Part shown: positions 1 to 64,000 of the stretch, one piece after another
Layout: each line of letters starts with the position of its first letter
Numbering within the stretch: the first letter of the stretch is position 1
Assembly (NCBI GenBank): GCA_013115135.1
Contig: JABANP010000033.1
Coordinates: 1-64,000, forward strand
Length of the DNA stretch: 64,000 nucleotides
Origin: Perkinsus olseni
Taxonomy: Eukaryota > Perkinsozoa > Perkinsida > Perkinsidae
Reading direction: 5' to 3'
Translations under genes and position numbers: made by a program
The notes under the pieces: generated by a model
The model's input: only the letters and a program-made list of their open reading frames with translations
Told to the model about the DNA's origin: nothing
The model's database searches: none

Positions 1-119
1 TTGTATCCATTGGCTGTCCCTTTTACACAATAGCTATAGTAGTTGGCCGCCTAGCGCGACGTTTATTCGCGCTTCCCTTCAAGGATAGTACTTCCGTTGT
101 ATTGAGTTCTGACCCTGCA
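1..119 (+). repeat. 5' LTR (truncated by window edge) of LTR retrotransposon 1
   Basis: Bases 1-122 match 4912-5033 almost perfectly (one difference seen, near base 63), at a fixed offset of 4911. The end is placed at the CA of ...CCCTGCA (119), the usual retroviral-type TG...CA boundary. About 22 bases of the LTR should lie upstream of the window. No TGG-type tRNA primer-binding site follows it, and gag starts only about 20 nt downstream, so priming may be unconventional. Confidence 0.8.
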
Positions 120-140
120 GAGTAGCAGCTCCTTGTTCTG

Positions 141-1103
141 ATGGAAGCAAATTTGTACTACGCTTTGCCCGAGCCCTTTGACCCCCTCACGACCAACCTG
201 GACTTCGACCAATGGGTTAGGAAGTTTAAAGCTTGCGCTGTCGCCAACCAGTGGCAAGAAGCTGATCAACTTCGACATCTACCCCCTCTTTTGCGTGGTG
301 ATGCGTGGATCCTATATGATGAACTGTCAGCTGACGAGAAGGACACTATGGATCATTTGGCGAGTAACCTATCGCGTAAGCTTAATGCAGCGACACAGAT
401 ACAGAGTGCCGAGAAGTTGTATCAAAGAGTTTTCGACGCTAACACAGAGTCCTTATTGTCCTATCAGAATGATTTGAAGCGTCTAGCCCATCGGGCGTAT
501 CCTGAGATGAATGCAGGTCAAGTCAGTCCTATTATACTGACAGCATTCATCAGAGGACTGAAGGGACATTCTGCTTCATTGGCTAGGAAGGTTCGTAATT
601 CGAATCCACGTTCTCTACAACAAGCACTTGAGAAGGCTCAGTCTTTTATGTCGGATCCATTTCCGGAAGCAGGGTCAAACGATCACCCAGAAGTCCTGGC
701 TATGACAGGGGATCTTCCTGATCGAGACGTACCAGCCGAAGACCAGAGGTATTTGCAATCTGAACAAGATGATGGTAAAATTCAAGAACGTGAAGTTGCT
801 GGTGCAGCATCGGCTCCGCCGACTTGGTTACCAGAGGTCATCAATGCTATCAGCAAGGCCAATCGAGTATGCGATTATTGTAAGAAGCCTGGCCACTTGG
901 AAAGTGACTGTTATAAGAAGCAACGAGATGAGGGTAGACGATTACGTCCACAGAAGAGATCACGCTTAGAAGACCGTCCAGAGTACCCACGGACGCCTGG
1001 TGCGATCTGCACCTATTGCGCTAAGAAGAACCATACTGCGGAGCAGTGCCAGATCAAGAAGAATGCTGAGGCACTGGCAAAGAAGATGAAGTCGGGAAAC
1101 TAA
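141..1103 (+). CDS. gag: Gag-like nucleocapsid protein of LTR retrotransposon 1
   Basis: A 320-residue open frame begins at an ATG 21 nt after the 5' LTR. It would form the particle coat and package element RNA. Two CCHC zinc knuckles lie in the C-terminal third: CDYCKKPGHLESDC and CTYCAKKNHTAEQC, both with C-x2-C-x4-H-x4-C spacing, as in Gag nucleocapsid domains. The region before them is rich in charged residues and has no other recognisable motif. The frame stops at TAA 1101-1103, directly after a slippery heptamer, so it probably makes both Gag alone and a Gag-Pol fusion. The frame is intact. Assignment as Gag is from zinc knuckles plus position, not from capsid similarity. Confidence 0.85.
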   Translation: MEANLYYALPEPFDPLTTNLDFDQWVRKFKACAVANQWQEADQLRHLPPLLRGDAWILYDELSADEKDTMDHLASNLSRKLNAATQIQSAEKLYQRVFDANTESLLSYQNDLKRLAHRAYPEMNAGQVSPIILTAFIRGLKGHSASLARKVRNSNPRSLQQALEKAQSFMSDPFPEAGSNDHPEVLAMTGDLPDRDVPAEDQRYLQSEQDDGKIQEREVAGAASAPPTWLPEVINAISKANRVCDYCKKPGHLESDCYKKQRDEGRRLRPQKRSRLEDRPEYPRTPGAICTYCAKKNHTAEQCQIKKNAEALAKKMKSGN

Positions 1104-1145
1104 CCGGCCCTGGTAGAAATTCGGCTTCTCTACCAGAAAGGCCGG
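1094..1145 (+). promoter_or_regulatory. Programmed -1 ribosomal frameshift signal between gag and pol
   Basis: The heptamer GGGAAAC lies at 1094-1100, with gag codons GGA-AAC in frame and the stop TAA next. This is the X XXY YYZ form of -1 sites. A stable stem follows at once: CCGGCC (1104-1109) pairs with GGCCGG (1140-1145), and CTGGTAGA (1110-1117) pairs with TCTACCAG (1129-1136). The pol frame is open through this region, so slipping back one base joins Gag to Pol. The spacer of 3 nt is shorter than the usual 5-9. Confidence 0.8.
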
Positions 1146-4100
1146 CTGTTCAAGCCGTATTTCTGAAGGCGCCTCATTCAGACTCCCTTCGGTTATCTGA
1201 CTCCTGCTCTACTGATATATGTGTTGATACTGGCGAAACTAGCTTGAAGGTTCGTGCTTTGATGGACAGTGGGTCCTCTGTCTCTCTGATCGATGCGTCA
1301 ACTCTGGCAGATTTACCGGTATCTCTAAGCGTAGATCCTTCTGAAGCGCCAGAGTGTGCTACTGCGAATAAGACCGTATTGAAGACCCTAGGTTCATTAT
1401 CATTGTCGTTCACTATCAATGGTAAGAAATTATTTCAGAAGTTTTTCGTTGCTTCATCGTCACTGGTATCACCTATTATACTCGGTCGAGACTTTTTGGT
1501 GGCTAATGATATGACCATCGAGTTCAAGCCGGTACTGTTAAGCCGTGCACAGCTGGCTGGTCACTCTCTAGCCATTGAGTCTCCTTCAAGTGATTGGAAA
1601 GCTTTACCTAGTGGTTGGGTCGCTGACAACGTTGTGTATGATACGGATAAGTTGTATATTGTATCTGCAAAAAGGCAGCAACCAGAAGCCGGTTCTATAA
1701 CTACCCACCGTATCTATGTGGGAGTGAACCCTAGCCTGGTTAAAAGTCCGAGTAGAGCTGAACAGCTGGGTGCCCTTCGAGCACATAAAAAGCTCCTCAC
1801 GGCATCGTCAGAGGCTAAATCAGCTGCTTCGAAGTGTTTTGATCGCTGGATTCAAGAGGGTCGCCTGTCACCTACAAGCTTGAAACACTCGTCATCGACG
1901 ACAAGCTGGTATATTGTAGGTGGTGATAATCGAAGGTATAGACCAGTTTTCAGCTTTATACATTTGAATCGTTACTTGAGAGCTGCCTTCGGAAAAGAGC
2001 CATTCTCCCAAGCATTAATCGCAAACTTGGTTGAGAAGTCTCGTTGTTTTAAGCATATAATATTGAATGATGTAGAAGATGCGTATATGCATCTCTGGTT
2101 ATTACCAAGTAATAGATCACTATTCACTGTTAATATCGACCCATTAGGGGAGTCTCCACGATTGTTCGAATTTCATTGTTTACCATATGGGCCTTCGCAT
2201 TGCCCAAGAGTTTTAGAAATTACTCTCCAATGGTTGCTCACCCAGCGTAATTTGTCCAATAAGGACTATGATGTTGAATCATTTATGGATGATCTGGCTA
2301 TTTTTTCTCATCAGCCAGATACTTCAGCAGAGCAAGAGCTCGCTTTATTGTTCCAGGATCACGATCTCAAGTTCAAAGCCACAAAACGAAAAGCTCTCGC
2401 AGAAGAAGATTCACGGTTGCTTGGCTTGCTTTATACCTCACATGGGCGCTATATTACATTACCACTGGACAAGTTGAATACGCTGAGATCACGGTCACCA
2501 TCTGCGGACTGCTCATATGGCAACTTACTTAGTACTCTGGGTTCGTTAGAGGAGACACCAGTGGCACCAGCATGGGCCGGAGCTCTTAAGCATTTCGCCC
2601 AGGGCTTGGTTGCCCACGAGCGAGCAGCACGAAAATGTACCTGGTCGACTCCATGCTCGAAGACGTTACGGTTGCTGGTGAAACAGTGGCATGATATGGT
2701 ATCATCCTACTCGCAAGATGATTTTACCATTCCGCGGCTGTATGATTTCCATACTCCTCTCCATGTGTATACCGATGCAGCCAAATATGCGGGTGGATAT
2801 ATTATGAAACAAGATGGGGTAGACTACTTGAAGAAGGTCCATGTATTTGCTGAGAAGGAAACCTTTCTGCCCATTGTATGTCTAGAAGCCCATATCATGT
2901 ACAAAGCTATGGCGGCAGTTCATCGACTTGAACTTGTGGCTAGACAGCGATTTGATCGTGTATACTATCATGTGGATAATGTAGCCGTAGAGGTTACATT
3001 TCGTGGTGGAAGACCTGCTTCTTCAACCAGTAAGGATGCGAAACCTATACTGCAGAAGTATTTGGCCATGGCTCATGAACTTTTTCAACCTCATGATTTT
3101 GGTAGAAGGATCTTTATCGAAAGAGTATGTACAAGTCAGAATCCAGCTGACTCACTTACCCGTCACTATTTATTGCATCAATTTGTGAAGTTTGCTAGAG
3201 CTTCGGATGATGATTTCCCTGCAGTAGATACTGATGTTAAGAAGGATTATAGTACTGCAGCGGTTTATTCGGACTATCGTCGGCTACCACAAGTTGCTCT
3301 GGTTGCAGCCGCAGGAGAGAACGGCTCTCACACTCTTCCCACGCCAAATGCGATCAAAGAAGGCCAGCATCAAGACCATCAGCTGCAGGTGATATTGTCT
3401 ACACTCCAACAACATCGAGAACCCCCGGATGGAGTTGATCGAGCCTATACTCTGGTATGGAACACACTGGTGGTTCGAGACGGTATTCTACGACGCCTAC
3501 TGCCAGCTACACACGGAGCAGGCCTCGCAGAAGTGGTAGTGGTACCTGTTGTGCCCGATAAGCTTGTACCCCGGGTGTTGGTCTACTTCCACAACCCCTT
3601 GGGAGCAAACCACCCGGGAATCCAGAGAACTATACGAGCCATAAAACAGCTCTACTGGTTCCCGAAACTCTCGAAGAGGGTTTGCGACCACATATCATCG
3701 TGTTCTGCCTGTATTCTGCGAGCTATGAAGCAAAAGTGGACTCAGACTGGCGTGCAGAAGGCTGCCCCTCCGGGACCGTGGCATACTGTCGCAGCAGATC
3801 TCCTATCGGTGTCAACCGACTCAGGTAACATTTTACTATTGGTTACGTTGTGCCTGTTCAGCTTCTGGCCTGAAGTTCGAGTGCTCTCCTCCAAGTCCTC
3901 CCAGGCAGTAGCATTGGCGCTACGAAGCATGAACGCTCAGTTCGGTCCAATGAAGATTCTGCGAACGGATCGAGGACCTGAGTTCAGGGGCGCTGTTGAG
4001 GAGTACTTGACGACTATCAATGCTGTACATTCTACTACGTTACCATACTCACCAGTGTCAGCGGTAGAACAGCTGAATCGGACTATTCTCCATAAGCTAC

Positions 4101-4837
4101 AGACGGTGCGTAACTGTCCACTATGGAGACGCATACCTACTGTCGCCCTACTGGATGAGATTCTATGGAGTATTCGGTCTACGCCTTCTACGGTCTTGAA
4201 GATTGAACCTTTTATGGTAATGTATGGACGACACCCACATTCAAGATGCTCGCAAGGAGTCCAGCAGCAAGCCCAACTGTTTGAGCATGTTGAAGATGCA
4301 CTCAACGAGAGGCGAGCCGACGCCATGTTGAAGAAGACATCTGTGCAACCCCTACGACCCGGTAGCAGAGTGTTCGTGAGATGTCGTAGGGGGGATAGAG
4401 GCTACAAGGTGGGGAAGAAGTGGTCGTTGATGACGGTTTTGAAGCAAGATCATGCGAAGGTGTATTTATTACCTACTTCTGGTTATAACGAGCAACCTGT
4501 GGAACGGCATGTACGAGAATGTGTGCCTGCACTGGGGCATGATATTGAGGAAGCAGCGAGTGGAGACCCACCTCTGCGGGGGCCGAAGTATCGTCGACGA
4601 GCCCTCTCAAATAGGCCAACAAAAACTGATATGAGGCCGACGCTTAGAACACTGCCATATCGATTAGCTATTAAGGGCAACAATCTGGGAATCGTGCAAC
4701 AGCATCAAGAAGCTCTCCCAGATGCACCACAGCAACCAGTTCATCATGCTGAAGGATGTCTTGTCCCTCATAACCATGTTCAAGTGACAAGATCTGGGCG
4801 TCGTATTAAACCGCCTAAGAGGTTCGGTTTCGAATGA
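1100..4837 (+). CDS. pol: Pol polyprotein (protease, reverse transcriptase, RNase H, integrase) of LTR retrotransposon 1
   Basis: The frame is open from the gag frameshift site to TGA 4835-4837; the first internal methionine lies well downstream. Domain order: aspartic protease (ALMDSGSSVSLID), reverse transcriptase with the catalytic FMDDLAIF, RNase H (VYTDAAKYAGGYI), then integrase. The integrase has an HHCC zinc site (NHPGIQRTIRAIKQLYW and CDHISSCSACI) and a DDE core (AADLLSV, RTDRGPEFRG, SAVEQLNR). PR-RT-RH-IN order places it with Ty3/gypsy- or Bel-type elements rather than copia. The frame has no stop and the LTR copies differ little, so the element looks recently active. It should be made only as a Gag-Pol fusion by -1 frameshifting. 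Confidence 0.92.
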   Translation, partial: LTGPGRNSASLPERPAVQAVFLKAPHSDSLRLSDSCSTDICVDTGETSLKVRALMDSGSSVSLIDASTLADLPVSLSVDPSEAPECATANKTVLKTLGSLSLSFTINGKKLFQKFFVASSSLVSPIILGRDFLVANDMTIEFKPVLLSRAQLAGHSLAIESPSSDWKALPSGWVADNVVYDTDKLYIVSAKRQQPEAGSITTHRIYVGVNPSLVKSPSRAEQLGALRAHKKLLTASSEAKSAASKCFDRWIQEGRLSPTSLKHSSSTTSWYIVGGDNRRYRPVFSFIHLNRYLRAAFGKEPFSQALIANLVEKSRCFKHIILNDVEDAYMHLWLLPSNRSLFTVNIDPLGESPRLFEFHCLPYGPSHCPRVLEITLQWLLTQRNLSNKDYDVESFMDDLAIFSHQPDTSAEQELALLFQDHDLKFKATKRKALAEEDSRLLGLLYTSHGRYITLPLDKLNTLRSRSPSADCSYGNLLSTLGSLEETPVAPAWAGALKHFAQGLVAHERAARKCTWSTPCSKTLRLLVKQWHDMVSSYSQDDFTIPRLYDFHTPLHVYTDAAKYAGGYIMKQDGVDYLKKVHVFAEKETFLPIVCLEAHIMYKAMAAVHRLELVARQRFDRVYYHVDNVAVEVTFRGGRPASSTSKDAKPILQKYLAMAHELFQPHDFGRRIFIERVCTSQNPADSLTRHYLLHQFVKFARASDDDFPAVDTDVKKDYSTAAVYSDYRRLPQVALVAAAGENGSHTLPTPNAIKEGQHQDHQLQVILSTLQQHREPPDGVDRAYTLVWNTLVVRDGILRRLLPATHGAGLAEVVVVPVVPDKLVPRVLVYFHNPLGANHPGIQRTIRAIKQLYWFPKLSKRVCDHISSCSACILRAMKQKWTQTGVQKAAPPGPWHTVAADLLSVSTDSGNILLLVTLCLFSFWPEVRVLSSKSSQAVALALRSMNAQFGPMKILRTDRGPEFRGAVEEYLTTINAVHSTTLPYSPVSAVEQLNRTILHKLQTVRNCPLWRRIPTVALLDEILWSIRSTPSTVLKIEPFMVMYGRHPHSRCSQGVQQQAQLFEHVEDALNERRADAMLKKTSVQPLRPGSRVFVRCRRGDRGYKVGKKWSLMTVLKQDHAKVYLLPTSGYNEQPVERHVRECVPALGHDIEEAASGDPPLRGPKYRRRALSNRPTKTDMRPTLRTLPYRLAIKGNNLGIVQQHQEALPDAPQQPVHHAEGCLVPHNHVQVTRSGRRIKPPKRFGFE

Positions 4838-4888
4838 GACTGACAGTCTCACTGTCAAGATGAGTTACTCTTTGGAGAGAGAGGAATC

Positions 4889-5030
4889 TGCACTGTTCTT
4901 ATCACAATTCATTGTATCCATTGGCTGTCCCTTTTACACAATAGCTATAGTAGTTGGCCGCCTAGCGCGACGTCTATTCGCGCTTCCCTTCAAGGATAGT
5001 ACTTCCGTTGTATTGAGTTCTGACCCTGCA
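4889..5030 (+). repeat. 3' LTR of LTR retrotransposon 1, with upstream polypurine tract
   Basis: 4912-5033 repeats the window's first 122 bases. A purine run (GGAGAGAGAGGAA, 4874-4886) just upstream is a good polypurine tract. The next TG (4889, TGCACTG) mirrors the terminal CCTGCA, giving an LTR of about 142 bp. The 5' boundary is inferred because the matching part of the 5' LTR lies outside the window. The target-site duplication cannot be checked for the same reason. Confidence 0.75.
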
Positions 5031-5289
5031 GAGCTCCTTTCAGAATCAGTGTCTGGGCTACCTCCAAGGTATTTCGGAGCCCAATTTTCTGGGCAGAAAT
5101 GCTGAGGCAATTGAATTGAGTTGCGAGCATTCGTTCGAAGTAAGCGAGGCTTTGATTCCCGCATATGTCAGGGAGTAGCTTTGGAAGGATCATCGACTCG
5201 CCTATTGTGCCAGGCTCCCACGTCCGTTCTGTCTTGCTGGATCGTGGCATACGAGTGCTTCTAAGTTCATCGTGTCACTTGTTATCTGT

Positions 5290-6169
5290 ATGGACCCCAT
5301 CACTGTCGTCACGAGCACGAGGCACTCTCCGAATCTTGTGTCTGTTGCTCCTTCTACGGACTATAACACGTTCATTAAAGATACCCAGGCATCACTTGAT
5401 GATGGAAGGATCCCGAAACTACCGAGTCCCCCACTTGACCAGATATTCAAGAGGGGAATGCTCCCTAAAGAGGGTCTCATCCTAGACTTCGGCGTTGCCA
5501 CAGGTTGCAATAATCACATTTTTTGGTCATGATGTCATCGCCCTTCAGGTAACTTCACACGTTACATCGCTGGTGAGTTGAAAGGACGTAGGATGTACGG
5601 CTTCGACAGTTTCAAGGGGCTGCCTAGTGATTGGTTGCCAGCGGGGGTAACCAATCGTGCAGCAGGATGTCAGCAAGGATCTGAGTACGGCTTCCTCTTG
5701 ACCTTTAGGGAGTCCTACCGAAGGCGGCCATGGGTGCTTTTGCGCAGGATAAAATACCGGAGATGCCCGATAACGTCGAGTTGGTGGTGGGGCTGTTTGA
5801 CGACACGTTGCCAGCCTTCGCTGAGGACCATCCAGATGATACTATTGCCCTGCTTCATATCGACTGTGACATGTATGAGTCGACCGTCAGTATATTCAAG
5901 AATGTTGGTCATATGATAGTCCCCGGCACAATCCACAGTACGCGGAGCATGAGTTAAAGGCCTTTTTTGAATTCCTTGTGGCCCGGGGTAAAGACATGGG
6001 AGAAGATTGCCAGTTTGAGTGGATTGGCACCGGTGATGTATCAACCGAGGAGTGTCTGGCCAATCCCAAGTATAAGAGTGGGATATATGATGACCCTAGT
6101 GGGGCTAAACTCGTGTCGCAGGATGTGAATCTGAAGATGAGATGCGGTGTAAAGATGACGAGGGTGTGA
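5290..6169 (+). pseudogene. TylF/MycF-type SAM-dependent methyltransferase, broken
   Basis: Three exons are joined by two good GT-AG introns (5504-5548 and 5647-5708). They encode a class I methyltransferase of the TylF/macrocin O-methyltransferase type, which would transfer methyl groups from S-adenosylmethionine. Recognisable parts: the SAM-binding loop (DFGVATGNFTRYIA once spliced), YGFDSFKGLPSDW, VGLFDDTLPAF and the acidic LLHIDCDMYEST. After VPGTI (about 5930) the conserved segment that should carry an FDEYF-like motif is missing. The family C-terminus resumes in another frame as EHELKAFFEFLVARGKD and runs to TGA 6167-6169. Either about ten codons were deleted or the assembly collapsed there. 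The ATG at 5290 lies about 260 bp past the retrotransposon LTR. Family assignment is solid; activity is doubtful. Confidence 0.7.
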
Positions 6170-7529
6170 CTACCACTCTGATATGATTTCTTTTATTTGT
6201 TTTTAGTGCGCTTGCGTGCCATAGTGGGCACGGGTGATGTCCTCGGGCCATGGGCCATAGCCAGTCTTTCTTTCATCAAGTCTGAGTCGTAGTAGACTCT
6301 TTAAGCATCAAGCCTATGCCTTGGTAGCTAGTTATTGATTTCAAGATTTTATGGCATCCTCTGAGTGTCGCGTTAATGAGGTGGAAACTCCCACAGTACG
6401 ACCTAAATGAGCTCGATCATGATGATCGTCGATATGCTGTTGCCTTCATTGCCGTCGTTTATCGTGTTTCGTGCTGCACAGGGCATCTCCCCGCGGTGAA
6501 GAGTGGATCCTGCCAGGAGGGAATGAGATGGTCGGGTCTGCTCTTTCTGCTCGTTGTGGCAGCGTTCGGGCTAGCTGAATAACGCAACACAGAGCTCATC
6601 GTGAAGTTGCTAGCACATCGGCATCAAGTCTGACTGAGCCGGCAGCGACGTTGGACTTCAAACTGACACATTTACACATCTCCGTATTGCTATGTCTTTA
6701 TTGGTCGCCCAGTTGATCCAGTCATCATAGCATTTCAGTTGCCGTGTTCGCAGAAACACTTTTCCCTCCCGGCATACCCTGTGCTGCCGTCCAGCTCCAA
6801 GTGATTTCAGCAGCATTTATACCGACTATTTCAACTAGGAGTCTCTCCTACCATGTTGACGCGCTGCGTTGGTTTCAACACGAGCTTAGGATCCATAGAC
6901 TCTCATGATGAGAGTCTCATCGGTTCTTCCTTCCTCTCTCCCGGGAGTCGATCACGCGACCTGTAGATCAGCAATCGGGCAGTACGTCACCTCGGCTATG
7001 TTCACCGTTCGATCTCAGCGAATCGCTCACACGAACACCTACGGCGAGAGAACTTTTCGCTTTCGAAGAACTTCGCCTTGCAGATCGGTATTGCGGCGTT
7101 ACTGGAGAGGGTGTTAGATCCCTAACAGTATTATCCGTAACAGTACCGCCATCGAATGGATGAACGCGTGAATCACAGCGCCATTTAATCCTTCAAGACG
7201 CACAGGTATGCGTTGAGAAAATGCAAGTGAAGCGAGATGGGCAAGAAGAGATGAGCGGGGATTTGAGTTTTTTCGAATCTATGAGTTGGTGGATGGTGCG
7301 ATGGCAGGGCCGTAATTCGCTGAAGCAGCAACTGTGACCGCAGGATTATCATTATACTTTGAAACCGACGTCCCCCGGCAACATGAGGATCCTCCTACTC
7401 CAGTCAGCGCTGTCGATCGGGATGGGTCGCAGAATTCAATTCCAGATGAGAAGGATCGGAGAGCCACCCGCCGCCGCGTCGATGCAACCAGAGTAAGCAG
7501 TCCTCATCTTATAGCCAGGCTGGCAGTCT
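6170..7529. other. No gene recognised
   Basis: The stretch holds only short open frames on both strands without family motifs or convincing splice partners. It may contain the 5' exons or promoter of the gene starting near 7530. Confidence 0.5.
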
Positions 7530-8482
7530 ATGGCCTCTCTCTTCTCTCGAATCGCCGTGATGTGGAAGCTGCCGCTTGAGATCCGCCCGGGGAATAGAAT
7601 TTTTCTCAGCACTGCGAGCGACGCGACTCCAGTGGCTGATAATACAACCGCGACGACAAGTGCCTCCTCAAAGTCGCTGAATGGATGGACCAAGATGGTG
7701 AGCAGGTTAAGGCTGTCTCTCGAACGACTTCAACATTTTTCGCAGCATTCGGAAACGATATCGCGCGAGCCCTTCAACAACTTCATCGACACAGGAGAGC
7801 CGGGGCGAATCTGGAGCGCCGGCCTCCAGAGCACGACCATCGCCGCCTTCCGAGAGTACATATCAAAACGTGTGAAGCCAGGCTCGCAGGCGGACACAGA
7901 GCAGTGCAACTGGGCCGAATGTGCCCTCTACGCCTGTGGCTACTGCGAGATAATCGAAGGATCTGTTTATTGCCCGAATGCGGCAATGACAGGATCCGAT
8001 GGCGCTATGATGGTCGGAGAGGTGAAGGATTTCTGTGTCATAAACCCCGAGGCAAAGTGAGTCGACGGTGGCGCTGTGAGCTTCTGTCTCATCGTCCTGT
8101 ATTGCTAGGAACTCTGAGTTCTCGGGCCATTCGTGCAGGGAAGCTCTGAACCTCGGACCAGGTGAAGTGCCCCCTGCAGTGAGCCATGCTAATCAATCTG
8201 ATGCCGACTCGGCGTTCTCCGGTGAGAACCCGACGGTGATGGACTCCCTGGCGGCCAAGCCTGGGGATTCACTTCTCAACAAGATAGCCGTTACCGCGAA
8301 GGGTCAGTCGCACAGATCGTCGAATGGTCATCATCTGTTCTCTCTCAGGTCACGTCATGTGCAGTGGGATGGTCTTCCATTTTGTGCCGGAGAGAACAGA
8401 AACACCGAATGATGCGCACATTGCATCGTCTTCACCGATGTTAATCATCATGCTCGTTATTTCGTCACTAATAGTGTCATGA
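7530..8482 (+). CDS. Unidentified protein with Cys-rich core and hydrophobic C-terminal anchor, three exons
   Basis: The ATG is at 7530. Exon 1 ends at 8056 before a GTGAGT donor; introns are 8057-8138 and 8303-8348, and both splice in frame. The last exon ends at TGA 8480-8482. The middle has closely spaced cysteines (CNWAECALYACGYC). The C-terminus is a short hydrophobic run (MLIIMLVISSLIVS) after an acidic, polar stretch, as in a GPI-attachment signal or a tail anchor. A 48-nt GTGAGC...CGCAG segment near 7697-7744 has an intron-like shape and a length divisible by three, so it could be kept or removed without breaking the frame. No family is recognised. It is convergent with the minus-strand gene ending at 8586. 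Additional 5' exons are possible. Confidence 0.6.
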
Positions 8483-8585
8483 ACAACCATGTGCTAATGC
8501 ACAGGCTCGTTGTATTTTCCCGTCCGGGTCGCGTTTACGAGTACTGGGGAAACGAAAAGAGATCAACCAGACAGAAACATAATAG

Positions 8586-9380
8586 TCACTCTTCATGCTC
8601 CTGCTGTCCCCACATCTCCTTGAGCGTGAAGCTCTCCGGGCGATGGTCCCAGAATTTAACCTGTCATTCGAGTGTCGGCCGTAAAATAGCGACGCGATAC
8701 CTCGGATAAATCGATTGAGGCGTGGCCCTTTTGGAACGCGGGAGGGGTAGTGGTGAAGATGCTGAGGAACTCCTGCCGGAAATTCGGCATGAAAGTCATG
8801 GCACCAATGACCGGTACAACCACCAAGCAGATGAACTGAAGTGAAGACGGCCACTGCGATCGTTGGGCAGATGAAGATACGTACCACGACGCCGAACTTT
8901 TCTGTGTAGGTGAAGAACTTGTAGTTGTGGAAGTTGTAGTGCCTCTCAACCTTCTCGAGGCGGCGGTCATCACTGCCCTTCCCGAACCAGTCGATCTTGC
9001 TTCTGAACATGATGGGCAGATCAAAGCTGTTGCTTTGGGAGGACTCACATGTCTAGACGATGGCGCAGCCTGATCTCCCGGTGGGGCGAGTTAGGCTGGT
9101 AGATCTCTTCTCGAGAGAGCGGTGGTTGCTGATAGTTGAGCAGGTACCACCGAAACTGGGGCACGAACCCACGTACTGCTGCATCGCCGACGCTACGTTT
9201 GTCGAGCTGTCCTGTGGGCACCAGGGTGTCCGGCACTTCGTCGTACCAAGACTCGTTCTTGTAGTCGGGCACCAGCGGGGTCTTCCTAGCGAGGCGAAAG
9301 TATGGCAGTGGGACGACGATCCCTCACTTTTGTGGCGACACTCCCACCGCGAAGGCTCGGCTCGCTCCTGGCCGCCCCAT
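8586..9380 (-). CDS. Uncharacterised single-pass membrane protein, five exons
   Basis: Starting at ATG 9380, four GT-AG introns splice in frame (9286-9327, 9003-9048, 8836-8884, 8661-8700; 40-49 nt each) to give 205 residues ending at TGA 8586-8588. The N-terminus is short and basic (MGRPGASRAFAVGVSPQKK), possibly a mitochondrial targeting sequence. The middle is polar and aromatic (HYNFHNYKFFTYTEKFGVV). One hydrophobic helix follows (FICLVVVPVIGAMTFM), and then a soluble tail with KFWDHRPESFTLKEMW. The shape, with one transmembrane helix and a short N-terminal presequence, resembles accessory subunits of respiratory complexes or ATP synthase; that is inference only. At exon 3 two acceptors three bases apart (CAG, AAG) both keep frame. 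Coding status is well supported; function is unknown. Confidence 0.75.
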
Positions 9381-9770
9381 GACGACGAGCCGTCGGGCAA
9401 TCATAGCCGTCAAAAACTCTCCTCTGCGTAGCCCCTCACCCAAGGCAACTCGACCCTCGAGCGTGACTGAAATCCGAGGTCATAATGTAATGAAAAGTGA
9501 CAAGGTCTCTCAGTGGCCACAGAAACGTGAGGATTTATCGGCCGATGAGACCCCACCTCGGCGATCAAACGGGAGAAATTGTACGCTAGTCGACAGCACC
9601 GTGTGGCGGGCAGACAATGGGCTTCTCCTGTTCACAAAAAAGCGGAGAGCAGCAGCATCAGCAGACAATAATGGTGATGGGCAGCCGCCTGCCGTAGTGA
9701 GCTTGAAACTCCGTTAATAAAAATTCGCTACATTAATGATAAGGAGAGGCTGTTTACGACAGGGAACATT
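9381..9770. other. Spacer between two minus-strand genes
   Basis: It lies between the end of CDC14 and the start of the five-exon gene, so it should hold the CDC14 3' end and the promoter of the next gene. No motif is recognised. The plus-strand open frame here has low-complexity composition and no family features. Confidence 0.5.
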
Positions 9771-12394
9771 TTACACAGTCACCAAAGGGGACGCTCTTCT
9801 AGCGGCACGAGCCGACTTTCTCTTCCGTTTCGGCTCGTTAGTCGCCTTGGACTGGACAGTCGGTGTAGGCAAGTGGAGCTCTCCACTACTCAAACGCTTG
9901 CTCCGCAGCAGCCGACTGGCCTGGCCCAGATCGCCGTTCCTAAGACGAAGGAGTCCTCCAAGCACTCGCCATAGTATACTTCGGCTTACCGTCCAATGGG
10001 GGATTCGCTGCCGAGCTTGGCCCAATGGGAGTCTCGAGGGCCATCCCTACCACTATGACAGTAAGCCTGCATCTCCAACAGGTACGCCTGAAACACGATC
10101 ACACTCACCACGAGACATCCAGCACTCCGTGCATCTAGCGGAAGACATAGCGAGTGTGATTCTGATCTTCTTCACGCATCTTGAACGAAAGCAGAGCCCG
10201 GGTTTCGAGAAATGTTCGGCAGCCTAGCTACTATCCTATGGGAGCGTGAACGACTGTAGCACTGCGCGCCCAGGGCGAGACAGTGGCTACCCACAGACTG
10301 CCCCCAGTGTGCAGTAGTAAAGGTCCAAAGATATTCTGGGTTGCGACCACGCTTCGGATCCCCCTAGCTCTTGAAGCGTAGAATTCGCTTATTCAACCCC
10401 TTCCCCGCTGTTAGTACCTGTTGCGGCCCTAGTATCGACCCAGGCCGGCACAACCTGCACCAGCCTATGAACTGAGGAGCTGTAAGACCGTACTCCCGCA
10501 TCATCCACAGACCTACGGTGATGATGTCCAACAACATCAACAGCAGCGGAAACCCCCACCAGGTTGTACCTATTAGAGTTCCGGTGCGGCCTAGACCAGC
10601 CTTGCAGTGCACTGCCACCGCTCCCTCGGACGAGTCGACGATCGCGAAGAAACGCTTCACTACTTCGTCGGAAGGACAGGACCCGTCCTGAGAGAGGCCA
10701 CCTTAGTCCACTTTATCGGCCATCCGGCACGAGCTCAGAATATGGTATCGTTTAATAGCCTAATTATCATCATTTCCAGAAGCTACTGCCCTCTAAGCAC
10801 CCTGTGCTACATTTCTACCTCAAAATTGAGATCATAGTGTCTTATCCCGTGCTTGGTGAAGAAGTCCGGGGAGTATCTTCGTTCGTTGAGCCTCACCACA
10901 GTGGACACGGCAAAGTCAGGCGCTGAGAACGTCTTGACGTAGAGGTCAGGATGACAGACTTCCTGCCCCTGTTCATCGACGAGGGTGTCGCTGGGGCCTG
11001 AGATCCTCGAGCTAACAATTTCGCGGCGCGCGGTTTTCGACTCACCGGCGAAGGCTAGGATCCTAGCAGGAACGATCCAGTTCATATCGCCATTCGAGAG
11101 CTGCTGGTAGTGCTCCCAGGCTTTCCGGTCGAAAGTCTCCAGATCAAACCAACCCCTCGCGAACGGCAAACTCGAAACCCTCACAGACGTGCTGCAGGGT
11201 AAGGTCGAAGGTGGACACTCCGAGATTAGCATCTCGGAAGGGCTCCAGCTTGATGTTATCGAACAACTGAGCTGCCTGAGTGCCTGACAGGGAAGCTCAG
11301 ACAGCCGGATCGGATCGAAGGGCTGTCAGCACTGTCGAGGGACTCACCGGTGACATCTCCTCGGTAGGTCATACAGAGGGCTGCCAGACATGCTGATGCT
11401 GCCCGAAAGCTGTTCTTAGAAGCGCAGAAATGAACAACTCGGCGACCAGTGTCAAGGAGTGCGCAAACATCGGCAATGTACCTTACCAGGACGCATCTAC
11501 TTGACGAGAACGGGAAGCATGCTAAAGGGTGTTTCAAAACCTCGTGAGCACTTTTGAGTATGCGTAAGTCAGTGTCCTGCAAGAGTTTCGGGTAAATTTT
11601 TTTGTGGCTTATGGCCAGGGTCCCCATCAAGCGGCAAGGCGAATCTCGTCGAACTACGTGGCTGGCGACGAAAGATATGGCCAATCAACGCGCTCTCGGA
11701 GGTGGCTGGCTCAGACGACTTTTGATTCGCTCAGCCACTGTTTCTCAGCGCACTGAGTTGCAAAATGTCATTTCGACCGTCCCATCGGCATTTCGGATCT
11801 GAGCTAATCGAAAGTCGTCTGAGCCAGCCACCTCCGAGAGCGCGTTGAATGATCATATCTTCCGTCGCCAGCCACGTGAATCGACGAAATCCGGCATGCC
11901 GATTGGTGGGGATGTTGGCCAAAATACCCAAAAATCTCATCACTGGCAATTCAATCAATGAGCTGCTCCAAATTTATTCTTAACGAGCTCAAGAGGATAC
12001 TTGAATACTAAGACGCCCTCGTGACCGAGAGGAGTTGCTTCATGCTTCATCTGTGCGAACGAGCAGCGGTGGGTTCAATGACAAGCTTACTTATGGGTGA
12101 GGGCAAGGTCGTACGGACCGAACTCCTTCCCCAAAATTTGGTACTCATATTCACAATCAGTACAAAGGTAGTCCCAGCCGTTAGAGTCCGACTGGATGTA
12201 GGTCTGGCCATTGTTGAGAGCCTGTGAAACCGTAAGATACGCTAGAGGTCGAAGCCGGTGCAAGATGGTGACCTTATAGGCGCTCTTGCTGACTGAAGCC
12301 CAGAGGTATCGCCCCGGTATTAGAGTTACAACTGTGCACTTCGTGATGAATGGTATTAGATGCTCCGGAACGACTTGGATCTCCGGCTGGGGTC
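9771..12394 (-). CDS. CDC14: CDC14-type dual-specificity protein phosphatase, eight exons found
   Basis: CDC14 removes phosphates placed by cyclin-dependent kinases and acts in mitotic exit, cytokinesis and cilia. The exons read in order: N-terminal domain ([16 protein letters not shown]; then [16 protein letters not shown]), the linker to the catalytic domain ([17 protein letters not shown]), [12 protein letters not shown], the P-loop [15 protein letters not shown] with catalytic Cys and Arg, and [17 protein letters not shown], a CDC14 signature. The short tail is very basic ([16 protein letters not shown]), perhaps a nuclear signal. Introns: 11482-12090, 11272-11347, 10998-11045, 10688-10818, 10513-10569, 10088-10417, 9940-9989. 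Oddities: exon 3 has one extra base near 11,150 (between VREG and WFDLETF), and the first intron carries a foldback element. The start codon lies in an unfound upstream exon. The tail is shorter than in animal CDC14. Confidence 0.85.
11590..11945. mobile_element. Foldback (inverted-repeat) MITE inside CDC14 intron 1
   Basis: Two arms of about 120-150 nt are inverted copies of each other. The left arm is about 11,610-11,735 and the right about 11,799-11,935, separated by about 65 nt. The inner parts match closely, for example CGCGCTCTCGGAGGTGGCTG on the left against its complement on the right; the outer parts are more diverged. The whole lies in the 609-nt intron 11482-12090 and explains why that intron is ten times the usual size. 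No clear target duplication was identified. Confidence 0.75.
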
Positions 12395-13082
12395 CTGAAC
12401 AGACACGACCAGTCGTACTGACAACCTCTTCCAAGGGCGATGGCGGTGGCTACGCCCAACCCTCTCTCCTGCGCGCTACTGATGCGCCGGCAGGCGGGGG
12501 AGGGCATTGCCTCACAAGCATTGCCTAGACTCCCGGTCATTTAAAAATTCTATATCGGTGGCTCGACTGGTGGTCTCGATTGACACGCGGCCTAACTATT
12601 ATCATAGTACGGCCACTGTGCCGACAGAACACTCCTCAGGCGTATTCACAGCGGAAGTCGAGCTGTTGTTGGCACGCTGTTGGTACTCCTACCTCCGCAA
12701 CTCAGTAATACTGCCAACTAAAAGTGCTTTAAAGAGTATCCCCTCCCACCGACCTGTCTTCATGAACCGGGGTACCGCCGTCTCTGCTGCTGCTGTTGCT
12801 GTTATCCCTTCTGTGGTCATGGCTTCCCTAAACATATCCACTACGCTTCGACGAGAGGAGGGCTCTCGACACCCTCCTTGAGCTCCTCCAGGAGAAGGCA
12901 CTGATAATGACATCATAAAGAACAGCTGAGAACGAAGGCGATAACCACTCTCCTAGCACTGCTCTCGGGCCATCGCACCTCCCTGCGGTACTCTCGACCA
13001 ACTAAGAACGACAACTCGTCAGGAAACTACTGAAACCTCAAATTACACAAATTCAGAAACAAAAATCGCGTCACAAGTTCAC
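12395..13082. other. Upstream region of CDC14; possible unplaced exon on minus strand
   Basis: The CDC14 start should lie here. A coding-looking minus-strand stretch at about 12,689-12,860 reads MFREAMTTEGITATAAAETA and onward to a GTAGGA donor. It could be a CDC14 5' exon or another small gene. Nothing else is recognised. Confidence 0.35.
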
Positions 13083-15501
13083 CTACACTGGGCGAGACCA
13101 AGTGCTGGATCGACCAGGCTCCCCAGCTTGGAAGAAGAGCTCTCTGCCTTCCGGCGTGAGCACACAGTCCCATCCTTGGGGCAGGCCTTTGAGGGCGGCG
13201 ACCGCCACCTCGGCCGCGGTCGGCCCCTCCGCCTCGCTGCTGCGAGGAACTGCTCCTTGACTGGCCGTCGGTGTCTCCCATTGTGTCACACCAGTGGTAG
13301 AGTTGTAGTAGTAGGGGGTACCATCATCAGCCTTGAACTCCTCCCAACCCTCAGGAAGGTCTACCGCCGCTCGACCGGACTGCTCGGTCGGAGGCTCCCA
13401 TTGAGTACGGCCGGTAGTGAGTTGGTGGTAGTAAGGCGTCCCATCTTCAGCAGTAAGCTCCTCCCATCCCTCAGGAAGCTGCTGCTGTCCTGCTCTGGCG
13501 TTGGCTCCACCGCTTTGCGTCACAGAACCTTCACCGTGCGCACCCTGAGGATACTCCCACTGTGTTTGGCCAGTCTTTGTATTATAATAATAAGGAGTGC
13601 CATCATCAGCTTTGAACTCCTCCCAATCAGCCGGCAGGGCCTCCTTCGTCACCTCCACCACCTTGCTTTCCACTGCAGGTTCGTTCTTCTGCGCAACGCC
13701 ATCATCAACCTTGGATTCCTCGACCTCTTGAACGCCTTCCACGGCACTTGCCTGGGTCGGCAGCTCCCACTGTGTCACACCACTATTTGAATTGTAGTAA
13801 TACGGAGTACCATCATCAGCCTTGAACTCCTCCCACCCGGCTGGTAGCGCTACTGTCCCCGCAGCCTCCCTGGTAACCACAGCCCCATCAGGCCGCTCCC
13901 ACTGTGTGACCCCGGAAGCTTCATTGTAGTAGTAGGCGGTCCCGTCATCAGTCTTGAATTCTTGCCATCCCTCAGGCAGCGAGGCCCTGCTGTCGTCAGC
14001 CAACTCAGCCGATTCGGTAGCAGCAGAACCAGCAGTAGTGGCCGCCTCTTGCTTCACAGGAACTTCCCACTGCGTAACACCCGTGACCTTATTGTGGTAA
14101 TAAGGCGTGCCATCATCCGCCTTGAACTCCTCCCATTCCGCTGGTAGCCCCTCACCAACACCTACTGCCGCTGTGCCCTCCTCCGGTCTCTCCCACACAG
14201 TCTTACTGGTGGCCTGATGGTAGTAATAAGGCGTTCCGTCCTCGGTGTGGTACTCCTCCCATCCATCAGGCAATGCCTTCGGACGCCACGGCTGGAGCAG
14301 CGGTCCCCGGCCTCTCCCACTGTGTTACACCAGTAGCCCTCATTATAGTAGTAGCTCGTACCATCCTCTGTCTTGAACTCTTGCCATCCCTTCTCTAGAG
14401 CAGCCTGGCCCGTAGCAGCCCCGGAGCTGGGCTTCTCCCATTGGGTATGCCCAGTCGCCGTATTGTGATAGTAAGGAGTACCATCTTCAGCCCGCAACTC
14501 CTCCCATCCCTCAGGTAGCTCAACGGCCTTCGCTGTGACAGCAGCCTCGGCAGGCGACGACCGCTCTACCGTAACGACTGGCCTCCTTTCGATCGGAGAC
14601 GGCTTCTGAGAGGGAAGTACGTGAGCATGCGTGCTATCGAGGTAGGGGCGTACCTGGGCGGGGGATATCGTTCCGGTGGTGTGGAGGGGGTCATCAGCAG
14701 TGAGCCTCTCTCTGAGCCTATTGCTGTCGATAGGGATCCACTCGTCCCATCGAGAGTCCCAGGCGTCGAAGCCGACCAACACCTTCTTGGCCTCAGTGTC
14801 GACCTGAGAATGACAGTAAATAGAGAACATCAGAGAGCAACAGGCGAATCCACGAGTATCATCTAGCCGTGAGGCTTCGGACAAAGGACGCTTATGCACT
14901 CTGGGGGGAGGATCGATACTAGTAAAATAGGTTCCGATATGGTAAGGCACGGACCAAGGACGAAAGAATAAGTCAAGTTCACGTACACCAACATGCGCGT
15001 ACCTCTCCCTTGCGGGCGCTGCAGCACACCTCGGTGAAGCAAGGCAAGACGCACGAGCGGCAAGCGTCGCCCCGCGGTTCCAGCACTCCGGCTCACCTCC
15101 TTCTGACGGTAGCGTCCCACCAAAATTTATGCCATTCGACAGAGAGCTCCGCGTTGGCTTTCAAGGCTTGCTGGTGGGCTTCGGCCAGTCCGCCTGATTG
15201 ATCAGGAATTACTTTGAACAAGGGAAGCAGCCCTACCAGTCTCGTTGTCAGCGAGTCTGACAGGCATCCTGACCTTGTGCCTGGCGGCCAGAGAAGCTCC
15301 CACAGCCGTCGAGAACAAGCGTCCACGGTGGCCGGGCCGAATGATGAGGCGGGGGAGCGCTGCGGCAAGGAGACCCGAGTGGCGCACAGTAGCGAGACTG
15401 GCGGCCGCTATACGATTAATGGGAAGCATGGTACACCGACGAGGGAGGTAGTCAAACTGAACGTGAGCGCAAGATACGGCAACAGCGCCTGACTCCCCCA
15501 T
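13083..15501 (-). CDS. Chromobarrel/Tudor-like domain protein with ten WW domains
   Basis: WW domains bind proline-rich or phospho-Ser/Thr-Pro peptides, and chromobarrel-type domains bind methylated histones or nucleic acid. Near the N-terminal end, exons join ELSVEWHKFWWDATV to VLVGFDAWDSRWDEWIPID, matching the chromobarrel/Tudor-knot pattern. Ten WW copies follow in tandem, typified by GWEEFKADDGTPYYYN and GVTQWERP with both signature tryptophans. The tenth is degenerate (GWDCVL...SSTWSRPV). The units are so alike that recent tandem duplication is likely. Two single-base frame breaks occur, near 14,330 inside WW 2 and near 14,285 before WW 3; the downstream frame is otherwise intact. The stop is at 13083. 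The 5' end is uncertain: an in-frame ATG near 15,501 opens a basic N-terminal stretch spliced by a 40-50-nt intron. A chromatin or splicing-coupled adaptor role is inference. Confidence 0.7.
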
Positions 15502-15513
15502 CAAGCCCTCCAA

Positions 15514-16058
15514 CGCAGTGCCGTCATGATGATCATCAACACCAGAATGATAAGTAGTGTCATGACTGACTAAGGTCTCAAGTAAATGCCTCCAAAGGCG
15601 ACTCGACTGAACGTGGCGGGCCCGCCTCTCCCTTAAAGGGCCACCGACTCGCCTTCTCGGTGTGATCTGCCCTGGCCTTCAGCGCCTCCGATATCATCTG
15701 CCATCGTGACACGGGATGATCCTCACTCACCGGAGGCATTCCTCACATGATCTCGAACGCTCTGTACGGCAGCCGCCATCCTGTCCGGCCGCTGATACTT
15801 CGATCGATACTCACTAGACCGCAACGGAGGCAGCTTCGGAACAGAGGAGACTTCTGATACCACAACAGCATCATCCGGGGGTAGAGCTGGCTACTACCCA
15901 CCTGGCAGAGGGTCCTTCCCTCCTCGACTGATGTCGCCCTGGTGGACTGTCGCGAACACTAGACTTGACGCAGTGTCATCATCACTGCCCTTACGACGCA
16001 CTTCCACGGTGTTGAAGGTGCTGAGGGGCGTGTGGACACCAGTGAGGAGAGGGACATG
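15514..16058. other. No gene recognised
   Basis: This intergenic stretch lies between two minus-strand genes and probably contains promoter sequence of the WW-domain gene. No repeat or RNA gene was seen. Confidence 0.5.
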
Positions 16059-16500
16059 TTACCGATTCCGCAAAGCTGGATGCAGCTCCGGCGGCGACAT
16101 TCGGGCTTGAGGAGCAGCCTGCCCCATCAGGAAAAGGTCACAGGCATTCCTGCGTGCTACGAGGCTGTCGAAGTACTTCCTGAGAGGGAAAACTACCACG
16201 GACACTCGCAGTAGAGGCCTACCTTATTCGCTCGCCGGCGTCTCTGGCCTCGACGTCCATCCCTCTGTCAACAAATTCCGAAGTCTTCCTCAACGCCACT
16301 CTGGCCAGTTCAAGACTGTTGCCCAGCTTTCTATGCAGACGAGCCTGACAACGACGACCGCAATAATTGTGAGCGAAGATTCTTCGCCGAAGAATCGTCA
16401 CAAAGGGACGCGGTATGGAGACGGCACAGCACACGATGGGAGAGGGACCCACTCTGGACGGAGGCTCCCCAACATACTCCACTTGCGTCTTTTTGGCCAT
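16059..16500 (-). CDS. Small helical protein of unknown function, three exons
   Basis: The ATG is at 16500 (MAKKTQVEYVGEPPSR). Introns 16345-16452 (108 nt) and 16180-16222 (43 nt) splice exactly in frame to give 96 residues ending at TAA 16059-16061. The centre is strongly charged and likely alpha-helical (LGNSLELARVALRKTSEFVD, then GERIRKYFDSLVARRNACDL). The C-terminus is proline-containing. There is no signal peptide or membrane helix. I do not recognise the family; size and helicity would suit a subunit of a larger complex. Support comes from consistent splice phases and codon-like composition only. Confidence 0.6.
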
Positions 16501-17675
16501 CTTAAGCACGCTTGAAGACATGAGCTGGTCTCTTGTTTGCTGACACGGACATGGTCCGAAATCGACCAGCCATTCCCCCATAGAGTAACGGTGCCAAAAA
16601 AGATTCCATAGAACTAACCTATTACTGTCTAGTGCAAGCTTCGACCTATGGATACGCTCAGGAGCGGTGGTTCGAGGAAGCGGACAGCGATTACCCCACC
16701 TGGAGTGTCTCAGCATTCATGCCGGTGGCTTGGCAGATGTCTTCGCTGCTATTGTAAACAGCGTTGGGAACTCCGATAGGATAGTAACTGAAAGTAGCTC
16801 CTGTGAGGGACAAGGATCGAGCTAAGATACGCATAGGTATCTTGAGGTCAACAAGAAGGCCATTGATATCATAGCAGCGCAGTATGCAATCTCTGAATAC
16901 CGCCCGTGTCTCGACGCCGCGGCAGGCGAGGTGAGGTTTTTTACTTCCAAGGCTTCCGACTAGCCGCGATCCTTCTGTGGTCGTATAGGGGGCCCTCGAA
17001 CTTCCTTATGAACTCGTCCTGGTGCAGCGCATAGCAAGTGGCCGTCCATGAGTCTCGACAGTGCATCTTCGACAGGGCATCTTGCCTTGAGTACGGGTTC
17101 ACATCGTTGAGGAACTCGGCAAGACTTCAAGATTCGGCAAGATTTCGGCGACAGCTTCAATCCTGTGTATTCAATCCTGTGAGGCTAGCAAGGCTAAAAG
17201 GTCTGAAAACTACGGCGATGTTGCCTGAAGTTGTTGTGAAATCTAGATTCAACTCAGGACCGCATTTTCATCTAGAAGTAAATTTTAGAATCGTTTCTGA
17301 CTGGATTCAATATACCCCTCCCGAGCCTCGATGGCTCTTTTACGCTCGTCTCTCACACGTCGATTTTAATCCTGGGAGCACTCCTGGAACTTGGGGGAGG
17401 CATGTTGAACACCGGGAGTAAACTCAGGGAAGTTTTCGAATCAACTCAACGAACCGGAGGTACATCATCAGCGCTCTATCGGAGCCTTGCAATTCGACGT
17501 CGAACGAAATGACCTCGTCCGGCGTGATCACCAAACCCTAATCATGATGCTCGGGAGGCTGTCGGGATTTTCGCCTATAGTTCTCGCCTGGGCCAACACC
17601 TTTACAGTGACTTTCCTCCAATCTAGATTACTTAAACTATCTTCGTAGGGTATCGGTCTTTTTGCTCTCTGCACC
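16501..17675. other. No gene recognised; divergent promoter region
   Basis: The stretch separates the minus-strand small-protein gene from the plus-strand transporter, so both promoters should lie here. A direct repeat with mutations (AAGACTTCAAGATTCGGCAA type) near 17,120-17,180 and pyrimidine-rich sequence before 17,676 are the only notable points. Confidence 0.45.
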
Positions 17676-19112
17676 ATGACCACGTCTACTACCACTTCCT
17701 ATTCTAATCCCAAGAGTGTCCCCTGGCTTAATAGGGGTTACTCGCAGGTTGTCATCACAGGGGTGATTGCCTTCTGCTGCCCGGGTTTCTTCAACGCCAT
17801 GCAAGGCTTGGGAGGAGCGGGCAACGCCAATCCCTCTGCTAACGACTCCGCCAACATCGCCCTCTACGTCTGTTTCGCCGTCTTCGGCTACTTCGGCGGC
17901 TTCTTCTTCAACCTGTTGGGGCCCCGAATCCTGATGGCTGCCGGTGGCATCCTGTACGCGTTCTACGCAGCTGCTGCCTACATCTCGGGCCATGTTGTCG
18001 GTACTGGCTGGCTCTTCGTCCTCGCTGGTGCGTTGCTGGGTTTCGGTGCTGGCTGGCTTTGGACTGCCCAGGGTGCCATTATGATGGCGTATGCACCTGA
18101 GAACAAGAAGGGCCACTACATCACAACCTTCTGGGTTATCTTCAACCTCGGTGGCTTCATCGGTGGCATTCTACAGTTCGCTTTGAACTTCGATACCGAA
18201 ACTGGCACTGCTAATGCCGCCTCTTACTTTGTATTCATTGCCATTATGGCTGTTGGTGCCGTCATGGCTCTGTTTCTGTTACGTGATCCCTCTAAGGTTG
18301 TTCTGGAAGATGGCTCGCACGCAGTGATGACGCCTGCAAAGGGTGTTAAGCAGGAGTTCATCGATGCTGCCTCCGTCATTCTGGACAAGAACATGGTTCT
18401 GTTACTTATTCTTTTCTTCGGTTCCAACTATTTCTACACGTATGTTTTCAACTGCGTTAACGGCGTCCTTTTCACCATCCGTACGCGCGGGTTGAACTCA
18501 GCGTTGTATTGGTTAGCCCAGATGGTCGGTGCATGGTGCACTGGCATTATCCTTGATAACGTAAAGTTCAGTCTCAAGACCAGAGGCATGCAAGGTTTCT
18601 GGTTCGTTCTCATCAGCTTCAACATCATTTACGGTCTAGGCTGCTACCTTCAGTACGGTTACATGGGCGGCTACGATCGTTACACTAATGTTGTTGGTGA
18701 CGATGAGAAGCTTGATTTCACCGATAGCCAATACTGGTATCCTTGCATCGTCTACTTGCTTTATGGTTTCGGCGACTCGACCGTTCAGACTTTCTCCTAC
18801 TGGATAATGGGAGCCCTTGCGGGTGAGAATGCCTCACTGGCGGCTAGATACACCGGTCTCTATAAGGGTATCCAGTCTATTGGTGCTGCCATTTCCTGGA
18901 CAATGGACCTCCCAGAGCTTCGTGTGGCATACACCACTCAGTTCTGGATCTGCTGGTGTCTCTTCCTCGCTGGCATGCCAACGACCTTCATTGCCTGCAG
19001 AGGCATCGGGAAGTCCTCTCCCGTCGAAGGTGGTGTTGAGCTTGTTGGTGGCGAGGAGGGTATCGCCAGCAGCAAGAGTGAGGACATTGGCAGGAGCGAG
19101 TCGACTCGATAG
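17676..19112 (+). CDS. UNC93-like major facilitator superfamily transporter
   Basis: A single intronless frame of 478 residues from ATG 17676 to TAG. It has the hydrophobicity of a 10-12-helix membrane protein and the opening block typical of UNC93/DUF895 proteins of fungi and protists (VVITGVIAFCCPGFFNAMQG). Further landmarks are GPRILMAAGGILYAFYAAAA, GAGWLWTAQGAIMMAY, the ENKKG loop and a long mid-protein cytoplasmic loop. Family members include ion-channel regulators and putative solute carriers; the substrate is unknown. The acidic soluble tail has no motif. Codon use is more regular than in neighbouring regions, and the absence of introns contrasts with the other host genes. The frame is fully intact. 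Confidence 0.92.
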   Translation: MTTSTTTSYSNPKSVPWLNRGYSQVVITGVIAFCCPGFFNAMQGLGGAGNANPSANDSANIALYVCFAVFGYFGGFFFNLLGPRILMAAGGILYAFYAAAAYISGHVVGTGWLFVLAGALLGFGAGWLWTAQGAIMMAYAPENKKGHYITTFWVIFNLGGFIGGILQFALNFDTETGTANAASYFVFIAIMAVGAVMALFLLRDPSKVVLEDGSHAVMTPAKGVKQEFIDAASVILDKNMVLLLILFFGSNYFYTYVFNCVNGVLFTIRTRGLNSALYWLAQMVGAWCTGIILDNVKFSLKTRGMQGFWFVLISFNIIYGLGCYLQYGYMGGYDRYTNVVGDDEKLDFTDSQYWYPCIVYLLYGFGDSTVQTFSYWIMGALAGENASLAARYTGLYKGIQSIGAAISWTMDLPELRVAYTTQFWICWCLFLAGMPTTFIACRGIGKSSPVEGGVELVGGEEGIASSKSEDIGRSESTR

Positions 19113-19781
19113 ACTAGGTTGTCTGATCTTGTCAAAGACTAGAAGCTTTCTATAAGTTGTTGTTGTTTCTAAGTGATGTGTATTAGTAGAGGTGTGGAAG
19201 GTTGTTCCATCAGAATGTTGTGAGCTGGTTGTCTGTAATGACATAGAGTCAATGTTACTCTTTGGTCGCCGTAATGGTGCCACACATGTTAATAATAGCT
19301 GTTGTTCATTACGCCTGTTCATCATCAGCAGTAGAAGTCGAGCAGGGCGACCGAACCTTCCAAGTCGTTACTCTATTACCTACTTTTCTGCTACTATTAG
19401 TCGTCAAATAGACAGCCTCTATTGAACGAGGCAGTTTCCACTGCGTTGCACTGTTGCGTTTGTACGAGGGTGAAGGCTGACGGCGGGAATAGGGCGAGTA
19501 GAAGTCGACGCCGCTGCGACGGACGAGAATCGCCGTATGGTGATCCGCGAAGTTGACAGTTGCTCGTGGCAGTTTATTTGTCTATCCCTTCGCCATCATT
19601 CAGACCGGCAAATCAGACCCAGATCCACTCAAGCGAGGTGGAAAATCTGTAAGTTGGAGTTGGTGGTGTAGTAGTTAAGGCACAAGGCTTCCATCGGGAA
19701 ATCCGGAGTTCTATTCCCGGTGGAGGCTTCCTTTGTGCGATATATAGCGTCTTTGTGAGCTCGAGATCATTCGCCATTTAG
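19113..19781. other. Transporter 3' region and spacer
   Basis: AT-richer 3' flank of the transporter, then a tRNA-like sequence (entered separately). Nothing else is recognised. Confidence 0.45.
19655..19735 (+). other. tRNA-like or SINE-like sequence with A and B boxes
   Basis: TGGTGTAGTAG (19664-19674) fits the pol III A box. GTTCTATTC (19708-19716) fits the B box but for one base, 34 nt on, as in tRNA genes. The acceptor and T stems do not pair well as a cloverleaf. Instead GCTTCCATCGGGAA pairs with TTCCCGGTGGAGGC in one long hairpin. A tRNA relic or tRNA-derived SINE head is more likely than a working tRNA. Confidence 0.3.
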
Positions 19782-20520
19782 TTGAAGCCCGCGCTCGATT
19801 GGTGCGTCCTTCAGTTAACGGAGAATCTTACGCGGTCTTTGAACTTGAGTCTGAGGACTCAGGGCCGCATCGTCCATGCTCAATCGGCCCAGCGGAATCA
19901 CTATCGAGGACCACAGGTTGTTTATGATGTCACCACTAGAGGTCGGCAGCTCCCTAACAACGCGATGGTCATTGATGATTATCATGATCAGGGGCTCGAG
20001 TGAATGAGGGCAAGAAAGCCGTCTTTGACGTGACTGTCGATAAGCTTAAGTCACTTGCCAGGTCGAAGAGAGGTACGTATGCATGGCCTATTGGACGTGA
20101 GCAGTCCGTTTTGAGGAGCTCGTGGATCTCAGGGGCCGACAGCTCGAGGAGGGTGCATGAAGATCGCTGTCGAGATGGTCGACGTGTCTTCGAGGATTCC
20201 TCGCTGCGGTTCCGACAGGAGGTGGGGCGCTTACAGCAGGGGGGGCGTGTGCCGCATAACGCAGGTGCTGAGGGACCAGCAGTACTTGTACCGCATTGAT
20301 AAAGAGCATGGCAGCTCGGAGGAGGAGCGATTCCGGCTGAAAGTTTGGCATGGGCCTGTGGCTAGGAATGTGAACTCGTCTTACCATTGTTTCCGATTAG
20401 CGGGCCTATGCAGGCCTCCCAGAAGTTGAAAAAGGATGAGAAGAGCAAGCTCGAGGCTCGACGTCGAGCTGGTGAGGAGGCGTCTCAAGGTGGAAGAGTT
20501 GACGGGCTTACAACAATGTA
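19782..20520 (+). CDS. Fragmentary gene, possibly p24/TMED-like cargo receptor
   Basis: Short open pieces in several frames look coding: VYDVTTRGRQLPNN, KKAVFDVTVDKLKSLARSKR up to a GTACGT donor, FEELVDLRGRQLEEG, and VLRDQQYLYRIDKEHGSSEE. The last resembles the coiled-coil segment before the membrane helix of p24 (GOLD-domain) proteins that sort cargo between ER and Golgi. A lysine-rich end (QKLKKDEKSKLEARRRAGEE) follows. No transmembrane helix was found where p24 proteins have one, and exon joins are not all convincing. It may be a broken gene or a different coiled-coil protein. Confidence 0.3.
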
Positions 20521-21012
20521 GGGGGTTGCTTGGTCATGGCGAGGATGAGAACGGCTTTTATGGGAGTGGTGCTGTTATAACTAACGGGCGACGGTAGTAT
20601 GATGTAATGTTTTGGGTAGCCGTCAGGCCCACTGGCCACACTAGGCCACGAGGGGTTGGAGTGAAAGTCGCACCTCATGAGTGTGCGTGCAATAGTTGTT
20701 CTGTGCTGTAAGAGAATAGATAACTGCTGCTCAGAATGCTGTACGAATACAACTAGTCATTAGGCTCCTCACCGGTCAAGACTGTCGCAGCATGTCTGTC
20801 GATCAGGGCGCGGGTTAAGGAACACCCAGATTATGAAGGCCTGGACCAGTTGGTGATTCCCCGCTCATCACCATCGCCAGTGCACGGCCATCCACATTTC
20901 AAGACGATGAGGAAGCTGTCCGCGGTTCGCTCGTTCCTGGAAACTCATTCAGTGTACGTGCGCAGCCCTTGACTCGAGAAGCAGGAGATGTCAGTACCTG
21001 AAGCGGTTTTCA
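20521..21012. other. Spacer, possibly 5' exons of the ankyrin gene
   Basis: No repeat, RNA or family motif was seen. An upstream exon of the ankyrin-repeat gene may lie here, because its first visible exon has no certain start. Confidence 0.4.
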
Positions 21013-22577
21013 TTGTTTAGGTACTCAGATCGCCACTGGCTCGAGCCTCGCCCCTTGCCCATGGCCGGATGCAAGGTTTATCCCTCAGGGACGAAGAGGG
21101 GTCCGCCGCAGTACCACAATGCGAAGAATAACACCCCAGCACACATAGCGGCGGCCACCGGCCAAGTAGGATCATTCAGGCAGGCCACATCTTTCTATTT
21201 CGCTTGGCTCAGGCCGCGGTTCTCGAGGGCATGCTGCAGCCTTCAAGTAAGACCGGAGACGTCGGGCTAGTCTTCCTCTGGTGCTCCCAGGCGCCCGTGG
21301 ACCGCAGTCGGACGGCGAGGAGTCGATTCTTGATGCTGTGAATAGCCACGGCGCTACACCGCTCCACTTGGCAATTGATACTGGTAGTGCACTCCTCAGT
21401 GGACGTGATGCCAGCGTCATGCAGGAAGTGTCCTTGTGGTCGATCTACTTCTGCAACACGGTGCGGATGTCACGCTGACGACCAACGAGGGTGACACGGC
21501 GCTCAGTCTAGCAGTCCAGAAACGGCAGTGGCTCATTGCAGAGGTGCTCGTGAAGCACTCTGGGAGGGAGGCCTCGGTAGGACAGCGGGGCCCTCGGCCG
21601 CTCACAGCGTTGTATTCTAGCAGAAGCCTGCTGGTGAAGGCCAGTCGAGTGAGCTGGAAGAAATGGCGAGCGCCATCGTGGATCAGTCGAACGCTCGGGT
21701 AGCAGCGCCTCTAGTGTTCGCCCCTGGTCATTGAAACCTCTCAGGGAGTTCGGCCTCTGCACTACGCTGCATGGCATGGCAGCAGAAATATTGTAGAGCT
21801 GCTCATCGATAGCTCAGCAGACGTCAATGCTGAGGACTCCTATGGGTGATTGCCACGACACCTTCTCGGCCCCTTGATTACGCGCTGTCACTCAGTAATA
21901 CGCCAATGACGATCTCTGCTTGCCGAGGGCATCTGAGTATATGCCAACTCCTGCTCTCGAGGGGTGCTGTCGGAGGTGCCGCTAACTCACAAGGTGACCA
22001 TTCCGAATGACCGCCGGGTCGCCGCCATTACCTGTGATCTAGGCTTCACGCCGTTACATTTAGCAGCGGCCAACGGCCATACGGATTGTGTCGAGGCTCT
22101 CATAGATGCTGGGGTGAGTAGTACCATCGCAACCCTATCAGGGATAAGCAGTTTCAGATGGATGTCAACGGCACGCCGGAGGACAGAGTGTGTATGGTGT
22201 CGACCACCAGAGCTCGGGTGCCCCATCCAGCAAAGATGGTCCCGACGCCGACTAAGTTGGCATTCGTTCATGGACAGCTCCACACCTTCGAGTGCTCCTG
22301 AGCTCCGATCGACCCGTCCGCCATCGGCCCTTGTGCCAGATATCTGATTTCTCTCGGTGGCACTGATGCTGACAGCGCTGCAGAGGTTACCATACCTCGC
22401 CCAATTCCGCCTATCAAAGCGAAGGTCAGCCCGCCTGGGAGTAGGCCGGCGACCAGCTCAGGTAAGAGCAGCTCTGCCCTCTGTTCTATAAGCTCTCACT
22501 CAGGTCCGAATGAAATCGCGTCGGGGCATGATGACGAGTCTGTCAAGCGATGCACTGCGGAAGCTGCCATGGACTGA
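21013..22577 (+). CDS. Ankyrin-repeat protein, multi-exon
   Basis: Ankyrin repeats are helical protein-binding modules. Visible repeats, split by introns of about 40-60 nt, include NNTPAHIAAATGQ, GATPLHLAIDTG, VVDLLLQHGADVTLT, NEGDTALSLAVQKRQW, GVRPLHYAAWHGSRNIVELL, NTPMTISACRGHLSICQLLL, FTPLHLAAANGHTDCVEALI and a last LAFVHGQLHTFEYLISLGG. Introns keep phase throughout, for example GTAGCAG...CTCTCAG near 21,700 and GTGACC...TCTAG near 21,996-22,040. The C-terminus is disordered and proline-rich (IPRPIPPIKAKVSPPG), ending in acidic residues at TGA 22575-22577. There is no catalytic domain, so it is probably a scaffold. The 5' end is unresolved. Confidence 0.75.
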
Positions 22578-22778
22578 CGTCATGCGCAAGGAGGAGGTCA
22601 TCCACGCCATCCAAAGCATGAAGGTTTGGCCGGCGAGTAGCGATGAAATCACCGCTGTCGCCCTATTTTCATTCTTATATCTGTGCAGGCGTTGGCGTGA
22701 GCACCGACAGCCTTTGGGCGACCGAACGAAGCCGACGGAAGAAACCGGCGAATCGGCCACGAGGCGCTCGCCCTGTTA

Positions 22779-23200
22779 GTGCGACATGACAATTTACCAA
22801 AGCTTGTTGTTCAACTCGTTACTTGGTCTTGGACGGTTGAGCAAGCTAATGACATGGGGGCTGCTCTTTTCAGTGTTCTTACCGTTGTGCACGGCCGCCT
22901 CGATGGTGGTGTTGAGGTAGGCCGTTGTGCTCGCGGTTGTTTCTCTCATCTATCACGCCACAGTCAGCGATGATGGCCAGGGCCGCTGGCGAGCTCGAAC
23001 GTGCGTTGATGGGCGCGCCACTGGAATTGGTGGTTGTGAATCTTGTAGACGCTCAGCGGGAGGTATCTTCGTCGCTTCAATATCGTGAAATTGTTGAGGG
23101 CTTTCATGAGCATCCAGTGACCTGCGCCCTCACCACTGTGCCGTTGTACTTAGCAGGGGTTTCAGACCGCTCTTCGCTAATTCTACCCGGTGACAGTTGA
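22779..23200 (+). CDS. Unidentified gene fragment, helical, at least two exons
   Basis: An open stretch reading LPKLVVQLVTWSWTVEQAND and LFSVLTVVHGRLDGGVE joins across a clean intron (GTAGGC...CCACAG, about 22,918-22,963) to SAMMARAAGELERALMG and LVVVNLVDAQREV. The pattern suggests stacked helices of HEAT/armadillo type, but no repeat consensus is clear. A second coding-looking segment at 22,530-22,630 (LSSDALRKLPWTDVMRKEEV) may be an earlier exon. The stop is at 23198-23200. No function is assigned. Confidence 0.4.
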
Positions 23201-23753
23201 GCGACTGTAAGGCCTGCATCGAGCTTGGGGGTACGCTGGAGACTGTAACCATTCAGCTGCCGCTCCACGACTGCTTATTGGTGTCTGGCGGTGTTCTGAT
23301 ACTCGTAGCATGCATGCTGCGTGGACATGACGAATAATGGGCGGTTGTTCTACTGAGTACTGCGTATGTTGTGTTGACCTAGTATCAGAATGTAGGGGTT
23401 GGTTGGGCCCTGCTGGGTCATGGCTTGGGGGTGGGATGTCCATCTCTGAGCTCATACGCTGGCTACTTACAGTCTGTAAGCTGCCTCACGCGATAACGAG
23501 ACCACTAAGCCACATGCAATGATGAGGAGGCCACTATGCCACATGGCGGGAGAAGGGCGGTCCAAACTCGGAGACCTCAGAAGCAGAAAATAGGGAAATT
23601 CGTTGTCAGTGTTCCGACTGCTCGACCGTTCCAGTGGCGTAGGTAATGGCCTCATATTTTCCGAATATTGCAATCCAGTATCCCGTGATGTGGTTCACGT
23701 CCACTTCCGGAGAATCATCTTGTCGTTCTCACTCTCAGTTGATCCGGGAGAGG

Positions 23754-25604
23754 ATGAGTTTTCTCCATTTTAATATTTGTCTGCTACTGCTTTTGTTGCT
23801 TCGGCCGAGTCTATCTGCTTCTAGACTTGGCCGTGGTCATACCAACTGCCCCGGGAGAGACCGCCAGGCGCTGCGGCATCCGAGACAGTTGGATGTGGCA
23901 ACTGAAAGAATATGAAGTACCGCATGAGGGACCTCGATGTTATTGATATTATCACGTGCCTCAGGTGGCTGATAGTAAGAGGTCGATCAAGCTGTACTTC
24001 ATCATTGGGGATAGTACCGAGCTCAACTCCGATCAGAAGGCTACTCTAGAAGAGGAGAGGAAACAATATGGTATATTCACGAGTTGGGGCACCAACGAGG
24101 CTTCGACGCCCTCGCTGATGTCAGATGATATTCGTGAGCTAAAGGGCTTCCACGATCGGTACGGTCGGCTGGGCCAGAAGGTGCTGGAGATATTCAAAGT
24201 TTGCTCTGACATATTCGGAGAGTAACTCCTAGCTCGTGACGACTGCACTGAGGCCACCGCCGTTTTAGGTATCGGCTTCTGCTCAAGAGTGACACCGACA
24301 GCTATGTTCATGTCGATAGGCAAGTAAAGATCAGAAAGGTGTCGTTCAACTCGAAGTGATCAGATTAATCGCCGCACTAGAAGAGAAGAAGGCCTTTGAT
24401 CTTCCTCGAGTGCATGCTGGCACCTTCTGGCACAGCAGTCCAATCTTACAGCAGTCTCTTAAAGATAGCACCGGACTGAAAGAATACCCATTGAACGCGA
24501 GAGGTGGGACTCAATCGAGAGGAGGCGCTTTGGGTGTCACCGCTCGTCCAGGTGCTGGCTATATCCTTTCCAGAGATTTGGTGGAGTTTATGGCGAATAC
24601 TCAAATACCTTTCAAGTACATGGAAGCCGAAGACGCCATGATTGGGACCATCTTAGCTCCCTATGAGTAACAGTCGGGGCCTCAACCCGCCATACGTCCT
24701 GCTGATGCAGTGATGATGGTCTTTCAATGGTGGTACTTTGCTATGACAGTCGTTGGTTTGCAGGTATCGCCGTATTGACTTCAACGTATGTCCGTCGTGG
24801 CCGCAGTGTGGCTGCGCTATATCGTGTGCCTACGACATTGAGTAGAAGTTTAGGTGTCCCTGCTGTCGTCCACATGCAAACTCTTTTCAGTGGGACGGCT
24901 AAGGAAACTTACCAAGTGGATCATTACAATACGTTTGAGACGTTACGATGGAAGCAAAGGCGCTATGAGATGTTTGGGGACTCCTGCTGGAGGATGGGGT
25001 CTCCTCAGGAGTCCTCCTGCAGGAGGGCAACTCTTCCTGGACGTGACAACGAGAAGTGAGGCAGCGTTGTTGGGTTGTGGCCTCGGCTGCTGACACGCCC
25101 CGGTTTAGGTTTTATTTTGATGCCATCACTACCGCTATGATCCCCGATGGTGTTGTCGTTCCCGATCATACATCCACTAGGGATGGAGTTTGCAAGATAT
25201 CATTCCAGTGGAAGGCTGATGGTTGGAGTGAATGTTCTAAAGAATGTGGTGGAGGGGTCCGTACCAGGTGAGAGGGCCTCCCTATGCAGTGCCGATGTCT
25301 TTTTAGGTGCATCAAATGCTCTGGCCCCAACGGACATGCTTATGATGATGTTGAATGTGATGCTAATACCAGGCCATCCGAGGAGGAACCCTGCAATGAC
25401 CACCCTTGCCCTGAGGGAGTCTTCCTTGGAGTCTCTGCTCGGGTTAAGGAGAGCGTATCATCATGGCTAGCATCGCCCAGTGGTCCTCCTCTATTTGCAT
25501 TCTTCATCATCTCACTTGTAGTGATATCGGCCTTCGGTGGCCTTTGCTGGATAAGGAGCCGAACAGCCGCAGGACCCGTGAGCACCGGAGCTCCCTGGGA
25601 ATAG
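23754..25604 (+). CDS. GT31 glycosyltransferase-TSR-transmembrane fusion, copy A
   Basis: Ten exons. Introns: 23917-23964, 24071-24124, 24222-24268, 24320-24363 (GC-AG), 24504-24551, 24667-24773, 24842-24890, 25056-25108, 25268-25306. The catalytic part is family GT31 (beta-1,3-glycosyltransferase): VVIPTAPGETARRC, SWMWQL, IKLYFIIGD, the nucleotide-sugar/metal motif LLLKSDTDSYVHV, GAGYILSRDLVEF and YMEAEDAMIG. Next comes a cysteine block (CPSWPQCGCAISC) and a TSR (DGWSECSKECGGGVRTR, later EEEPCNDHPCPEG) with a WxxC mannosylation-type motif. A membrane helix (FAFFIISLVVISAFGGLCW) and short basic tail end it. A hydrophobic leader at 23754 is one base out of frame with the rest (extra C near 23,816 against copy B). 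A Golgi or surface role is inference. Confidence 0.85.
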
Positions 25605-26138
25605 TAACGATTCTTTCGGCTTATCGCCTTCTCACCTCTCTAGTCGGTCTCAATCTTCCTTCTCTGGGCAACTGTGGCGTTCAATACGACTCACCCCACA
25701 CTGAGATTTGCCCTTATTTATTTGAAGCGGTCACAACTTGGCCATTACTCATTTCTCTCAACTATTCCCTGCAGCAGTGGCGTTTGTTAGCTACCTTGCA
25801 GTCGCTGGGTCTTCAGCAGTAGCATATCCCAATCTATCCTTACTGTTGTGTTCTCAGTAGAAGTGAGTCCATCGTTACGATGCTGGCATCCTGTATTCAA
25901 CCGCATTTTTGCATCGACACTGCTGGCTGGGGCATGATGAGAATGACGATTGTCTCTGTAGCTTTTCTGTGAACCATCACCAAGTTAAGGAGTATACGCT
26001 TAGTGGGATCATGATATAAACGTCGAGGCTCGCCGGTTGAGCCTCGGGCTGAGGTAAGATTTCATTGTCGTGCACTCGCATAGCTTCGGAAGCTAGAGTC
26101 ATCCAGCTGTGACAGGTACTCCGAGGAGACTTCTGGGC
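25605..26138. other. 3' flank of copy A, duplicated downstream of copy B
   Basis: This stretch is recognisably similar to 36,665-37,330 (for example the GGCTTATCGCC start and the CTTCAGCAGTAGCATAT segment). It is therefore part of the duplicated unit, not a gene. Confidence 0.6.
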
Positions 26139-26139
26139 C

Positions 26140-26360
26140 TTCTTATTCTATCAATCCTCACTGCATCTAACCGATGCGAGGAGGTGCTGGACTTGGCGAT
26201 AGTAATCCCCACCCCCCGACCCAGACGGAGCGGAGGTGTACAGCACGTGCCTCTTGGGGAGGGCAGCTGACTGACGTTGAAGAGGTGGGAGATACTCGGG
26301 AACCGTAGTCGTGGGAGAAACCGGCTGTGGGGAGCCCAGCTGCCGCATTTCGCCATCTGG
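26140..26360 (+). pseudogene. 5'-exon relic of a GT31-TSR gene (second subfamily)
   Basis: The leader and first-exon frame (LLGLLILSILTASNR, CEEVLDLAIVIPT) match copy D and the 37.4-kb relic. The start codon is lost (ACT in place of ATG), and a missing base in ACCCCCCGACC breaks the frame right after VIPT. Similarity ends in what was intron 1. No other exons follow. Confidence 0.75.
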
Positions 26361-28567
26361 GCGACTATCGTGGATCGAAGATATATTTACACCATTTCCC
26401 GATCAAGTACAATATTATCTCGAACAATTTAAACGGTTTTGATAGCAACTTGGCGAGTGTCATGGGAATTGAAGAATTGTCAAACCAAATTCGCCTTGTC
26501 ACCGAATTTAAATTGATGAGCAAATTTGATTTAACACGTGGCATCCTATTTGAATCAGTTCTGACCCGATTTCGGTATCTGAATCATTCTCTAAGGTCTG
26601 GCAGAGCCCCTGCTCCTACGACCTCCTTCCTGCCTCTCCAACACATACTTCCAGCTCGTGAAACACAAGAGAATACTGAAGCTGTTGATATTTGTCAAAG
26701 TCAACCACACTTCAATGATTTGACTTGGAGGAACGCTGCCACATGTGACACGCCAGAGCTACTCTATGCACTATATACCATATTGCCTGTTACCTTATTG
26801 GCGTTGACCATATTGGGACAAAAGTTATATGCTACGGGATGCGACGCCGCTGGGAGCTGGGCGGGTGCGCATGTTGTATTCTTCTCACTCATACGTGGAA
26901 CACAAGGCCAAAGGGAGCTTGTGAGATGGATATTATGAAAGAGCTATTGCCCAGATTACTCTGCACGCATAAACATAGACGGAGCGTAACAGCACAGTCT
27001 CCCAGCAGCCTAGTTATCCGCTTCCTTACCCTGAGTAAGCCACTCGCTCTGACCCCATTCTTTACTGTCCCCCGTGTTGTGGGTGCAGATTGCCTACTAC
27101 TGATGCTCCTATACTCGGTTGGCTGGTCCTGAGTATGCCTCGAGCATTCCCCAAGGGTTTTGTCAAGTCCCGAGAGAGGTCAGACCCTCGCAGTCCTTAT
27201 ATAGCTTACGAGCCTAATACCGATCGTCTGGACAAACGAGATGCTCAGGCCGTGCTGTGAAGCAGAGAGAAGAGTGAAGTGCATTGTTACACTACTTCTG
27301 TCCCAGGGTAATGGTTACCATTAAATGGTATTGGCTTATTCTGGCACAAGACATCCGCTTGTTGAGTTTCCCCTAAGTGATATCCAAGTCAGTACCGCGA
27401 CACCCGTAGGTGTTACGTGGGGACACTTGTTCATGCGTGTGTGCATACGTGTTTAGATCGATATATTCGTTCTCGCTCATCAGTTGTAATCAAACTGAAC
27501 TGGGGATGTTTGGTTTTTGTTTGGGAATGTTGTTATTCAGTACGATTGTCTCGCTTTCTCATGGTTGAGGCGGATGCCTCTTTGGCCAACTAAGTTGGCC
27601 CAATTCACAATCATCAGTAGTTCCGTACTTGAGTTCTAGTGGTCCGAGTGACCCGGTTACAGAGCAACATTTGACGATGAGGTACGCAATGAACGACGAG
27701 GAGGCGCGCGGCTTCTCGCGAGCCCTCTAATTTGGTACGCAAAATGTTTCAAATAGCATGGAAAGCGAGATTTAATACTCGTGACAGTTTTAGATTTGCT
27801 CAAGTATTCGAAGTGGATGATAACTTTCTTAAAATAGAATTCCGCTTTCCATGACCTCTTGAATCGAACGGAAATTGTTTTATTTGATCGGGAAATGGTG
27901 TAGTGTCAGCAAAGTTCTCCCGCGCAACAAGATTGGGTTAGTGGTTTGATGATCACGGCCCTACCCTTGGTTTTAATCGAACGACGATCATGGTGAGAGA
28001 GGATTGAGCATGTACAATGCTGGTCCATCTCGTGCAAGCTGTCTGTTGGACGCCGCCCAACAATCGGAGGACAACGTTACCGTGCACCAAGGTGGTGAAC
28101 TGCCGACCACACCGTTCGCATTGGAGCCGTAATACACAATTACAGATTCAACAACCGTGAAAGGTGCAAGAGCTTCGACGAAGAGGCTACTGCCCTGATC
28201 ACTCGGAGGCGACGCCCAAATCCTTGGACCCGCCACAACCGTCTATTCGGCACCCGCCGTACTCGAGCAACTCGCTTTACTACTCTTTTTCTCATTGTTG
28301 CCCGCTCTCCTTCTTGCCCCTCACTAATGCGTGTGGTGGACCACGCAGTGAGGAGCCACAAGCCGCCACGAATGCATCATGTGAGAGGCCGAGCGTCGTC
28401 TTCCCATTCACCTGGTAACTGTTAGGGTATCGTTTGGCCTTTTCTCGGGTCACCTCGGGCCGTCTCTGTGGTTTTCCCGTCTCGTGTGCTGCCTCCCGCG
28501 CTGTGGACCTCTCCTGTCTCGCCCATATCCTCGAGAGCCACTCCGCTTGATGGGCTACGATGGATAC
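26361..28567. other. No gene recognised; end duplicates the copy C upstream region
   Basis: A 203-residue open frame at 26,327-26,938 has AT-rich composition and no family motif, and is not accepted as a gene. The last 100 bases (28,470-28,567) match 38,025-38,130 upstream of copy C. They are the original upstream region of copy B, now separated from it by the retrotransposon. Confidence 0.55.
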
Positions 28568-28826
28568 TGTGAGGTCTGGGTGACACCAACACTAGTCGAT
28601 CCAGTCATTCTTGAAGAAATTGGAGTTAGTAAGGATAGCAAGATAGTCGAGAAAAATAATTACAGTTGACTATAGCTAAAGCATAGCTCAGAGCCACGCG
28701 GGACAGAGCTCCGACACAATACGAGATGAACTCAGTCGATCAGCAGGGCGTGCGCATTGCTCATCGAGCATCTAGCACGCGTGCGCTGGAAACATCAGCG
28801 GCATAAGCAAGGGCTCTTGCTTCACA
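28568..28826 (-). repeat. 3' LTR of retrotransposon 2
   Basis: 259 bp, apparently identical to 34503-34761 (offset 5935). TGTGA...TCACA ends. Confidence 0.93.
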
Positions 28827-28845
28827 CGCCCCCCCAGCTGATGTG

Positions 28846-30849
28846 TTACAGAACTCCGATGGACTGTAGCCAAGTAAGGACTCTCTGTGGGATTCGACGC
28901 TGACGTGTAGGTTTGAAAGCACCCATAATTCGTGCTTCAGGTACCGTCCATGTAACCTTCTCTCTCCGCTTCACTTGTGGTCGTTGCCATCGCCCATTTG
29001 ATGACTTGTCGAGCCCAAGGACAACAACTTCATCACTCTTCTCACCAGGCTTCAAATACTCGCTGATGAAGAAAGTTGTCAAGGGTTCTAGATCATCTGA
29101 CTCTTCTTTGGTGAAAGTAACCACAAAGTCTCCCGGCTTGAGATTGCTCAGCTCTATGTTCAGGTCATCTGGCAAGCTTGTACGGTGCATCGATGACGCA
29201 TAAGCCCGTGCTGGGAAAGTTGCTTCATCAAAATGTTCCTGTTCCGCTGGATATGTATACCTCAGTAGCTGCCCAATATTATACCAATGAGGTGATCCTT
29301 GCAACTTGTACAAGAACGGGTTCTTCTCATGCTTGCTATCTATCTTGTAGGGACCACTCAGTTGACGATGACCATCAACTACACGAGTAAGACGAACAAG
29401 CTGTCCTGGAGAGAATGCCTGAGGGCAACCAAGTCGAGCAAGCGACGCCATCTCCTTGGAATGGGCTTTATCATTTCGCCATGCCTGAACCAACAAGTAG
29501 CGATCTTGAATATCATCATGTAAATAGTTCCACTCTTCGGTATAGTCTTCCGGTGACTTCAATCTCGTCTGTTCTTGTTCAGATTCATCTGGTAGACCGT
29601 CCATGAAACCAAATGGTCTATCTTGTCCAAGACATATTTCCATAGGGCTCATACCAAGGTCAGCATCCGGAGAACTGTTATGAATAAGAGCTGCCGTCTG
29701 TAGGTTCATCCAGTATGGCATCCCAAGACCGTCCTTCGCAGAAGATTTATCACCAAGCCGGCAGCTGGTCTTCAATTCGCCTATCAGCCGCTCGACCAGC
29801 CCTTGTGATTCCGGTCTTCGTGGGACTCCAAGGCTGTGGTCGATGTGATAAGCATCCATAAATTTAGTAAGAGCTGAGCTTCTATGAGCTGCTGGGGAAT
29901 CCATATGGATCTGCACAGGTACACCGTACGAGCTCATCCATATACTCAGAGCTTGAATCACGTGTTGAGCCGAAGTACCACCAGATGGTAAGACCATACA
30001 TATTCTGGTTGCCTCGTCGATAATAACAGCTGCATATCGTAGAGTATCAGGTTGACTTTCTTGGAGATGCTCTGGGACCGGAAAGGGACCAGCAAAATCG
30101 AATTGGAGGTGAGTAAAACGTTGATGTGCACGTCTATATCGAAGTGGTTGTTGATTCAAGACATCGCTTTGCTTCGCCATTTGGCATATATGGCATGTGC
30201 TAACCAATCGTTGAAAGAAGTTGGCCATGCCGTTGAAGTACCATCCTCCTCTACGTGCCGACTTCAGAGACCGGCCTACTCCTCGATGGACACCAGTAAG
30301 AGGGTTGGTATGGTACATATAGAAAACCCAGTACTTTGCTCGATTAGATACCAAATAGGTTGACCAACTGATACCACTCCGAGTGTCTCTGTAAAGGAGA
30401 AGCTTTCTTTCCGAGTCCCACTTGAAAGATGGTAGGTTATTCACCCCTACCGCCAGATTCTGGGCTTCTTCAGATGCTTGATGTTGAGAATCTGACTCAC
30501 GTGCACCAAGAGCCATAAGAAGGTCTTCCAATGAGACCTGAGGAATTACGAATATGTTCTTCGTAAGTTCATCATTCAGTAAAACATCCGTAGTTTCACT
30601 CAATATATCATCTTTTGATAGGTTACCAAGACCGGCCAACGCGGGCTTCGCAGAACTCGTCTCATGTGCAACCGTCGTTGGAGATGGGTCCTCCGAAAGC
30701 CCCAAGCAACTATCATCACGGCAGTTGGGGGAGTCAACTACATGAAGGGCATATTTGTGGCTTGACCACGTTCTTAGGAAGGGCCATGATGTCACTCTGG
30801 TCAGTCGTAACAAGTAATACCGTATCATGGAGGGACTTGTACTTATCAT
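28846..30849 (-). CDS. pol: Integrase reading frame of retrotransposon 2
   Basis: A frame of about 660 residues overlaps the end of the gag-RT frame by about 115 bp and lies one base forward of it, so expression as a fusion would need a +1 shift, as in Ty3. An HHCC zinc site is seen (TNPLTGVHRGVG and STCHICQMAK). The DDE core has LQFDFAGPF, VQIHMDSPAAH and SQGLVERLIGEL. The C-terminal part is lysine/arginine rich, with an SH3-like KPGDFVVTFTKEE segment. No stops interrupt it. The ATG at its start is probably not used. Integration of the cDNA is the role. Confidence 0.85.
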   Translation of the reverse strand: MISTSPSMIRYYLLRLTRVTSWPFLRTWSSHKYALHVVDSPNCRDDSCLGLSEDPSPTTVAHETSSAKPALAGLGNLSKDDILSETTDVLLNDELTKNIFVIPQVSLEDLLMALGARESDSQHQASEEAQNLAVGVNNLPSFKWDSERKLLLYRDTRSGISWSTYLVSNRAKYWVFYMYHTNPLTGVHRGVGRSLKSARRGGWYFNGMANFFQRLVSTCHICQMAKQSDVLNQQPLRYRRAHQRFTHLQFDFAGPFPVPEHLQESQPDTLRYAAVIIDEATRICMVLPSGGTSAQHVIQALSIWMSSYGVPVQIHMDSPAAHRSSALTKFMDAYHIDHSLGVPRRPESQGLVERLIGELKTSCRLGDKSSAKDGLGMPYWMNLQTAALIHNSSPDADLGMSPMEICLGQDRPFGFMDGLPDESEQEQTRLKSPEDYTEEWNYLHDDIQDRYLLVQAWRNDKAHSKEMASLARLGCPQAFSPGQLVRLTRVVDGHRQLSGPYKIDSKHEKNPFLYKLQGSPHWYNIGQLLRYTYPAEQEHFDEATFPARAYASSMHRTSLPDDLNIELSNLKPGDFVVTFTKEESDDLEPLTTFFISEYLKPGEKSDEVVVLGLDKSSNGRWQRPQVKRREKVTWTVPEARIMGAFKPTRQRRIPQRVLTWLQSIGVL

Positions 30850-33800
30850 TATGGTTCTGGTCAGATACTAATGTTGGCGTATGAGTAGGTGAAGGCACTC
30901 CCAGGCCGCCAAGAGCAGGTAGTGACTGGGCCTTACGAGATAGCTCATCAGCTAATTCGTTCTCCGTACCCTTAATGTACAGGACTTGAAGTGGTATACC
31001 AAACCTGTGCTTGAGGTCATCACGCATATCTACTAGTTGAGATTGTAGTCGTTCAATTGCAATACGATCATAGGATCTAGAGGCCACGTTCACATTTTCT
31101 TCAGTAGCCCAATTAGCGGCCGTGGTATTGTCGGTGAAGACTACTAGTCCTTTAATTGGGATATCACAGGGATGGAACTTGTTGATCCAGTTGTGGGCTT
31201 CTCTCACTGCTGTCGCTAGACTGTAGAGTTCTTTCCTGTTAATGTGCCATGAATCAGATCTCTTCTTCAGGTTGAAGCTGCCGGATACCTTCTGTAAGAT
31301 GGTACCATCATTCGGCTTCTTCCAGGACACTGGTTGGCTACCCATTGCATGAATAGTGAAGCCATAGCCACTGTTCGAAGCATCGCAGTGTACCACCAAG
31401 TGAGTCGCCTTAGGATCAATGGTACCATGGGAACAATTCCCCAGATTGTCACTGTTCATAAATTCGATCGTCTTCAGATACTCCACCTTAGTCGAAGGCG
31501 AGAGAGTCCAACGGCGATCCCAACCACTCTTCTTCATTCCTCCTGGGCTCTGACCAGCCCAGTGTCTTAACCAATCTGCCCCGAGTCTCGCATAAGGATG
31601 AAGTTGTAGTGGATCAAAGTATGACCCAGCTATTGCAAATGCTCGGCGTCGTGTTATATCAGATACATACTCCTCAGTAGCCTTTTGTGGCGGTATACAG
31701 CTGATGATAAGGCCTCTCTGGTGATCCATTCTCCAGTTAACTCCCAGATGGCGAACATTCTCCGTAGAAGGACTCAAATGGTCTACTTTTTCTCGGGGAA
31801 AGTTCCCGCCAATCACTGGCGCCAAGTAGGATAGTATTTGGACCGTCTTCTGAACTAGCTCGGGTCGGCCAAGGATGAGGATATCATCATAGAAAGCTAC
31901 CACCGTCAACCCTTCAAGTAAGTTAGCGAACTCGGTTGTTGACTTGGCCCGTACATGATATCCTAGTAGGGAACTGAAGGTGGCGTCAAGTAGGAGAAGG
32001 ACGAAACCACTTAGCGCACACGGGCCATATTTCAGGCCAAAAAGAACTCTGGAGGAGTAGTAGACTTTCCCAAGGGTAAGGACCTTTACCACTAGGCTAT
32101 CAGCATGTCGTAATCGCAAAAATGCTTTTTCCAGGTCCATGAAGACTAGCTGGTCCCCTGGCCTGAACCTTGCTCTCACCATGGCTAAGATGGTGGAGAC
32201 CGAGTAACCATCATAACTCGATACTGGCAAATGTAAGTTGATCTTCCTAGCATCTGTACAAGGCCTACATTTAGTACTTTTATGTAGGCCTTGCACTACC
32301 GGAAAGGTAACACACCCCGGTCGAAGCTCTGATTGCCATGCTAATTTGTAAGTAGATAGATAGTGCTTGCTCACGAAGTTCTTGATCTCTTGTAGGAACT
32401 GCTCTTTATGGCTAGTAGCAAGGCGATGGTACAAATCAATGCTATAGTCATGAGGATCAGTCAGGCTAGAGGTGGGCTCGCCCTCATCACGAGGGACTAC
32501 CACTTCATAGACGTATTTTTGTTCAGCTGTATCATGAACTTCGTCGGGAAGGCATCGACGGAGGCGACCTTGATATGCTGGAGCTCCTGGTAAGGGTTTA
32601 GTGACATCCACATTCTCGCATAATACCGAGAGTGCGATCTCCTTTAGGTCAGGTAGAGCGGCATCGACGCCCCCTTTCCCACCAAACTCGACCTTAGGCA
32701 GTGATACTTCTACACCGATACTGGGTAGGCTAGCATTTCCAATTAGAATAGCACACCCACTGATATTCTGTAGCATATCATCTTCGATAACCAAGAATCT
32801 AAGCACTACTGGCTTCTTCCCAGGTACCAGTACTTCCAACGACGTCGACGAGCCGGGCTTCGAGCTACTATGGAGACCGTACAGTGTGGAGTTATTATTC
32901 TCAATGGGGGCGCCCAATGAGCTCACCACTGACGAAGTACATAAATTAGTGGAGCTCATCGTGTCCAAGGCAATTCGCTGTAGGCTAAACCTTGAATGTG
33001 ACGTACCCGGAACGCCAACTTTGAGATCAGCAGTAAGAAGTGAGTGGGACATTGCCAAGGCTACCTCGGGTTCCGCATCCCCGTCTGGTGTCTCCGCACT
33101 ACTCTCTTTCCCTATCTCAGGGTTCGAAGGAGCAGCATCCGACAACCTATTCTCCTTGAGCTCACTGTTGCTGCGCAAGGATACTGTCTTCATACGAGTA
33201 GACTTATATGGACACTTATATGCAAAATGCCCAAGTTCACCACAGTTATAGCATTGCATTGATTTCGGTGGAGCCCTTACTTTCCGGTCATTCTTTGAGT
33301 CAGTAGTAGGAAGTCGTTGTTCTACTTGTTTTGACTTATTGACCTTATCCATAGAGTAGAATGATCTCCCACTTGGGATATCACGAACATTATTATTTGT
33401 ATCACTTCTTGATTGCTTGGTCGGCATCTCGTCATCATCATTGAGTGGCCTTTCTCGGCGTTGAAGATTAAGAAAGCGATCCACGTTGTAATAACCAGCT
33501 TTGTTGGAGCTTTTCATAACCTCTTCATCAATACGATCGGGAGAACCATCTTCCATCAGAGATATTCTTTCAATCATGCTTATCACTGCACTGTTACCAT
33601 CACGGAACAATGAGGATCTTTTTAAGACTGTAACATACAGTAAACGACGAAGATTCCAGTCGATCGACACCTTGCATGAGTGAGAAGTAACCTTGTAGAA
33701 CAACAGTTTCTCCAATTCCGAGAAACGAGTATAAGATAACCTCCCCTGGGTTACCTTATCGGGTAACCCTGACCATTGATGAAGGAGGAGTACTGGATTA

Positions 33801-34543
33801 CGAGCCTGGGGTTGCTCGACCTCTTGATGTTCATCTATACGAACTTTGACCTCTTTGAGTATGGTAGCATAACCCTTACACCATTGATCATAAAGGTGAC
33901 GAATCTTCATACCGATTTCAGTGGAATCCTGATCAGGAGTATACTCTTGGTCAAGTAACAGAATATCGCGCCATGCTAAACAGTCAGCTTTAGCTTTAAC
34001 CACGCCATTCTCGCTTATTGAATTTATCAAAATCGCTTTGATATATTCTGCGATTGGTTTGGGCATAAAGGCAGCATAAATGTATAGTCGAACCATGGCT
34101 GTTTCTCCTACAGCTTGCGATAGTGCAAGGTTAATGCACCTCTCAAGAAAATCGTAGTCATAGAAAGATCTACGATTATTTCTCCTGGGGATTTCATCAA
34201 CCAATGAGCGGTCGAAATAGGAATCTCTATGAGGAGTCACACCCCATGATTCAGAGAAGGCCTTCAAAGAAAGGCCAATCTTCTTCCCTTCACGGGAGAC
34301 AAAATATAAGTTATTCAGGACCACACTGTGGCTGCTGATGCCGCTCACGATCTCAACGACTTTCGCGGGTGAAAGGGAGTTGAGCTCAGCGACAGTAGTA
34401 AACGGGCTCGTGCTAAGCGAGGATGACGATGAAGCCAGTGCTGCATCCCTGACTAGTTGGCTAAACGACCCGTGTTGATGATCATTCCCGGACGGTGCAC
34501 CATGTGAGGTCTGGGTGACACCAACACTAGTCGATCCAGTCAT
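30734..34543 (-). CDS. gag-pol: Gag-protease-reverse transcriptase-RNase H frame of retrotransposon 2
   Basis: The ATG at 34543 lies inside the 5' LTR (MTGSTSVGVTQTSHG), and the primer-binding site is translated as part of the frame. The zinc knuckle CYNCGELGHFAYKC marks the nucleocapsid. A protease-like segment (LQRIALDTMSSTNLC) has D-T-M where retropepsins have D-T/S-G. Reverse transcriptase carries FMDLEKAFLRL and the catalytic FYDDILILG. RNase H has LVVHCDASNSGYGFT and VVFTDNTTAANW. RT before IN fits Ty3/Bel-type order. The frame is continuous over 1,269 residues. Joining gag and RT in one frame differs from retrotransposon 1, which uses a frameshift there. Confidence 0.88.
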   Translation of the reverse strand: MTGSTSVGVTQTSHGAPSGNDHQHGSFSQLVRDAALASSSSSLSTSPFTTVAELNSLSPAKVVEIVSGISSHSVVLNNLYFVSREGKKIGLSLKAFSESWGVTPHRDSYFDRSLVDEIPRRNNRRSFYDYDFLERCINLALSQAVGETAMVRLYIYAAFMPKPIAEYIKAILINSISENGVVKAKADCLAWRDILLLDQEYTPDQDSTEIGMKIRHLYDQWCKGYATILKEVKVRIDEHQEVEQPQARNPVLLLHQWSGLPDKVTQGRLSYTRFSELEKLLFYKVTSHSCKVSIDWNLRRLLYVTVLKRSSLFRDGNSAVISMIERISLMEDGSPDRIDEEVMKSSNKAGYYNVDRFLNLQRRERPLNDDDEMPTKQSRSDTNNNVRDIPSGRSFYSMDKVNKSKQVEQRLPTTDSKNDRKVRAPPKSMQCYNCGELGHFAYKCPYKSTRMKTVSLRSNSELKENRLSDAAPSNPEIGKESSAETPDGDAEPEVALAMSHSLLTADLKVGVPGTSHSRFSLQRIALDTMSSTNLCTSSVVSSLGAPIENNNSTLYGLHSSSKPGSSTSLEVLVPGKKPVVLRFLVIEDDMLQNISGCAILIGNASLPSIGVEVSLPKVEFGGKGGVDAALPDLKEIALSVLCENVDVTKPLPGAPAYQGRLRRCLPDEVHDTAEQKYVYEVVVPRDEGEPTSSLTDPHDYSIDLYHRLATSHKEQFLQEIKNFVSKHYLSTYKLAWQSELRPGCVTFPVVQGLHKSTKCRPCTDARKINLHLPVSSYDGYSVSTILAMVRARFRPGDQLVFMDLEKAFLRLRHADSLVVKVLTLGKVYYSSRVLFGLKYGPCALSGFVLLLLDATFSSLLGYHVRAKSTTEFANLLEGLTVVAFYDDILILGRPELVQKTVQILSYLAPVIGGNFPREKVDHLSPSTENVRHLGVNWRMDHQRGLIISCIPPQKATEEYVSDITRRRAFAIAGSYFDPLQLHPYARLGADWLRHWAGQSPGGMKKSGWDRRWTLSPSTKVEYLKTIEFMNSDNLGNCSHGTIDPKATHLVVHCDASNSGYGFTIHAMGSQPVSWKKPNDGTILQKVSGSFNLKKRSDSWHINRKELYSLATAVREAHNWINKFHPCDIPIKGLVVFTDNTTAANWATEENVNVASRSYDRIAIERLQSQLVDMRDDLKHRFGIPLQVLYIKGTENELADELSRKAQSLPALGGLGVPSPTHTPTLVSDQNHNDKYKSLHDTVLLVTTDQSDIMALPKNVVKPQICPSCS
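34485..34502 (-). promoter_or_regulatory. Primer-binding site of retrotransposon 2
   Basis: Directly next to the 5' LTR the minus strand reads TGGTGCACCGTCCGGGAA. TGG complements the CCA of a tRNA 3' end, as expected of a primer-binding site. The tRNA species was not identified. Confidence 0.75.
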
Positions 34544-34761
34544 TCTTGAAGAAATTGGAGTTAGTAAGGATAGCAAGATAGTCGAGAAAAATAATTACAG
34601 TTGACTATAGCTAAAGCATAGCTCAGAGCCACGCGGGACAGAGCTCCGACACAATACGAGATGAACTCAGTCGATCAGCAGGGCGTGCGCATTGCTCATC
34701 GAGCATCTAGCACGCGTGCGCTGGAAACATCAGCGGCATAAGCAAGGGCTCTTGCTTCACA
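34503..34761 (-). repeat. 5' LTR of retrotransposon 2
   Basis: 259 bp, apparently identical to the other LTR. It contains the gag start codon 40 nt from its inner edge. Confidence 0.93.
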
Positions 34762-34807
34762 ATACTCATTCCGCCTCGGCTTCGTGTCAGTTCTTTTTCG
34801 AGGGTAG

Positions 34808-36664
34808 ATGATTCTTCTCCATCTTGCTGCCTTCTTGCTCTTCCAGCTCCGGCCTAGTCTATCTCTTCTAGACTTGGCCGTGGTCGTACCAACTGCCCCA
34901 GGAGATACCATCAGGCGTTGCAGCATCCGAGACAGTTGGATGTGGCAACTGAAAACAATATGAAGTACCGCATGAAGACCTCGATGTTATTGATATTATC
35001 ATCTGCCTCAGGGGGCTGATAGTAAGAGGGCGATCAAGCTGCACTTCATCATTGGGGATAGTACCGAGCTCAACTCCGATCAGAAGGCTACTCTAGAAGA
35101 GGAGAGGAAACAATATGGTATATCCGCGAGTTGGGGCACCAACGAGGCTTCGACGCCCTCGCTGATGTCAGATGATATCCGTGAGCTAAAGGGCTTCCAT
35201 GATCGGTACGAAAAAATGGGCCAGAAGGTGCTGGAGATATTCAAAGTTTGCCCTGACATTTTCGGAGAGTAACTTCGGTCACCCGGGATTCCGATCGTCC
35301 TCTGATCCGATCGTAATCCGATCGTCTCGCCTTCACGCTCCCCTCTACAGGTATCGTCTGCTCTTGAAGGCTGATCCCGACAGCTATTTGCATGTCGCTC
35401 GGTACGCTGCATTGTTGCCACCGATGACACCGAACTTCATCTGGTGTTCAGATTAATCGCCGTCTTAGAGGAAAAGAAGGCCTTTTCCCTTCCTTGGGTG
35501 CATGCCGGGGTGTTCTGGCGGAACATGCCTATTATGCAGGAGTCTCTCAAGGAGAGTACCGGCCTGGACGTCTATCCATGGAATGCTAGAGGTGGGTCGC
35601 CGTTGTGACTTGATGGCGTAAGGACCGAGGTCGCCATTTCCCTAGGCGCTGCGCTCATTCTTTCGAGAGACTTGGTTGAGTTCATGGGGAATAGTCCAGT
35701 CCCGTTCAAACAGATGAAGGCTGATGACGCCATGATTGGGACCATCTTAGCTCCTTATGAGTAACAGTCGGGGCCTCAACCCCGAGACACTCTGCTTTAG
35801 CAGCCGTTGGTTTGCAGGTATAATCGTATCGATTTAGACATATCTGCCTCGTGGCCGCAATGTGGCTGCGCTATATCGTGTGCCTACGATATTGAGTAGG
35901 AGACGGGTTTTCTAGTCTACTGCTCACATGCAGCCTCCTCTCAGTGGGACGGCTAAGGAAACTTACCAAGTGGATCATTATAATACGTTAGAGACGTTAC
36001 GATGGAAGCAAAGGCGCTATGAGATGTTTGGGGACTCCTGCTGGAGGATGGGGTCTCCTCAGGAGTCCTCCTGTAGGAGGGCAACTCTTCCTGGACGTGA
36101 CAACGAGAAGTGAGGCAGCGTTGTTGGGTTGTGGCCACGGCTGCTGACACGCCCCGGTTTAGGTTTTATTTTGATGCCATCACTACCGCTATGATCCCCG
36201 ATGGTGTTGTCGTTCCCGATCATACATCCACTAGGGATGGAGTTTGCAAGATATCATTCCAGTGGAAGGCTGATGGTTGGAGTGGATGTTCTAAAGAATG
36301 TGGTGGAGGGGTCCGTACCAGGTGAGAGGGCCTCCCTATGCAGTGCCGATGTCTTTTTAGGTGCATCAAATGCTCTGGCCCCAACGGACATGCTTATGAT
36401 GATGTTGAATGTGATGCTAATACCAGGCCATTGGAGGAGGAGCCCTGCAATGACCACCCTTGCCCTGAAGGATTCTTCCTGGGTGGAGGCGTCGCTGCTC
36501 GTGTTAAGAAGAGCGTATCATCATGGCTAGCATCACCCAGTGGTCCTCCTCTATATGCGTTCCTTATCATCTCACTCGTAGTGATATTGGCCTTCGGTGG
36601 CCTTTGCTGGATGAGGAGCCGAGCAGCCGAAGAAACCCTCCGCTTTTCAGCTCACCGCGAGTAA
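34808..36664 (+). pseudogene. GT31 glycosyltransferase-TSR-transmembrane gene, copy B, damaged
   Basis: It has the same exon plan as copy A. Its leader is in frame with the catalytic part (MILLHLAAFLLF, LDLAVVVPTAP), so it shows what the intact 5' end looks like. An extra base in CTGAAAACAATATGA (about 34,955) ends the frame just before intron 1. The acceptor-site motif is changed to GAALILSRDLVEF, losing the glycine and tyrosine of the usual GxGY. The donor-binding LLLKADPDSYLHV has DPD instead of DTD. The TSR (DGWSGCSKECGGG) and anchor are intact. With a retrotransposon in its upstream region it is probably inactive. The intron after the DPD exon uses GT, unlike copies A and C. Confidence 0.8.
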
Positions 36665-37390
36665 TGACGCTAATTTAGGCTTATCGCCCTCCCAAGATTT
36701 GAGTCGGCTAATACAGCCATGCTTCACATCAGGATTAGCCCTTCTTTATTCGAAGCTGTCACAGCTTAGCCATTACTTATTTTTCTTGACTTCCCCACAG
36801 CAGCGGCATTCGTAAAAACCCTTGCCGTGGCTGGGTCTTCAGCAGTAGCATATTTCACACTCTTCTTATCGTTGTGTTTTGAGTTGAATCTAGTCATTCG
36901 GGATGATACTGGCATCCTATAGTCAGTCTCCTTTTGGCATCGACACTGCTGGCTGGGGCATGGTCACAATGACGGTGGTCTTCGTAGCACTTGTCAACCA
37001 TTACCAACTTGAGAAATATACGGTTAGCCAAAACCCGAGATTCTGTCTTCCAACTTGAACTACAGTAATGGAATCGTCTACTAGCGTTGAGCCGAGCTGA
37101 GGTTTCATGGTCGAGTGCACAGCCTTTGCACTCGCACAACTACACGCCCATGGAGTGGGCCATGGAGGGCCTTGTGTGCAACAACTATCCATACATCGAC
37201 GTGGTCCATTGGCCTCCTCGAGATCGAAGGGCTTTAAACGATTCCGCTCAGCTCTATTGCTAGGATCATGTCATCACTGCTGAGGAGTATATCGCGTTGG
37301 CACTGCGTCTCTGCTGTCCAGGGCCCCATCTATCCTATCGGTGCCTTCAGGAGCTAGATTCATCCAGATGTTGCGTGTATTTGAACGAGG
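36665..37390. other. 3' flank of copy B, homologous to the flank of copy A
   Basis: No gene. Similar to 25,605-26,138, supporting segmental duplication of whole units. Confidence 0.55.
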
Positions 37391-37755
37391 CTTGTGAACC
37401 TTCTCATTTATCGATCCTCCCTTCGTCTAACCGATGCGAGGAGGTACTGGACCTGGCGATAGTAATCCCCACCGCCCCGACCCAGACGGAGCGGAGGTGT
37501 ACAGTACTTAACTCTTGGGCCAGGCAGCTGACTGACGTTGAAGAGGTGGGGGATACTCTAGAGGGGGCGTTCAAGTCCTGGAAGAGGACGGCTAACGGTC
37601 CGGAAACTCGGCAACAGCTATCTGGGATACTATCGTGGGCCGAAGATCCATCTAGTGTCAGCGAAGCTCGGGGGACAGTGTTGTGGGCTCGCGAATATCT
37701 CTGTAGGAACTGCGTGATATGCATGGTATTCCACGCCATTTTTCTCCTCTGGTAG
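37391..37755 (+). pseudogene. 5'-exon relic of a GT31-TSR gene (second subfamily)
   Basis: The open frame reads SNRCEEVLDLAIVIPT, APTQTERRCTVLNSW and ARQLTDVEEVGD, clearly exon 1 of the copy D type. It then runs through former intron sequence to a stop at 37755. The leader has lost its ATG, and none of the other nine exons follow. It is equivalent in position to the 26.1-kb relic. Confidence 0.75.
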
Positions 37756-38168
37756 CTCACCTGGGAGTGAGCCTAGGTGAACTGCTGGTTCACGCCGTTG
37801 GTGGTGGAGGAGACGATGACCTGGTCCACCACACCCTTTATGTGCCTTTTCCTCCACAATGCCACCACCGATGCATCGCCCTTCAGATTTGCGTGGTTGT
37901 GATAGTACTGAGGTTTGCGAATCGGCCAAGTGCCTCGAGGAGCATCCGTTGACCGTTGGAGCCGCCATAATCGCCTACTCGGCACCGGTCGTGGTCAAGC
38001 AACCCAACCCTAGCCTCAAGCCGTCTCTGTGGTTTTCCCGTCTCGTGTGCTGCCCCACGCTATTGCCCTCCCTTGTCTCGCGCTATTATCAACAGCCACT
38101 CCGCTTGATGGGCTACGATGGATCCTCATCCCGCCTCGGCTCCGTGTCAGTTCTTTTTTCCGAGGGGG
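37756..38168. other. Upstream region of copy C, shared with copy B
   Basis: 38,025-38,130 matches 28,470-28,567 (GGTTTTCCCGTCTCGTGTGC and CCACTCCGCTTGATGGGCTA). The uninterrupted sequence here shows the pre-insertion state of the retrotransposon 2 target. It probably holds the promoter; no motif is identifiable. Confidence 0.6.
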
Positions 38169-40028
38169 ATGATTTCTCTCCACTTTGCTACCTTCTTGCT
38201 CTTTCCTGCTGCTACTTCGGCCGAGCCTATCTGTTCTAGACTTGGCCGTGGTCATACCAACTGCCCCGGGAGAGACCGCCAGGCGCTGCGGCATCCGAGA
38301 CAGTTGGATGTGGCAACTGAAAAAATATGAAGTACCGCATGAGAACCTCGATATTATTGATATTATCACCTGCCTCAGGGGGCTGATAGTAAGAGGTCGA
38401 TCAAGCTGTACTTCATCATTGGGGATAGTACCGAGCTCAACTCCGATCAGAAGGCTACTCTAGAAGAGGAGAGGAAACAATATGGTATATCCACGAGTTG
38501 GGGCACCAACGAGGCTTCGACGCCCTCGCTGATGTCAGATGATATTCGTGAGCTAAACGGCTTCCACGATCGGTACGGTCGGCTGGGCCAGAAGGTGCTG
38601 GAGATATTCAAAGTTTGCTCTGACATATTCGGAGAGTAACTCCTAGCTCGTGACGACTGCACAGGAGGCCACCGCCGTTTTAGGTATCGGCTTCTGCTCA
38701 AGAGTGACACCGACAGCTATGTTCATGTCGATAGGCAAGTAAGATCAGAAAGGTGTCGTTCAACTCGAAGTGATCAGATTAATCGCCGTACTAGAAGAGA
38801 AGAAGGCCTTTGATCTTCCTCGAGTGCATGCTGGCACCTTCTGGCACAGCAGTCCAATCTTACAGCAGTCTCTTAAAGATAGCACCGGACTGAAAGAATA
38901 CCCACTGAACGCGAGAGGTGGGACTCAATCGAGGAAGGGCGCTTCGGGTGTCACCGCTCGTCCAGGTGCTGGCTATATCCTTTCCAGAGATTTGGTGGAG
39001 TTTATGGCGAATACTCAAATACCTTTCAAGTACATGGAAGCCGAAGACGCCATGATTGGCACCATCTTAGCTCCTTATGAGTAAGCCTTGCATTGCTAGC
39101 GTTACAGTTAGGGCGATGTGTGGTACTGTTGTTGACTTGTAGCTATAACCGTATCGAGTACGAGGTATCTCCCTCGACACCACAGTGTGGCTGCTCCATA
39201 ACCTGTTCCCAAGACACATTGTAAGAGACAAGCATCCAGTCCGCTGCTCACATGCAGCCTCCTCTCAGTGGGACGGCTGAGGAAACTTACCAAGTGGATC
39301 ATTACAATACGTTTGAGACGTTACGATGGAAGCAAAGGCGCTATGAGATGTTTGGGGACTCCTGCTGGAGGATGGGGTCTCCTCAGGAGTCCTCCTGTAG
39401 GAGGGCAACTCTTCCAGCTGGGGGCGGACAGAAGTGAGGCGGCATTGTTGGGTTGAGGCCTCGGCTGCTGACACGCCCCGGTTTAGGTTTTATTTTGATG
39501 CCATCACTACCGCTATGATCCCCGATGGTGTTGTCGTTCCCGATCATACATCCACTAGGGATGGAGTTTGCAAGATATCATTCCAGTGGAAGGCTGATGG
39601 TTGGAGTGAATGTTCTAAAGAATGTGGTGGAGGGGTCCGTACCAGGTGAGAGGGCCTCCCTATGCAGTGCCGATGTCTTTTTAGGTGCATCAAATGCTCT
39701 GGCCCCAACGGACATGCTTATGATGATGTTGAATGTGATGCTAATACCAGACCATCCGAGGAGGAACCCTGCAATGACCACCCTTGCCCTGAGGGGAGCC
39801 TTCAGGAGTCATCCAACGGCTACTGATATGAAGTACATCAACGGATTTGTTCGTGCTCATGCCAACAAGAAAGTGTCATCATGGCTGGCATCCTCCAACG
39901 CTCCTCCTCTACTCGTTTTTTCTCTGATCTCCCTTGTGGTAGTACTGGCCTGCGGTGGCATCTGGTTGATTAGAAACCGAGCAGCCGGAGCAAGTTCCAC
40001 CCTCAGTGACTCGACCCCGCAGGAGTAA
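38169..40028 (+). CDS. GT31 glycosyltransferase-TSR-transmembrane fusion, copy C
   Basis: Closest to copy A, with the same exon order and the same GC-AG intron (GCAAGT donor) after SDTDSYVHVD. The catalytic landmarks are LDLAVVIPTAPGETARRC, KSDTDSYVHV, GAGYILSRDL and AEDAMIG; the TSR has DGWSECSKECGGGVRTR. The stalk and anchor differ from A (PLLVFSLISLVVVLACGG, then a Ser/Thr-rich tail). Two single-base breaks are seen: the leader ATG at 38169 is out of frame with LDLAVV, and an extra base after CCTGAGGGG (about 39,793) puts the anchor out of frame with the TSR. These could be assembly errors; otherwise the copy would be secreted or dead. Confidence 0.75.
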
Positions 40029-41050
40029 CGCTCAACATGAGCTCAATCACGGGCTTCTCGCCCCCTCCTTCGAGTCCGCTTACTATTGCCGGCATCACGG
40101 CTATTTTCTCTTCTAAGGGTCTATAAGCCTTTTTGACAGAAGCTTTGCCCTTCTTTCTCGAGTGGTCTCTGCAGTTGACCCGGTAGCGGCTACCTTGCAA
40201 GTTGCTATATCTTCCGTAGTATCATAGCCTGCTCCCGTCTTGTTGTGTTTGGAGTGGATGTTATGGGCTTATGTCATGAACAAAAATTGCTGTGACACTA
40301 TACGTACTAGTGTCCTGCAGGGCTGCGGTGAAGGGTAGAGTATGAACGAAGATGCTGCATTTTGTGCCAGGGCGATATCGGCGAGCTGGAAAAGCATGAT
40401 CGTTCGCTACCACGCTAGGCCAATGAAGCTTAGGAGTCACCTACCCCTTGTCTTAGTCCACTGCGAACTCCAGTTATGCGGAATTCCTAGATGCAGGGGT
40501 TGGCAGTGTGAAAAGTGAGTGGCTCTGCTCTGATCTATGCGATATCCAGCAGTGCCAGAGCCAGCAGCCAGGCAGTAGCCTGTGTCTGCTGCCAACTATC
40601 AGTTGGAGGCCACCACGGTTCAATAGGACACGAGAGCTGCCAGACTCCATACCCGGTCTGGGTCGAGTCAGCAGTCTCTAGTATCCTACCTCCACATCCA
40701 GGAAGCGGAAAGCTGGGTCGGGCTCGCATCCGCCGCCATGCAGCCGTGACACACCATTGCAGTATCCAGTGCTCGCTCCGGGGGAGCTCTAGCATTGAAC
40801 TACGTTGAACTACAGCAACTTTCTTGTCTTGGCGCGCACAAGCTCATTTTGTGCGCTCACAGGGTCTGCATGGGAATATCGCTCATGCCGATCCTGCTGC
40901 GCAGCACTGGTGTATGTGGTACCACCCGAGCCCACCTTCAGCACCACCTATTGGTTGTGCGAAGGGGGGATGTGTGCAATGATTTCTTCCTTGAAAGTTC
41001 GCTCGGCAAATTACTGGGGCTCGCTCACTCAGTTGGTGGTGCTTTAATGG
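40029..41050. other. Spacer between copies C and D
   Basis: The first 250 bases resemble the 3' flanks of A and B loosely. The rest holds no recognised gene, repeat or RNA. Confidence 0.45.
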
Positions 41051-43664
41051 ATGAGGAGGCTCTTGCATCTATTAATTTTATCAATCCTCCCTGCATCCAA
41101 CCGAGGCGAGGAGGTGCTGGACCTGGCGATAGTAATCCCCACCGCCCCGACGCAGACGGAGCGGAGGTGTACAATACGGGACTCTTGGGCCAGGCAGCTG
41201 GCTGACGTTCGAGAGGTGGGGGATGCTTAGGGAAGCGTAGGGGTTCCAGTCCTGGAAGAGGATAACTAGGCGTGGAATCAGCAGCGGCTGTTTGTAGAGT
41301 TGCAGCAGCGTAGCTGCTTTACCTAGCTTCTTCTTCGGGTCCGCCAAACTCCTTGTGAGAGGGAGATGAGTTCACGAGTGTGGTCCCTGGCAGGGACCCC
41401 CCTACACTGGGATCGAGTGCTTACGTGGGCGAGTTGAATATGATAGTGTTTTCAGCGCGGCAAGAGAAAGGTAAAGCTGTATTTCGTCATAGGAGACACC
41501 ACCGAGCTGGCTTCAGGGGAGAGGACCAGCTTAGAGACGGAAAAGGCGCAATATGGTAAGTAGATCTCAGCGATTTCCGGCGTTTGCTTGCAGCGTAATG
41601 TAGATTTACTATCCGCAGAGGGGCTTGCGTAGCGAGAACAGTGGGCTATAAAATGAGTCGTCCAGTGGCGCGCTAACCGGCAGCTTATAACGGTTGAACT
41701 GTCCGTGAATCTACCGACGCTGCTCCTCCTGGTCGATCTGACCGAGCGTCAGGGCACCGCCTACATCCATGGGGAGTGCGGGGTCGTGCATTTGTTCTGA
41801 TCGGAAGTTGCGGTATACTTGAAGCGAAGTAATTCGAGCTCCGTCGAGCCCGTTCCAACACTTTTTGTTTGCAATGAGGCTAAGTGGTATCTTTACCTCA
41901 CGCTGGTCGCACTTCCATTGCCCTCCCAAACTCGGAAAATCTCATGCCACATTCTGGCTGATTGAGAAAGAGCATCCTCCGCCCTTCAGGAGACATTCAC
42001 GAGCTTACTGGGTTCAAGGATGGCTACAGCCGATTGGGCCTCAAAGTGATCGAGACCTTCAAGGTGGCCCAACAGCTCTTTGGCAAGTACGCCTACTGTG
42101 ACTCGACGAGCCTCAAGCGAGGATTTCCGCGGTATGTATTCTTGTCAGGTTCCGCTTGTTACTCAAGACAGACACGGACAGCTACGTCCATGTTCAGAGG
42201 TAAGGTTAACTACGGGTCAGCGAGATAGGAGATTTGTTAGGCTCATCTCGGCACTTGAGGAGAAGGGAGCATTCGAGCTTGCAAGAGTCTACGCAGGCGA
42301 ATTCTGGTGGGGACTTTCAATCCTTCAAGAGTCCCTCAAGGCTTCCACCGGCTTGAACGACTACCCAGTCAACGCTCGAGGTGCCTTCCTTGGGGCGGCT
42401 CATCACTTTTTTCGATCCGCGGGTGTGTTTGGTAAGCCGATTTCGCAGGTCAGATTCGACCATGGGACCAGTCGTGAGTTCTAGATCGCCTCGCTTGCTT
42501 TCCGTAGCCTACCGACTGTCGCCATCGCATCGACTTGACATCCCTTCCCTTGTGTTTTCCATAGGTGCCGGCTATGTCTTGTCATTCGATTTGGTGCAGT
42601 TCCTGGCCGAGGCCGCCCTCCCTTTCAAGGAGATTGAGGCAGAGGACGCCATGATTGGCACTTACCTCGCGCCTTTCGAGTACGACCACCCTCTTCGCTG
42701 TCCTTTCAGGACGTTGGTCGTCTCAGATTCACGCGCATCGACTACAACGTCTCGCCGATGACGCCCCAGTGTGGGTGTGCTATCACTTGCGAGGAGAATA
42801 ATTGGTAGAACGCTGCTCCAGGCTGAGGTGCGAGAGGGCAGTCTGTGGATGCTGTTGTCTGCTTTCAGGGACACGGCCGGCAAGGTCTACCAAGTGGATC
42901 ATTACAATACGTTTGAGACGTTACGATGGAAGCAAAAGCGCTATGAGATGTTTGGGGACTCCTGCTGGCGGATGGGGTTCTCAGGAGTCCTCCTGTAGGA
43001 GGGCGACTCTTCCAGCTGGGGGCGGACAGAAGTGAGGCGGCATTGTTGGGTTGTGGCCTCGACTGCTGACACGCCCCGGTTTAGGTTTTATTTTGATGCC
43101 ATCACTACCGCTATGATCCCCGATGGTGTTGTCGTTCCCGATCATACATCCACCAGGGATGGAGTTTGCAAGATATCATTCCAGTGGAAGGCTGATGGTT
43201 GGAGTGAATGTTCTAAAGAATGTGGTGGAGGGGTCCGTACCAGGTGAGAGGGCCTCCCTATGCAGTGCCGATGTCTTTTTAGGTGCATCAAATGCTCTGG
43301 CCCCAACGGACATGCTTATGATGATGTTGAATGTGATGCTAATACCAGACCATCCGAGGAGGAACCCTGCAATGACCACCCTTGCCCTGAGGGGGCCTTC
43401 ATGGCCCCTACACCCACCTCCACGACAACGGTGGGCGCCAAAACCTTCGGAGCTTCCACGGGTCTCACTGGCGGTGTTGCCGGTCTCATCAAGGACAGTG
43501 CATCATCGCGGTTAATATCTGGTCGTGGTCCCCCCCTGCTCGTGTTCTTCGTCATCTCTCTTGTAGTAGCTTTAGCCCTCGGAGGCCTTTGCTGGATGAG
43601 AAACCGAGCAGCGGAGCGAAGCTCAACCGCCCCTCAAGCCCCTCTCGAGTCAGGGCTTCAATGA
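41051..43664 (+). CDS. GT31 glycosyltransferase-TSR-transmembrane fusion, copy D (second subfamily)
   Basis: The best-preserved 5' end: ATG 41051 gives a clear signal peptide (MRRLLHLLILSILPASNR) in frame with LDLAIVIPTAPTQTERRC. Intron 1 is 41216-41455. Later exons give VKLYFVIGDTTEL, LLLKTDTDSYVHV (DTD motif), GAGYVLSFDLVQF, EAEDAMIGTYL and CGCAITC. All introns of this copy read GT-AG. From about 42,887 the sequence becomes nearly identical to copy C up to about 43,393, then a unique Thr-rich stalk (TPTSTTTVGAKTFGAS) and helix (PLLVFFVISLVVALALGGLC) follow. A 2-nt deletion near 42,977 breaks the frame inside the shared module. The predicted product is a type I membrane protein with lumenal or extracellular catalytic and TSR domains, opposite to the usual type II topology of GT31 enzymes. 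Confidence 0.82.
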
Positions 43665-43784
43665 TTCACCCGGGTAGCAACCCGCAAGCAGCTTTGTCTG
43701 CGGCATTTATGTTATTTTGCGAGATCCCGGGTTCGATCCCACCACGGTTCTTTTTTCACGACTAAATCTATCTTGCGTTGTTGT

Positions 43785-43793
43785 CTTTAACAG
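43785..43793 (+). repeat. Left copy of 9-bp target-site duplication (CTTTAACAG)
   Basis: CTTTAACAG here and at 58828-58836 flank the long inverted repeats in direct orientation, each exactly 7 nt outside the start of strong inverted-repeat homology. Nine bases is the typical MULE duplication length. Confidence 0.8.
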
Positions 43794-44360
43794 GGCCAGC
43801 GGCCCCAACGTGGGCAGTTTTCGGGTCGAAGGTAGGCAAACTCCTGGCGGGCGCGCTAGGGGTGTTATTACGCGGGCCTTCGGCCCGCTTTTTTCCCAGG
43901 GTGTTTACGTGACCACTCGGGGCCTGGCCGCGCTTGGCCGAGGGCCAACATGACGGTCTACATGCTCCTTGCTGCTACTCACCTCCTATGAGGGACAGGC
44001 GCGAAGTTTCGTGCAAGTTGCACGGAAATGTGCGTGCAGGAAATGCAAGATCTTCAAGCAGTTTAAGATTGAAACCGTTTCGCGTCAGGATAGAATGCTT
44101 GCCCCTTTTGCTTTCCTCCCTCAGAGGATCTCTACTCATGTCCTCTCTAAGCGAACGTTGATGACTTCAAGCTGACGCAGCATTGTAGAGTTACGTTAAA
44201 GAGTTGGTGGTGGCGGCCTCCTTGTCATGCCCAAGCGGTAATGCGCTAATGGTGGCGGCCTCCTTGTCATGCCCAAGCGGTAATGCGCTAATGGTGGCGG
44301 CCTCCTTGTCATGCCGAAACGGTTAATGGTGCGGGCCTCCTTGTCATGCCCAAGCGGTAA
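43794..44360 (+). repeat. Left terminal inverted repeat of the MULE
   Basis: It matches the reverse complement of about 58,262-58,827 at near identity, starting at GGCCCCAACGTGGGCAG (43801). The outermost 7 nt are diverged. The inner end merges into the 42-bp minisatellite, of which the right repeat holds only a few units. Confidence 0.88.
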
Positions 44361-45450
44361 TGCGCTAATGGTGGCGGCCTCCTTGTCATGCCCAAGCGGT
44401 AATGCGCTAATGGTGGCGGCCTCCTCGTCATGCTGAAACGGTTAATGGTGGCGGCCTCCTTGTCATGCCCAAGCGGTAATGCGCTAATGGTGGCGGCCTC
44501 CCTTGTCATGCCCAAGCGGTAATGGTGGCGGCCTCCTTGTCATGCCCAAGCGGTAATGCGCTAATGGTGGCGGCCTCCTTGTCATGCCCAAGCGGTAATG
44601 CGCTAATGGTGGCGGCCTCCCTTGTCATGCCCAAGCGGTAATGGTGGCGGCCTCCTTGTCATGCCCAAGCGGTAATGCGCTAATGGTGGCGGCCTCCTTG
44701 TCATGCCCAAGCGGTAATGCGCTAATGGTGCCGGCCTCCTTGTCATGCCCAAGCGGTAATGCGCTAATGGTGGCGGCCTCCTTGCCATGCCCAAGCGGTA
44801 ATGCGCTAATGGTGGCGGCCTCCTTGTCATGCCCAAGTGGTAATGCGCTAATGGTGGCGGCCGTGGCGGCCTCCTTGTCATGCCCAAGCGGTAATGCGCT
44901 AATGGTGGCGGCCTCCTTGTCATGCCCAAGCGGTAATGGTGGCGGCCTCCTTGTCATGCCCAAGCGGTAATGTGCTAATGGTGGCGGCCTCCTTGTCATG
45001 CCCAAGCGGTAATGCGCTAATGGTGCCGGCCTCCTTGTCATGCCCAAGCGGTAATGCGCTAATGGTGGCGGCCTCCCTTGTCATGCCCAAGCGGTAATGC
45101 GCTAATGGTGGCGGCCTCCTTGTCATGCCCAAGTGGTAATGCGCTAATGGTGGCGGCCGTGGCGGCCTCCTTGTCATGCCCAAGCGGTAATGCGCTAATG
45201 GTGGCGGCCTCCTTGTCATGCCCAAGCGGTAATGGTGGCGGCCTCCTTCTCATGCCCAAGCGGTAATGCGCTAATGGTGGCGGCCTCCTTGTCATGCCCA
45301 AGCGGTAATGCGCTAATGGTGGCGGCCTCCTTGTCATGCCCAAGCGGTAATGCGCTAATGGTGGCGGCCTCCTTGTCATGCCCAAGCGGTAATGCGCTAA
45401 TGGTGGCGGCCTCCTTGTCATGCCGAAACGGGTAATGGTGACGGCCTCGC
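44205..45450 (+). repeat. Minisatellite with 42-bp unit
   Basis: About thirty tandem copies of a 42-bp unit (ATGGTGGCGGCCTCCTTGTC + ATGCCCAAGCGGTAATGCGC + TA), with shorter variants of about 33 bp and some with a GAAACGGTTA ending. The period is a multiple of three, so both strands stay open (MVAASLSCPSGNAL and GMTRRPPPLAHYRL repeats). These frames are a by-product, not proteins I would accept. Confidence 0.95.
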
Positions 45451-47595
45451 GTTTAGCGACGTCGCGCCGTCTTATCACTGAGGAGACTGAATCTTCTGGG
45501 TACACGGCGATTGTACATCAAAAAGACGTGATGATTTTATTGATTTCTACCACTCTTGTTCATCTTGGGTTGACAAGTATGCGTAAGTAGGGCAGCAGCA
45601 GCCAGGAAAAAGTAACCAGTGTCGCATCTCCCCCTATTGGTCACGACAGCCCGAGGATTTCCATCGGATAGTGGAGACTCTGCACGGATATCCATACCGA
45701 GAAATTGCTGATATTGCACGCGTGAACGCATCATAATACGAGTGATTGAGTTATGAACATACGATGATCGCATTTTCGTGATGCAGACCTATCCCATCGA
45801 TATTGACTGAAGATTCTCTCGAAATATTGAATGAAGACTGCTTCCGTAATACGGAATCCGTACTAGCAATGTAATAAGCTTCCAAACGAATTGTAGTTAT
45901 TCTGGTTGTAAGGTTGACTGAGGCGTCAACAGGTTGTATGACGAAGGAAACTGCGTGGCTCTGCCCGTGAACTCGACCGTACTACATGTGCATTACGCAA
46001 CATGCAAGAATATCGGCTACCTTCGAAGGTGCTTCACAGCTGGGACGGTGGTCGTAGGATTTCTAACTGACGAGATTACCCGATTTCGAAGATGGTTGGA
46101 GATATGTATGTCGCCTCCTAGTGCGTCACAAGGCAGACATTGAATCACAGCTATACTGGACAATATGACGCGTATAGTAAGTACACCCTGCGTATAGTAA
46201 GTACACCCTGCGTTCTGAGTTTCTGTTTTTTGATGTCGTCAGAAGTGCAAGGAGATTAAGTTAAAGACGATTGATCAGAAGAATCTTGGACGAGAAAAGT
46301 GGGAGGCACTTTGCTACACTTGTAGCGCGCTTCTAGTAGCACTAGTAGAGTACTACTCTGATTGTGATGTGATGTCAACCAGTCTCCGAGGATCATACAA
46401 GTGTATGCGGCTTGTAAAGTGGAACGGAGCAACGCGTTGAACGCGATCAGTTAAACTGATTCAGTTTGGGAGGAATGGCTAACTTCCAAGTGTGTGCGAT
46501 CATCCATGAAATAACGCAGAGCTCGTGGGATAGGAGGGATACTCTTCTTCGGAGGAGTCTGTTTACTTCATGCATTACGATGTTTGTGCAGATTCGAAGA
46601 ACATATGACATTCTTGGTCGTAGCCATCTAGCCAGCTTGATAGTGGCCGCAAAGGATCGTGCTGAAGGCGGAACACATTTTAAATGTCATTCCGGGATGA
46701 TCCATACCAAGTAAGCTAGCCAAGTGTAACTAGTACAATCGACGACTGTCAGTCGTAGTTCCCAGCCTGATCAAGATAGGATCGAGTCCCATCCCGACTA
46801 AATGCTTTGTAGTCAAGCCGCCTCCTTCGTCTCGGCCTTCGGATCGGAATAGATGGCTGATCGGCCTGATAAAATGATTCTCATAGTTGCTATCGACTCC
46901 TCGAGGGCACGCAGCGTGCTGCACGCTACTAGAAATAGGATCCATTATAGTTCAGGGGAAATCCAGAGACCGTGTACCGTTCCTGCGGCAATGCATACAT
47001 TGATCCGGGCCGAGCTGATGATCGCATTCCTTCTTCCTGCGGACGGACTAGGGATCTCCGGTCGGGATGCAGTGCAGCCTGAAAAACGAAGTATCATTCT
47101 ACGAGGATGGTCCTAGTTGGTCGTTTCTCCGGGGATGACAATCTTCGGCGCCACAACCCCCGTACTTGCTGATGCGTCCTCGCCACTGGTTATCTCCGAT
47201 GGCAGTTGAGCCTGAATCATACTCAATAATACCAATTTCAGTGACTCTGAGGGTCACAATCGGATAGCATTCTTCTTCGGAAAACGACGATATACAGTAC
47301 TTACAGAGGATCTTGCGGCCGTGGCCGAGATCGAGCGGGTGAGATCAGTCTGGGTATTAAGGCGCAGCGCAGCATCGTGTACCTGATCCGGGGGGGTTCT
47401 ATGTCCGGCGGGTATCGTTCGGGCAGAAATCTCTGGGCATCTCTTGGGAATTCTCCCGTGGGAATTGGTTTCGATAAGCCCGATGATCCAATGATTCGGT
47501 TTTAGCTTTTGTGACTTACATGCAATTCTTCCTCGCTCGTCTCGCATCTCTCCTCTTCACCGCAGTCGGATAATATCTCGCCACAAGAAAGTCTC
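45451..47595. other. Internal MULE sequence without a recognised gene
   Basis: A perfect 20-bp tandem duplication (GCGTATAGTAAGTACACCCT) lies at about 46,170-46,212. A minus-strand open piece at 45,537-45,700 (MDIRAESPLSDGNPRAVVTN) and another at 47,254-47,547 are possible exons but match no family. Captured host fragments, common in MULEs, cannot be excluded. Confidence 0.45.
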
Positions 47596-48648
47596 TCAGT
47601 AGGTTCTGGGGTTGGTCCTTCGTTCTCTGAGAAAGCATACAAAGCTTCCACGTGAGGGCACCAATGGTGCCAATGGTGTCACACCATTTGCAAATCTGAA
47701 TGACTGGGGTGACCCTCTGCTGGAGGATACTCTACCTGTCCCGATAGTCTCTCGGGGTCGGCTGGTTTGATGGCGTGAGCCTGCTGCGGGTCGGCCTGAA
47801 TCTCGCTGCTTCTCCCTAGATCGCTTGGATGGTCCTCGAGCCCCTCGTTTGAACCCGTAGCGGATATTTTCAGGCAGGGCTTGGTCTGTGATGCGCCCAT
47901 CCTTCCGTTGTCGGCGGCGAGGCAAGGAAAAGAATGCCCTCAAGTACTTCCACTCTTCGGAAACCTCCTCCTGCATAAGGTATGCAGTGCATATCACATG
48001 GCTGCAGATATGCTTTCGACTCCACTGGATGCAAGAGCAAGTGGGCCCATCCGGGGGAGGTGCATGGGGATCAGCGGTGCGCTTGTAGGATACAATGAAG
48101 TAGGTCTTACGCAGTCTACGCACCTCCGCGAGGGACGCATAGCTGTAGTTCACCATCTTCTTAGCCTCGAAATCTTCTTCGCCGAAGACGCGATCGGATA
48201 GCTGACCTCCGCTGGAGCCTCCTTGGCTTTCATCCCGCGCATAGAGCCATTGGTCTCCTTGATAGTGTTCGGAACTGGTTGGATGCCAAGTGGCTGGGAT
48301 CAGGCAGTAGATTTCCCGCTGGAAGAGTCGGGCGGCAAGTTTTCTCTGTTTCTTAGTAACTTCCCCGAGAAGCTGTCGTCCACCATACTGAGACAGCCGG
48401 ATCCACTTTCGCGGGGAAGCGAAGAAGCTCCCCAGCTCGGACAGGGTACGACGGTATCTACTCTTCAAGAGGACCTTCTTCAATTCGCCATTGAACTTTT
48501 CCACTCCATTATTCGTACGAGGGCCAACGGCGTAGGAACCCCAATATGACCGCCAGTCTTCGTCGTTTAGATAGTGGGAAAATTTGTCGAAGAAGCACTT
48601 TATGGCGACGTTCTCTGCGTGAGTATCTGAGCGGGAAGTTTGACTCAA
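47596..48648 (-). CDS. MULE transposase C-terminal part with SWIM zinc finger
   Basis: It continues the transposase after a frame break at about 48,650. It contains the block with the probable third catalytic acid (TNNGVEKFNGELKK), as in MULE/MuDR transposases, and a SWIM zinc finger (CSCIQWSRKHICSH, C-x-C-xn-C-x-H), which binds DNA or protein. A basic tail rich in Arg, Lys and Ser follows (GARGPSKRSREKQRDSGRP). No intron joining it to the preceding frame was convincing, so the break is either a small indel or a splice I could not resolve. Confidence 0.75.
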   Translation of the reverse strand: MSQTSRSDTHAENVAIKCFFDKFSHYLNDEDWRSYWGSYAVGPRTNNGVEKFNGELKKVLLKSRYRRTLSELGSFFASPRKWIRLSQYGGRQLLGEVTKKQRKLAARLFQREIYCLIPATWHPTSSEHYQGDQWLYARDESQGGSSGGQLSDRVFGEEDFEAKKMVNYSYASLAEVRRLRKTYFIVSYKRTADPHAPPPDGPTCSCIQWSRKHICSHVICTAYLMQEEVSEEWKYLRAFFSLPRRRQRKDGRITDQALPENIRYGFKRGARGPSKRSREKQRDSGRPAAGSRHQTSRPRETIGTGRVSSSRGSPQSFRFANGVTPLAPLVPSRGSFVCFLRERRTNPRTY

Positions 48649-48663
48649 CCAACGTCATGCTAG

Positions 48664-51600
48664 TCAAACTAGGGTCGAATTTGCACCCGAGCGTCTCCTC
48701 AGGAGTTTGAGTTTCAAATTATTGCATGGATGGATGAATGAAGGGGTACCACGTTGAAATATTGAAGAATTCTCAAGGGCTGCAGCAATACGCCTGGATA
48801 TCGAAGGCAAGAACGAAGGATCGAATAGGCGTCGGATATTGATATCCGATATTCTCGTAGCCATGTATTCACCCCGATGCATCTCACCTTGCAGCCACTC
48901 TCCTAGACAAAGATCTCGCAACACTCGCCACTCATCTCTGGTTGTAGCGTCAGCCAGCAGCCGAAGATCGTTCAAGATGGCCCTCCACACACTTTCTGGT
49001 AATTTGGCAGCAGCTTTTTTCTCCTTCGCCTTCTGTATTACATGGAATAGGCAACTGACGATTTGTGTATGAGGCCCAAAGACTTCGATCAATGCCTTGT
49101 GGTTGGCGGGGGAGCCGTCGGTCACCACTGCTTTAGGTACATGGTTGCACACCCCGGCATCATCTGCGGCATTCATCAGCTGTCTCAGGACGTGACCGAG
49201 AGCCTCGGAATTCTCGCTGTTGATGATGGCTATCCCAACTGGCTTGGCAGTCTGGTGAGGTGGGAGAGAGGCGAGTACGGCCACCACAATGTCGGCGTGA
49301 ACACAATTGAATGTCGAATCCACCCCCAGAGTGTGTATACCCTCTAGGTTCTTCAACATTCTGGGACTTGTAGCCAGAGCAGCAAACACATCAACATCAT
49401 CCCGGCCTCTCTCACCTGGTGAGTGGCGGCACAGGATGTCACCAACAAAAATACAGTCGTCCGCCTGACGCGCTTTAGCCATCGTCTCGGCCTCCGTCGA
49501 GCCCTTTTCCACCGCCACCAAGGAGCGGATTATGTCGGAAATTTCTTCTTTAACAGCCGCAGAATCACGCCGCAGTGGGGTTAATTGTTCCACAAATGCA
49601 TCGACAGATAGACCAGCCCTTCCATTGGGCTTAATTGATCGCGCGGCGCCCCGTATAGCTTCGTAGTCTTTGAGGCCCTTGTTGAGGATGAAAGTCATCG
49701 TGCTCGAGCTATACTTACCGCTAGCATACCATTCGTTGCTACCCTCGATCAGGTCGTCGAGAGTGCGACAGGGATCCTCGTCGATGAGAGCGGCCCAATG
49801 ATCGCAAACATCTGGTGGCACTGTCGCGGAGCGGCAGATATATGACTTGTGAGGGTGTGAGTGAGCTCGCCACTGTTGCGAAGTGCCTGCCGATGATTTC
49901 ATCGGGAAGAAGTAGCATGTCTCTCTCTCCATTCGTACAAGGCATTGTGATAGGGGACAGATAAAATCCGGCCATAGTCTCCAATCCGGCCGACTACCTC
50001 GCGTTGGCTCCTTCCCTCGGCTCCTCTTCGAAGCAGTTCTGCGGCACTCCAGAATGCACGATCGGCGGCCGTGTCGCAGCTTCTCGAGTGTCAAGTCAGC
50101 CAGACGATAATGATCATGTTCGATGAGGTAGGCACCAACCACATTGTATAGATGACCACGCCTCACTAGGAACGGTTCATTTGCGAACAGTTCATTTTGA
50201 CTACCGCCATGAGGTATCCTGTGGAGATCGGGTTCGGTGAGCTCGACTTCAGAAGGCTCGCTGGTGGCCTCGACGGTCCTCGCATCAGATATAATATGAT
50301 CCTCATATTCCTCGTCTACTGTCCCTACTCCATCGCTGTCAAGATTCACAGAATCGAGGTCTCCGAGTGAGTGGATGGCCGGGCTCTGACACTCCGTGGC
50401 GTCCGGTGGTTGAGGAACCCTCGAATCTGGGTCTGGGTCATTGCATAGATTGGAGCGATCAGCAGGGTTACCCTCGTCGCTCTGTGGACCAACTTCAGCT
50501 CGCCCCTCGCTAAGGCCTGTGGACTGTCGGGTGCCTCTCAGGATATTGCATACCTCCTCTTCAGATAGATCTCTGCCCGAGTCGGTCAAGTTCAGCCTCA
50601 CGTGGAGATCTTTGTAGAACCGGAGTCGCATGTCGAAGGGAAGCGTGTCGACCTTGCTGGCAAGATGAGGAATACTCAAGCAGTACACAATAGGGTCTGT
50701 GAACCTCTCTAAACCTTGGCCAGCTCGTGCGAAGTGATTCGCGAGGTGGTAATCAGCACGTAAGTTATCAATGCGATCACTGAGACCTTCCACAGCCAGG
50801 TTCAGGTCCCTCAGATGCGCAGAGTGCGAGTCGACGTCTCTATCAGCCCCCAGATTTGGTATCGGACCAGCTCGCTGTTCTCGCTGAGAGCTCTGAGATG
50901 TGGCTGCTCCGCCAAATTCCCCACCGATCAACCAGCTCGACTCCTTGCATGCCTCATCGAATCTTGATGCCTCTGGATCCATGAAGAAGACCGGTGAGAC
51001 TTGCTCCCGTCTCGAGGAGTTCCTCAGCGGATACACCTTCACCTGGCTCGAGCACCCCACTCTGCTCAGTATCGTATACATGCCTCCCACAATCCATTCC
51101 CTCTTCCAGTAGGCCCGTATGGTATCATCCCGAGAAGCAGGGACTCTCGGGAAGGGTAACTTAACCCATATTCCGGCCAAGGTGAGGCCTACCGTTTTAT
51201 GCGCTGTCAACGCATACGCGAGGGTTATGGGGAACTGTTTGCGGGAGAACACTATGTCTCCTTCAGGGTTCCTCACAACGAAGGTTTCTCGCGTAACATC
51301 GACGGGAAGAAGCGCTCCGTCGAATAATATCGATACTCGAGGCTCATGGCTACCCTCAGTCCCTAGAATCTGCCTCACTGTCCCCATCATGCCATTGGTG
51401 TACCGGTGAGTTGGATGATTTATCGTAGTCATAACCCTTGCTCCAATTTTCAGGTTCAATGTAGATCGATACCCCATACTATCGACGTCCTTCTTCTGAA
51501 AGCATGGTGGAGAGGGAACCATCTCGGTATCAATCGCTGTGAACACGCAGGGTGGCCCAGAGGGGAAGAATGCTATTCTTTCTTACCGGGAATTCCGGAA

Positions 51601-51962
51601 ATTCCCGGGAAGAAAGAATGCTCAATATTCCCTGGAAGAATGGTTAAGATTCTTCCCGGGTATTTGGGTGCTTCATTCCAATGGTTTGACTTGAGGGAGC
51701 ATCGAGTATGGGTAGATATGCGCGCCGAAGGCGCGCGAAAAAAAATTTGGGGGCTTGTTTCAATGGGGAAGAATGCATTCTTTCTTCCCGGCTATATTCC
51801 CGGGAATTCCCGGAAATTCCCGGGAATGGGAAGAATGATCTATTCTTTCCACTTTTGGGCCACCCTGTGAACACGTGCGCAGTGCCCGGTAGGGTGTCCA
51901 AATGCTTGCGGTTGTGCTCTTCGGCCTCTTGGTTCTTCAGACAGATAACGGTATGAGCAAAC
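48664..51962 (-). CDS. Pif1 helicase C-terminal half fused in frame to MULE transposase
   Basis: Starting at the acceptor near 51962, the frame reads FAHTVICLKNQEAEEHNRK, is cut by the MITE (51548-51867), and resumes at 51547. From there 960 residues are open without a stop. They give the Pif1 2B/late helicase motifs (LKIGARVMTTINHP, TNGMMGTVRQIL, LAYALTAHKTVGLTL), a long acidic linker, and a WRKY/FLYWCH-like Cys-His segment (FICPLSQCLVRMERETC, HSHPHKSYIC). The transposase core follows: HTLGVDSTFN (first Asp), PKAVVTDGSPANH (second Asp) and IVSCLFHVIQKAKEK, a MULE hallmark. Pif1 enzymes unwind DNA 5' to 3'; MULE transposases cut at terminal repeats. Joining both in one polypeptide suggests the helicase serves transposition. 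The helicase acts first in the reading order. Confidence 0.8.
51548..51867. mobile_element. hAT-like MITE, 320 bp, inserted in the helicase coding region
   Basis: The terminal inverted repeats are perfect over 12 bp (CAGGGTGGCCCA ... TGGGCCACCCTG). Each side carries the 8-bp duplication TGAACACG (51540-51547 and 51868-51875). Eight-base duplications and CAGGG ends are typical of hAT elements. Removing the element and one duplication restores a continuous helicase reading (AHVFTAID). The interior is rich in palindromic GGAATTCC/CCCGGG runs and codes for nothing recognised. Confidence 0.88.
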
Positions 51963-52153
51963 CTGAGTCATCACGGTGTGAACAGCGATGTGAACGTTGC
52001 GTCAGTTAGGCACGGTAGGTTACGAGGCACGGCTCTTCTGTGCTAGGGGGCCGGCTAGGTCACTCAGTTCAGACTATAGTGTTATACAGAATGTATACAA
52101 TGAAATTCGATCAAGCGTTGTGGACTAGAGGGTGCTCCACTGTGTGGGTGGTT

Positions 52154-52566
52154 CTGGGAGCGTTTCTATCGCAGAGGAATGAGAGGTCGACTATGAAACT
52201 CGGCCCCCTCGGACTTGATACTACGGAAGATTGAGCTCTTGGGTTTCGTGGATTCTCGAAGTATGTGTGAGGAGTAATAACGCGAAACGATCTTCAAGGA
52301 GTTCCTCCACTCAACCGCATTGACTCGACTCTTTCCCGTGGAGAGGTGAATGACCGCCATGCCTCTGCGGAGGGAGTTGGAGGGTAGATAATAGAAAAAT
52401 GCGGTTGAGAGGAGGAACTCCGTGAAGATCGTTTCGCGTTATTACTCCTCACACGTACTTCGAGAATCCACGAAACCCAAGAGCTCGATCTTCCGTAGTA
52501 TCAAGTCCGACGGGGCCGAGTTTCATAGCCGACCTCTCATTCCTCTGCGATAGATACCCTCCCAGA
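52154..52566. mobile_element. Foldback MITE within the helicase intron
   Basis: Arms of about 170 bp (about 52,154-52,330 and 52,395-52,566) are near-perfect inverted copies, with ends CTGGGAG and CTCCCAG and a short central loop. It lies in the 815-nt intron 51963-52777. A smaller inverted pair (GTGAAACGTTTCGG / CCAAAACGTTTCAC) sits at 52,678-52,730. Confidence 0.85.
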
Positions 52567-52777
52567 GTCACATCCACAGGAGTTGAACCCCTTCCATTGA
52601 TGTCAATCGTTGTAGGCTTGCGACGCTACCAGATGGCTTTTCACACTATATTGTTGTATATGCTTCTCTATCATACCGTGAAACGTTTCGGACTAACACC
52701 ATTAGTTATATTAGGCCAAAACGTTTCACAGGATCGTACTCGGACGTGACTGCTGTTTCAGGCGAACCCTGGCTCAC

Positions 52778-53631
52778 CTCGGCTCCATACGCCCTCCATC
52801 TCTGTCCCTGATCTTGGCGAGAACTCTCAGGGATGTGTCGGTGAACATAGGGACTCCATCGTCTTCCTCGCTAACATTTCTGATATCCTTCAGAAGGCCG
52901 AGATAGTCGCTATCGGCCCCTCTATTAAAGCGAGTAAGGTACATCACAGTCGGCCCCATTTCGGCCCAGCAGCTGCTCCGCCAGAAGGGGAACGTAGGGT
53001 AGGCTTCAGGTCCGTACAAGGCAGATCCCTCGAATAGTGCAACCCTACCGATTTGGCAGGGGTCGCCGCAGAACACCACCGCCAGGCCACCAAAGGGTAA
53101 CTGGCTTGAGGGTCGCCCATGACGAATTTGTTTGAATGTCGCTGACATTGCATCCACTATTGTGTGATGCAATGCAATGACTTCATCCACATATATGACT
53201 GCGCCTTTTCTCAGTTGTTCCTCCTCCTCTGATCCTTTGATGCCACGGACCATTCGCCGAGTAAGTTCCTCGGTCGACCGCATATAAGAGTTATCGCCCA
53301 CGACTGAAGTATCGTCGAAGCCGAGGCTGAAGTATGACATGACCGTCACTCCTCCGACCTGTTTCGCTGACATGCCATTCCACGCTAGGATCACTTGATG
53401 AGGACCTCGTGGATCACTCCCGATTTCTTGAATGATAGATTTGAGAAGGTGAGACTTGCCAGTCCCGGCATAGCCGGTGATATAGAAATATCTTTGGTCA
53501 GGCCTCGTCTCTTCGTCCAAGGTGGCTTCCACACTCTCTACGATTTTGTCGAAAGCTCTTCGTTGGTCTGGATCTAATCCGTAATGCTCTGAAGCGCTCG
53601 CAGCGTATCTGACATCAAAGAGATCATGCAT
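52778..53631 (-). CDS. Pif1-type helicase N-terminal half (exon 1 of the MULE gene)
   Basis: The ATG at 53631 (MHDLFDVRYAASASEHYG) is the first methionine outside the minisatellite. Superfamily 1 helicase motifs follow: LDPDQRRAFDKIVESV, Walker A GYAGTGKSHLL, LAWNGMSAKQVGGVTVMSYF, Walker B AVIYVDEVIALHH and motif III VFCGDPCQIG, then a linker reading VMYLTRFNRGADSDYLGLL. It ends at a GTGAGC donor (52777); the acceptor at 51963 keeps frame, giving MEPR then FAHTVICLK. The frame stays open upstream into the 32-bp repeats, where it would read as repeated HQISSPG-type units, probably not translated. There is no Rep/HUH nuclease nearby, so this is not a Helitron helicase in its usual setting. Confidence 0.8.
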
Positions 53632-53664
53632 TTTAGGTTGAAATCCGAATCGGAATGCCTCCTG

Positions 53665-56600
53665 ACGGTGATATGTCCTGGCTACGATCTCTCCTGGCGA
53701 TGATATGTGATGGCCATGATCTCTCCTGGCGATGATATTTGATGGCAATGATCTGTCCTGGCTATGATATGTCCTGGCTATGATCCCTCCTGTCGATGAT
53801 ATTTGGTGGCACTGATCTCTCCTGGCCATGATATGTGATGGCAATGATCTCTCCTGGGGATGATATACGCTGGCTATGATTTGTCCTGGCGATGATATTT
53901 GATGGCAATGATCTGTCCTGGCGATGATATTTGGTGGCACTGATCTCTCCTGGCGATGCTATGTGATGGCAATGATCTCTCCTGGGGATGATATACGCTG
54001 GCTATGATTTCTCCTGGCGATGATATCTGATGGCAATGATCTGTCCTGGCGATGATATTTGGTGGCACTGATCTCTCCTGGCGATGCTATGTGATGGCAA
54101 TGATCTCTCCTGGGGATGATATACGCTGGCTATGATTTCTCCTGGCGATGATATTTGATGGCAATGATCTGTCCTGGCGATGATATTTGGTGGCACTGAT
54201 CTCTTCTGTCGATGCTATGTGATGGCAATGATCTCTCCTGGCGATGATATTTGCCGGCAATGATGCCTCCTGACGATGATATCTGATGGCAATGATCTGT
54301 CCTGGCGATGATATTTGGTGGCACTGATCTCTCCTGGCGATGCTATGTGATGGCAATGATCTCTCCTGGGGATGATATACGCTGGCTATGATTTCTCCTG
54401 GCGATGATGTTGATGGCAATGATCTGTCCTGGCGATGATATTTGGTGGCACTGATCTCTTCTGTCGATGCTATGTGATGGCAATGATCTCTCCTGGCGAT
54501 GATATTTGCCGGCAATGATGCCTCCTGACGATGATATTTACCGGCAATGATGCCTTTTTCCTGGCGATGATATTTGCCGGCAATGATGCCTCCTGACGGT
54601 GATATGTGATTGCCCTGATCTCCTGCCGGTGATATGTGGTGGCTATGATCTCTCCTGGCGATGATATTTGATGCGAATGATCTCTCCTGGCTATGATATG
54701 TGATGGCTATGTTCTCTCCTGGGGATGATATGTGGTGGCTATGATCTCTCCTGGCGATGATATGTGATGGCTATGATCTCTCCTGGCGATGATATTTGCC
54801 GGCAATGATGCCTCCTGACGGTGATATGTGATTGCCCTGATCTCCTGCCGGTGATATGTGGTGGCTATGATCTCTCCTGGCGATGATATTTGATGCGAAT
54901 GATCTCTCCTGGCTATGATATGTGATGGCTATGATCTCTCCTGGGGATGATATGTGATGGCTATGATCTCTCCTGGCGATGATATGTGATGGCTATGATC
55001 TCTCCTGGCGATGATATTTGCCGGCAATGATGCCTCCTGACGATGATATGTGATTGCCCTGATCTCTCCTGGCGGTGATATGTGGTGGCTATGATCTCTC
55101 CTGGCGATGATATTTGATGCGAATGATCTCTCCTGGCTATGATATGTGATGGCTATGATCTCTCCTGGGGATGATATGTGATTGCCCTGATCTCTCCTGG
55201 CGGTGATATGTGCTGGCTATGATCTCTCCTGGCGATGATATTTGATGCGAATGATCTCTCCTGGCTATGATATGTGATGGCTATGATCTCCTGGGGATGA
55301 TATGTGATGGCTATGATCTCTCCTGGCGATGATATGTGATGGCTATGATCTCTCCTGGCGATGATATTTGCCGGCAATGATGCCTCCTGACGATGATATT
55401 TGCCGGCAATGATGCCTCCTGACGATGATATTTGGTGGCACTGATCTCTCCTGGCGATGCTATGTGATGGCAATGATCTCTCCTGGGGATGATATACGGT
55501 GGCTATGATTTGTCCTGGCTATGATCTCTCCTGGCGATGATATTTGCCGGGAATGATTCCTCCTGACGATGATATGTGATTGCCCTGATCTCTCCTGGCG
55601 GTGATTTGTGGTGGCTATGATCTCTCCTGGCGATGATATTTGATGCGAATGATCTCTCCTGGCTATGATATGTGATGGCTATGATCTCTCCTGGGGATGA
55701 TATGTGATGGCTATGATCTCTCCTGGCGATGATATGTGATGGCTATGATCTCTCCTGGCGATGATATTTGCCGGCAATGATGCCTCCTGACGATGATATT
55801 TGCCGGCAATGATGCCTCCTGACGATGATATTTACCGGCAATGATGCCTCCTGACGATGATATTTGGTGGCACTGATCTCTCCTGGCGATGATATGTGAT
55901 GGCAATGATCTCTCCTGGGGATGATATTTGGTGGCACTGATCTCTCCTGGCCATGATATGTGATGGCAATCATCTCTCCTGGGGATGATATACGCTGGCT
56001 ATGATTTGTCCTGGCTATGATCTCTCCTGGCGATGATATTTGCCGGCAATGATGCCTCCTGACGGTGATATGTGATTGCCCTGATCTCCTGACGATGATA
56101 TTTGATGCGAATGATCTCTCCTGGCTATGATATGTGATGGCTATGTTCTCTCCTGGGGATGATATGTGGTGGCTATGATCTCTCCTGGCGATGATATGTG
56201 ATGGCTATGATCTCTCCTGGCGATGATATTTGCCGGCAATGATGCCTCCTGACGGTGATATGTGATTGCCCTGATCTCCTGCCGGTGATATGTGGTGGCT
56301 ATGATCTCTCCTGGCGATGATATTTGATGCGAATGATCTCTCCTGGCTATGATATGTGATGGCTATGTTCTCTCCTGGGGATGATATGTGGTGGCTATGA
56401 TCTCTCCTGGCGATGATATGTGATGGCTATGATCTCTCCTGGCGATGATATTTGCCGGCAATGATGCCTCCTGACGATGATATTTACCGGCAATGATGCC
56501 TCCTGACGATGATATTTGGTGGCACTGATCTCTCCTGGCGATGCTATGTGATGGCAATGATCTCTCCTGGGGATGATATACGCTGGCTATGATTTGTCCT

Positions 56601-57245
56601 GGCTATGATCTCTCCTGGCGATGATATTTGCCGGCAATGATGCCTCCTGACGATGATATGTGATTGCCCTGATCTCTCCTGGCGGTGATATGTGGTGGCT
56701 ATGATCTCTCCTGGCGATGATATTTGATGCGAATGATCTCTCCTGGCTATGATATGTGATGGCTATGATCTCTCCTGGCGATGATATGTGATGGCTATGA
56801 TCTCTCCTGGCGATGATATGTGATGGCTATGATCTCTCCTGGCGATGATATTTGCCGGCGATGATGCCTCCTGACGATGATATGTGATTGCCCTGATCTC
56901 TCCTGGCGGTGATATGTGGTGGCTATGATCTCTCCTGGCGATGATATTTGATGCGAATGATCTCTCCTGGCTATGATATGTGATGGCTATGATCTCTCCT
57001 GGGGATGATATGTGATGGCTATGATCTCTCCTGGCGATGATATGTGATGGCTATGATCTCTCCTGGCGATGATATTTGCCGGCAATGATGCCTCCTGACG
57101 ATGATATTTGCCGGCAATGATGCCTCCTGACGATGATATTTACCGGCAATGATGCCTCCTGACGATGATATTTGGTGGCACTGATCTCTCCTGGAGATGA
57201 TATGTGACGGCAAATTGCCATTGGCAATGATCTCTCCTGGGGATG
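53665..57245. repeat. Minisatellite with 32-bp unit, about 3.6 kb
   Basis: More than one hundred units of a 32-bp motif (TGATATGTGATGGCTATGAT + CTCTCCTGGCGA) with variants such as ATTTGCCGGCAATGATGCC. Higher-order blocks of several units recur, for example the series with GATTGCCCTGATCTCC. Three units make 96 bp, so long open frames appear on the minus strand; I regard them as artefacts. The array directly abuts the helicase start and so may act as its upstream region. Confidence 0.95.
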
Positions 57246-58261
57246 AGCACTCTCCGAGCACAACGTTGTAGACGCAACCGAGTACTATAGGCCCTCTAGT
57301 GTTCCTTCGCGAATCGTGATCCACGGCATGGTAGTATAAGCGTGGTTTCTACTGCTCAAGAACTACTGAGTTTTTCATATAGAGCGGATCATAGTAAAAA
57401 AGACGGTCATACATTACCAATCTAACGTTATAGATTGACAACTCAAGAACAAACCATTTGGCAGCTTAACCGAAGAATGAAACTGACTCTCCATTATACC
57501 ATACATGAGTTTGGTGCAGAAGATTCACTCAGTGGCCCTGCCCCTTATCCCGATATTACTTATTTTTTTCCCCGATATCACGCGTGTTCGTGCGAAATCC
57601 ACCGCTCTGATTCGACTGCGGATTCGACATGATACTAAGGAAGCTTGATTCAAGACGCCTAAGCAGGATTTGATTGTTATTGGGTTGTTGACAATAACGC
57701 CGTATCGTCATCCTCAACTCGTAGGAATTACGAACGAGCGCGACACGAGATTAGTTGCTAACCTTCACATCATGAGCCGTTGACAGCGAATGAGACACTG
57801 TCATTAAATGCGATTGAATCTCACGTACGTTCGGTTTCGGTTTGACAGTCACCCGCAAACCCCTCGTGCTTTTACGATATGCCCAGGGATAACACTGATT
57901 AAGCCTAAATAGGCACTCTACAGTGTTTTCATCCTTGCACATAGTACTTGTCAACGCAACTTGAACAAGGACAGTGGCAACTAATTCGAACACCATGCTT
58001 TATCGAGGTAACCCCCGCATATCCAAACAATCAAGTCCCCCCGGCGAGAAAGTAGCGTGAAACCCACGAACTCTCTTTACCCTTTACAAACCCGCTGAGT
58101 CCACCATTGCCGACGGAACCTCCTTTCGTAGAGGGACGCTACTGGCACCGCTTCCACAGATTCAAAATCCAAGGAGGGCGAGAAGGTCGCTACAATTTAA
58201 CTCCACATTCCTTCAGCAGTTCAAAGAAGACCGCCACCATCAACACTTAACCGCTCGGCAT
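57246..58261. other. Internal MULE sequence, no gene recognised
   Basis: Unique sequence between the 32-bp array and the right inverted repeat. A minus-strand open frame at 57,751-57,996 (VLVQVALTSTMCKDENTVEC) has no recognisable family. Confidence 0.5.
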
Positions 58262-58827
58262 TACCGCTTGGGCATGACAAGGAGGCCGCCACCATTAACC
58301 GTTTCGGCATGACAAGGAGGCCGCCACCATTAGCGCATTACCGCTTGGGCATGACAAGGAGGCCGCCACCATTAGCGCATTACCGCTTGGGCATGACAAG
58401 GAGGCCGCCACCACCAACTCTTTAACGTAACTCTACAATGCTGCGTCAGGTTGAAGTCATCAACGTTCGCTTAGAGAGGACATGAGTAGAGATTCTCTGA
58501 GGGAGGAAAGCAAAAGGGGCAAGCATTCTATCCTGACGCGAAACGGTTTCAATCTTAAACTACTTGAAGATCTTGCATTTCCTGCACGCACATTTCCGTG
58601 CAACTTGCACGAAACTTCGCGCCTGTCCCTCATAGGAGGTGAGTAGCAGCAAGGAGCATGTAGACCGTCATGTTGGCCCTCGGCCAAGCGCGGCCAGGCC
58701 CCGAGTGGTCACGTAAACACCCTGGGAAAAAAGCGGGCCGAAGGCCCGCGTAATAACACCCCTAGCGCGCCCGCCAGGAGTTTGCCTACCTTCGACCCGA
58801 AAACTGCCCACGTTGGGGCCGGTAAGC
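58262..58827 (-). repeat. Right terminal inverted repeat of the MULE
   Basis: Reverse complement of 43794-44360, including four or five units of the 42-bp minisatellite. Strong homology ends at GTTGGGGCC (58820), then 7 diverged bases, then the target duplication. Confidence 0.88.
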
Positions 58828-58836
58828 CTTTAACAG
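58828..58836 (+). repeat. Right copy of 9-bp target-site duplication (CTTTAACAG)
   Basis: Identical to 43785-43793. With the upstream TGTTGT of the left flank, the empty site would read as a pyrimidine-rich tract ending in AG, like a splice acceptor, 64 nt before the amine oxidase ATG. Confidence 0.8.
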
Positions 58837-58899
58837 TAGTGACCGCACCAGCATCCCCGTCTCAGGGTAGTCAATCAGTAGTCCGTTGCTCTCTTGTCT

Positions 58900-60225
58900 A
58901 TGTGTTCCTCCAACCACCACCCTGCTACAACAGCATTCGACGTCATTATCATTGGTGGGGGTGCTGCGGGCCTTGCCGCCGCCAGGGCCTTGCAGGGCCG
59001 CTACAACGTGGCTGTCATCGAGGCACGACCGAGGCTGGGGGGAAGGATAAGCCCAACCAAGTGGCATCGGGGGGTTGCTATTGACATGGGCGCTCAGTAC
59101 ATTCACGGCGTGTGCCCTGCGAATCCTATGGTCGACCTGGTTAATCGCGGAAAGCTTAACCTCGAAGAGTATCCTGGATCTGACGAGGAGTACATTACGG
59201 CGCTGCGGGCATACAGCTCCCAGGGGAGGTTGTATTCGGCTGAGGAACTGGACAGCGCTTACAAAAGAATGCAAAATCTGATGGAAAAAGTGGAAAAAGT
59301 TTGCCGGGAGTTGGATGATGACGTTAGTCTTGAGGAAGGCGTTCGACTGGCTGGGGTCGACCTCTCCGCCGAAGACGAGCTTGTGAGGTATCTTTGGTGG
59401 TATCTTGTTCACACGTGGATGGGAGTCAGCTCCGACGCTCAACTTCGAGCCAACGAGTTTGACGGTTCCGACGAGACTGGCAGGTGTGATGGCCCGGACG
59501 GTAAAGTAGTGGAAGGCATGTACGCTCTGGTCGAGGAGCTCGAGAAGGAGTGCCCCAACGCCCACTTCATGCTCTCCACCCCAGTCGTCTCCGTAGAGCA
59601 AGATGGCGATGGCGATGCATCTGTGAAGGTCACAACTCGTGATGGTGCGGAGTACTTTGCGAGAGCGTGTATCTGTACCGTTCCTTTGGGAGTTCTGCAA
59701 CAAGGTCGCCTTCGCTTCGTTCCGGAGTTGCCGTCAGCTCAGCGGGAGTCTATCGGGAGGTTGGGTACCGGTACCAGCGAGAAGGTGTTCCTTGGGTGGG
59801 ATAAGGTGGACCCGATACCTGATGATAAGGAGGGGATAGCCGTTATCGGGCCCGATGGGCAGAACTGGCTCTTCGAGGTCCTCTCCGGAAACGCCGTCAC
59901 AGCGCAAGTAGTGGACATCAGTGGGGCTGAGGCCATCGATGGCGCGGTGCAGGCCCTCAGGATAGCCATTCCAGATCTTCCTGCGCCCGACCAAACTGGC
60001 ATCACTTTCTTCTGTTCGGGGTTGTACTCGATGGGAGCCTACTCGCATTACAGGCCAGGGGCTACTGAGAAGGACGTTGAAGCGGCAGCCCAGCGACACG
60101 GCTTGGTGTGGTTCGCTGGTGAGCACTGCGACCCGGAGTATCAAGGAGCAGTCCACGCGGCCCTCCTGACGGGTGCTAAGGCTGCTGAGGATGTCGAGGA
60201 GTATCTAGCCGGTCGACCTTGTTAA
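58900..60225 (+). CDS. FAD-dependent amine oxidase (polyamine oxidase/LSD1-like)
   Basis: Intronless, 441 residues from ATG 58900 to TAA. It oxidises amines such as polyamines, or possibly methyl-lysine, using FAD and releasing hydrogen peroxide. The dinucleotide-binding GxGxxG is near the N-terminus (VIIIGGGAAGLAAARAL), then RPRLGGRI and DMGAQYIHG, which line the flavin in this family. The typical VTTRDG/ACICTVPLGVL segment follows mid-protein. The C-terminal flavin block is WFAGEHCDPEYQGAVHAAL. No SWIRM or Tower insert is visible, so a polyamine-oxidase role is likelier than histone demethylation. No signal peptide is evident. Its upstream region was split from copy D by the MULE. Confidence 0.9.
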   Translation: MCSSNHHPATTAFDVIIIGGGAAGLAAARALQGRYNVAVIEARPRLGGRISPTKWHRGVAIDMGAQYIHGVCPANPMVDLVNRGKLNLEEYPGSDEEYITALRAYSSQGRLYSAEELDSAYKRMQNLMEKVEKVCRELDDDVSLEEGVRLAGVDLSAEDELVRYLWWYLVHTWMGVSSDAQLRANEFDGSDETGRCDGPDGKVVEGMYALVEELEKECPNAHFMLSTPVVSVEQDGDGDASVKVTTRDGAEYFARACICTVPLGVLQQGRLRFVPELPSAQRESIGRLGTGTSEKVFLGWDKVDPIPDDKEGIAVIGPDGQNWLFEVLSGNAVTAQVVDISGAEAIDGAVQALRIAIPDLPAPDQTGITFFCSGLYSMGAYSHYRPGATEKDVEAAAQRHGLVWFAGEHCDPEYQGAVHAALLTGAKAAEDVEEYLAGRPC

Positions 60226-60296
60226 GCTCTGTTTCTCGCTTGAGGTTTGTCGGGTTTGTGTCGTTTGGGAATATGGCAGTACTTTCGTGTTGAATT

Positions 60297-61690
60297 ATGA
60301 CGATCATAACGGAGGTTGACAGCGTCCCCGGTCAGGAAGGCGGTGAGGAGCCTACCACTTCTAAGGCCTACAAGTTCCGATTTCTACCGGAGGCCATCCC
60401 TAAGTGCTTTGGTGACAGGCAATTGCAGGCTGACTTCAAGAAGTGGGGTTTGGATCAGGATATGGTAGTAAGGGCATGACCGTTTTGTTACTCTCCGGTT
60501 CCTCGGAGTCTGGCCTACAGTGGATAACTAGTTTGCTGAGGGCCACTCACCAGTCGTAAGGTCGAGCGAAGTTGTTTCACTGCGGAATGCTTCCGAAAGG
60601 CTTTTCGATCATCGAAGGTTTTGTTGCGAACTGAAGGTTAGCGGATCATGCCTACGTGGTTCGGCTTCACGAGGTTGCAGTTCGAGGGTGGCTGTCATTC
60701 AACTGCGAGAAGACGAATACAACAGGGCACGACCTAGGTCTTCCGCGCCACTACTAGTGGGAAGGACAAGTCAATCTTTCGCAAGGGTTAACGGTCTAGG
60801 TCAAATTTCAGCGTCAATATCGTCCCCTATGGTCCAGCAAGCCTTCTCGACCGTTGTCAGCTGATCAATACAGTCGACCTTACTTCCGCTCGCTTCCTGC
60901 TCAGGTCATTCTACGCTTCCTCTATGATAGCCCAGCTGATACCGAATCAGAGAGGCAGTTCATGGTCCAGGAGTTCTTCAAGAGCACTGAGGCCCAGCGT
61001 GTGCGCACCTCTAGTTTTTCGTATCGACCTCGAACGCCGGAGCATGCCGGCAGATGCTGCAAGTTAGTTCCGGTGAGCTCAGATTCTCCCGCACGCCTGC
61101 GGTGGTCTTAGCGGCATTGGCCCGGGGACCAAAGTTGAGATGGAACAGCTCACTGTGCAGCATACTGATATGAGTATCTTCCATGTAACAGAGGATATCC
61201 TCGGTCTGGTATGGCAAGTGTGACAGGTTCTGACGGAAAAACGAATAGTGAACGCTGCCACTGGTCGTATCCAAGGTCGATTCGAGGAAGATTGGGAAGG
61301 GGTAGTGGTGGGGAATCTTGAGGTCGAATCACGTCAGTGATGCTGCTCAAAGATACCCCTGTATGATACTTTGAGGGAAGCGCTAGTTTGTGAAGAGTCG
61401 GAGCTCTACGAGACGTTCTCTGAGACGATCCGTAAGATTTCTCATTCATCGTAACGAAGACCACTTCTGGGTTCACTAGCTGGCATGGCGAATAATTTCG
61501 TGGCGCAGTGAAGGTGTTGTCTTCAGGCCAGGAGCTCCTGTTCAAGGTCTTCATGCATGTAGTTATCGGCGGTGCATCCAACCAGTACGAGGAGGTCGTT
61601 ACCCCCTACATCGAGCACACCAAGAAAATTTTCAAGGTAGTCGTCTGCAGATCCGGTAGAAGTTCTGTTGTGTCTCTCGTAACTCCGTGA
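60297..61690 (+). CDS. Unidentified multi-exon gene
   Basis: The ATG at 60297 opens MTIITEVDSVPGQEGGEEPT and then YKFRFLPEAIPKCFGDRQLQ up to a GTAGTA donor near 60,470. Coding-looking later exons are VILRFLYDSPADTESERQFM (after a CTGCTCAG acceptor near 60,903), a piece reading GIGPGTKVEMEQLTVQHTDM after a TCTTAG acceptor (about 61,110), and ELLFKVFMHVVIGGASNQYE near 61,530-61,640 ending at a GTAGTC donor. Exon joins are only partly resolved and the last pieces may belong to a second gene. No motif or family is recognised; soluble composition and no leader suggest a cytoplasmic protein. Confidence 0.45.
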
Positions 61691-62179
61691 CTGGAGCGAT
61701 CCCTCCTCTTCCTCCCAACTTCTCATCTTCTCTGTGTCGCCGATCATCCGGTTCCTCTCCGGAGTCAGTGCGACACCGTCGAAGTGACGAAATAGCAACC
61801 GTGCTCAACCGTGCCGCTGCTATCTGAACCTTCTATCGCACCACTGGTTACCGCGAAGGGCCTCAACTGTGTTCTTTCATCAGGATCTTGTCTCCGTTCG
61901 TCTTGGACCTGACGGGTCGATAGTGTGCCCCTGTAAAGCATACAAAGATAACCACCCTCTGTGGAGGCGCCAAACTGCACTCGATCGACCATCCTAGCAA
62001 CTACTGCTATGTCGTAGTGGACCCGACGACGAGGCATCTAACGCTGTGGTACTACCAATACCGTCCTCTCTGGTGATCATGCGGCCATGATGTTGATGAT
62101 GATCTTTCCTGACTCCCTGCCTTGTGTTGTTCAGGGGCTGGGACGCAGTCCTTCCCTTCAGATTGTGTTCCTCTGCTCC
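61691..62179. other. Spacer; 5' region of the histidine phosphatase gene
   Basis: It contains possible short introns with CTTGTGTTGTTCAG and CCTTCAG acceptors just before 62,180, so an upstream exon is possible. Nothing else is recognised. Confidence 0.45.
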
Positions 62180-63088
62180 ATGTCTCCTCCGATGTCGTCC
62201 GTTAGTGTCTACTTTCTACGGCACGGCGAAGCGACGCACAACGTCGCCTCTCGGACGCGTCCAGCCAACGTATCAAGAGAAGATATCTTCACCGATCCGT
62301 GCTATGAGGATGCCGCCCTCACGGAGTTTGGTCGACAGCAGGCCCGAGAAGCAGAGGCTCCGGAGGGGGTCCGGAGTGCGAAGAAGGTCCGACTGATATG
62401 CAGTACACTTCGTCGTACCATTGAAACGGCGGCGATCGTCAGCGAGCAGTGGAGAGACCTACTGGCTGGCCGATCGGTGATAGTCACTGATTGGGCGAGA
62501 GAACAATGTGGCCTCCACACCTGCGATACCCGACCGTGTTTGTCGCGAGTGGAAGCGAACGCTCGAGAGTTCTTCGGGCCGGATATAGGTATCGAGATGA
62601 AAGGGGATGGTCACGAGGAGGACGTAATGACCTCGGCCCATCCGAGAGAGACTCGGCAAGAAGTCGACCAGAGAGTTCGCAATTTAGTGGCGCTTATCCG
62701 CGAGGACCTCGATGAGAACCAGTGGGGCGATGATGTTGTTTACGTAATAGTATCCCACGCGAGTTTCCTACGCCACTTCTTCTCCCTTCTGGATCTCTAC
62801 GACATCGAGCTGAGGCGAATGCGTAATTGTGAGTGGCGGTCAGAGCGGCTCTCCCTAGCCGTGCCGAGAGAGTCTCCTTCTGGCATGATGACGTGCCCGA
62901 TCATCGACGGTTGTGAGGTCGTTGATCGCACACACTTAAAGGTCCATCGAGCCGACGTCTGCACCCCTGTTAGCGGCATCACCGTCGCCTTGCACCCTGC
63001 GGATCGGGATGAGGCTGATCTCAGGGAGTGGGTGGATAGATGGACCAAAGGGGTGCTAAGGACGTTATCGATGGCACCTTGTCGGTGA
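62180..63088 (+). CDS. Histidine phosphatase (phosphoglycerate mutase-like) superfamily protein
   Basis: From ATG 62180 (MSPPMSSVSVYFLRHGEATH) 302 residues run to TGA 63086-63088. The RHG signature (YFLRHGEATHN) carries the phospho-accepting histidine. The second conserved histidine lies in VYVIVSHASFLRHFF, as in branch 1 of the superfamily, and LICSTLRRTIETA supplies the usual arginine. The middle insert, with WAREQCGLHTCDTRPC, is typical of the eukaryotic PGM-like subgroup of broad phosphatases rather than glycolytic mutase. Substrate unknown. An earlier in-frame start at about 62,087 would translate what looks like intron, so the later ATG is preferred. Confidence 0.85.
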   Translation: MSPPMSSVSVYFLRHGEATHNVASRTRPANVSREDIFTDPCYEDAALTEFGRQQAREAEAPEGVRSAKKVRLICSTLRRTIETAAIVSEQWRDLLAGRSVIVTDWAREQCGLHTCDTRPCLSRVEANAREFFGPDIGIEMKGDGHEEDVMTSAHPRETRQEVDQRVRNLVALIREDLDENQWGDDVVYVIVSHASFLRHFFSLLDLYDIELRRMRNCEWRSERLSLAVPRESPSGMMTCPIIDGCEVVDRTHLKVHRADVCTPVSGITVALHPADRDEADLREWVDRWTKGVLRTLSMAPCR

Positions 63089-63422
63089 AGCATGTTGGTG
63101 ACACGGGTCGATTCGACATCTCCAAGAAGGAACTCGTGCATGGCAGGCCCGTGGCTCTGATCAGTCGGAAAGGCGAGCAAAGTTGACGTTTTGCAGAGAC
63201 AGTTGGTCTCAGAGGGCGGCTCGGGTGAGGTGACCTGGGTCGAGCTCACGTACTGATCTGTTACCCTGTGTGTCTTCTCTGTATTATAACCAATTGATAT
63301 TGTCTGTCGCCTGTTGCTGCCTCGCTATCTTCACCCAATCGGCAGTCTCCTTGCGTTGTAGTAACCGATTTAGGGGCTGGTTTCCCGTAAGTAGTTTTTA
63401 AGAGTCCGAATAAGGTATTGCT

Positions 63423-64000
63423 ATGAGTGACGATAAGAACAGCAAGAAGCGTTGGCTGCCTCTGGAGGCTAATCCGGAAGTCATGACCGACTATGCTAAG
63501 AGCCTCGGTAGTGCTTCCTGTAGGGAGTGTACGAGGCTCTGAGTATTTTTGCTCGTTTTCAGGTTTGCCGTCTTTCCTTCATTTTACCGACGTGTTGTCA
63601 GTCGAGGATTGGGCGATCGAAATGGTCCCTCAGCCAGTGCTGGCAGCGGTGAGAGTTTCGTCAGAGTTGTGGTATTCTACAGTTTTCTGCTGCATGTTGC
63701 AGGTATTGTTATTCCCTATTAAAGATTCCACTGAAGAGGATGACAAGAAACGCATCCAGGCTGTGAAGAAGGAAGAAATTCCTGCTAGTGTAAGCCTCGA
63801 GGACAGCTCCCACCGCGGTGATCGGTACGTCAGGCCTACTTCACTAGGCAAACGGTTGGGAACGCTTGCGGTACCATTGGTATCATCCACTGCATGGCCA
63901 ACATAGACGGTAAATGTGGAGTTGAATACAGTACTAGTGCGACGCTATGTTATCACAGTGCGCCGAGCACGCGTTACCTAGGTGATGATTCCTACATTCA
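63423..64000 (+). CDS. UCHL3: Ubiquitin carboxyl-terminal hydrolase, UCHL3 type (5' part)
   Basis: UCH enzymes cleave small adducts and precursors from the C-terminus of ubiquitin, and UCHL3 types also act on NEDD8. The ATG at 63423 gives KRWLPLEANPEVMTDYAKSL, the family's opening block. GT-AG introns 63508-63562, 63649-63702 and 63790-63833 splice in frame to EDWAIEMVPQPVLAAVLLFP and then YFTRQTVGNACGTIGIIHCM, where the cysteine codon at 63867-63869 is the nucleophile of the NACG motif. The catalytic histidine and aspartate lie beyond the window. The frame is intact to the window edge. Confidence 0.93.

What the first reader, a model, noticed from the sequence alone, without database searches (positions are those of the whole stretch)
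47596..53631. A Pif1 helicase and a MULE transposase in one reading frame
Seen: the late helicase motifs (LKIGARVM, LAYALTAHKTVGLTL) and the MULE core (LGVDSTFN, VVTDGSPAN, CLFHV) lie in one uninterrupted 960-residue frame, preceded by an exon with Walker A and B and followed by a SWIM finger. Known: Pif1-like helicases are standard in Helitrons, while MULEs usually carry a transposase with or without accessory genes. A helicase-DDE transposase fusion inside a MULE is not something I know as described. Inference: the helicase may unwind ends or aid replication-coupled transposition, or help maintain the repeat-rich 15-kb element.
Basis: partly seen in the sequence, partly recalled or inferred. 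Interest (0 to 1): 0.9.

Follow-up and report, generated by a model that had tools for sequence, protein, structure and literature searches.

The report
Jumping gene with built-in DNA helicase
In the shellfish parasite Perkinsus, a lineage of Mutator-type jumping genes carries a Pif1-type DNA-unwinding motor in the same gene as its transposase, and both parts have been kept together through long divergence, though the copy in this window has since been damaged by another mobile element.

Summary
On the minus strand one 972-aa frame (48664-51582) joins the second half of a Pif1 helicase to a MULE transposase. The Walker A/B half lies in an upstream exon; the third catalytic residue and a SWIM pattern lie downstream. 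All sit in a TIR element (43794-58827) with a 9-bp target-site duplication. The host is Perkinsus olseni.

It is not a lone nested helicase. Divergent copies (34-47% aa identity) in the genome repeat the order, and a GenBank protein of P. chesapeaki holds both domains. The helicases form one clade (99/99), and the transposase cores one clade (100/100) apart from 8 other P. olseni MULEs sampled. Helicase C half and transposase core are equally conserved (41% and 40%; linker 23%). Two copies 99% identical show pN/pS 0.15.

Some family copies lack all or half of it. DDE elements with a helicase are already known (KolobokH, AcademH); a Pif1-MULE combination I did not find in the held library. One polypeptide, and the helicase's role, are inferred.

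The parts
43785..43793 (.). Target-site duplication, left copy (CTTTAACAG)
   Evidence: exact 9-bp direct repeat flanking both ends at equal distance; 2 of 20000 random 9-mer pairs and 69 of 5000 random 35-bp pairs (shared 8-mer or more) matched
43794..44363 (+). Left terminal inverted repeat (arms matched from 43800; outermost 6-7 bases differ from the right end)
44208..45437 (.). 42-bp tandem array at the 3' side of the gene
47737..48627 (-). Exon with third catalytic E (TNNGVEKFN) and SWIM pattern; limits from alignment of GenBank protein FOZ63_015789
48889..51539 (-). Coding stretch: rest of Pif1 C half, linker, Cys/His-rich region, MULE core with first two catalytic D; lies in the 972-aa frame 48664-51582
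51548..51867 (-). Nested MITE (ends CAGGGTGGCC) inside helicase coding sequence; duplication CGTGTTCA at 51868-51875 and 51540-51547
51868..51962 (-). Short coding stretch with start of Pif1 C half (TVICLKNQEAEEHN)
   Evidence: homologous stretches in C32 and C621
51963..52777 (-). Intron 1 with GT-AG ends; holds a single-copy foldback at 52140-52579
   Evidence: splice position agrees with P0006
52778..53631 (-). Exon 1: Pif1 N half (Walker A GYAGTGKS, Walker B VDE, motif III GDPCQ)
53659..57211 (.). 32-bp tandem array ending 27 nt upstream of the first in-frame ATG of exon 1
58258..58827 (-). Right terminal inverted repeat; terminus GCTTACCGGCCCC shared with copies on C135 and C819
58828..58836 (.). 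Target-site duplication, right copy (CTTTAACAG)

Best explanation
The window holds one member of a Perkinsus lineage of Mutator-like DNA transposons (MULEs) whose single gene encodes, in order, a Pif1-type helicase, a variable linker, a Cys/His-rich region, the MULE DDE transposase, a SWIM finger and, in some copies, a PHD-like tail. A common ancestor of the sampled copies acquired the helicase once, and the two parts then diverged together under purifying selection; the lineage is in P. olseni and P. chesapeaki. Most likely mechanism (inferred): the DDE core and its zinc fingers bind and cut the element ends, and the attached helicase acts on the branched or single-stranded DNA left by cutting and strand transfer, opening it for host repair synthesis or replication restart. 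Such help would suit 8.5-15 kb elements full of tandem and inverted repeats. Shown by sequence: architecture, TIRs, duplication, recurrence, clades, constraint. Inferred: one polypeptide, and the helicase's role. The window copy itself is probably defective in the helicase because a MITE has inserted into it.
For: Pfam PIF1 and MULE above cut-off in adjacent frames. TIR element with 9-bp duplication; C32 and C335 also lie between inverted repeats. Same order in C32, C621, C448 and C799. P. chesapeaki protein FOL47_000897 has both domains in one model; so has FOZ60_014976 of P. olseni, which is C699. Helicase clade 99/99, C35 included; transposase clade 100/100, C467 included. Walker A GxxGxGK, Walker B DE and motif III Q in 7 of 7 rows aligned, C855 left out; H128, S173 and R174 of the C half in 4 of 4. 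C335 against C799: 16 synonymous and 8 replacement changes, pN/pS 0.15, one-sided p 8e-6; helicase C half alone 4 and 1, p 0.015. Mean pairwise identity: helicase C half 41.5%, linker 23.2%, Cys/His region 39.0%, MULE core 40.5%. A model of the C621 frame matches solved Pif1 (Foldseek E 1e-9) and the transposase ISCth4 (E 9e-4), at mean pLDDT 55.7.
Against: No transcript or protein was seen. The GenBank model of the window gene starts inside the helicase C half. The MITE cuts the window helicase. C467 has no helicase hit on its contig, C335 lacks the N half and C699 the C half. Decay in core motifs: C32 reads GNPCQ where others read GDPCQ, one C855 exon reads GTGNT in Walker A, and the Gln of the usual Pif1 HKSQG motif (recalled) is replaced in 3 of 4 copies. 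No exact duplication around the C32 or C335 inverted repeats. The transposase tree does not resolve the branching inside the clade, so one acquisition rests mainly on the helicase tree; transfer between species is not excluded.
Confidence: 0.72

Rival explanations
1. Helicase and transposase are one genetic unit but two proteins: alternative splicing or a start inside the helicase C half yields a transposase without ATPase, and the helicase is a separate accessory protein.
For: FOZ63_015789 begins at a Met inside the helicase C half; in C799 and C335 the parts lie in successive frames.
Against: 4 of 6 copies keep helicase C half and MULE core in one frame; the P. chesapeaki and C699 gene models join both domains. 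A break within the helicase would leave neither of its two halves able to work (established knowledge of SF1 helicases).
Confidence: 0.15
2. The helicase is a passenger: a host or other-element gene piece caught between MULE ends (Pack-MULE style) or a nested element, with no role in movement.
For: The window helicase is cut by a MITE; C467 lacks a helicase, C335 and C699 have half.
Against: Same order in divergent copies; helicase C half as conserved as the transposase core; ATPase residues kept in 7 of 7 rows aligned; pN/pS 0.08 in the helicase C half of C335/C799, on 5 changes only.
Confidence: 0.08
3. A Helitron inserted into a MULE, its Pif1 domain now read through into the transposase.
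For: Two Helitron polyproteins (PF14214 plus PIF1) are among the 3 non-Perkinsus hits of the first protein search; the C half also matches Helraiser.
Against: The helicase clade is separate from the Helitron-like rows C40/C856 and from P0003/P0004, with deeper order unresolved; no Helitron_like_N match in the four window frames scanned.
Confidence: 0.05

Closest known systems
MULE / MuDR superfamily (including Arabidopsis VANDAL)
   Same: TIRs, 9-bp duplication, DDE core with CxxH, Cys/His-rich region upstream, SWIM pattern; tandem arrays near the gene recall VANDAL21 (PMC5735166, passages)
   Different: Pif1 helicase N-terminal to the transposase; PHD-like tail in some copies
KolobokH
   Same: A DDE transposon lineage that carries a helicase with the transposase (PMC9587614, passages)
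   Different: [quoted passage not shown] here Pif1, upstream, 9-bp duplication
AcademH
   Same: DDE transposon with a helicase and 9-10 bp duplications (PMC10045372, passages)
   Different: Academ transposase; the fungal screen ties these lineages to DEAD/Helicase_C domains (PMC10799480, passages); here MULE and Pif1
Helitron (RepHel)
   Same: Pif1-type helicase in a transposon protein
   Different: No Rep domain match; TIRs, target-site duplication and a DDE core instead

Membership tests
MULE / MuDR | MULE transposase domain | tested here: met
   PF10551 40.3 bits, cut-off 27.6
MULE / MuDR | DDE triad with C/DxxH between second D and E | tested here: met
   D, D and CLFH in the 972-aa frame, E in TNNGVEKFN of the next exon. 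Across copies the E pattern was found in 5 of 7; C467 has a variant; none found in the C699 stretch given
MULE / MuDR | TIRs with 8-11 bp target-site duplication (length range recalled) | tested here: met
   Window copy: 9 bp. C32 and C335: inverted repeats, no exact duplication found
MULE / MuDR | SWIM finger (common, not universal; recalled) | tested here: inconclusive
   CxC..CxH pattern in 7 of 7 copies; Pfam SWIM only for C621, 18.0 bits under cut-off 19.6
MULE / MuDR | Autonomous transposition | not testable with these tools
   TIR family at 3 sites with 99% identity suggests past movement only
Pif1 helicase | Pif1 domain with ATPase motifs | tested here: met
   PF05970 75.8 bits, cut-off 25.9; motifs in 7 of 7 rows aligned, with changes in C32 and C855; PDB Pif1 chains at 3e-13 (N half) and 7.5e-8 (C half) for C621
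Pif1 helicase | ATP-driven 5'-3' unwinding | not testable with these tools
   No assay
Helitron | Rep (HUH) domain and no TIRs or duplication | tested here: not met
   No Helitron_like_N in the frames scanned; TIRs and duplication present
KolobokH | Kolobok DDE, TTAA duplication, RecQ helicase downstream | tested here: not met
   MULE domain, CTTTAACAG duplication, Pif1 upstream; family features
AcademH | Academ DDE transposase with DEAD/Helicase_C helicase | tested here: not met
   Pfam gives MULE and PIF1, no DEAD or Helicase_C match. The 9-bp duplication alone would fit

The most novel reading that the evidence does not exclude
A eukaryotic DDE transposase with its own Pif1 motor in one polypeptide drives replication-coupled (copy-out or break-induced) transposition of 8.5-15 kb repeat-rich elements, so that the element brings part of the replication-restart machinery that its bacterial IS256 cousins take from the host.
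Probability: 0.15. Interest if true: 0.85.

Novelty: new variant of a known kind. Interest (0 to 1): 0.62.

Why it matters
Helicases are already known to have joined DDE transposons in Kolobok and Academ. A further joining, in another superfamily and with another helicase class (Pif1, otherwise the motor of Helitrons), would be convergence and suggests that DNA unwinding is a recurring need of large DDE elements. The clade holds members with whole, half and no helicase, so the question whether a MULE gains from its own helicase can be put to comparison.

Tried and rejected
Lone nested helicase insertion: rejected, the order recurs in divergent copies. Helitron origin: not supported but not excluded; the place of the helicase clade among other Pif1 rows is unresolved. 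Virus origin: one scan of viral contigs matched 65 stretches by pattern, none a relative by tblastn; in phages 79 records matched, and the 5 listed covered only the helicase part (residues 11-169) at about 30% identity. The structure model is weak (mean pLDDT 55.7) and serves only as support. The helicase-C codon comparisons of C257 were out of frame and are not used. First MULE trees failed by script error and were rerun. The three protein searches gave 4, 3 and 2 proteins, all from Perkinsus except two Helitron polyproteins and one other Pif1-bearing protein (P0003-P0005); each scored only the roughly 8000 candidates sharing most words, so relatives in other alveolates may be missed. Family helicase hits on C152, C632, C492, C672 and C695 and a second C855 copy were not examined. 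Literature: 10 of 10 searches used; of papers I saw listings, and passages of five, none as a whole.
Full report
Check of the observation. Pfam finds MULE there (40.3 bits, cut-off 27.6) and PIF1 in the upstream frame 52774-53958 (75.8 bits, cut-off 25.9). The downstream frame 47596-48654 holds the third catalytic E and the SWIM pattern, though Pfam gave it no match.

The element. Inverted arms of about 570 bp (98-99% alike) lie at 43785-44363 and 58258-58836. The same 9-mer, CTTTAACAG, stands at 43785-43793 and 58828-58836, at equal distance from the two ends. As a control, 2 of 20000 random 9-mer pairs from the window were equal, and 69 of 5000 random pairs of 35-bp stretches shared an 8-mer or more. 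The element is then 43794-58827, 15.0 kb; its outermost 6-7 bases differ between the two ends. The terminus of the right end recurs on contigs C135 and C819 with other flanks (99% TIR identity), so the TIR family has moved. On C135 the TIR is split by about 12 kb; arrays follow, and no gene hit is listed there. On C819 only about 290 bp of TIR was found in the 6.3 kb read. Window 45449-49000 has no other copy in the DNA search beyond 94 bp at 77% on C532.

The host. The window lies in a 61.5-Mb, 968-contig genome. A GenBank protein 98% identical to the frame, FOZ63_015789 of Perkinsus olseni, is on a contig of 241306 bases, the length of C257. That model starts at a Met within the helicase C half and splices to the SWIM exon.

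The helicase of the window copy. Intron 1 (51963-52777) has GT-AG ends, and its place and phase agree with the P. chesapeaki protein P0006. A 320-bp element with inverted ends CAGGGTGGCC and an 8-bp duplication CGTGTTCA sits in the coding sequence that follows, at 51548-51867. Its inside gave 83 rows genome-wide, 36 places (itself included) covering at least 280 of 306 bases at 81% or more, with 40 of 54 candidates scored. Unless it is spliced out, which was not tested, the helicase of this copy is broken.

The family. The 972-aa frame gave 21 matches in the genome. C32, C621 and C448 have helicase C half, linker, Cys/His-rich region and MULE core in one frame of 913, 972 and 892 aa (34-38% identity to the window frame), with Walker A/B exons upstream. 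C799 has the same order in successive frames. C335 is 99.06% identical to C799 over 5115 bp but lacks the Walker exon. C699 has the helicase N half followed directly by the transposase part. C467 has transposase, SWIM and PHD-like parts in one 909-aa frame and no helicase hit on its contig. C35 has a helicase followed by the start of the transposase part. C593 is a decayed relative of C621 with stops. C855 has two helicase-N exons close to that of C32. In P. chesapeaki FOL47_000897 has PIF1 (25.1 bits here, just under the 25.9 cut-off; listed in the database's own Pfam) and MULE (38.2 bits) in one predicted protein. Of 36 MULE loci in the genome (38 rows merged), 6 have a family helicase part within 4 kb; C621 is a seventh, its MULE match being too weak for that list.

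Other parts. C, C, H, H and C of the region before the MULE core are invariant in 8 of 8 rows; the likeness to WRKY/FLYWCH-type fingers of other MULEs is recalled, and Pfam named none. The SWIM pattern is in 7 of 7 copies and the third-E pattern in 5 of 7; in C32 and C448 the two lie in different frames. A PHD-like tail was found in C448, C799, C467 and C699.

Trees. Among 19 Pif1 rows the 7 family helicases plus C35 form one clade (99/99), apart from Helitron-like C40/C856, two Helitron proteins, a bacterial-type Pif1 and other Perkinsus rows; deeper order is unresolved. Inside it C699 and C35 (95/94) stand against the other six (97/88). Among 16 MULE cores the 7 helicase-linked rows plus C467 form one clade (100/100), apart from 8 other P. 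olseni lineages; long branches occur outside, and inside only C699 with C467 (99/99) is firm. One joining with later losses is the simplest reading.

Selection. Mean pairwise identity among four copies is 41.5% in the helicase C half, 23.2% in the linker, 39.0% in the Cys/His region and 40.5% in the MULE core. Synonymous differences between divergent copies are saturated in the in-frame comparisons. Between C335 and C799 there are 16 synonymous and 8 replacement changes over 982 and 3227 sites, pN/pS 0.15, one-sided p 8e-6; in the helicase C half alone 4 and 1, p 0.015. The frames used overlap by some tens of bases at their ends. Against this, C32 and one C855 exon carry changes in core ATPase motifs, and C32 against C855 shows 6 synonymous and 11 replacement changes in the helicase N exon (pS 0.029, pN 0.017), which is weaker constraint.

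Structure. One AlphaFold2 model of the C621 frame, from 7 sequences, has mean pLDDT 55.7. From that one frame Foldseek matches solved Pif1 structures (best E 1e-9), a Helitron transposase (2e-6) and the transposase ISCth4 (9e-4). By sequence the C621 helicase halves match PIF1 chains at 3e-13 and 7.5e-8.

Arrays. In 7 of 7 copies whose upstream DNA was fetched (C257, C621, C799, C699, C448, C32, C855) a tandem array of at least 200 bp ends 27-460 nt before the first likely start of the helicase, with units of 30 to 374 bp (starts read). The C448 array is only two units, and the C32 one is part of its inverted repeat. This recalls VANDAL21, where VANC binds motifs in such arrays (PMC5735166, passages). 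Arrays also occur outside these elements in the stretches fetched, and no genome-wide control was run.

How it may work. Shown by sequence: architecture, movement of the TIR family, clades, constraint. Inferred: that one polypeptide is made, and that the helicase opens branched or single-stranded DNA after cutting or strand transfer so that host repair or replication can finish the move of a large repeat-rich element. Pif1 proteins are known for break-induced replication and G4 unwinding (recalled). ISCth4, of the IS256 family (recalled), moves by copy-out/paste-in (PMC7780238, start of abstract in the listing); this makes a replicative route thinkable here but does not show it.

Known kinds. 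KolobokH carries a RecQ helicase downstream of its transposase (PMC9587614, passages), and AcademH a helicase with 9-10 bp duplications (PMC10045372, passages; the original paper was not held). Searches combining Mutator or MULE with Pif1, helicase or Perkinsus listed no described Pif1-MULE in the held open-licence library; most subscription papers are not in it. I therefore call it a new variant of a known kind.

Noticed in passing
window 53659-57211; L017 1-3280; L011 1-2935; L019 4367-8177: Long tandem arrays directly upstream of the helicase start in 7 of 7 family copies whose upstream DNA was fetched, with different units.
   Followed up: partly
G000 C161:7223, C375:3512, C478:26030, C523:125020 (L039, L038, L040, L036): Another clade of divergent Pif1-like helicases (100/100), three of them in open frames of 846 to 2429 aa; possibly another mobile element.
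   Followed up: no
L017 7316-8539; L004 4302-5486; L020 4262-6988; L019 919-1956: PHD-like cysteine-rich tail after the SWIM pattern in C799, C448, C467 and C699; not found by the pattern in the C257, C621 and C32 stretches given.
   Followed up: partly
window 51548-51867: MITE family with CAGGGTGGCC ends and an 8-bp duplication at this site, at least 36 nearly full places in the genome; hAT-like by recall.
   Followed up: partly
window 52140-52579: Foldback with 182-nt arms in intron 1, no other copy found.
   Followed up: partly
window 126-4837 (+) and 28846-34594 (-): Two sets of long retroelement-like frames, judged by recall from motifs; no family search run.
   Followed up: no
G000 C135:211331-226521 (L024, L026, L031): Another copy of this element's end, its TIR split by about 12 kb of other DNA; arrays present, no gene hit.
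   Followed up: partly
window 58882-60225 (+): The element ends 55 bp before an open frame that looks like an amine oxidase (by recall), so its right end may lie in that gene's promoter.
   Followed up: no
G000 C40:593-1237, C856:66282-66929 (L033, L034): Helitron-like Pif1 helicases in the same genome (by recall of motifs; 100/99 pair).
   Followed up: partly
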